Shown here one piece after another: positions 1-33,439 of a stretch of DNA of 33,439 nt (position 1 is its first letter; every line of letters begins with the position of its first letter). Under the pieces are notes generated by a model, which was given only the letters and a program-made list of their open reading frames with translations, made no database searches and had not been told where the DNA came from. The stretch spans positions 1 to 33,439 of the forward strand of contig JAFRJH010000202.1 of assembly GCA_017432385.1 (NCBI GenBank). The letters run 5' to 3'. This stretch comes from Kiritimatiellia bacterium. Lineage in GTDB: Bacteria > Verrucomicrobiota > Kiritimatiellia > RFP12 > UBA1067. The translations under genes and the position numbers were made by a program.

Positions 1-1679
1 CGGCTGTCGCGGGCGAGCAGCACTGGGCCGCGCGTAAACGCCGCGTGATGGCCCACGACATGTGCGACGACCGGCATGTCGAAGGCGATCTCGACGACGT
101 CGCCAAGCTTCCACACGCGGTCCACAGTGAAGTACCCGCCCGGCCGAACGCCGCCGAGCGCCGACCCGTTCAGCTTCACCGCCGTCTTCTCGCTCCACGC
201 CGGAATGCGCAGGCGAACGGCCACAGGCCCTTCGGCATGGCTCACGATGCGGACGAACTCAGCGCGCGGATAGAGCGAATACATGTCGAAGGCGACCTTG
301 CGCCCGTCCGGCAGCGAGCCGTTCACAAGCGCCGAGCCGTAGAAGTTGAACTCCGCCGCACCGTCCTTCACGCGGAAGAACTTCCTGAGGAAGCAGAGGA
401 ACCCCCGCGGGCCGTTCGCCGTGCAGCAGTCGGTGTGCATGAAGCAGTGGTTCATGCCGTGCCAGCGGTTGCCGGAAAGCGGCGTGTAGGCCTCGAACTC
501 GGACCCGTCTGACTTCAGCGCGCCGAGATACGCGTTGTAGAACGTGCGCTCGAGCTGGTCCGCCCACTTCGTGTCGCCAGTGACGTCCAGAAGCTTCTCG
601 CAGAACCTCATCCAGGTCGTCGTCACGCACGTCTCCTGGAGGCGCTCGTAGGGAAGGTGCTGCTTCCCGGCGCCGTGGAACCACGCCTCGGAGCACGCGC
701 AGCCGCCCGCGAGGTTCACCTCCTCCTTCACGATGTCCTCCGCGGTCGTCACCGCGGCCCTGCGGATGTTCTCCAGCTCCTCGCCTTGGGCTTTGAGCCT
801 CGAACATTGGGCTTCCCAATACTCGAGCAGCCCCTGGTAGCAGCTCATCATCTCGTACGCCTTCGAGCGTCCGTGCCTGCACACGTACGCCCACTCGCCG
901 TCAGGCTTGTAGCCCGGGCCGTTCCGGTCGGCGACGGAAACGCCCTTGAGAGCGAGGTCGAGGAGCCTCGGCCCGTTCTCCGGCACGGTCATGCCCTTCA
1001 CGATGTACTCCGCGAAGTCGAGGTACTTCTTTTCCCCCGTCCGGTTGTAGAGCCACACTACGGGCTCGAGGATCGACGAGCTCGCGTAGCCCGACCAGTT
1101 CCCCGTCTGCCACAGCTCGCGCCCGCGCCTCCCGCCGGGCCCGAGCTCCCCTATCACGTAGTCGCAGAGCTTCATCGCGGCGTCCAGGGATTTCTTCGCC
1201 CCATCGCCGTTGCCGGCGTCCTTTGCAAGGTCGTGGTAGTGCAGCAGCCCCATAAGGGTGTACTTCATGCCCCACACATCCCAGCCCTCGCCGCAGCGGA
1301 GCTCGTCGGGGTAGTTGCCGATGTAGCCGTCTTCCTCCTGCGAGGCCAGAATTCTCCCGATGCCCCGCTCGATCTTGGACACGAGTCCTTCTCCAACTCC
1401 AACCTGAGGCTCCAACTTCGCATACGGCACGGCGGAGTGCATCCACTTGCCCCAGAACTCCGTCTGCCACCAGCCCCTCGTCTCGGTCTTCTCGATGACC
1501 GGCGCGGTGATGTAGTCTACGTCCGCCGCCGCAACGTGGCGCGAGACCATCGCGTCAAGCCTGGCGCCGAGGCGTCCCTTGAGGCGGACGGACCCGATTC
1601 CGTCGAGGGCATCCGCGGCTGCGATGTGCGCGCATACGGCCGCGAGTGCCAGCGATGCTGTTGTTGTCGGCAGACGCAT
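1..1679 (-). CDS. GH127-like beta-L-arabinofuranosidase (DUF1680 family), C-terminus cut by window edge
   Basis: The frame is open from an ATG at 1679 to the left edge (about 559 codons seen, no stop). I checked it at four places and found no frameshift. The N-terminus MRLPTTTASLALAAVCAHIAA is a likely signal peptide. The family is recognised from the early W..EFWGKW segment and from metal/catalytic motifs: Glu331 in SEAWFHGAG, Glu349 and Cys351 in LQETC, and the Cys418-Cys419 pair in TDCCTANGPRG. These match the zinc-cysteine site of GH127 enzymes such as bifidobacterial HypBA1, where Cys is the nucleophile. The last visible part (FTRGPVLLARD) is a beta-domain segment typical of the family. 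Expected role is release of terminal L-arabinofuranose from exported arabinan or arabinogalactan fragments. The gene starts one base after the stop of the 4443-1681 gene. GH146 or another DUF1680 specificity is possible. Confidence 0.85.
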   Translation of the reverse strand, partial: MRLPTTTASLALAAVCAHIAAADALDGIGSVRLKGRLGARLDAMVSRHVAAADVDYITAPVIEKTETRGWWQTEFWGKWMHSAVPYAKLEPQVGVGEGLVSKIERGIGRILASQEEDGYIGNYPDELRCGEGWDVWGMKYTLMGLLHYHDLAKDAGNGDGAKKSLDAAMKLCDYVIGELGPGGRRGRELWQTGNWSGYASSSILEPVVWLYNRTGEKKYLDFAEYIVKGMTVPENGPRLLDLALKGVSVADRNGPGYKPDGEWAYVCRHGRSKAYEMMSCYQGLLEYWEAQCSRLKAQGEELENIRRAAVTTAEDIVKEEVNLAGGCACSEAWFHGAGKQHLPYERLQETCVTTTWMRFCEKLLDVTGDTKWADQLERTFYNAYLGALKSDGSEFEAYTPLSGNRWHGMNHCFMHTDCCTANGPRGFLCFLRKFFRVKDGAAEFNFYGSALVNGSLPDGRKVAFDMYSLYPRAEFVRIVSHAEGPVAVRLRIPAWSEKTAVKLNGSALGGVRPGGYFTVDRVWKLGDVVEIAFDMPVVAHVVGHHAAFTRGPVLLARDS

Positions 1680-1680
1680 G

Positions 1681-4443
1681 TTACCTCCTGATGCGGTAGA
1701 CGTGGCGGAAGTGCGCCGGGTACGAATCGGAGAACTCGCCGTTATCGAAGGCGATCGTGCGGTTTTCGTAGAGCACCTCTACGACGCCCCTGCGCGGCGC
1801 CTCCGGCGGGAGCGTGAACGCAACCTTCCCGAGCGGCGAGGCGTCGATGTTGCATGTGAAGAGGTACCAGTCGTCGCCGCACTTGGACGTGCGGTGGCGG
1901 ACGAGCTCGGGTCCGACGGAGGCGCGCGCCGGCTCGCAGAGCTCCTCGGAGAGGATGTAGTCCTTGAGCTCCTGGACCTCGCGGTTGAAGTCCACCATAG
2001 CCTGCCAGTTCGCCTTGGACCCGACCATGTTGATGAACCACGTCACGCCCGAGCACCCGGCGCAGATCGCGCCCCAGCTCTGGGCGGTCTGCTCGCCGTA
2101 CGACGGCTGCTTGTAGTGGATTGAGTTCATCCCGGCGAGGAAGAACCAGCAGGGAACGCCGGGACGCGCCTTGAGCATCTCGTCGACGTTGCGGAGAACC
2201 TGGTCGACGGTGTTGAACTCCGCCGCGGTGAGGTAGGCGTCGAGCATGAATATGTCTGTCCTGAGGTCGGCGAACCTGCTCGGGAACCCGAACGTCGTGT
2301 TGTTCATCTGCACCGGCGTGTAGGGGAAGTGCTTCTTCTCCTCGATCATGAAGTCGCGAACCTCGTCGCTGGGGCGGGCGAGCTCGGGCTCGTCCGTCGC
2401 GACGCGGCTGATGATGTTGTCGTAGTGCATTAGCCGCGCACGCGTCTCGGCGCGCGTCTCGGTCTTGCCGTCCTGGTCCCCTGTCCAGAGGATGAAGTCC
2501 ATGCCGATGCCGCGCCCGTAGTCGAGCACGTCGACCGCCATGTCGGTGAGCTGCCTGTCCGAGAACGTGCAGAGGTGCGCATAGCGGAACCCGCGCTTCC
2601 TCATGATCTCGAGCTGCTCGTAGCGTCCGTTTTTGTTCTTGGGGTTTTCGCGGTTGAGAAGGCAGTTGGACGCCATCAGGACCTTCTCGCCGTTGTGGAT
2701 CACGGAGCGCGTGAAGCGGTTCACCTGCGTGGCTCCCTTCCAGAACGGAAGCTTCACGACCTCTACGGGCCAGTCGCGGCCGTGCGCCCGCACCGTGGCG
2801 GCGTTCGTGCCGCACGCCATCTTCGTGATGTCGAGCGAGACCTCCTCGAGCCTGCCCTGCTCGTCCCAGATGCGCCAGCGCGCCTCGGGCTCGTTCATGT
2901 AGAAGTCGAGCCTGCCGAGCACGACGGGCTTCGACTCCGACTTCTTCGCCGCCGCTACGCGCGACCACTTCTCGTAGACGTCCGCCGGCAGGTCGAGCGA
3001 CGCCCAGTACGCGTCGTCGCGGAAGTCGCCGCCTTTCGTGTAGGAGGTGCCGGGGCACTGCGGGTTCACGCTGTGGCGGTCGTTGCGCCCGAGGTTGAAC
3101 AGCCAGCGCCTGTCCATCCCGTTCTCGGCGATGTCGGCGAATGGAACGGTGACGAGGTACTCCACGGCGCCGCCCGCGTCGCGCGCCTGGACGGTCCAAG
3201 TCCCGTCCCACGACTTGTTCTCGCCGTAGGCGTCCGCGCGGCACCCGTTGGGCGCGCAGAAGAAATGGTAGTTCTTCTTCTCCTCCGTCGGGCGGAGGAG
3301 TATCTCCACGGAGTCGTTCATGCAGATCCCGGTGTCGTCCTTGAAGTACGGCTTGTGCGCGAGCTGCGAGGCGTCCTCGCCGAAGTTGCGGAAGCCTATG
3401 TAGAGCCTGTCGTCGTCGCACGCGAGGAACGCCTGCGTGCGGTTGAGCGGCTCCTGGCGCTTGATGTAGAACCTGCCGGCGTCCGCGGCGAACTTCTCCC
3501 ACGACGCGACGTCGACCGACGGCTTCACGCCGGAGGGGAGCTTCTTCACCTGCACGGTCGGCGGACGCTCCGCCTTCTCCTGCTTCCCGAAGCGCGACGA
3601 GTCGAGGTCGCTCGGGCGCCATTCGGTGGCCTTGTCGCCGAACTCGAGCTGGAGGTCGTCGAGCCAGATGCGGCCGTCGTACTTCCCGGGCTCGCGGACG
3701 CTGAAAGTGACGGGGCTGAAGATGCCAGGCGCGGGCATGTTGGTAGTCGACACCTCGTAGCGCGCCCATTCCGTCGTCAGGTCGAACGTGCGCCTGTCTC
3801 GCCCAAGCTCGACCGTGATCTGCATTCCGGGCTTGTCGGCCTTCATCCAGCCGGTGAATACGCCGTGGGCGCCCTTGCGGGTCGCGGTGCGCCAGGGGTA
3901 GAAGCTCAGCTGCCCCCAGAGGCCGTTCACGACGAGCCTGAGCGACTGGCTCCCGGAGTGCTTCTCGGCGGCGTCGACCTCGAAGCTTTCCGTCCACTTC
4001 TCGTACTCCTCGCCCGTGCGCTCGCGCCAGTTGAAGCTGCCGCGGTTGCAGTAGTACGGGGGAATGCCGTCCTCCGAGTGCTCGAAGCCGGAGTTGACGA
4101 TGAGGTTCGGGGATGCGTTCGCGTCCTCGGGAAGCGACACGACGACGTCGTCGACTATCCTGGCCTGGCCGCGCGCGGCGAACACGACGGCAGGGCTCTT
4201 CGCGCGTTCGCACTCGACGCGGTTCGGCCTGCGCTCCTCGCCCTCGACCCACTCCAGGACGTACTTCTCCGGCACTGCGCCGCGCCAGGTCGCCTTGGCG
4301 CCAGGCATCACGACGAGCCGCCCGCCTTCGCTCCTGATCTCGCCGTCCGCCTTCCAGTGCTCGGCGAGAGTCTGGTTCGTGGCGAAGTCGTCGGTGAACA
4401 CACTCATCGCGGCGGCAAGGGCAAACATGGATGCTATCGGCAT
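1681..4443 (-). CDS. Secreted multidomain protein: carbohydrate-binding modules plus TIM-barrel-like domain, putative glycoside hydrolase
   Basis: 920 residues. The start at 4443 is supported by GAGGAG six bases upstream and by a short hydrophobic leader (MPIASMFALAAAMS), although it lacks a basic n-region. Three parts can be seen. At about 112-270 there is a CBM4/9-like jelly roll beginning NLIVNSGFEHSEDG. At about 310-490 there is a DOMON/CBM9-like domain (LYIGFRNFG, MNDSVEILLRP, YLVTVPFADI, WLFNLGRND). From about 600-900 there is a probable TIM barrel with DFILWTGDQDG, a VATDEPEL segment whose Glu could be catalytic, FMLDAYLTAAEF and CSGVTWFINMVG. I cannot assign it to a numbered GH family. 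It heads the operon with GH127 and has its own 46-bp palindrome promoter. Extracellular or periplasmic glycan hydrolysis is inferred from architecture and context only. Confidence 0.7.
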   Translation of the reverse strand: MPIASMFALAAAMSVFTDDFATNQTLAEHWKADGEIRSEGGRLVVMPGAKATWRGAVPEKYVLEWVEGEERRPNRVECERAKSPAVVFAARGQARIVDDVVVSLPEDANASPNLIVNSGFEHSEDGIPPYYCNRGSFNWRERTGEEYEKWTESFEVDAAEKHSGSQSLRLVVNGLWGQLSFYPWRTATRKGAHGVFTGWMKADKPGMQITVELGRDRRTFDLTTEWARYEVSTTNMPAPGIFSPVTFSVREPGKYDGRIWLDDLQLEFGDKATEWRPSDLDSSRFGKQEKAERPPTVQVKKLPSGVKPSVDVASWEKFAADAGRFYIKRQEPLNRTQAFLACDDDRLYIGFRNFGEDASQLAHKPYFKDDTGICMNDSVEILLRPTEEKKNYHFFCAPNGCRADAYGENKSWDGTWTVQARDAGGAVEYLVTVPFADIAENGMDRRWLFNLGRNDRHSVNPQCPGTSYTKGGDFRDDAYWASLDLPADVYEKWSRVAAAKKSESKPVVLGRLDFYMNEPEARWRIWDEQGRLEEVSLDITKMACGTNAATVRAHGRDWPVEVVKLPFWKGATQVNRFTRSVIHNGEKVLMASNCLLNRENPKNKNGRYEQLEIMRKRGFRYAHLCTFSDRQLTDMAVDVLDYGRGIGMDFILWTGDQDGKTETRAETRARLMHYDNIISRVATDEPELARPSDEVRDFMIEEKKHFPYTPVQMNNTTFGFPSRFADLRTDIFMLDAYLTAAEFNTVDQVLRNVDEMLKARPGVPCWFFLAGMNSIHYKQPSYGEQTAQSWGAICAGCSGVTWFINMVGSKANWQAMVDFNREVQELKDYILSEELCEPARASVGPELVRHRTSKCGDDWYLFTCNIDASPLGKVAFTLPPEAPRRGVVEVLYENRTIAFDNGEFSDSYPAHFRHVYRIRR
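1684..1689 (-). promoter_or_regulatory. Strong ribosome binding site overlapping the upstream gene end
   Basis: AGGAGG on the minus strand forms the last two Arg codons of the upstream protein, directly before its TAA stop, and lies 4 nt from the ATG at 1679. This decides the GH127 start and suggests translational coupling of the two genes. Confidence 0.7.
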
Positions 4444-4487
4444 TTCTCGCTCCTCGGTAGAATGGATGTTACGCAGTTTTCGCCGTT

Positions 4488-4533
4488 ATTATATATCCAG
4501 TACCTCAATCAGGCAATCCCTACAAAAGTAGGG
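4488..4533 (-). promoter_or_regulatory. Palindrome-linked sigma70-type promoter A (drives 4443-1 operon)
   Basis: Palindrome CCCTAC-TTTT-GTAGGG at 4518-4533, with the perfect stem extending to 8 bp here. One base (A) follows, then -35 TTGCCT (4511-4516), a 17-bp spacer and -10 TATAAT (4488-4493). It lies 7 bp after the stop of the acyltransferase gene and about 45 bp before the ATG at 4443. Confidence 0.85.
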
Positions 4534-4540
4534 ATGACGG

Positions 4541-5665
4541 TCACACCTTGAGGAAGGTGTTCTTGCGGTAGAGGAAGTAGAGGAAAAGCCAGCAGACGAC
4601 GACGTAGCCGAGATTCATCACGACGGCCTTCAGGTCGCCCAACGAACCGGGCAGGTTCCGCCACGACCATCCAAACAGAAAGTCGTTCGCATGGCCCGCC
4701 CCGATCACCTCCTGCGCCATGTAGATGGCGATGGAGTTCATCCCGATCACCTTGAGGGGGAACGCCCACTTCGAGCAGCCCAGGACATCCATGACGGCGT
4801 AGAACGCGAGGAAGAGGAACGTCGAGTACGCGCCGACGACAAGGACGAAGCTCGGCGACCACAGCGCCTTGTTGACCGGGCAGAACGGCGAGAGCGCGAG
4901 TCCTAGGGCCAGGAGCCCCGCGCCCGCCGCCGCGAGATCGAGGCACTTGCGCTTCGGCAAGACGCCGCCGCGGCGGACAAGCTCTCCCGCGAACATGCCG
5001 AGCATCGCCGTGACGACGGCCGGCACAAGGCCGGCGAAGCCCTCGGGGTCGAACAACGGCCGGTAGATGTGTCCGGCGGTGAGCGTGCGGTCGAGCCAGC
5101 ATCCGAAGTTGCCCTCCGGCGAGAACGGACTCGCGCCGGGCGGAGCGTCTGGCGCCAGGACGAAGCGCGTGAAGAGCGCGACGCCCGCGAGGATCGCCGC
5201 GGCGATTCCGATGCGCGCCTTCGTCCTGAACCTGAGGTAGAGCGCGGCCGCGGCGAACCAGGCCACGCCGATGCGCCCGAGGACGCTCCAGACGCGCAGA
5301 TGCGCGAAGTCGAAGCGGAGAAGCGGCCCGTCGTGCACGAGCCCCAGAAGGACCAGGAGCGCGCAGCGGCGCAGCGCCTTGAGCGCGATCTGGAGGCCCG
5401 TCGCCCCCTTTTCGCGGCTCTTCGCCGCCGAGAACGGGAATGTCACCCCGGAGAGGAAGAGGAAGGTCGGAAAGACCGTGTCCATGAAGTGGAGCCCGTC
5501 CCACGGAACGTGTCCGAACGACTCGCGGAAACCGGAGATCCCGAACAGCGACGCAATGGCTACGAAGAGGCCTTCGCCGCCCATGATGAAGAACATGTCG
5601 AATCCGCGCACGGCGTCGAGCGACGCCAGCCGTCCCGATCCCCTCGCCTCAGTCGTCCCTTCCAT
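4541..5665 (-). CDS. Membrane acyltransferase, DUF5009/HGSNAT (NagX-like) family
   Basis: 374 residues from ATG 5665, chosen because GAAAGGG lies 7 nt upstream. An in-frame ATG at 5683 has no ribosome site, and longer frames would run back into the upstream gene. The opening RLASLDAVRGFDMFFIMGGE is characteristic of the COG4299/DUF5009 family related to heparan-alpha-glucosaminide N-acetyltransferase. It is followed by MDTVFPTFLFLSG and roughly ten hydrophobic segments, ending in a basic tail (YFLYRKNTFLKV). Members are inner-membrane proteins thought to move acyl groups from cytoplasmic acetyl-CoA to sugars on the outer face; relatives are common in bacterial glycan-use loci. It lies 28 bp downstream of the beta-helix gene, so it is probably co-transcribed from promoter B. 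The acceptor sugar cannot be read from sequence. Confidence 0.8.
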   Translation of the reverse strand: MEGTTEARGSGRLASLDAVRGFDMFFIMGGEGLFVAIASLFGISGFRESFGHVPWDGLHFMDTVFPTFLFLSGVTFPFSAAKSREKGATGLQIALKALRRCALLVLLGLVHDGPLLRFDFAHLRVWSVLGRIGVAWFAAAALYLRFRTKARIGIAAAILAGVALFTRFVLAPDAPPGASPFSPEGNFGCWLDRTLTAGHIYRPLFDPEGFAGLVPAVVTAMLGMFAGELVRRGGVLPKRKCLDLAAAGAGLLALGLALSPFCPVNKALWSPSFVLVVGAYSTFLFLAFYAVMDVLGCSKWAFPLKVIGMNSIAIYMAQEVIGAGHANDFLFGWSWRNLPGSLGDLKAVVMNLGYVVVCWLFLYFLYRKNTFLKV

Positions 5666-5693
5666 CTGGTCGCCCTTTCCCATCGTCAGTGGT

Positions 5694-5900
5694 TTACTCG
5701 ACGACGATCTGGTAGAAGCACGTCGGCTCGTTCGGGTCGCGCGCAATCGTGAAGAGCAGTTCGCCCGCGCTCGCCGCAGGGGAGTCCATGGGCACGACCT
5801 GCGCGTCCTTCAGCCCTTCGAGGGTCGTCGACTTCCTGTAGCCGTAGAGTCGGCCGGCGAGGGCGTTGTCGATCGTGATCTTGATTCCGCCGCTTCCGTT
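5694..5900 (-). repeat. Shared C-terminal domain, copy 1
   Basis: Most divergent of four copies: KITIDNALAG, YGYRKSTTLEGLKDA, PTCFYQIVVE, then stop. Aligns without gaps to the copies at 13663, 17622 and 28225 over about 62 residues. Confidence 0.85.
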
Positions 5901-7469
5901 GTCAAACCCGCTGATCGAGGGCTTGTAGCCTTCGGGGAGGGGGCCTGCCGGATCGACGGGGCCGTCGGAAGCACCGAACTCGCCCTGGTAGCAGCCGATG
6001 TCGACCTTGCCGTTGTAGAGGCGCGCATGCCCAGCCAGGTCTGTGGCGTCGTACATCCATTCGAGGACTACGCCGTGCGCGTTCAGCACCGAGCCGTCGT
6101 CAGGGCGGAAGTCGCCGTTCGCATAGTCCGCGAACTTGATGCCCTCGGCGTCGGCGCGGCAGGAGAGGTTGGAGCTGACGCCCGTGGCGTCGACGTTCGC
6201 GACAGCCATCAGGCCGGGATTCTCGGACACGTGCTGGAACACGCAGTTCGCGATCTGGACTCCAGCAGGAAGGCCGCTGTAGTGGAAGGCGATGCCGTAT
6301 CCGCCCTGCGTTATCCTTGCGCCGTCGCACGTCCATTCCGCGTTGCCCCAGAACACGCAGTTCTCAAGCAGCGGGGTCATCGAGTCGGCCTTGCAGAACA
6401 CGCCGCCGGCGTTGTCGACGAAAGTGCAGTTCACATAGGTGTCCGAGCCGAACAGCTGAATGGGAAGCTTGTTGCCGATGAAGAGCGTGTTGCGGCACTC
6501 TGGCGAGGACTGGGGATTGACCCAGGGGCGCGTCGAGATTCCGTTGACGGCATTGATGGCGTCGATGGCATCACCGCCCGCGACGAGGGCGTCGTACTTC
6601 GCCTTCGCCGTCCCATAGCAGTTGGAGACGACGCAGCGGTCGATGACGGAGCAGGCCTCTCCTACGAGCGGGCCCTCGCCGATGCCGGCGAACACGCAGT
6701 CCTCGACAAGGAGATGCGCCCTTCCGCCGGACTGCGACATGCAGATGATGCCGGTGGAAGTAGGCAGCGCCGCCAGTCCCATGTTCGAAAACACGCAGTT
6801 GGAGACGACCGACGAGCTGTGCAGCATCACGACGCTCCAGGCCTGACGCGTACAGGAGTCAAACGTCGAGTTCTCCACCCAGAAACTTCCGCAGACCGCG
6901 CCGCCCTGCGAAACAGTGTTGTCGCCGTGCGAACCGCAGGCCGTGAAGCCGCAGCCCGTGATGATCGGATATGCTGCGCGTTCCTCGATTCCGCCGCTGC
7001 CGACGGACGCGCCGTCGGACGTCGCAAGCGCGCCGGCGCGCTTGCCGTGGCAGTTTACGAACTCGCAGTCGCTGATCTCGAATCCGGACATGCCGCCGTT
7101 GCTCGACGAGACGTATACCGGGGCGTTGTCCGCGACGTCGGAGGCGTTCTGGAACGTCAGCCCCGAGATCTTGACCCCGGCCGCCTTCACGTAGAAGACC
7201 GCCGTGGAACGCGCCGGGCTCGCGGTCGCGCCGCCGTCGAGGATCGTCTGCCCCTTGCCGGCGCCGGCAATCTTGACGCCCTTCTCGACCGTGAGCTTGG
7301 CAGTGACGTCGTACGTCCCGGCGGCGAGGGTGATCGTGTCGCCGTCGCCCGCATCTGCCACCGCGGCGGCAAGGCCCGCAAAGTCGCTGACAGGGAAATC
7401 CGCGGCCATGGCGGCCGTCGAAATGCCCGCGGCAAGCGCGGTCCGAAGAATCAGTCTGCTTGTTTTCAT
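5694..7469 (-). CDS. Secreted right-handed beta-helix protein (pectate-lyase-like fold) with shared C-terminal domain
   Basis: 591 residues from ATG 7467-7469, chosen for the signal peptide MKTSRLILRTALAAGISTAAMA and an AGAGGG site 9 nt upstream. The frame is open further upstream but would cross the promoter. Residues about 25-75 (FAGLAAAVADAGDGDTITLA, then TYDV...GVKIAGAGKGQTILDGG) are the classic entry of parallel beta-helix proteins. Helix coils follow to about residue 500, with recurring NCVF, DCEFVNC and CSVIDRCVVSNC turns rich in Asn and Cys. These are seen in polysaccharide lyases, GH28-like enzymes and non-catalytic adhesins. No catalytic set could be assigned. The last roughly 65 residues are the shared C-terminal domain (YGYRKSTTLEGLKDA ... 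CFYQIVVE). Its promoter shares an operator with the divergent GH92 gene. Confidence 0.8.
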   Translation of the reverse strand: MKTSRLILRTALAAGISTAAMAADFPVSDFAGLAAAVADAGDGDTITLAAGTYDVTAKLTVEKGVKIAGAGKGQTILDGGATASPARSTAVFYVKAAGVKISGLTFQNASDVADNAPVYVSSSNGGMSGFEISDCEFVNCHGKRAGALATSDGASVGSGGIEERAAYPIITGCGFTACGSHGDNTVSQGGAVCGSFWVENSTFDSCTRQAWSVVMLHSSSVVSNCVFSNMGLAALPTSTGIICMSQSGGRAHLLVEDCVFAGIGEGPLVGEACSVIDRCVVSNCYGTAKAKYDALVAGGDAIDAINAVNGISTRPWVNPQSSPECRNTLFIGNKLPIQLFGSDTYVNCTFVDNAGGVFCKADSMTPLLENCVFWGNAEWTCDGARITQGGYGIAFHYSGLPAGVQIANCVFQHVSENPGLMAVANVDATGVSSNLSCRADAEGIKFADYANGDFRPDDGSVLNAHGVVLEWMYDATDLAGHARLYNGKVDIGCYQGEFGASDGPVDPAGPLPEGYKPSISGFDNGSGGIKITIDNALAGRLYGYRKSTTLEGLKDAQVVPMDSPAASAGELLFTIARDPNEPTCFYQIVVE

Positions 7470-7514
7470 GGCTGTATGCCCTCTGTTTGTTCCCGCGAGT
7501 CCGTTTGCGGTTAA

Positions 7515-7560
7515 ATTATCGCAAATATGCCGTTTTCCCACAATCCCTACAGATGTAGGG
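7515..7560 (-). promoter_or_regulatory. Palindrome-linked promoter B, leftward arm (drives 7469-4541)
   Basis: Palindrome at 7545-7560 (minus-strand reading CCCTAC-ATCT-GTAGGG). On the minus strand: one base, -35 TTGTGG (7538-7543), 17-bp spacer, -10 GATAAT (7515-7520). About 45 bp before the ATG at 7469. Confidence 0.85.
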
Positions 7561-7590
7561 GTTCTGTGACTGGCACGCGTATGGTAAAAT
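7545..7590 (+). promoter_or_regulatory. Palindrome-linked promoter B, rightward arm (drives GH92)
   Basis: The same palindrome (7545-7560) read on the plus strand: one base (G), -35-like TTCTGT (7562-7567), exactly 17 bp, -10 TAAAAT (7585-7590). The geometry equals that of the six minus-strand promoters. The -10 box is only 6 bp from the GH92 ATG, so the predicted transcript has little or no leader. Confidence 0.7.
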
Positions 7591-7596
7591 GAAGTC

Positions 7597-9564
7597 ATGA
7601 AAAGATGGTCTGCCATAGGTCTCGCCCTGCTTCTGGCCGTCGGGGCGGAATCATCGCACGGCGAAGACGCCGCGTCGGAGATGGACGTCGCCGACCTCGT
7701 CGACCCAATGATCGGCACAGTCGGCACGGGGCATGTCTTCCCGGGGCCGTGCCGCCCGTTCGGAATGGTCCAGCCCTCGCCGGACACGGGAAACGGCTCC
7801 TGGACCTACTGCTCCGGCTACTGCGGCAACGACAGGGCGATCCGCCGCTTCTCCCAGACGCACCTCAACGGCACCGGGCAGGCCGCGCTCGGAGACGTCG
7901 GCTTTCTGCCTTTCTCTTCCGAGCCGCCAGGCGACCCGCGCGACGCCGCGCTCGCATTCAGCAAGGATCGCGAGCGCGCCTCGCTCGGCAAGTACGATGT
8001 CGCGGCGGAGGACGGGACCCGCGTCGAAATCGCCGCCGGACGACGTCTGGCGCATTACCGCGTCACTTTCGCCGCGGGATGCCCAGGCAAGGTTCTCTTC
8101 GACTTCCCCTACGGGCTCTACCGGCACGAACGCTATCTGCCGCTTCTGACGACGTCGTGCAAGGTCGAGCGCAAGTCCGCCACGACGTTCGAGGGAATCA
8201 ACCATTCCGACATATGGTGTCCGCGCGACATCGCCTATGTCGTCGAGCTCTCGCACGCACCCGCGTCGTGCCGGCGGCTGGACGGGCATGGCGCGGACAA
8301 AGGGCCGCAGTACCTCCTGGAGTTCGCGCCCGGAACAAGGCTGGAGATACTGGTCGCGCTCTCCGCGAGCGCCATCGAGGGCGCACGCCGGAACCTCGCC
8401 GCGGAGCGCGCGGCCGGATTCGACGAAAGGGTCGCCGAGACACGCGCGGAATGGCGCCGCTACCTGGGGAGGATCGACCTCTCCGGACGCGGAGCCGACG
8501 AGCGGAAGGCCCTCGCCACGGCCATGTACCATCTCTGCGTCCAGCCGAACCTGGTGTCCGACGACGGCGAAGCGCCGCGCTACTCTACGTTCTCGCTGTG
8601 GGACACGTTCCGCGACGCGCACCCCCTGTACGAACGGCTCGTCCCGGAGCTTGTCCCCGACTTCGTAAACTCCCTTCTCGCGCACTATCGCCGCTGGGGG
8701 TACCTTCCGCGGTGGGAGCTGTGGGGCCGCGAAACCAACTGCATGATCGGGTCGCACGCCGTGCCAGTGGTGGCGGACGCCATCGAACACGGCTTCGCGG
8801 GAATCGACGTGGACGAGGCGTACTCGGCGGTCAGGGCGACGCTCACGCGCGAGGAGCGGCCGGGCTCGGGGACGATGTCGGCAAGGCGCACCGACTGGTC
8901 CGTCTACGACAAGTACGGCTACTACCCCTGCGACCTCGTTCCGTGGGAAAGCGTCTCGCGGACACTGGAGTGCTGCTACGACGACTTCCGCGCGGCGCGG
9001 CTCGCGCGGCGCCTCGGCAAGGCGGAGGACGCCGACTTCTTCGAACGGCGCAGCTGGAGCTTCACCAACCTATGGGACGCGGCCTCGCTCTGCTTCAGGG
9101 CAAAGGACTCGCGGGGGCGCTGGCACGTACCGTTCGACCCGGCCAACTGCAGCCTGACGCACAACTACACGGAGGGCAGTCCGCTCCAGTATTCATGGTA
9201 CGTCATGCACCGTCCGGCATGGCTCATCAAGGCAATGGGCGGCAAGGAGGCCTTCGAGGACCGGCTCGACGCATACTTCGCGGGGACGCTCTGCCCGGGG
9301 TCGCCGAGAAACTACATCCAGGACGTGACGGGGCTCGTCGGCGACTACGCGCACGGCAACGAGCCAAGCCACCACGTCACGTCGTTCTACCGGCTGATCG
9401 GAAGGCCGGAGAAGGCGGCGGCGCTCGAGAAGCGCATCATCGCGGAATTCTACCGCCCGCGTCCTGACGGCCTGTGCGGCAACGACGACTGCGGACAGAT
9501 GAGCGCCTGGCTCATCCGCACGGCATTCGGATTCAGGACGACCACCTCGTCGCTGAAATACTGA
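7597..9564 (+). CDS. GH92 exo-alpha-mannosidase, C-terminally truncated
   Basis: 655 residues and the only plus-strand gene. The start MKRWSAIGLALLLAVG is a signal peptide. GH92 hallmarks appear in order: DLVDPMIGT near residue 30, FPGPCRPFGMVQPSPDT near 48, FSQTHLNGTG near 84, the NYTEGSPLQYSW segment carrying the expected acid Glu, HGNEPSHH near 585 (calcium site of the family) and GNDDCGQMSAW near 627. The family consists of calcium-dependent inverting exo-mannosidases that trim N-glycans or mannans. Known members continue for about 100 residues after GQMSAW..ALGF with closing beta-sandwich strands. This protein stops after AFGFRTTTSSLKY, 3 bp from the stop of the convergent GH27 gene. Activity may therefore be reduced. 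No Shine-Dalgarno lies between the predicted -10 box and the ATG. Confidence 0.88.
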   Translation: MKRWSAIGLALLLAVGAESSHGEDAASEMDVADLVDPMIGTVGTGHVFPGPCRPFGMVQPSPDTGNGSWTYCSGYCGNDRAIRRFSQTHLNGTGQAALGDVGFLPFSSEPPGDPRDAALAFSKDRERASLGKYDVAAEDGTRVEIAAGRRLAHYRVTFAAGCPGKVLFDFPYGLYRHERYLPLLTTSCKVERKSATTFEGINHSDIWCPRDIAYVVELSHAPASCRRLDGHGADKGPQYLLEFAPGTRLEILVALSASAIEGARRNLAAERAAGFDERVAETRAEWRRYLGRIDLSGRGADERKALATAMYHLCVQPNLVSDDGEAPRYSTFSLWDTFRDAHPLYERLVPELVPDFVNSLLAHYRRWGYLPRWELWGRETNCMIGSHAVPVVADAIEHGFAGIDVDEAYSAVRATLTREERPGSGTMSARRTDWSVYDKYGYYPCDLVPWESVSRTLECCYDDFRAARLARRLGKAEDADFFERRSWSFTNLWDAASLCFRAKDSRGRWHVPFDPANCSLTHNYTEGSPLQYSWYVMHRPAWLIKAMGGKEAFEDRLDAYFAGTLCPGSPRNYIQDVTGLVGDYAHGNEPSHHVTSFYRLIGRPEKAAALEKRIIAEFYRPRPDGLCGNDDCGQMSAWLIRTAFGFRTTTSSLKY

Positions 9565-9567
9565 AGC

Positions 9568-11694
9568 TCACTTCGCGGCCTTGAGGTCCTTCTCGCGGAG
9601 AAGGCGCCAGGCGTTTTCGCGGACGTCGTCCATGCCATCGCGGAGGTGGCCGCACGGAAGCGGGGAAAGGCGGACGAGATGCGTTGCGTGCCCGGGAACG
9701 GACGCCTCGTACCTGCCGAGGAACACGCCGACGTCCTCCTGCCGCCAGACGTCGCGGACGCGCCACTTGCACATCAGCCCCGCCGCCTCGAGGTCGAACG
9801 GCACGACCTGCTCGCGGTTCGACTTGTTGTAGAGCCCCGCGGCGACGGAGCCGTCGGAGAGCGGACGCGCCCAGACCTCCCATTCCTCCCCCTCGGCGAT
9901 GCAGCCTGCGCCCTTTCCGAGCGGATCCTGGTCGATCTCGATCACCTCGTCGTTCGACAGGAGCGAAAGAGTGAACGGATCGGCCTTCTCGAGGTCGCAG
10001 CCGATGAGCATCGGCGCTGCGAGGAGAGACCAGAGCGAGACATGCGTGTACTGCTCGTTCGGCGCGAGGCGCGAGGGGTTGCCTCCGTTCCAGCAGACGT
10101 TCCCGACGCAGAGCATGTCGGGGTCGTTCCACGCGCCGGGCTCGGTGTAGTAGAACAGCTTCTTCTGCTTCTCGATCGCCGCGGAGACCGAGCTCCACGT
10201 GTCGAAGACGTCGCCAGTCGTCCGCCAGCTCTGCGCACCCACAAGCCGCCCCCACGCGCTCACGTTCTCCATCCCGTACTGGCAGAGCGAGAAGTAGATG
10301 TCGCGTTCCTGGCGAGCGAGCGCACGCCCCATGACGAGGTACGGGTACATCGCGCGGTCGAGTCCCCTGCCGAACGCGACGTCGTCGTAGAAGCACCAGT
10401 CGTGCTTCAGGTAGTCGAACCCCCAGTCGGCGAAGGTCTTCGCGTCGAACTCCTCGTGCTGCCAGCTGCCGGCGGCTCGGCCGCACGTGAACGGACCGGG
10501 GCTGGAGTAGATGCCTGCCTTGAGGCCCTTGGCGTGGATGTAGTCCACAAGCCCCTTCATGTCGGGGAAGCGCCTGTTCGCGGCGATGCGGCCTTCGGCG
10601 TCGCGCAGGGGCCCTTCGAGGTCGGGATCCTCCTTTGCGCGCTCTGGGATGTTCTGCCAGAAGTCGTCGATGTTGACGTACGAGTAGCCGTGGTCCGCAA
10701 GGCCCGTCGCGACGAGCGCGTCCGCCGCCGCGCGCACCTTCGCGTCAGAGACGCTGCCGCCGAATGCGTTCCAGCTGCTCCATCCGAGCGCCGGCGTAAG
10801 GCCTATCTTCTCCCCGACCTTGATCGTCAACGTCTCCTTCGCCGTTCCACTGGAGTTCTCGGCGACAATCGCAACCTGGTATTCGCCTGGGTCCTTGATT
10901 GAGCCGGAGAGGACTTGCGTGGCGGGGTCGAACGACAGGTCCACTGGACGGCGTGCGCGGCCTGTCCGCCCAGCCGATGCAGCATCGAGGCCATCGCCCA
11001 ACGTTTCGACTTCCAGCCTCGAGCTTTGGACTTTCAGCCTCATCGGCCTCAGGCCGGTGACCGGGACGCGGTAGAGGATCGGCTTCCCGGGCCTGACGCC
11101 GTAGACGCGCGGGCCGTTCACGCGCGGCGATTCCGCCGCGGGCGGCGTGAGGATGCCAAGCTGGCGCGAAGTCCGCCTGACGTCGTTCGGAAGCATCGCG
11201 CCGTCGCGGTACGTGACATGGGCTTCGCCCCACACGGCGAACACGCCCTCTCCGGTTCCATCGACCGGGTCGACCGCGAGCGTCATCGCCTTTACGCCCG
11301 CAACGTCCACCTTCGCCTTGACCTCCTCCTTGTCGCCGAATGCCGTTGGCGGCGAAGTCCAGAGCTCCTTTCCGTCGCCCAGGACGCGCAGCACGACGGC
11401 GCCCTTCGCGCCGGAGCTGTCTACGCCGCAGGACGCCCCGAACTCGAGCGCGTCGCCGCCAAGCGGAATCTCCACGGCGAACGCCGCAGGCGTCCGGAGT
11501 CCGAAGAAATGCTTGTGAGCGCAGGTCGTGAAGCGCTTCTCTATGGCCGCGCAGGCAACCTCGACCTCGCCACTTCCGCGCACGACCTTAGAGACGTCGA
11601 ACTGCTCGCAGGGTATCTGCTGCTCAGCCCGGGCCGCAGTCCCGGCAAGCATGGCGCAAAAAAGACATGGAAACAACAACGCACTGTATTTCAT
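9568..11694 (-). CDS. GH27 alpha-galactosidase (or beta-L-arabinopyranosidase) with N-terminal NPCBM-like domain
   Basis: 708 residues with signal peptide MKYSALLFPCLFCAMLAGTAARA and start backed by AAGGAG. Residues about 30-165 resemble an NPCBM/CBM51 module (HKHFFGLRTPA, VLRVLGDGKELW, AMTLAVDP). A linker beta-domain (about 185-295) follows, then the GH27 barrel: LGWSSWNAFGG, YVNIDDFWQ, KAGIYSSPG. The nucleophile Asp lies in YLKHDWCFYDD near residue 428 and the acid/base Asp in GAWNDPDML near 520. A C-terminal beta-domain closes the protein, so it looks complete. The expected reaction is retaining release of terminal alpha-galactose. It is third in the operon from promoter C, 64 bp after the previous stop with no palindrome in that gap. 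A short insert-like segment (RLKVQSSRLEVETLG) sits in the linker domain. Confidence 0.9.
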   Translation of the reverse strand: MKYSALLFPCLFCAMLAGTAARAEQQIPCEQFDVSKVVRGSGEVEVACAAIEKRFTTCAHKHFFGLRTPAAFAVEIPLGGDALEFGASCGVDSSGAKGAVVLRVLGDGKELWTSPPTAFGDKEEVKAKVDVAGVKAMTLAVDPVDGTGEGVFAVWGEAHVTYRDGAMLPNDVRRTSRQLGILTPPAAESPRVNGPRVYGVRPGKPILYRVPVTGLRPMRLKVQSSRLEVETLGDGLDAASAGRTGRARRPVDLSFDPATQVLSGSIKDPGEYQVAIVAENSSGTAKETLTIKVGEKIGLTPALGWSSWNAFGGSVSDAKVRAAADALVATGLADHGYSYVNIDDFWQNIPERAKEDPDLEGPLRDAEGRIAANRRFPDMKGLVDYIHAKGLKAGIYSSPGPFTCGRAAGSWQHEEFDAKTFADWGFDYLKHDWCFYDDVAFGRGLDRAMYPYLVMGRALARQERDIYFSLCQYGMENVSAWGRLVGAQSWRTTGDVFDTWSSVSAAIEKQKKLFYYTEPGAWNDPDMLCVGNVCWNGGNPSRLAPNEQYTHVSLWSLLAAPMLIGCDLEKADPFTLSLLSNDEVIEIDQDPLGKGAGCIAEGEEWEVWARPLSDGSVAAGLYNKSNREQVVPFDLEAAGLMCKWRVRDVWRQEDVGVFLGRYEASVPGHATHLVRLSPLPCGHLRDGMDDVRENAWRLLREKDLKAAK

Positions 11695-11758
11695 CGCAAT
11701 CGCTCCTTCACTGAACGGCTACGCTGACGCCGTATTCCGTGGATCCGCCAAACCCGCG

Positions 11759-13657
11759 CTATCGTGCAACCGCCCGCAGCGACAGCGCAAGTTCCTCGCC
11801 AGGCTTCAGCTCGACGTACAGGTGTTCCGCCATGAGTCCGGCAATCGTCGTGAACGAACGGTCGCCGCGCTCCGTGCGGCGCACCTCGAGCGGGGCGGAA
11901 GACGTCACCACGAACCGCCGCCCTTCGCGGCTGACCGCCGCGCTGTTTCCGGCGACGTCGATCTCCGTGTCGTCTCCGCCGACGACAGGCAGGTAGTAGC
12001 GGCATGCGGCGGCGGCTTTCGCGCGCACCGAAACGCCCGTTTCGTCAAGCGCGTAGTCCAGGGCGAAAGCCGCACCCTTCTCGCCCTTCAACGACGTCAG
12101 CACCCCCTCGGCGCGATATGAGTAGACTCCGTTGTCCAGGCCCGACTTCACCTTGACGTCGAAGTCCTGCACGCTCGAAAAGCCGTCAGCCGTCTCCAGC
12201 CGCGGCGTCGTGGAGAGGATTTTCCGTTCGCGGCGCGTCTCCTGCTGGTTCGTCGGCTCGGCATGGAAGAAATCAGCCTGCGTCGCCGCGAGGAGCAGCC
12301 CCGCCCTCTCGTGCCAGAGCAGGGTGGGCGACCCTCCGCCGACGGAAAGCCTACGCGCAACGCCGGGGTAAATGTACGCGTCCGACGCGGAAAACGTCGC
12401 GCGCCAGGGCCCGACGGACGCCAGCTCAACGTCCATGCACGGATGCCGCGCCACGCGGTTGGAAAGTTCCCGCGGCATCGGCCCGTCGCCTGCGGATTCT
12501 GACGCGTCCCGGGCCATCACGACGTACTCGGCAAGCGCCTTTGCGTGGGTGAACGTCTGGTGCAGGCATGCCGGCTCCCCCGCGTCGCGGTAGTAGAGCC
12601 CGCCGTAGAGGAGTCCGTCGTCGCCAGTCATCCGTGCATGCAGTCCGACAACTCTTTCGGCCGCGCGGCGCGCCCACCCGACGCCTCGCTTCTCGAGCCT
12701 GGCGAGGAGAGGGAGGACGCCGTCAGCGGTGCGCGAGCCCGAATACGACCACTTGTACGCGCGCGAGCCCGCGCTGTTGTCGATTCCGCCGTCGGGAAGC
12801 ATGAACTCGAGATGCACCTTGGCCGATTCGACGACTGCGGACGCGAATTCCTCGTCCTCCAGCTCCTCGGCCGCCGCCAGCATCGCAGGAAGCGCCTCCT
12901 CGAGGTTGTATGCGATGTCCACGCCGGCACGCCCGCGCGCAGGCGTGCGCAGCTCCATCGGAACGCATTCGCCCATAAGCAGGCCGTCCGGCGAAATGAG
13001 CGGCTTGATCCTGCCCATGGCCTTCAGCGCCTCCTCGACGTACTTCGGCTCGTCCAGCCTATGGCCGGCCTCGGCCATCGCCTCGGCGTAGCTGCAGAGG
13101 TAGTTGACTCCTACCCTTTCGTACGTCTGCCGCTCCTGGAATCGGTCAAACAGCCACTTCGTCTGCCTCAGGTAGATGGCCTCGAGCTGCGAGCGGAATT
13201 CCCCGGGAAGCTTTTCGCCGAACTGCCGGAGAGTGCGCCCTATCGCCAACTGGCTGAACACGGTGATGAAGTTCCACGGCGTCATGTAGTCGTTCTGGTA
13301 CGACCCGTCGCCGCAGAGCATGTTTGCCTCGCACCACGCGATTGACTTGCGCGCAGCCTTGAGATATTTCCCGTCGCCGGTCCTGTCCCACTGCACGACG
13401 AACGGATACACGGCGTCGCCGATGCGTCCGTGAAGGCGCCCGCACGCGGAGCACGCCATCGCGCCGTCGAGCCCGCGGTCGTGCGGGAAGTCAAGCTGAT
13501 GCGCCATCATTCCGTCGCACCACCGCGCAAGCAGCCGCGCGGGCTCCTTGCAGCTGACGCGAACCGCCTTCGACGCATCGGCCTTCCCGCCGTCGGCCTG
13601 CTGCCCGGCGAATGCCGTACCCGCGGCGACAAGCGCCAACGTCAGCCATGTCTTCAT
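11759..13657 (-). CDS. Secreted protein with probable (alpha/alpha) toroid plus beta-sandwich, family not recognised
   Basis: 632 residues from ATG 13657; an in-frame GTG at 13666 overlaps the upstream stop but has no usable ribosome site. Signal peptide MKTWLTLALVAAGTAFA. The first 400 residues are helix-rich with repeated toroid-like units (YPFVVQWDRTGDGKYLKAAR, WFITVFSQLA-like segment, NYLCSYAEAMAEAGH, YNLEEALPAMLAAAEEL, GLLYGGLYYRD). The rest is beta-rich (LLWHERAGLLLAATQADFF, TTPRLETADGF). This two-part layout recalls alginate/heparin-type lyases and several alpha-toroid GH families, but I cannot name one or point to catalytic residues. It lies 5 bp downstream of the esterase mosaic gene, whose final codons supply its ribosome site (GGAG, 8 nt from ATG), so the two are translationally linked. 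A role in the same glycan pathway is inferred from context. Confidence 0.6.
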   Translation of the reverse strand: MKTWLTLALVAAGTAFAGQQADGGKADASKAVRVSCKEPARLLARWCDGMMAHQLDFPHDRGLDGAMACSACGRLHGRIGDAVYPFVVQWDRTGDGKYLKAARKSIAWCEANMLCGDGSYQNDYMTPWNFITVFSQLAIGRTLRQFGEKLPGEFRSQLEAIYLRQTKWLFDRFQERQTYERVGVNYLCSYAEAMAEAGHRLDEPKYVEEALKAMGRIKPLISPDGLLMGECVPMELRTPARGRAGVDIAYNLEEALPAMLAAAEELEDEEFASAVVESAKVHLEFMLPDGGIDNSAGSRAYKWSYSGSRTADGVLPLLARLEKRGVGWARRAAERVVGLHARMTGDDGLLYGGLYYRDAGEPACLHQTFTHAKALAEYVVMARDASESAGDGPMPRELSNRVARHPCMDVELASVGPWRATFSASDAYIYPGVARRLSVGGGSPTLLWHERAGLLLAATQADFFHAEPTNQQETRRERKILSTTPRLETADGFSSVQDFDVKVKSGLDNGVYSYRAEGVLTSLKGEKGAAFALDYALDETGVSVRAKAAAACRYYLPVVGGDDTEIDVAGNSAAVSREGRRFVVTSSAPLEVRRTERGDRSFTTIAGLMAEHLYVELKPGEELALSLRAVAR

Positions 13658-13662
13658 CCCGT

Positions 13663-13905
13663 TCACTCCACTACGATCCGATAGAAGCAGCTCGTCTCAT
13701 CCACCGCCTTGGGAACCTCAAGCACCAGCGCCCCGTCCGCCGCCGCGAGCTCGTCAAGGTAGACGACCGGAGCATCATCGAGACCGGCGAGCGTCGCCGA
13801 CTTCTTGTAGCCATACCTTCGCCCCGAAGCGGCGTTGCCGATTGTTATCGACACCTTGCCGGCCCCTACAACGATCGGGTGTTCAACCCCTTCTCCGCCG
13901 ATTAC
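13663..13905 (-). repeat. Shared C-terminal domain, copy 2
   Basis: VSITIGNAASG, YGYKKSATLAGLDDA, TSCFYRIVVE then TGA. Preceded by the linker PVIGGEGVEHPIVVG, shared almost unchanged with the copies at 17622 and 28225. Confidence 0.9.
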
Positions 13906-16900
13906 CGGCGCCTCGGGTTCGGGCGTCTGGCCGCCCGTTCCGTCGTCCGGGAGCCCCGTCAGCTTCAGCGCGCAGATGCAACTGACGGTCGTGGCGGTCA
14001 CCGTTATGCCGAAGGCGGTCTTCGACGTCGAGGCGCCTCCGTCAGAGACGAGATAAACGGCACGCGACCCGTCGCTCAGCTTCGGACCAAGCGCAATCCC
14101 CTCGTACACGATCAGCTCGTACGGGCCGAACACGCTGCTTGGGCTCGACCCCGTGAACTCCAGAAAGCACTCCCCCTTGCCCACCGCCGAGAACGTCGCG
14201 TTCGTCAGCGCCGGGACGGCAGACACCTCGGTTGCCGCGGCAAATGCGCCCGTCGTAAGGCGGTAGATGCGGCAACGGCCGCACGTCGTCGTGCTGACTT
14301 CGCGTTCAAGGGCGAGGAGCGAACCGTCGGGGAGCGCGCAGAGCCCCGAGAGCCCGCTCTGCGCGGAAGTCGTACCGGCGCAGGAATCGCAGGTGTACGC
14401 CCACTCGCCCGCCGCCGTCCAGGCGTCCTGCGCCGCCGCGCGCACGAAGCGCGTCAGACGAACGACGGTGGCGACGTTCGTGTTGCCGCTCGACGACTCG
14501 CCGTCGCATGTAAGCGCCTGCTCGTTGGCGGTCCACATGGCGAGTCCGTCGGGGGAGATCGTCAACGCCTCGAGCGAAAGGTTGGAGCGGACCTTGTCGC
14601 GCTGGACCGATGGAACCGGCGCCGTGCGGCCAGTCGCGGAACCATCAAGGGCGAACTCGGAGATGGACGGCGGCGTCCATTCGGAGCTCACCCACAATGT
14701 GCCGGAGAGCGGATCACGCGCAAGCCCCTCGGCGTCGCGAAGTCCCCCTGGCGCAACCGCCGCGCCAAGCTCATGGCTCTCGATTGCGCCTGTCGCCGTA
14801 TTGATGCCAAGCGTCAACGGATAGATCTTCGAATCTCCGCCGTTGTCGTCATGGTCCTGCAAAACGTAGAACAAGCCGCCCTCGCCAGAATAAGCGATGC
14901 CGCCGCAGCCGTTTGCCCCGAAGGGATATTCCGCGATCTTCGCGAGAGACAGCATGTTGGTGGTGTCCGGTCCGGGGACGATCGGCTCGACAGGACCAGG
15001 CTCGTCGCCACCTGAACCGCCTCCAGAGCTCTCGCCAAGGTCGCGCACCTGGATGGCGGCGACGTAGCGCGCGGCGCCCGATCCGCCCATCTTGAACGTG
15101 ACGACGTGCGATGCGGCTTCCGCCGTGAACGAACCATAGACCGTCGCGCCGGACGAGCCGTTCCCGTTCTGGATGCTGACGGCTGGGAGATCTCCGATCG
15201 TAATGGATGGGTTGCCGAACGAGTTACGCGCCAGTATCTGCAGGAGATACGCGTGACCCGTCGTCAATCCCGAAAGCGTCAAATGGATTTCGCCCATCCC
15301 GGTGTCCACGCCGAAGTTCCAGGCCGTGCCAAGAAGCGAACTACTACCGGCATTCTCGTCCGCATTATTGAATGTCGGATTGAACGAGATGTTCGCGGAC
15401 GAAAGATCGGCACCTGCCTGAAACGTAACGCCGCCCAGAGTCCGCTCCGTCGAAGCGCCGCGATATGCATAGAGAAGCGTGCCGTCGGTCCTGAGCATCG
15501 TCTCGTCCGACGCAGGCAATGCCGCAACGGTCCAGGGGATCTGCGGCACTGGGCCGGGCTCGTCTCCGCCACCGCCGCCGCTGGTCGCCTGTACGACAGG
15601 ATAGTCGGCGTCGGCGAACGTCTTGTCGCCCGAGAGTGTGAAGACAACCGGGTTGCCGCTCAAGATCTCGTAGCCATCGGCCGCGGCAAAATTAACAGTT
15701 ACCTGCGTATTCGAGACAATCGTGTAGCTGCCCGCAACAGCCGCGACCGCGACGCCGTTCGTCGTCACCGACTGAAGAACAATCCCCGTCTTCGCGGGGA
15801 TTGTCAGCGAACATGTCGGCACAGGATCGGGATCGACGGGACCGGGCTCACCTCCGCCGCCCGATTCTCCGTCGGGGAGCTCGCGGACCTGTATGCCGTT
15901 GAGGGGGATTTTGCCGTCGACGTTGGAGAACGTAACCGTAACTTCCTTCGTGTTCCCCATGGCCGTGAAGGTCCCGGTAATGAGCGCGCCATACTTCCCG
16001 CTCGCCTCGTTCTCGCCATGGATATGCACTGGACTGCATCCGTTCACCGAAACGGTCATCTTGTTGTTCCAGTAGTTGTGCGAGAGGAACTGCACGAGAT
16101 AGTTTTTCCCGCCCGCGAGGCCTGAAAGCGTCAGCTTGAACGTGCGCACGCTCGAGCCGTTGTTGTTCCAGTACCAGCCGTTGCTAAGCATGACTCCAAA
16201 GTCGCCGCCGACTTCTTCGTTCATAAGTTCGCTGGTGAAGCTGTCGATGTTTGGCGCAAAGGCAACCTCCAAGGAACTGCCCTGGAGATTTACGTCACGC
16301 TCGAATTTGATTCCGTTGACCGTTCCGCCGTGGCTGGAATAGGCATAGAGAAGCGTGCCATCGGTACGGAAGGAACTGCCGGATGCATCCATCGGAGCCG
16401 AGGTCCAGACGTCGGAGGCAGCGGACGTGTTGACGTAGAAGACGACGGACTTCGTCTTCGTCCGCCCCTTGTCCGTAGTCATCGTCACCTCGCAGGTGTG
16501 GTTGCCGTCCGCAAGACCTTCAAGCGTGAACGAGCTGTCCGTCGTCTGGTCGGTTAGCGCCGTCACGGCGGAGGATGCGCCGTCGAGCTTGTAGGCGACG
16601 GAATACTTGGTCGCGGGGACCGAATTGGCGTCCGTGCCCAAGACCACGCCCGCGAGCGAGATCGTCGCGTTCGAACCGCTCGGCGCCGCGGTGAGCTCCG
16701 TGATGCGCGGATACTTCGGACGGTTGTTCGTCGCGCGGTTCTGCGCGAACAGCCAGACGAAGCGGTGGTTCGGCGCGCCCGCCGTGACGTCGTCGGTCCG
16801 GGAATAGCACGTCGTCCAGGCGTCGTGGGTGTTGTTCTCGAGCTTCTCGAAGATCACGTCCGACCCGAGCGCCCTGAGCGCCGTGACGATGCCCTCGGTC

Positions 16901-17529
16901 TGCTCGCATGGAATGGTCGGGTCGCCGCGGTTGTGGACGGCCAGGACCGGGACGTGCGCGATGTCGGCCGCGCAGGCGGGATCGCCGCCGCCGCAGCACG
17001 GCATCGCCGCGGCGAAGAAGTCGGGACGGCGGCAGATCGCGTCCCAGGTCCCGTGCCCGCCCATGGAGAGTCCGGTGACGTAGATGCGGTTGGCGTCGAC
17101 ATCCGCCATCGCGGCATAGGAGTCGAGGAGATCGAAAACAGCCACGAGAGCCGAGGACGGCTTGTCCACGAACGTGCAGGTTGTAGAATTCATGGAGAAA
17201 TCCGCCCACTTGACGTCGTTCGGACACTGCGGGACGAGAAGCTTGTAGCCGCTGGGAGCGCCCGCACCGTCGAGATAGCTCTTGATGTTCGTCATCTCGT
17301 TGATCGTGAACGAATTGTCGACGCCGCACTGACCGTATCCGTGAAGGAAGACGACTACCGGAACCTTGCCGCCATTCGGATCGGCCTTCGCCGCGACGCG
17401 GTAGGGAAGCTGCAGCTTGTTGGACGCAATGAACGTCTGTTTGACGAATTCGCCTTCGGCAGCAGCTGCGCCCATGTATCCGAGCGCAACGGAAACCGCC
17501 AGAACGAGACTCTTCTTGACCTTATTCAT
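13663..17529 (-). CDS. Secreted mosaic: COG4099-like esterase, two binding-like modules, phytase-esterase-like domain, C-terminal shared domain
   Basis: 1288 residues from ATG 17529 (GTGGAG five bases upstream; signal peptide MNKVKKSLVLAVSVALGYMGAAAA). Residues about 30-260 are an alpha/beta hydrolase of the predicted peptidase/esterase group COG4099: VVVFLHGYGQCGVDN, LLVPQCP, nucleophile Ser in GLSMGGHGTW near 150, Asp in HNRGDPT near 200 and His in NNTHDAW near 233. An Ig-like repeat (about 275-370), binding-like module 1 (375-553), an 80-residue repeat domain (571-648) and binding-like module 2 (665-833) follow. Residues about 858-1193 resemble the esterase-like domain of phytases (PF13449): GLRDAEGLARDP, GTLWVSSEW, SLEALTISPDG. 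The protein ends with the shared C-terminal domain. Acyl or feruloyl/acetyl ester removal from glycans is a plausible role; the substrate is unknown. First gene of the operon from promoter C. Confidence 0.8.
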   Translation of the reverse strand: MNKVKKSLVLAVSVALGYMGAAAAEGEFVKQTFIASNKLQLPYRVAAKADPNGGKVPVVVFLHGYGQCGVDNSFTINEMTNIKSYLDGAGAPSGYKLLVPQCPNDVKWADFSMNSTTCTFVDKPSSALVAVFDLLDSYAAMADVDANRIYVTGLSMGGHGTWDAICRRPDFFAAAMPCCGGGDPACAADIAHVPVLAVHNRGDPTIPCEQTEGIVTALRALGSDVIFEKLENNTHDAWTTCYSRTDDVTAGAPNHRFVWLFAQNRATNNRPKYPRITELTAAPSGSNATISLAGVVLGTDANSVPATKYSVAYKLDGASSAVTALTDQTTDSSFTLEGLADGNHTCEVTMTTDKGRTKTKSVVFYVNTSAASDVWTSAPMDASGSSFRTDGTLLYAYSSHGGTVNGIKFERDVNLQGSSLEVAFAPNIDSFTSELMNEEVGGDFGVMLSNGWYWNNNGSSVRTFKLTLSGLAGGKNYLVQFLSHNYWNNKMTVSVNGCSPVHIHGENEASGKYGALITGTFTAMGNTKEVTVTFSNVDGKIPLNGIQVRELPDGESGGGGEPGPVDPDPVPTCSLTIPAKTGIVLQSVTTNGVAVAAVAGSYTIVSNTQVTVNFAAADGYEILSGNPVVFTLSGDKTFADADYPVVQATSGGGGGDEPGPVPQIPWTVAALPASDETMLRTDGTLLYAYRGASTERTLGGVTFQAGADLSSANISFNPTFNNADENAGSSSLLGTAWNFGVDTGMGEIHLTLSGLTTGHAYLLQILARNSFGNPSITIGDLPAVSIQNGNGSSGATVYGSFTAEAASHVVTFKMGGSGAARYVAAIQVRDLGESSGGGSGGDEPGPVEPIVPGPDTTNMLSLAKIAEYPFGANGCGGIAYSGEGGLFYVLQDHDDNGGDSKIYPLTLGINTATGAIESHELGAAVAPGGLRDAEGLARDPLSGTLWVSSEWTPPSISEFALDGSATGRTAPVPSVQRDKVRSNLSLEALTISPDGLAMWTANEQALTCDGESSSGNTNVATVVRLTRFVRAAAQDAWTAAGEWAYTCDSCAGTTSAQSGLSGLCALPDGSLLALEREVSTTTCGRCRIYRLTTGAFAAATEVSAVPALTNATFSAVGKGECFLEFTGSSPSSVFGPYELIVYEGIALGPKLSDGSRAVYLVSDGGASTSKTAFGITVTATTVSCICALKLTGLPDDGTGGQTPEPEAPVIGGEGVEHPIVVGAGKVSITIGNAASGRRYGYKKSATLAGLDDAPVVYLDELAAADGALVLEVPKAVDETSCFYRIVVE
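15029..16407 (-). repeat. Module array in the esterase mosaic: two binding-like modules around one 80-residue repeat
   Basis: Binding-like module 1 at about 16407-15871 (SAPMDASGSSFRTDGTLLYA to LNGIQVRELP), the 80-residue repeat at 15818-15585 (CSLTIPAKTG to YPVVQATSGG), and binding-like module 2 at 15538-15029 (ETMLRTDGTLLYAYRG to VAAIQVRDLGE). Gly/Pro/Asp linkers separate them. Homologous arrays lie at 21188-23815 and 28500-31320. Confidence 0.85.
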
Positions 17530-17560
17530 GGGCACTCCACAGGTTTGTGTTTACGCCCAC

Positions 17561-17606
17561 ATTATAAGCCAAACCACGCCCCTCCGCAATCCCTACAAAA
17601 GTAGGG
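17561..17606 (-). promoter_or_regulatory. Palindrome-linked promoter C (drives 17529-9568 operon)
   Basis: Perfect palindrome CCCTAC-TTTT-GTAGGG at 17591-17606; one base; -35 TTGCGG (17584-17589); 17-bp spacer; -10 TATAAT (17561-17566). It lies 15 bp after the stop of the 2557-residue gene, and the ATG at 17529 follows a leader of about 25 nt. Confidence 0.9.
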
Positions 17607-17621
17607 GTGCCGACCTCGCCG

Positions 17622-17870
17622 CTATTCCACCACGATCTGGTAGAAGCAGCTCGGCTCGTTCGCGGCCTTCGGAATCTCGAGCGTCAGGATACCGTCTGCC
17701 GCAGCGGGATTCGCGAAGTACACGACCGTCGCATCCTTGAGGCCGGCGAGCGTCGTCGACTTCCTGTAGCCATAGGTGTGCCCTGACGCGGCGTTGCTGA
17801 TCGTGATCGACACCTTGTCGGATCCGACTACGATCGGACTTGCAACCCCTTCCCCGCCGATCACGGGCGC
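17622..17870 (-). repeat. Shared C-terminal domain, copy 3
   Basis: VSITISNAASGHTYGYRKST, TLAGLKDATVVYF, EPSCFYQIVVE then stop. Nearly identical at DNA level to copy 4 at 28225-28475. Confidence 0.9.
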
Positions 17871-20800
17871 ATCGGGTGCCGCGGCCTCGACAAAGACCGC
17901 CGTCCAGTCGTCCGTCGAATCCGCAAGCGGCGTCTCGTTGTCGAAGCGCGTCGCCTGGAGGGCGTAGCCGCCTTCGTCCGTCCGCGCATCGCACAACCCG
18001 AAGGTCAACTCGCCGAGCTGCACGACGGCACCCGTCTTGTCGATGATCTTGATGGCGATGCTACCGTTCGTGATCTTGGTCCATCCGACGTTCGCATAGT
18101 CTGCCTGGTCGAGGCGGAGGGATCCGTAGGCCGAAAGATCAACGTCGCCGAGGACAATTTTGCACTTGGGCACACTGCCTGCCTTGCCGCAGGAGATTTC
18201 GACGCCTTCGAGATTAACTGCGCTTGCGGAGACGTTCGTGATGACGATGAACTCGCCAAGGTCGCCGCCTCCGTTGAGCGTTGATCCGTAGATCGTGTGG
18301 AAGCGGAGATTCGCCTGGTCGGAATCGCCGATGTCGGGCTCCGTCGTAAGGACCTGCGTCGTGCCGTCGGGCGCGAAGATCTGCAGGACGGCCGTGTCGG
18401 AGAATGTCGCGTTGCCGACGATCACCTGGTCCGTGAGCGCATCCGAGTGTGCGGCTACGTAGGCGCGACGATCCGCTACGACGTAGATCGCGTCCTGTGC
18501 GTCGCAGACGGTGCCGGCGGGAAGCGTCCACTCGACCGCAGTCTTGAGCGTCCATCCGCTCATGTCGACGACCTCGTTGTTCCCGTTGGAAATCACGACC
18601 ACGCCGTCGGCGAGCCCCGAGAGGTCGACCGTGATGTTCGGCGCAAGCGTCTCAATCGGGCTCTGCGCCTCGGGGATGCCGGCGTTGAGGCGCGAGCCGT
18701 AGCCGACCGCCTTCGCCGTGTTCGTCACGGAGTGCGTCACATAGAGGTGCTCGCGGCGCGGAACGACGTAGTTGTTCCAGATGTCGTCGACACCGGCGGA
18801 GATCGTGGCGGGGCGCGACGAAGACGGCCAGACGTCGATGGCCTGCGCGGAGGAGTCGATCGGCCACTTCGCCGAATCGGCTGCGGCGTCAGCCGACATG
18901 AGCGCGACCATCTCGCGCATCTTCGCCATGACGGGCGTGTCCGACTCGGCAGTGCCGGGCTCCTTGAGCTCCTGGTCCATCAGCGTCCTGAGGCGGCGCA
19001 GGAACAGGCGGCGGAACTTCGTGGACTGGAGGACCGACTCGATGCCGTAGTTACTGTAGTCCCTTCCGGCCGCAGCGGCCATCGTGGTCGTCATAGCCGA
19101 GGAGGTGTAGCACTGGATGCGGTGTCCGCCATAGAGCGGATGCGACTTGAACCAGTCGTCCGTCGAAGAGATGCCGTTCTGCCCGAGCCCGGCGTCCCTG
19201 TAGAACTGCCCGAAGGTCTCGTTGAAGTCGTAGCCGAGTGGCATCCAGGTGCCGGTGCCGCGCGCCCCCTCCTTCATCTCCGGGTTATCGTAGTAGACGC
19301 AGATGTTGGCCCACACGTCGTCCATCTCCTGCGTGATGCGCGCGGAGGCGAGGTAGTTGAGCCACGCCGGAAGGTCGAACTTCTGGACGACGAACTTCGT
19401 GAGCGGGGCGTTGTCGAGTCCAGTCGGATCGGTCTCTTCGGAGGAGAGCGCCGCCGCCGTGGATCCGCTGACGTTCTGCACGCCGAGCTCGTAGATGGGC
19501 CCGCGCAGCTCGTTCTGGAGGACGGTGATGTTGGACTCGTCCTCGTCATCCGGCGTCTTCTTCTCGATGTCGCCCGCAAGGGTTCCGGAGCCGCTCTTCA
19601 TCGTGCCGACGTTCTTGTAGCCGTAGCCGTACTTGTCTAGCCCGTACACGTCCTCGATCAGCTCGTCGGTGAAGCGCTCGGTGTTGAACGCGAGCTGGTA
19701 GAACTGCCCGTTGAGGTTGCAGCGCACCGGGAAGTGGAACGGCGCGTTGTTGCCCATCCTGCGCCAGAGCCAGAACGCCATCATCTGGCGCAGCTTGCTC
19801 GGGTCGGCGTACTCGCTCGTGAGCGAGGTCTTGCGGATGCCGTCGATCGTCTCGCCCGTGACGACGTCGGTCATCGTGAGAGGGTGCGCCTTGGCGAACC
19901 TGAGGCCGTGGCTCTTCTTGGTGAAGTTTGCCGATGTGTTTCCGCGCAGGTCGATGCGGACGTAGTCGTAGTAGTTGGACGTGGAGGCGTCGTAGATCGC
20001 GACGCGTGCGCCGTTCGCCAGCGTGTAGTGCTGCTTGTCGTCCTTGTCGTAGTCCATCTGCGCCACGGACTGCGGGTCCGCGAACATGTGCCAGGTCGGG
20101 AGATGCTCGCTCACGAGGTCCGCGCCTGGCTCGATGATCGTGCCGTACCATTCGTAGCCGTCGTCCTTGTTGTTGAAGCTCGGGCTCGTCCATTCCACGC
20201 CCTCTCCGTCAGTGACAAGCACCTTCCACTGCCTCAGGTGCCCCGCCGCGGGGAAGTAGGACGCGGGAATCGTCGCCGTGTAGCGCGCGCCCCAGTTCTT
20301 GTCGCTCGCGTCGAGAGTCGACATGTCGACGGCGTTCGTGACGAGCGTCGCGTCGTCGAGGTCCTTGCGGTAGACGAACTTGATGGACGCGATCGCGTCG
20401 GCCGCGCGCGGCGCGGACGAGCCGTCGGGGTTCATCACGGGGTTGATCGGCAGCACGACGGCGTAGTCGGTCCCAGGAACGGCCGGCGGCACAGGGGCGG
20501 CGAACTCGCTTGCAAGGTCCGTCTTCTTTTTGTCCGCCTTCTCGTAGACCGGGCCCACGTTCGGGCCGATGCGCCTAAGTCCCGTCGTGTCGGAATTCGC
20601 CGTGCCGCGCGTCGGCGTCGGGCACATCCAGCGGCGCGTGCCCTCCCCTTCCGCCGCGTCGCCGACGATGATGGACCATCCTTCCGGGAGGTCGCTCGGC
20701 ACGACGACCGTGTCGACGACGTTCGAAATCTCGCCGCCCGGCGCGTAGTAGAGCCTCACGAACGGCGACTTCTTCGGGTTCACCTTGTCGCCCCACACGA

Positions 20801-23800
20801 GCACGCCCCTGAGGCTGTCCCCCATGACCATGGGCTTGCCGTCGAACGTGCCGTGCTCGAACGCGCTCACCGACCTGTCCTTGCTGTTCGAATAGCGCTC
20901 GGACGTGTAGAACACGGCGTGTCCATGCGGCTTGACGAGGAACCTCGGGAAGTTCCCCGCGCCGGCGGTGTCAGTCTTCTTGCCGCGATTCACGCGGATG
21001 AAGCGGTAGTCCGCGAGGTCGGCCCACTTGTCGGACGTGTTCTCGACCTCGACCCAGCCGGACTCGAGTCCGTTGACATCCATCCCCTCGAGTGCGCCGC
21101 GGTCAAGCGCGTCCGTCGGCTTTGGCATCACCTCGCTGATCCTGAGCATGCAGCTCGTGGCAATGTCCGCAGGGTCGACCTCCGGAGCCTCCTCCGGCAG
21201 CTCACGCACCTGGATGGCGCTCAACACGGTATAGACCGAGGAGACGAGCGAGAAAGTCTCCGTATCGCCGCCGGCAACAAACACGCCGACGAGCGAGCCG
21301 CCGTTCTCCCAGCCTTCGCCGTTCGCCCTCGCCGTGACGTCGCCCGGAGCCGTGAAGCGCGCACCCGCCGCAAACGAATCCTGCATGTTGAGTATCAGCT
21401 GCACGAGATACGTCTTCCCAGTCGAAAGCCCCTTCAGCGTCAGCGTCCGAGCGCCGGTCGAAGACGAAACCCAGCGGTGTCCGATCAGGTTCTGATACGG
21501 ATCAGCTGAATCCGAATTCATGTCGCGGTACATGTCGACGTCAAAGGAGAAGTTGACGTTGTTGTAGACCTCGCTCAGATTCTTATCCCCAAGTCCGGCG
21601 AACGGAACGGCGTTGACCGTGCCGGTACGGCGGGCGTACGCGTAGACGAGCGCGCCCGTTGTGCAGATCGTGTCTCCGCTCGCACTCATCGGCGTCGCCG
21701 TCCAACCGAGGCCCACCGGCGGAACCACGGGGTCATCCCCGCCGCCGCTCGTCGTCTGCACGACGGGATAGTCGGCGTCTGCGAACGTCTTCGCGCCAGA
21801 GACCGTGAAGACGACGGGATTGCCGCTTACAATCTCGTAGCCCGAGGCGGCGGAAAACGTAACCGTGACCTGCGTGTTCGACACGATCGAGTAGCTTCCG
21901 CCGACAGCTGCGACCGCAACGCCGTTCGTCGTCACCGACTGGAGCTGAAGCCCCGTCTTCTCTGGAATCGTCAGCATGCACACAGGCGTCGTCGGGTCGA
22001 CAGGATCGATCGGATCTTCGCCACCGCCGCCGCCACCTTCGCCGAGGTCGCGAACTTGGATTGCGTTAAGCGGCCTCATTCCAGACGACGCTGCGGAATA
22101 CGTGACGGTGAAGCTCGCCGTCGCGTCCGTGGCCGTGAATACGCCAACGATGGATCCGCCGTAGTTGTAGTTCACGCCGTCGTGCGTTCCGTGGATGTGC
22201 ACGGGCGTCGAGCCGTTGACCGAGACGAGCGTGCTGTTGGATGTCCTGTGAGAAACAAGCTGGACGAGATAGGTCCTGCCAGTTGTCAGCCCCTTTAGCG
22301 TAAGGGAGAACGAGAGCTCGCCGGACGCGGCGCCATTGTAACCCCAGTACCAGCCGCCCTCGAGCATGTGCCCGAAGTCGCCAGACACGCCCGCGTTCTG
22401 GAAGTCGCTGTTTACGCTCCCCGTGGGGGTGGGCGAAGCAGAAACCATAGCGGCACTGGTGAAATCAGAGGCCTTCGTGAAGGTCACGCCCCCAACCGTT
22501 CCGCCGCTGAACGAATAGGCATAGAGGAGCGTGCCGTCCGTGCGGATCGTGCTGCCGTCCGAAGCCATCGGCCCAGCGGTCCATCCGGCTTGCGGCGTCG
22601 GCCCTGGCTCCCCGCCACCGCCACCACCTTGGCTTGATGTCGCAATCGCGAAGGAGACGGACTTGGTCGCCGTCTTGTTCTTGTCGGTCGTGATCGTAAC
22701 AGTGCAGGTGTAGCTGCCGTCGGCGAGACCCGCAATCTGGAACGAGGCGGAAGCGCCGCTCTGGTTCGAAAGCGCCGTCACGGCGGAGGCGCCATTGAGC
22801 GAATAGGCAATAGAATAAGAGGACGCCGTAGCGCCCTCGTCATCCGTCCCCATCTCGATGTTGGAAAGCGAAATCGTCGCCGTGTCGTCGCTCGTGGTCG
22901 CCGAGGCCGTCCCGATCGACGGAGCGACGACCGTCGCCCCGCCGCCTTCGCCGCCACCGCCTTCGCCGCCACCGCCTTCACCGCCCGAGCCGCTACCTTC
23001 GCCGAGCTCGCGAAGCTGGATGGCCTTGACGAGGCATTTGCTGCCGGTGGTGGCGAACGTGACGGTCACGGTCTCCTGCGCGCCCGTCGCCTCGAACACG
23101 CGCGTGATGACGGCGCCGCACTTGTAGTCGTTCTGCTTGGTTGCCTCCAGCGGAGAGAGGTCGCCGGCGGAGATCGTGGTCGAGGAATTGTTCCAGTGGT
23201 TGGCGGCGAGAATCTGGACCAGGTACTTCTTCCCGGCCGTGAGCCCCTGGAGGGTGAAGGCAAGGTCCAGCGAGGAGTCGCTCTTCTCCCACACCCAGCC
23301 GCCGTTGAACACCGGGTTGTTCTCCGTCCAGCCCGCGCCGGTGTACGACGAGGGCGAGATCGTCGCCTGGTCCGAGCCCGGGAAGCCCGCGGAGAACGAG
23401 ACGCCGTTGACGGTGTGACCGGTGTAGCCGCGCGCGAAGACCTGCGTGCCGTCGCTGCGGAACGCCGAACCCGTCGCGTCCATCGGCGCGACCTTCCAGC
23501 CGACGGCGTCGGCCTGGGAGTCGACGAGGAACTTGACGCGCTTGACGGCGGATTTTACGATGCCGTCCGACGAAACCCAGACCGCGCAAGTGTGCCAGCC
23601 ATCGCCAAGGCCATTGAACTGAACCGAAGCCGACGAGCCGGTCTCCGTCGTGGAAAGCGCCACCTCGGCGCTTGCGTCGAGCTTGTAGGAGACCGTGAAG
23701 GACGATGCGGCCGCGCCGCTGGCGTCCGTGCCCTTCGCCACGCCGGAAAGCGCAATCGTCGCGTTCGTGCCGCTCACCTGCGCGGCGGCGGAGCCGATCG

Positions 23801-25295
23801 TCGGAAGCGCGACGGACGATGCGCCGGCCGTCGCCATGACGGACGAAATCGCGGGCGCGAGGATCTCCTCGTAGGCCTTGGTGGTCAGGTGGAGGAACTG
23901 GTCGGGATAGTCGCCGTTGCCCTGGAGGTACATCTCGCCCTTGTAGGTCCCGTCGGCGTTCATGAACTGGCTGCGCACGTCGACGAGGATGACGCGCTGT
24001 CCGTCGGCGAAGGTGCGGATGATCTCGTTCGCCGCCTGGTTGTTGGCGTAGTGCGCAGCGCCCTTCGCGCTGTTCTGCGCGTTCGTGTAGCCGTAGGGGA
24101 TGATCGGCATCAGGAGGACCTTCGACTCGGGATGCTTCTCGAGAACGAGGTCGAGCACCGCCCGCACGCCCGCGGCGATGTCAGCGGGATCCTCGCTCGG
24201 GTTCTTCCCGATGGTGTTGTTCGTGCCGATCAGCAGGTTGAAGAACTTCGTCGTGTAGCCGTCGATGCAGCCGCTCTTGAGGCGCCACAGCAGGTTCTCC
24301 ACGAAGTCTCCGGTCCGGCCGAGGTTCAGGACGTTGCCGCCTAGTCCGTTCATGGACGTGGCGCTATTCCCCTCCATCCACTTCTGCGTGAGGGAGTCGC
24401 CGAGGAGGACGATGTCGCAGCTTCTGCCGTTTTCGCCGATGAGCTTCACGTCGTCCTCGAACTTCCGCCAGAAGGCGTCCTGCAGGTCGGCGTTGGTCGC
24501 CGTCGGGAACGTCGTAATGCGGTCGATCTCGGGGCGCGCCGTCGCAACGAGGTCGGCGGGCATCGCGGAGCCGCTCGCCGCGGCGTTTACGTACGGCGAG
24601 ACCGCCTGGGCCCAGACTTCGTAGCCGGACGCGTTCAACGTGGCGCGGTCGGCGTTGAAGAGCGAGGTCTTCAGCGTGTGGTGGTCGGACTCGAGGAAGA
24701 GGTCCGACATGTCGACCCAGCTGCAGCCCTTCTTCTGAGCGTACGCGCGGACGTCGATGTTGAGGCGGTCGTTGCGCGGACGCAGCGGATCGGACTCGTC
24801 GAGCCCGCGGGGAAGCACCGCCTGCACGATGATCTTGGACGTGCCGAAATTCGTCAAGAGATAGTCGATGATCGCGCGGACGGCAAGGTAGGTCTTGCCC
24901 TCGGGCTCCTCTTTTTCGGTGTAGATCGCGGAGTTGTTGCCGCCGACCATGAGGAAGATAGCCTTGGGGCTGCCGAGCTCGCCGTTCTGGATGCGCCAGA
25001 GGACGTTCTCCGTGCAGTCGCCGTTGAAGCCAAGGTTGAACATCGCCTTGTCGCCGGCGAAGTGCGAGGCGAGCGAAGAAGCGCCCGTCGTCTCCCAGCC
25101 CTGCGTCAGCTCGTCGCCGATGAAGACGATGTCCTTCTTGACGGAGCTGTCCGAGAGCGCCGCGACCTTCTCGGCGTGGCGCGCCGTCCACCATGTGTCG
25201 AGGCGCGCGGCGGGCGTATTCGCGCGGAAGGCGGCGAAGGCGTTCAGTACGCCAAAGGCAACCAACAGAAAGAGGCTGTGCTTGATCGTATTCAT
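17622..25295 (-). CDS. Giant secreted mosaic: tandem SGNH domains, binding-like modules, lamin-tail and CotH-kinase-like domains
   Basis: 2557 residues; signal peptide MNTIKHSLFLLVAFGVLNAFA; GTGGAG five bases before ATG 25295. SGNH domain 1 (about 48-230) keeps the fold signatures FNLGFNGDCTENVLWR and MVGGNN but reads GDEL where the catalytic GDS(L) should be, and DRATLNASGY in place of DxxHL. It is probably inactive. SGNH domain 2 (about 290-490) has LLGDSLTQKW, LIGTNNT and LHLTTKAY and may be an active esterase. Then come two Ig-like repeats, three binding-like modules and one 80-residue repeat (about 495-1370). A lamin-tail-like domain starts near 1380 (LRISEVMPKP, GWVEVENTS). A CotH-like region (about 1700-2250) has DYVRIDLRGNTSANFTKKSH, LASARITQEMDDVW and GYDFNETFG. 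Further lamin-tail-like segments and the shared C-terminal domain close it. Single-gene unit under promoter D. Confidence 0.8.
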   Translation of the reverse strand: MNTIKHSLFLLVAFGVLNAFAAFRANTPAARLDTWWTARHAEKVAALSDSSVKKDIVFIGDELTQGWETTGASSLASHFAGDKAMFNLGFNGDCTENVLWRIQNGELGSPKAIFLMVGGNNSAIYTEKEEPEGKTYLAVRAIIDYLLTNFGTSKIIVQAVLPRGLDESDPLRPRNDRLNIDVRAYAQKKGCSWVDMSDLFLESDHHTLKTSLFNADRATLNASGYEVWAQAVSPYVNAAASGSAMPADLVATARPEIDRITTFPTATNADLQDAFWRKFEDDVKLIGENGRSCDIVLLGDSLTQKWMEGNSATSMNGLGGNVLNLGRTGDFVENLLWRLKSGCIDGYTTKFFNLLIGTNNTIGKNPSEDPADIAAGVRAVLDLVLEKHPESKVLLMPIIPYGYTNAQNSAKGAAHYANNQAANEIIRTFADGQRVILVDVRSQFMNADGTYKGEMYLQGNGDYPDQFLHLTTKAYEEILAPAISSVMATAGASSVALPTIGSAAAQVSGTNATIALSGVAKGTDASGAAASSFTVSYKLDASAEVALSTTETGSSASVQFNGLGDGWHTCAVWVSSDGIVKSAVKRVKFLVDSQADAVGWKVAPMDATGSAFRSDGTQVFARGYTGHTVNGVSFSAGFPGSDQATISPSSYTGAGWTENNPVFNGGWVWEKSDSSLDLAFTLQGLTAGKKYLVQILAANHWNNSSTTISAGDLSPLEATKQNDYKCGAVITRVFEATGAQETVTVTFATTGSKCLVKAIQLRELGEGSGSGGEGGGGEGGGGEGGGATVVAPSIGTASATTSDDTATISLSNIEMGTDDEGATASSYSIAYSLNGASAVTALSNQSGASASFQIAGLADGSYTCTVTITTDKNKTATKSVSFAIATSSQGGGGGGEPGPTPQAGWTAGPMASDGSTIRTDGTLLYAYSFSGGTVGGVTFTKASDFTSAAMVSASPTPTGSVNSDFQNAGVSGDFGHMLEGGWYWGYNGAASGELSFSLTLKGLTTGRTYLVQLVSHRTSNSTLVSVNGSTPVHIHGTHDGVNYNYGGSIVGVFTATDATASFTVTYSAASSGMRPLNAIQVRDLGEGGGGGGEDPIDPVDPTTPVCMLTIPEKTGLQLQSVTTNGVAVAAVGGSYSIVSNTQVTVTFSAASGYEIVSGNPVVFTVSGAKTFADADYPVVQTTSGGGDDPVVPPVGLGWTATPMSASGDTICTTGALVYAYARRTGTVNAVPFAGLGDKNLSEVYNNVNFSFDVDMYRDMNSDSADPYQNLIGHRWVSSSTGARTLTLKGLSTGKTYLVQLILNMQDSFAAGARFTAPGDVTARANGEGWENGGSLVGVFVAGGDTETFSLVSSVYTVLSAIQVRELPEEAPEVDPADIATSCMLRISEVMPKPTDALDRGALEGMDVNGLESGWVEVENTSDKWADLADYRFIRVNRGKKTDTAGAGNFPRFLVKPHGHAVFYTSERYSNSKDRSVSAFEHGTFDGKPMVMGDSLRGVLVWGDKVNPKKSPFVRLYYAPGGEISNVVDTVVVPSDLPEGWSIIVGDAAEGEGTRRWMCPTPTRGTANSDTTGLRRIGPNVGPVYEKADKKKTDLASEFAAPVPPAVPGTDYAVVLPINPVMNPDGSSAPRAADAIASIKFVYRKDLDDATLVTNAVDMSTLDASDKNWGARYTATIPASYFPAAGHLRQWKVLVTDGEGVEWTSPSFNNKDDGYEWYGTIIEPGADLVSEHLPTWHMFADPQSVAQMDYDKDDKQHYTLANGARVAIYDASTSNYYDYVRIDLRGNTSANFTKKSHGLRFAKAHPLTMTDVVTGETIDGIRKTSLTSEYADPSKLRQMMAFWLWRRMGNNAPFHFPVRCNLNGQFYQLAFNTERFTDELIEDVYGLDKYGYGYKNVGTMKSGSGTLAGDIEKKTPDDEDESNITVLQNELRGPIYELGVQNVSGSTAAALSSEETDPTGLDNAPLTKFVVQKFDLPAWLNYLASARITQEMDDVWANICVYYDNPEMKEGARGTGTWMPLGYDFNETFGQFYRDAGLGQNGISSTDDWFKSHPLYGGHRIQCYTSSAMTTTMAAAAGRDYSNYGIESVLQSTKFRRLFLRRLRTLMDQELKEPGTAESDTPVMAKMREMVALMSADAAADSAKWPIDSSAQAIDVWPSSSRPATISAGVDDIWNNYVVPRREHLYVTHSVTNTAKAVGYGSRLNAGIPEAQSPIETLAPNITVDLSGLADGVVVISNGNNEVVDMSGWTLKTAVEWTLPAGTVCDAQDAIYVVADRRAYVAAHSDALTDQVIVGNATFSDTAVLQIFAPDGTTQVLTTEPDIGDSDQANLRFHTIYGSTLNGGGDLGEFIVITNVSASAVNLEGVEISCGKAGSVPKCKIVLGDVDLSAYGSLRLDQADYANVGWTKITNGSIAIKIIDKTGAVVQLGELTFGLCDARTDEGGYALQATRFDNETPLADSTDDWTAVFVEAAAPDAPVIGGEGVASPIVVGSDKVSITISNAASGHTYGYRKSTTLAGLKDATVVYFANPAAADGILTLEIPKAANEPSCFYQIVVE
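21188..23815 (-). repeat. Module array in the giant mosaic: two Ig-like repeats, three binding-like modules, one 80-residue repeat
   Basis: In protein order: Ig-like (23815-23515), binding-like module (23503-23000), Gly/Glu linker (about 22995-22933), Ig-like (22930-22635), binding-like module (22588-22040), 80-residue repeat (21981-21745), binding-like module (21710-21188). Each binding-like module opens with GW...PM.A.G...R.DGT.. and closes with AIQ(V/L)R(E/D)L. Confidence 0.85.
22943..22987. repeat. 15-bp tandem repeat coding for a Gly/Glu linker
   Basis: Unit cgccttcgccgccac repeated about three times (last copy imperfect), coding for GGGEG units between an SGNH-side module and the second Ig-like repeat of the giant mosaic. 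In frame, and likely to vary in copy number. Confidence 0.8.
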
Positions 25296-25327
25296 GAGGA
25301 CTCCACTGAGTTTCAGTTTGCGTCCCC

Positions 25328-25373
25328 ATTATATGGCAAAAGCCATCCTGCCGCAATCCCTACGAACGTAGGG
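25328..25373 (-). promoter_or_regulatory. Palindrome-linked promoter D (drives 25295-17622)
   Basis: Perfect palindrome CCCTAC-GTTC-GTAGGG at 25358-25373; one base; -35 TTGCGG (25351-25356); 17-bp spacer; -10 TATAAT (25328-25333). It lies 17 bp after the GH2 stop. Confidence 0.9.
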
Positions 25374-25390
25374 GGCGAGCCTGCACATGA

Positions 25391-28219
25391 CTACAGCCCC
25401 TCGACGAGGAAGCTGAGGCTGTACTCGCCACTCCCGATCATGTTGTCGTCGTGAGGCTTCGCACCCCAGCTGTTGTCTCCGCCGACGCCCATCTGGACTG
25501 CGTCGACATTGACGGTGATCGAATCCCCCTCGGATATGGACCATTGGTGCTTGACCTTCTCCAGCGAGGACTGCGGATAGGGCCACGCGTTGAAGCAGAC
25601 TGGCGCGCCGAGCGCGGTAATCTTCACAGACCTTCCCTTTCCGTCGCCGAAGGATATCCAGCGGCAGTCCGTGCGGTAGCCCTGCTCGCCCGGCTCGATG
25701 TAGTTGTCGGGGTTGAGGCGGCGCTCCGGATAGTCGATGCGTCCGTTCTCCCGCGCGAGGCCGCCGACGAGCCCTACGGACGCCTTCCAGACACCGAGAA
25801 GCGCGGCAGTGCGGCGGTCGGAGTAGTTCTCCCAGGGACCCAGTCCGTACCATTCCACTTTCGCCATGTCCTTCGGAATCGTAAATGTGACGCCGATGCG
25901 CGGCACGGGTGAATGATTTTCGCCGATGACGACCTTGAGTTCCACGAGATAGCACTTCTCGGACCTCGAGACCTTGAAGTCAGCACTGCACCCTTCCGGG
26001 AGTTCCTGGGCCTCCGTCGCGTCCTTCCACTCCCTGCACTGTTTCGCCATGTCCCATCCTCGGTCGTTGTCGATCGGCGCGCGCCAGAAGTTCATCCTGA
26101 ACGGATGCTCCGCAACGACCTCTGCGGCAGGCACGGCGACGGGCTCGAACGGCTTCGCGAACTGGTCCATCGCCGCGACGTCGGCACGTCCGCCCACGTC
26201 TGGGTCGATTTCACCGCGCACGAACAGGAACGTGATTGCGTCTCCGTCCGGAACTCCGTGGAGTCTGATCTCCTTCGCGGTGTCGGGCTCGAAGCCCTTG
26301 ACGTCAAGATGCCCGCTCTTGACGAATTTGCCGCCTTTTCTGACAATCCAGTGCGCGCCGAGACTGTCGAGAGTCGAGAATCGGTAGGCGTTGTATATCT
26401 TGGCGGTCTTCGTCTTCCAGTCCCACGAATCGACATGGACAGGCTGATAGGCGTGCTTGACCTCGAATGCCCCAGGATGGTACGTGCGGTCAGAGGCGAG
26501 AATGCCGTTGCAGTTGAAATTGTCTCCGTGGGGCCTCTCGCCGAAGTCGCCCCCGTAGGCGAGCCACGTCCCGCGTCCGTCGGTCTTCCAGAGCGCCTGG
26601 TCGGCGAAGTCCCAGATGAAGCCGCCCTGCATGGACGGATGCCTCCTCACGAGGTCCCAGTAGTCCTGGATGTCTCCGCAGGAGTTGCCCATCGCGTGCA
26701 TATACTCGCAGAGCACATAGGGCTTCTTCGGATTCTTCTTGACGTAGCCCTCGACATGCCAGGGCCTCGCGTACATCGGGCACTTAACGTCGCTGTGGTC
26801 GGAATCCTGCGCGCCCTCGTACTGGACGGGACGCGTCGCGTCGACAGCTTTCATCGCCTCGTATTCATCCTTCATCGCCGGACCGTCCCCACTCTCGTTG
26901 CCGAGCGACCAGATGACCACAGACGGATGGTTGCGGAAAGTCTTGACCATGTTCACGCCTCGTTCGACTATGGCGTCGCGATAGAGGGGATTCTTGGGGA
27001 GCACACCCTCCGTCTCGCCGTGAAGGCGCGCGCCATGCGCCTCGACGTTCGCCTCGCAGACGACGTAGATGCCCTCGCGGTCGCAGAGCTCGTACCACGT
27101 CGGGTCGTTAGGATAGTGACATGTCCTGACCGCGTTGATGTTGAGGTCATGGAATATCTCGATGTCGCGCTTCATCCCCTCGAGCGTTACGGCGTAGCCG
27201 GTCGCCGGCTCCATCTCGTGGCGGTTGACGCCCATGAAGAGCGCCCTCTTCCCGTTGATGTAGATGACCGAGTCCCTGATCTCGACTTTGCGGAATCCGA
27301 AGGCGACGGGATAGACTGACCCTCCCGCCGCCACCGTCTCGTAGTACATGTTCGGCGACTCGGAGCTCCACAGCTTCGGGTTGTCGTACTTCTTCTCGAG
27401 AAGCGTCTTCCCCTCCGCGTCGCGCACGGCGAGCGTGCCCGTTCCGAAGTCGTCGGAGAGCTGCGCCTCCACGATGATGTCTTGCGGGGCGCCCCTGCCC
27501 TCTGCGACAAGCCACACGTCGCGGAAGATTCCCGAGAGGCGCCAGAAGTCCTGGTCCTCGAGGAACGTTCCGTCGCAGTGCTTGAGGACCTCGGCCTCGA
27601 GCGCGTTATCGCCGTCCTTCAGGAACGGCGTGACGTCGAACTCCGCCGGAAGGCGGCTGTCCTGGGAGTAGCCGACATCCTTGCCGTTGACGCGGAGGAA
27701 CAGCGCGGAAGACACGCCGCCGAAGTGGATGACGACGCGGCGTCCTTTCCAGTCGGCGGGCACGGTGAACGAGCGCTTGTAGAGTCCGACCGGATTGCGG
27801 AAGTGGTAGCTCGTGTATTCCTTCGGCGGCTCGACGTATGGATCGCCCTCGTTCCACCCGTGGACGGGATATATCGCGTTCGTGTAGAGGGCCGGGTCGT
27901 ACTTCCCCTGCAGCTGCCAGCAGCCGGGAACCGCGATCTTTCCCGTCTTCTCCCATTCCTTCGCGTAGAAGTCGTGCTTCCACCGGAAGTCCCATTCGCC
28001 GTTGAGCGACTGAAGCCACTTCGACGCAGTGCGCGGCACCTCCCCTTTCGCGACGGCGAGCGCCACTGCCTCAGACTCGCACGGCACGACGATCGACCGC
28101 GCGGGCAACCGGTTGATCTGCGTTACGTTTGGATCGCGCCAGACCTCCTTGGCTCCCTGAGCCGCCGCTAGCGAGAACGCAAGCGGCAAGGACAGGGCCA
28201 ATACCAGCCATGTTCCCAT
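25391..28219 (-). CDS. GH2 beta-galactosidase, LacZ-type, exported
   Basis: 942 residues from ATG 28219, chosen because GGAG from the end of the upstream gene lies at the right distance and MGTWLVLALSLPLAFSLAAA is a signal peptide; an in-frame GTG at 28228 overlaps the upstream stop. GH2 layout: sugar-binding domain (LNGEWDFRW, VPGCWQLQGKYDPALYTN, SRLPAEFDVTPFL, DQDFWRLSGIFRDVWL), Ig-like domain, barrel from GVNRHEMEPATGYAVT with DLNINAVRTCHYPNDP, acid/base Glu in SLGNESGDG near 440, nucleophile Glu in LCEYMHAMGNS near 507, GGFIWDFADQAL, and the C-terminal beta-domain (VEWYGLGPWENYSDR). E. coli LacZ is slightly longer and cytoplasmic; this one carries a signal peptide. Expected to release terminal beta-galactose. 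Co-transcribed with the SGNH mosaic from promoter E. Confidence 0.92.
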   Translation of the reverse strand: MGTWLVLALSLPLAFSLAAAQGAKEVWRDPNVTQINRLPARSIVVPCESEAVALAVAKGEVPRTASKWLQSLNGEWDFRWKHDFYAKEWEKTGKIAVPGCWQLQGKYDPALYTNAIYPVHGWNEGDPYVEPPKEYTSYHFRNPVGLYKRSFTVPADWKGRRVVIHFGGVSSALFLRVNGKDVGYSQDSRLPAEFDVTPFLKDGDNALEAEVLKHCDGTFLEDQDFWRLSGIFRDVWLVAEGRGAPQDIIVEAQLSDDFGTGTLAVRDAEGKTLLEKKYDNPKLWSSESPNMYYETVAAGGSVYPVAFGFRKVEIRDSVIYINGKRALFMGVNRHEMEPATGYAVTLEGMKRDIEIFHDLNINAVRTCHYPNDPTWYELCDREGIYVVCEANVEAHGARLHGETEGVLPKNPLYRDAIVERGVNMVKTFRNHPSVVIWSLGNESGDGPAMKDEYEAMKAVDATRPVQYEGAQDSDHSDVKCPMYARPWHVEGYVKKNPKKPYVLCEYMHAMGNSCGDIQDYWDLVRRHPSMQGGFIWDFADQALWKTDGRGTWLAYGGDFGERPHGDNFNCNGILASDRTYHPGAFEVKHAYQPVHVDSWDWKTKTAKIYNAYRFSTLDSLGAHWIVRKGGKFVKSGHLDVKGFEPDTAKEIRLHGVPDGDAITFLFVRGEIDPDVGGRADVAAMDQFAKPFEPVAVPAAEVVAEHPFRMNFWRAPIDNDRGWDMAKQCREWKDATEAQELPEGCSADFKVSRSEKCYLVELKVVIGENHSPVPRIGVTFTIPKDMAKVEWYGLGPWENYSDRRTAALLGVWKASVGLVGGLARENGRIDYPERRLNPDNYIEPGEQGYRTDCRWISFGDGKGRSVKITALGAPVCFNAWPYPQSSLEKVKHQWSISEGDSITVNVDAVQMGVGGDNSWGAKPHDDNMIGSGEYSLSFLVEGL

Positions 28220-28224
28220 ACCCC

Positions 28225-28475
28225 TCACTCCACAACGACCTGGTAGAAGCAGCTCGGCTCGCCCGCCACTTTCGGTATCTCAAGCGTCAGTACGCCGTCG
28301 GCTTCGGCAGGATCGTCGAAATAGACCACCTCGGCGTCCTTGAGGCCGGCAAGCGTCGTCGACTTCCTGTAGCCGTAGGTGTGTCCCGCTGCGGCGTTGC
28401 TGATCGTAATGGCGACCTTGTCGGACAACACCGCAAACGGCACATCAACCCCCTCCCCGCCGATCACCGGCGCAT
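28225..28475 (-). repeat. Shared C-terminal domain, copy 4
   Basis: VAITISNAAAGHTYGYRKST, TLAGLKDAEVVYF, EPSCFYQVVVE then TGA. Linker PVIGGEGVDVPFAV as in copies 2 and 3. Confidence 0.9.
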
Positions 28476-31400
28476 CGGGCTCCACGGGAGCGCCCGCCGG
28501 CAGCTCCCGCACCTGGATGGCGTTGAGCGCACGCCATCCGGCGGGGCCGGAATACTTGACCGCAATGTCCTCCGTCGTGCCCGTCGCATCGAAGACACCG
28601 ACAAGCGAGGCGCCGTACTTGTTGGTGTCGCGCATGGCCATCGGCTCGAGATCACCGGCGCTGATCAGCGCATCGCTCCACTTGTTGTGCGCGAGGACCT
28701 GAACGAGATAGCGCTTTCCGGCCGTCAGCCCCTTGAGCGTGATCGTCAGCGTGCTTGTTGTGTTGGCCCACTTCCACGAGTTCTTCAGCATCGTGCCGAA
28801 GTCTCCGGTCACGCTCTCGCTGCCCGAGCTGCCGTCCGTCTGCGCCAGATCCGGCGAAACCGCCGTGTAGGTCGTATTCAGGTCGGCGTCCGCGGCGAAG
28901 GCAATTCCGTTGACCGTCACCGACTGGACGGCGTAGGCGTAGAGAAGCGTCCCGTCCGTACGGAAAACGGTCCCTTCCGCATCCGCAGCCCCGCCGGTCC
29001 AGCCAGTCTCGACGGAACCGCCGCCGCCACCGCTCGTCGCCTGCACGGTCGGATAGTCGCCGTCGGCGAACGTCTTGTCGCCCGAGAGCGCGAAGACGAC
29101 CGGGTTGCCGCCCGTGATCTCGTAGCCCGAGGCCGCGACAAACGTCACCGTGACCTGCGTGTTCGAAACGATCGAGTAGCTGCCCGCAACCGCCGCCACC
29201 GCGACGCCGTTTGTCGCAACGGAATCAAGGACAAGTCCCGCCTTTCCGGGAATCGTCAGCGTGCAGACGGGCGTCGCCGGATCGACAGGATCGACCGGAT
29301 TCTCGCCACCGCCACCACCCTCGCCGAGATCGCGCACCTGGACGGCGTTGACCGGCCGGTCGCCGTTCGAGCCGGAAAAGAGGATCTCTACATCCTGCGT
29401 CTCGGCCGAAGCAGTGAAGGTGCCAGTCATAAGAGCCCCGTACTTGCCGCTGGCTTCGTCGGAGCCGTAGACATGCTGCGATTCGCAGCCATTGGCGGAG
29501 ACCAGCATGCTGCCGCTCCAGTGCGTGTGCGAGAGGATCTGCACCAGATACCGTTCCCCCGGCGTCAGGTTCTTCAGCGTCAGCGTCACCGCCTTGGTGT
29601 CCGTCGACGAATCCGTCCACGTCCAGCCATTGCCGAGGATGAGTCCGTAGCCACTATCCGAAACTCCCTCGTTCATCAGGCCGCCGTCGAAGCCGGTAGC
29701 CTCCGGCGTGAAGGCGATTTTGTGGGAGGAATCAAGAGGCAGAGCCCGCGTGAACGAGACGCCGTTGACGGTCTGTCCCTGCGCCGCATAGGCGTAGACC
29801 AGCGTGCCCTCCGTGCTGAACTTCGCGCCGGCGGCGTCCATCGGTTCGGACGTCCAGCCGACCGGCGTCGGCGGCGGCTCGCCAATCCTGAAGTTGACGG
29901 ACTTCGCCGCGGACGTCTTGTTCGCGTCGGTCATGATCGTCACCGCGCAGGAATAGACCCCGTCGGCGAGATCGGCGATGTCGAACGTAGCCGTCGAGGC
30001 GGTTTGGCCCTCGAGCGCGGCCACGTCAGGCGCATTGGTCAGCGAGTAGAAAACCGAATAGGAGGTCGCCGAAACGCCTCCGTTGTCGGTTCCCATCTCG
30101 ATGCCCGAAAGCGAGATCGTCGCCGTCGTGCCGTTCGTCGAGACGGAAACCGACCCGATCGACGGCGCGACAACCGGCGCCGGCGGCGTGCCGATCCGGA
30201 AGGAGACGGACTTCGCCGCGGAGGTCTTGTTCTTGTCTGTCGTGATCGTCACCGCGCACGTGTATTCGCCGTCCGCGAGACCGGAGATCGTGAACTGCGC
30301 GGACGCACCGGTCTGGCCCGTAAGCGCGGCTACGGACGCCGCGTTGTTGAGCGAGTAGGAGACGGAATAGGAATTTGCGCTCTCACCGGCATCGTCCGTC
30401 CCCAGCACGATGCCCGAGAGAAAAACCGTCGCCGCCGTTTCGTTCGTCGTGACGGTGACCGAGCCGACCTTGGGCTGGACTACGATCGGCACGCCGCTCT
30501 CGCCGAGGTCGCGCACCTGGATGGCGTTGATGCCGTAGTTTCCGTCGGACGTGATCGTGAACGTCTTGGTGGACTCAGTTGCCGTAAAGGTCCCCGTCAG
30601 CGCGCCGCCGCAGGACCAGCCGTCGCCGTAGACCTTGATGAAATTCGGATCCCAATACGACTCCTTGATCCAAACATGGGCCTTGCTGTCACTGTTGTAG
30701 TTGCGATAGCCGAATATCTGAACGAGGTAGCTACGTCCAGCCGTGAGGTTCTTGAGCGTCACCGCCTTGTCGCCCTGGTTCGCCCACCAGCAGCGGTTCA
30801 GGAGGTCGTAGTAAGCGCCAGAGATGCTGCTCGGAGCCGACGCGCCGGAGGTCTGGTTGTACGGCCAGGAAATGTCGCCCGAGATGTTCGCGTTGTTGTT
30901 CCCGGCAGCCGCGAACGTAACGCCATTGACCGTGCAGGCCGAGGGCGCATACGCATACTTGAGTGTGCCGTCCGTGCGAATGGCGCTTTCGTCGGTCGGC
31001 AGCGGGCTCGCGTACCACGGCTCGGTCATCGTGAAGTCGAGCAGCGTCACGAGCTCCTTGTTGTCCGCCGTCGTGACGGTCACCTTGCAGGTATGGTCGC
31101 CGAGGGCGACATTCGGGATCACGAACGACTTCCTAACGCCCGTCTGGTTGGAAAGCGCACGTGTCTTCGCGCCGCCGTCGAGCTCGTAGTCAATCGCGTA
31201 GGACGTCACGGCGTTCGCGTTCGCGTCCGTTCCGAGGTTGATGCCGAAGACCGTGATCGTCGCGGAGCCCGCGCCGTCCGCGTTCGGAGCGGCCTTGGCG
31301 TAGCCGAGCGAGGGATCCGCCACGTGCGCCTGGCCGGCGGGAACCGAGAGATACTTGTGCATCGCGTTGGTCAGCGCAGGCTTCCAGAAATCCGAATAGG

Positions 31401-32151
31401 TGAAGAATTCCGGATGGAGGCAGAGTCCCACGGCGTCGTAGCCGCCGTGGCCGCCCTCGCGGTAGCAGACCTTGTCGGGCATCGAATTCTGCTGGAGGTA
31501 CTGGCTGCGGAGGTCCACCCAGAACACGCGCTTATTGTCGACGAACTGGAGGATGTAGTCGTTGACCGCCTCGCTCATGGCCGTCACTTCGGCCGCTTCG
31601 AAGTACCTGCTGTCGAAGCTGTAGGGGAGGATCGGCATCAGGAGGATCTTCGCGTCCGGATGCTTCGTCGCCATCTCGCAGAGCATGAGCCGGATCGACT
31701 CGGCGACATCCTCGGCGCGATCGGCGTGCTCGTTGTGGTCGATGCACTTCTGGTGGCCGTTGTTGATGCCGATCATGAGGGTCATGTACTTGGTGGTGTA
31801 CCCCTCGAGGGCGCGGTCTCTGAGACGCCACAGGATGTTCTGGACGCGGTCGCTGCCGATGCCCATGTTGAACGTCTTCGTGTTGTTGGGGTTCCCGTCG
31901 AGGCTCAGGTTCGGATTGCTGTTCCAGAAGTCGGTGATCGAGTCGCCGAACAGGACGATGTCGAAATCCTGGCCCTGGCTCTTCTCGATGTCTTCCTTGT
32001 AGTGGTTCTTGTGGTAGTCGTCCGTGCGCTCCTTCGGCGTGCACGGCTCCGAACTGTGGTCGGATCCCGGCACCTGGGTGCCTATTGTATCTCCGACGGA
32101 AACCAGCGTCAGGGCCGCGGCCAACACGGAGAGTACTGCTTTGATTTTCAT
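28225..32151 (-). CDS. Secreted SGNH-hydrolase mosaic with Ig-like and binding-like modules and shared C-terminal domain
   Basis: 1308 residues from ATG 32151 (GAGG 6-7 nt upstream; signal peptide MKIKAVLSVLAAALTLVSV). An ATG at 32169 is in frame but would fall only a few bases after the predicted transcription start. The SGNH domain (about 55-270) has LFGDSITDFW with the nucleophile Ser, FNMGIGSDRVQNILWR, LMIGINNGHQ and a late His (GLCLHPEFF). It resembles the PAF-acetylhydrolase-like group of SGNH esterases. Then come Ig-like repeat 1, binding-like module 1, Ig-like repeats 2 and 3, binding-like module 2, an 80-residue repeat, binding-like module 3 and the shared C-terminal domain. Probable role: deacylation of bound glycans, with modules holding substrate. 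Its last codons GTG GAG TGA form the ribosome site of the GH2 gene 5 bp downstream. Confidence 0.85.
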   Translation of the reverse strand: MKIKAVLSVLAAALTLVSVGDTIGTQVPGSDHSSEPCTPKERTDDYHKNHYKEDIEKSQGQDFDIVLFGDSITDFWNSNPNLSLDGNPNNTKTFNMGIGSDRVQNILWRLRDRALEGYTTKYMTLMIGINNGHQKCIDHNEHADRAEDVAESIRLMLCEMATKHPDAKILLMPILPYSFDSRYFEAAEVTAMSEAVNDYILQFVDNKRVFWVDLRSQYLQQNSMPDKVCYREGGHGGYDAVGLCLHPEFFTYSDFWKPALTNAMHKYLSVPAGQAHVADPSLGYAKAAPNADGAGSATITVFGINLGTDANANAVTSYAIDYELDGGAKTRALSNQTGVRKSFVIPNVALGDHTCKVTVTTADNKELVTLLDFTMTEPWYASPLPTDESAIRTDGTLKYAYAPSACTVNGVTFAAAGNNNANISGDISWPYNQTSGASAPSSISGAYYDLLNRCWWANQGDKAVTLKNLTAGRSYLVQIFGYRNYNSDSKAHVWIKESYWDPNFIKVYGDGWSCGGALTGTFTATESTKTFTITSDGNYGINAIQVRDLGESGVPIVVQPKVGSVTVTTNETAATVFLSGIVLGTDDAGESANSYSVSYSLNNAASVAALTGQTGASAQFTISGLADGEYTCAVTITTDKNKTSAAKSVSFRIGTPPAPVVAPSIGSVSVSTNGTTATISLSGIEMGTDNGGVSATSYSVFYSLTNAPDVAALEGQTASTATFDIADLADGVYSCAVTIMTDANKTSAAKSVNFRIGEPPPTPVGWTSEPMDAAGAKFSTEGTLVYAYAAQGQTVNGVSFTRALPLDSSHKIAFTPEATGFDGGLMNEGVSDSGYGLILGNGWTWTDSSTDTKAVTLTLKNLTPGERYLVQILSHTHWSGSMLVSANGCESQHVYGSDEASGKYGALMTGTFTASAETQDVEILFSGSNGDRPVNAVQVRDLGEGGGGGENPVDPVDPATPVCTLTIPGKAGLVLDSVATNGVAVAAVAGSYSIVSNTQVTVTFVAASGYEITGGNPVVFALSGDKTFADGDYPTVQATSGGGGGSVETGWTGGAADAEGTVFRTDGTLLYAYAVQSVTVNGIAFAADADLNTTYTAVSPDLAQTDGSSGSESVTGDFGTMLKNSWKWANTTSTLTITLKGLTAGKRYLVQVLAHNKWSDALISAGDLEPMAMRDTNKYGASLVGVFDATGTTEDIAVKYSGPAGWRALNAIQVRELPAGAPVEPDAPVIGGEGVDVPFAVLSDKVAITISNAAAGHTYGYRKSTTLAGLKDAEVVYFDDPAEADGVLTLEIPKVAGEPSCFYQVVVE
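28500..31320 (-). repeat. Module array in the SGNH mosaic: three Ig-like repeats, three binding-like modules, one 80-residue repeat
   Basis: In protein order: Ig-like (31320-31025), binding-like module (31017-30495), Ig-like (30485-30190), Ig-like (30172-29885), binding-like module (29865-29322), 80-residue repeat (29277-29040), binding-like module (29012-28500). The adjacent Ig-like pair is very similar at protein level (LADGEYTCAVTITTDKNKTS versus LADGVYSCAVTIMTDANKTS), suggesting recent duplication. Confidence 0.85.
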
Positions 32152-32180
32152 GACATGCCTCGCTTTCATTTTACGATGAA

Positions 32181-32226
32181 ATTATAGGCGAAAATTCACA
32201 ACCTCGCAATCCCTACAAATGTAGGT
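32181..32226 (-). promoter_or_regulatory. Palindrome-linked promoter E (drives 32151-25391 operon)
   Basis: Palindrome at 32211-32226 with one arm mismatch (ACCTAC-ATTT-GTAGGG on the minus strand); one base; -35 TTGCGA (32204-32209); 17-bp spacer; -10 TATAAT (32181-32186). It lies 5 bp after the stop of the 212-residue gene. The mismatch is in the arm distal to the promoter. Confidence 0.88.
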
Positions 32227-32231
32227 GGCGT

Positions 32232-32870
32232 CTAGTTGACGATAATAACCCCGCCGCTGGTCCCTGGTGCGTTCTCGGCCAGCTCCCGCACCTGGATGGC
32301 GTTGATCAAAGCCTGCCCGCTGTACGAGATCACGAACTCCTCCGTCGCGGCATCGGCTGTGAACTCGGCGGACAGCGAGCCGCCGTATTCCCAGCCGGTT
32401 CCGCCGTAGTGAATAACGGCAACCCCATCCGGAGCCGTTGCGGTCTGCGTAGTGTAATCATTGCGGAACGCAATCATCTGGACGAGATACTTTTTCCCAA
32501 CCTCAAGATTATTTAGTTGTATCTTCCGGCCTTTGGCAGACGCCCACCAGGGATGCTCAAGCATATCCTTATAGCCTCCGCTTTCTGTATCACCAGGCGC
32601 AGTAGCACCGGAAGTTCCGGCTCCTCCGGAAGCCTCCCAAACGACACAGTTCTCGGTATTGATGATTTTGTCCCCGACTCCGACAAACTCAACGCCGTTG
32701 GCCGTGTAGTTTCCGCGCGCGTAGGCGTACTTGAGCGTGCCATCGGTGCGGATCGACGTACTGCTTGCGGTGAGCGGCGTACCCGTCCATGTAACGTTGA
32801 ACGCGGCGCCCGCGGCGAGAGCCGACATCGCAACGAGAGCCGCACATGCGAACGACGCGACTGATTTCAT
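32232..32870 (-). CDS. Stand-alone secreted binding-like module protein
   Basis: 212 residues from ATG 32870: AAAGGAG lies 10 nt upstream and MKSVASFACAALVAMSALAAGAA is a signal peptide. The mature protein is a single copy of the module found eight times inside the three giant proteins: SIRTDGTLKYAYARGNYTAN, VEFVGVGDKI, NNLEVGKKYLVQMIAFRN, GGSLSAEFTADAATEEFVIS, LINAIQVREL. It ends soon after in a short linker (GTSGGVIIVN) with no C-terminal shared domain. The pattern G..Y.VQ....., a ligand-loop region and a closing NAIQVREL strand suggests a jelly-roll, malectin/NPCBM-like carbohydrate-binding fold, but I do not recognise a named family. It could be a soluble glycan-binding protein. It has its own promoter F. 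Confidence 0.75.
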   Translation of the reverse strand: MKSVASFACAALVAMSALAAGAAFNVTWTGTPLTASSTSIRTDGTLKYAYARGNYTANGVEFVGVGDKIINTENCVVWEASGGAGTSGATAPGDTESGGYKDMLEHPWWASAKGRKIQLNNLEVGKKYLVQMIAFRNDYTTQTATAPDGVAVIHYGGTGWEYGGSLSAEFTADAATEEFVISYSGQALINAIQVRELAENAPGTSGGVIIVN

Positions 32871-32938
32871 GACGATGATGCTCCTTTCCTTGTGGGCAGT
32901 GCGGATGCATTGCCACCTTCTGCACGACTTGCGACACA

Positions 32939-32984
32939 ATTATAGACGAAGCCAGGGACCATGGCAATCCCTACAAAAGGAGGG
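32939..32984 (-). promoter_or_regulatory. Palindrome-linked promoter F (drives 32870-32232)
   Basis: Palindrome at 32969-32984 with one arm mismatch (CCCTCC-TTTT-GTAGGG on the minus strand); one base; -35 TTGCCA (32962-32967); 17-bp spacer; -10 TATAAT (32939-32944). It lies 17 bp after the GH20 stop. As in promoter E, the mismatch is in the distal arm. Confidence 0.88.
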
Positions 32985-33001
32985 GGCGTCCGCCCCGGAA
33001 G

Positions 33002-33439
33002 TCAGTCTACCGGAGCGCAGTTGACGCCGTGCGCGACGAGGGCGCGGCGGTGAACGCGGGCACGGCGCGCGAAGTCCGCGAAGCCGGGCCTGCGCTCGCC
33101 CAGCCAGAACACCTCGGCGAGGGCCAGCATCCGCGGCCACGCCTTCCACTGGAGGTCGTACTCGTTCCAGGTGTACTCGGTCCAGTTGTTGCCCTGTCCG
33201 CCGAGGACATGGACGCGGGCGCTCTCCGGAACCCCGGCGCAGGGGTCGAACGAGTAGCACCTCTCCAGCGTCGTCCTGCCGCAGATGTACATGAAAGGAT
33301 CCTCCTCAAGGCCCTGGCCGTAGTCTAGGTAGCAGTAGCTCGTGGGCGTCATGACGACGTCGTGCCCGCGGGCCGCGGCCGCGGCGCCGGACACGAGCGC
33401 CTGTCCCCCGCCGACACGACCCACGCGCCAGCACAACCC
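33002..33439 (-). CDS. GH20 beta-N-acetylhexosaminidase, C-terminal part only
   Basis: About 145 residues visible; the gene begins beyond the right edge. The visible part is the end of the GH20 barrel: VVMTPTSYCYLDYGQG (substrate-site Tyr/Asp region), ICGRTTLERCYSFDP, HVLGGQGNNWTEYTWNEYDL containing the WTE tryptophan-glutamate of the active-site wall, WPRMLALAEVFWLG and the closing DFARRARVHRRALVAHGVNC. Catalytic Asp-Glu lie upstream of the window. Expected to remove terminal GlcNAc or GalNAc from glycans. No shared C-terminal domain. Its stop is 17 bp from the palindrome of promoter F. Confidence 0.88.
   Translation of the reverse strand, partial: GLCWRVGRVGGGQALVSGAAAAARGHDVVMTPTSYCYLDYGQGLEEDPFMYICGRTTLERCYSFDPCAGVPESARVHVLGGQGNNWTEYTWNEYDLQWKAWPRMLALAEVFWLGERRPGFADFARRARVHRRALVAHGVNCAPVD

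Follow-up and report, generated by a model that had tools for sequence, protein, structure and literature searches.

The window analyzed here, a stretch of 33,439 nucleotides from a Kiritimatiellia bacterium, carries at positions 7545–7560 a 16-bp 6-4-6 palindrome, CCCTACAGATGTAGGG, which has no strand of its own and lies between two divergent genes. On its left, a gene encoding a secreted beta-helix protein (PF13229) occupies positions 5694–7469 of the minus strand. On its right, a GH92 gene (PF07971, PF17678) extends from 7597 to 9564 and is the sole plus-strand gene retained by the gene caller in the window. Reading leftward from the palindrome, a single A is followed by the -35 box TTGTGG (7543–7538, minus strand), 17 bp and the -10 box GATAAT (7520–7515, minus strand), while reading rightward, a single G is followed by TTCTGT (7562–7567, plus strand), 17 bp and the hexamer TAAAAT (7585–7590). 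The palindrome and all of these boxes, which had been proposed in an earlier sequence-only reading of this DNA, were recovered exactly where that reading had placed them. The two -10 boxes, each 24 bp off the palindrome end, are equidistant from its centre (7515 + 7590 = 7545 + 7560). The geometry had been described as equal on both strands; since TTCTGT matches TTGACA at only two of six positions and is not credible as the -35 box it was taken for, the symmetry is limited to the -10 geometry.

Judged by its sequence, the rightward promoter is of the extended -10 type (TGG-TAAAAT, 7582–7590, plus strand), and what had been described as a weaker -35 is no real -35 at all. This extended -10, TGGTAAAAT, ends 6 nt short of the GH92 ATG (7597), which places the predicted transcription start on the first base of the start codon and predicts a leaderless GH92 mRNA. 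The predicted start falls within the interval anticipated earlier (7595–7600), the leaderless mRNA being an addition to that reading. A stronger dependence of GH92 on an activator, which had been suggested from the weaker -35, is not implied. Extended -10 promoters are able to function alone, without a -35, and the kinase genes bearing the same element (see below) presumably need basal expression. The GH92 side may have a basal activity of its own, allowing expression without any activator, as a kinase gene would need. Across the window, the rate per position is 3.7e-4 for matches to TATAAT at five or more of six positions and 3e-5 for TGnTAnnAT. TGnTAnRAT matches only twice over both strands, one of the two being the element at 7582–7590. 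A -10 located at the exact offset is therefore improbable by chance.

Six palindromes with at most two mismatches are found in the window (4518, 7545, 17591, 25358, 32211 and 32969), and their leftward sites, including the one described above, can be aligned. The five others are all oriented to the minus strand: 4518–4533, 1 bp upstream of TTGCCT-17-TATAAT and before the gene at 1681–4443; 17591–17606, with TTGCGG-17-TATAAT, before 13663–17535; 25358–25373, with TTGCGG-17-TATAAT, before 17622–25295; 32211–32226, with one changed base and TTGCGA-17-TATAAT, before 28225–32169; and 32969–32984, with one changed arm base (GGAGGG) and TTGCCA-17-TATAAT, before 32232–32918. Two further palindromes are located on contig C116 (33628 and 38669), and the genome total amounts to eight CCCTAC-N4-GTAGGG sites, each adjoining a promoter. 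On the leading side, a TTGnnn box begins 1 bp past each of the eight palindromes and is followed by a -10. The number of palindromes in the window exceeds chance: seven matches with at most three mismatches were obtained against 0.49 expected, and no shuffle reached seven. The match at 13864, with three mismatches, lies inside a coding gene and was treated as a chance occurrence rather than as an operator.

The genes behind the window palindromes include those of a secreted beta-helix protein, a GDSL lipase and large repeat proteins, and glycosidases (GH92, GH127, alpha-galactosidase and GH2 type) are interspersed among them. Four large secreted proteins have a near-identical C-terminus, such as SCFYQIVVE-stop (window positions 5694–5750, 13663–13720, 17622–17680 and 28225–28280), which is possibly a sorting or anchoring domain. 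The leftward promoters also have in common a conserved CGnAAAc located 5–6 nt downstream of the -10, about at the start site (e.g., near 7509, 17538 and 25305).

The palindrome recurs within the genus, with 7 copies in genome G008, 19 in G029, 3 in G041 and a single copy in G011, G013, G030, G032, G035, G050, G056 and G060, those of G056 and G060 not being of the promoter type seen here; the relatives are mostly draft assemblies in many contigs. Twelve genomes contributed 79 site flanks, and in 31 of these the -10 starts at exactly +24 from the palindrome, with 4 flanks at +23, 3 at +25, 4 at +26, few elsewhere and single cases one helical turn further, counts which are not fully independent as the genomes compared share ancestry. 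The palindromes have a fixed position beside the -35 and are in helical phase with the -10, as are Class II-type activator sites. A different promoter, with TATACT at +26 and genes of ~315 aa, accompanies the CCCTACAACTGTAGGG sites of L058 (G029:C94:2089 and 7424) and L047 (G060:C94:65862).

At C116:33628, the palindrome is flanked on one side by a beta-helix gene and on the other by a leftward, leaderless HisKA_3 sensor kinase gene followed by a response regulator gene. This regulator (L017:11148–11771), encoded beside a CCCTAC site, contains a receiver domain (PF00072) and a GerE domain (PF00196), both over the cut-off, and its best sequence match among solved structures is VraR (5hev). VraR/LiaR proteins are cell-envelope stress regulators of Firmicutes, whose targets differ from those found here. 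This HisKA_3 kinase is also the divergent partner across the palindrome in G008, G013, G030 and G035, where its ATG follows closely on an extended -10, and thus the GH92 gene of the window sits where a kinase usually does. In these four genomes as in the window, promoter-like elements can be read on both sides of the palindrome from the sequence. Within the genus, promoter-type sites are found in ten genomes, counting the own genome, and each of the ten carries a kinase of the C116 family on the same contig as a CCCTAC site. In G011, G032 and G035, a single palindrome lies within a few kb of a single kinase match, and in G086, which belongs to another genus, CCCTAC immediately precedes the kinase. 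The own assembly being 83% complete, another regulator could be missing from it.

A dimer site common to two divergent promoters best accounts for the locus, since other species have the same layout with a sensor kinase gene in place of GH92; this is in line with the symmetric dimer proposed before. That such a site controls both genes at once, as was also proposed, is what we infer. It might be argued that the palindrome belongs to the leftward beta-helix promoter only and that the extended -10 of GH92 is independent, its spacing being coincidental. Indeed, the rightward -35 is not credible, extended -10 promoters are generally known to work alone, and a search of the genus retrieved no GH92 orthologues carrying the palindrome, the best match having 51% identity. 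However, the chance of finding an extended -10 precisely at +24 is low (3e-5 per position), and in five genomes the kinase genes across this palindrome show the same one-sided pattern, making an independent GH92 promoter unlikely. In a search of named genomes, GH92 relatives were mostly from Bacteroidota (about 35–45%) and also from Kiritimatiellae of ruminant foreguts.

Kinase matches are numerous in these genomes, with 9 in the own genome, 17 in G008, 17 in G013 and 16 in G040. Sufficient upstream sequence was available for 73 kinase genes; in 50 of them TGnTAnRAT precedes a start codon by 4–11 nt, the same layout as GH92, whereas none of 1598 internal start codons is preceded in this way. 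A perfect 6-4-6 palindrome is located upstream of 23 of these 50 extended -10 kinases, compared with 0.7 expected from shuffled sequences and 1.1 from the inside of genes. The spacing between palindrome and -10 is 22–26, 34–35 or 44 bp, with none between, and clusters at a 10.5-bp period (R = 0.84, with 0 of 20,000 uniform draws as high). In a check extended to 20 further loci (18 from other genera), an extended -10 was present at 9, 3 of which also had a perfect palindrome; the kinase upstream architecture is only partly kept beyond the genus. Across the CCCTAC site at L049:4383 (G041:C73), TGGTAGAAT forms a divergent extended -10 at +36, leading into a 297-aa gene whose product does not resemble a kinase. 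Three kinase genes have one in-frame TGA (G010:C79:22601–24349, G018:C61:41254–42909 and G044:C182:727–2382) and are either assembly errors or decaying copies.

Collectively, these data suggest that the palindrome at 7545 is likely the operator of the NarL/LuxR-type response regulator of C116, which would probably act as an activator and serve both genes. The HisKA_3 kinase would sense an extracytoplasmic signal, probably a glycan, and then phosphorylate the regulator, which as a dimer would bind the eight CCCTAC-N4-GTAGGG sites of the assembly. Bound with its centre at -44.5 (32 bp upstream of the -10 in each case), the dimer would make contact with RNA polymerase and turn on the promoters next to it. 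As such a dimer is symmetric and both -10 boxes are 32 bp from its centre, a single one at 7545 could serve the beta-helix gene leftward, from a promoter with a weak -35, and GH92 rightward, from a leaderless promoter with an extended -10.

This mechanism has a precedent in the NarL/FixJ family (E. coli ogt1052, yeaR), which likewise combines a 16-bp inverted-repeat site with a regulator made of receiver and GerE domains. In ogt1052, a single NarL 7-2-7 site centred 32 bp upstream of the -10, at -44.5, is enough for activation, and NarL activates ogt derivatives in which one such site precedes the -10 by 32, 55 or 65 bp (PMC9314961). The dimer of the NarL output domain binds 7-2-7 sites, and an engineered published site of this kind, TACCCCTAAAGGGGTA, is also 16 bp long (PMC4549865). 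The 6-4-6 palindromes are, like these operators, 16-bp inverted repeats composed of two half-sites. Unlike in the NarL system, the half-site here is CCCTAC and not the NarL heptamer, one site is common to two divergent promoters, one of them leaderless by prediction and with an extended -10, and many paralogues occur, each with its own half-site.

Since NarL itself represses some promoters (PMC4549865), it has to be considered that the same response regulator is a repressor which blocks both promoters until the signal comes, and the palindrome does abut the leftward -35. However, frdA, which is repressed by NarL, has its high-affinity site near the start (PMC4549865), whereas the palindrome here lies upstream of the -35. 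In addition, the near-invariant spacing, with kinase sites located one or two helical turns further out, suits contact with the polymerase over occlusion, and the leftward -35 boxes are poor. Taken together, the constant spacing, the phasing with the helix and the weakness of the -35 boxes favour activation by the bound dimer, and repression appears quite unlikely.

The half-sites of the kinase palindromes vary (CCCTAC, CCCCAC, CCCTCC, CCCCTA, CTAGCC, TTACCC and others), and GTATAC half-sites came from a wider scan. In a set of 32 regulators, hand-curated by eye from this wider scan and which may therefore favour the hypothesis, recognition-helix similarity correlated with half-site similarity (r = 0.51), and continued to do so once similarity in the receiver and in the remainder of the DNA-binding domain had been taken into account (partial r = 0.25, p = 0.0005); the 25 non-redundant regulators of the set gave a partial r of 0.22 (p = 0.0015). 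In an automatic set of 21 regulators, the simple correlation holds (p = 0.001) with a partial r of 0.07 (p = 0.27), and the covariation is not separable from shared ancestry. As the partial correlation is significant in the curated set and not in the automatic one, a specificity code, by which the recognition helix of each regulator would dictate the half-site of its own palindrome, is only suggested.

The variety of half-sites bears on whether a protein of another family (BlaI/MecI/CopY-like, CRP/FNR, LexA or XRE type) binds the palindrome, its linkage to the kinase reflecting gene clustering only. N4-spaced palindromes are known from several regulator families, and we take TACAnnTGTA to resemble the BlaI/CopY operator core. 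Nevertheless, paralogous kinase-regulator pairs have palindromes of the same architecture with different half-sites, which is what would be seen if every regulator recognised a site of its own. Moreover, a search directed at Penicillinase_R (PF03965) gave 0 matches in the own genome, at 83% completeness, and BlaI/MecI/CopY was rejected as the regulator. Binding by another family is thus very unlikely. Short GC-rich inverted repeats near gene ends might also act in recombination or as terminator hairpins, but such a role is extremely unlikely here, a T-run being absent after the repeats, which lie 1 bp upstream of -35 boxes with a spacing to the -10 that is fixed in many species.

With the C116 regulator as the preferred candidate for the site at 7545, we lean somewhat towards a broader reading, in which the genus would possess an expanded kinase-regulator family with its own short-leader or leaderless promoters, and 16-bp sites whose half-sites are set by the regulator would form an operator code for glycan-degradation and surface-protein genes, GH92 having been wired into the position of a sensor gene. 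Expanded sensor families are also a feature of the HTCS of Bacteroides polysaccharide utilisation loci, which sense carbohydrates (PMC3404733). Unlike the single-chain hybrid HTCS, the system described here would consist of a separate HisKA_3 kinase and a NarL-type regulator, and its operator and promoter geometry is legible from the sequence. A literature search retrieved nothing on the control of glycan-degrading and giant surface proteins in gut Kiritimatiellae and nothing specific on Kiritimatiellae regulators or leaderless promoters, and the relevant portion of a Kiritimatiellota genome paper reports kinases and regulators near glycoside hydrolases, an operator not being given there (PMC10880615). 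If the broader reading is true, operators could be assigned to sensors by sequence alone, and the regulons of uncultured species could be predicted and then tested in a surrogate host.

A second regulon, with GTATAC-N4-GTATAC, is present in the own genome at L252 (G000:C289:469 and 1787) and L255 (G000:C141:9238), one of these sites preceding a further pair of kinase and regulator genes. Most occurrences of the half-site belonging to the C289 pair, GTATAC, are accompanied by a second, imperfect copy, which abuts a TTGTTC-17 -10 promoter.
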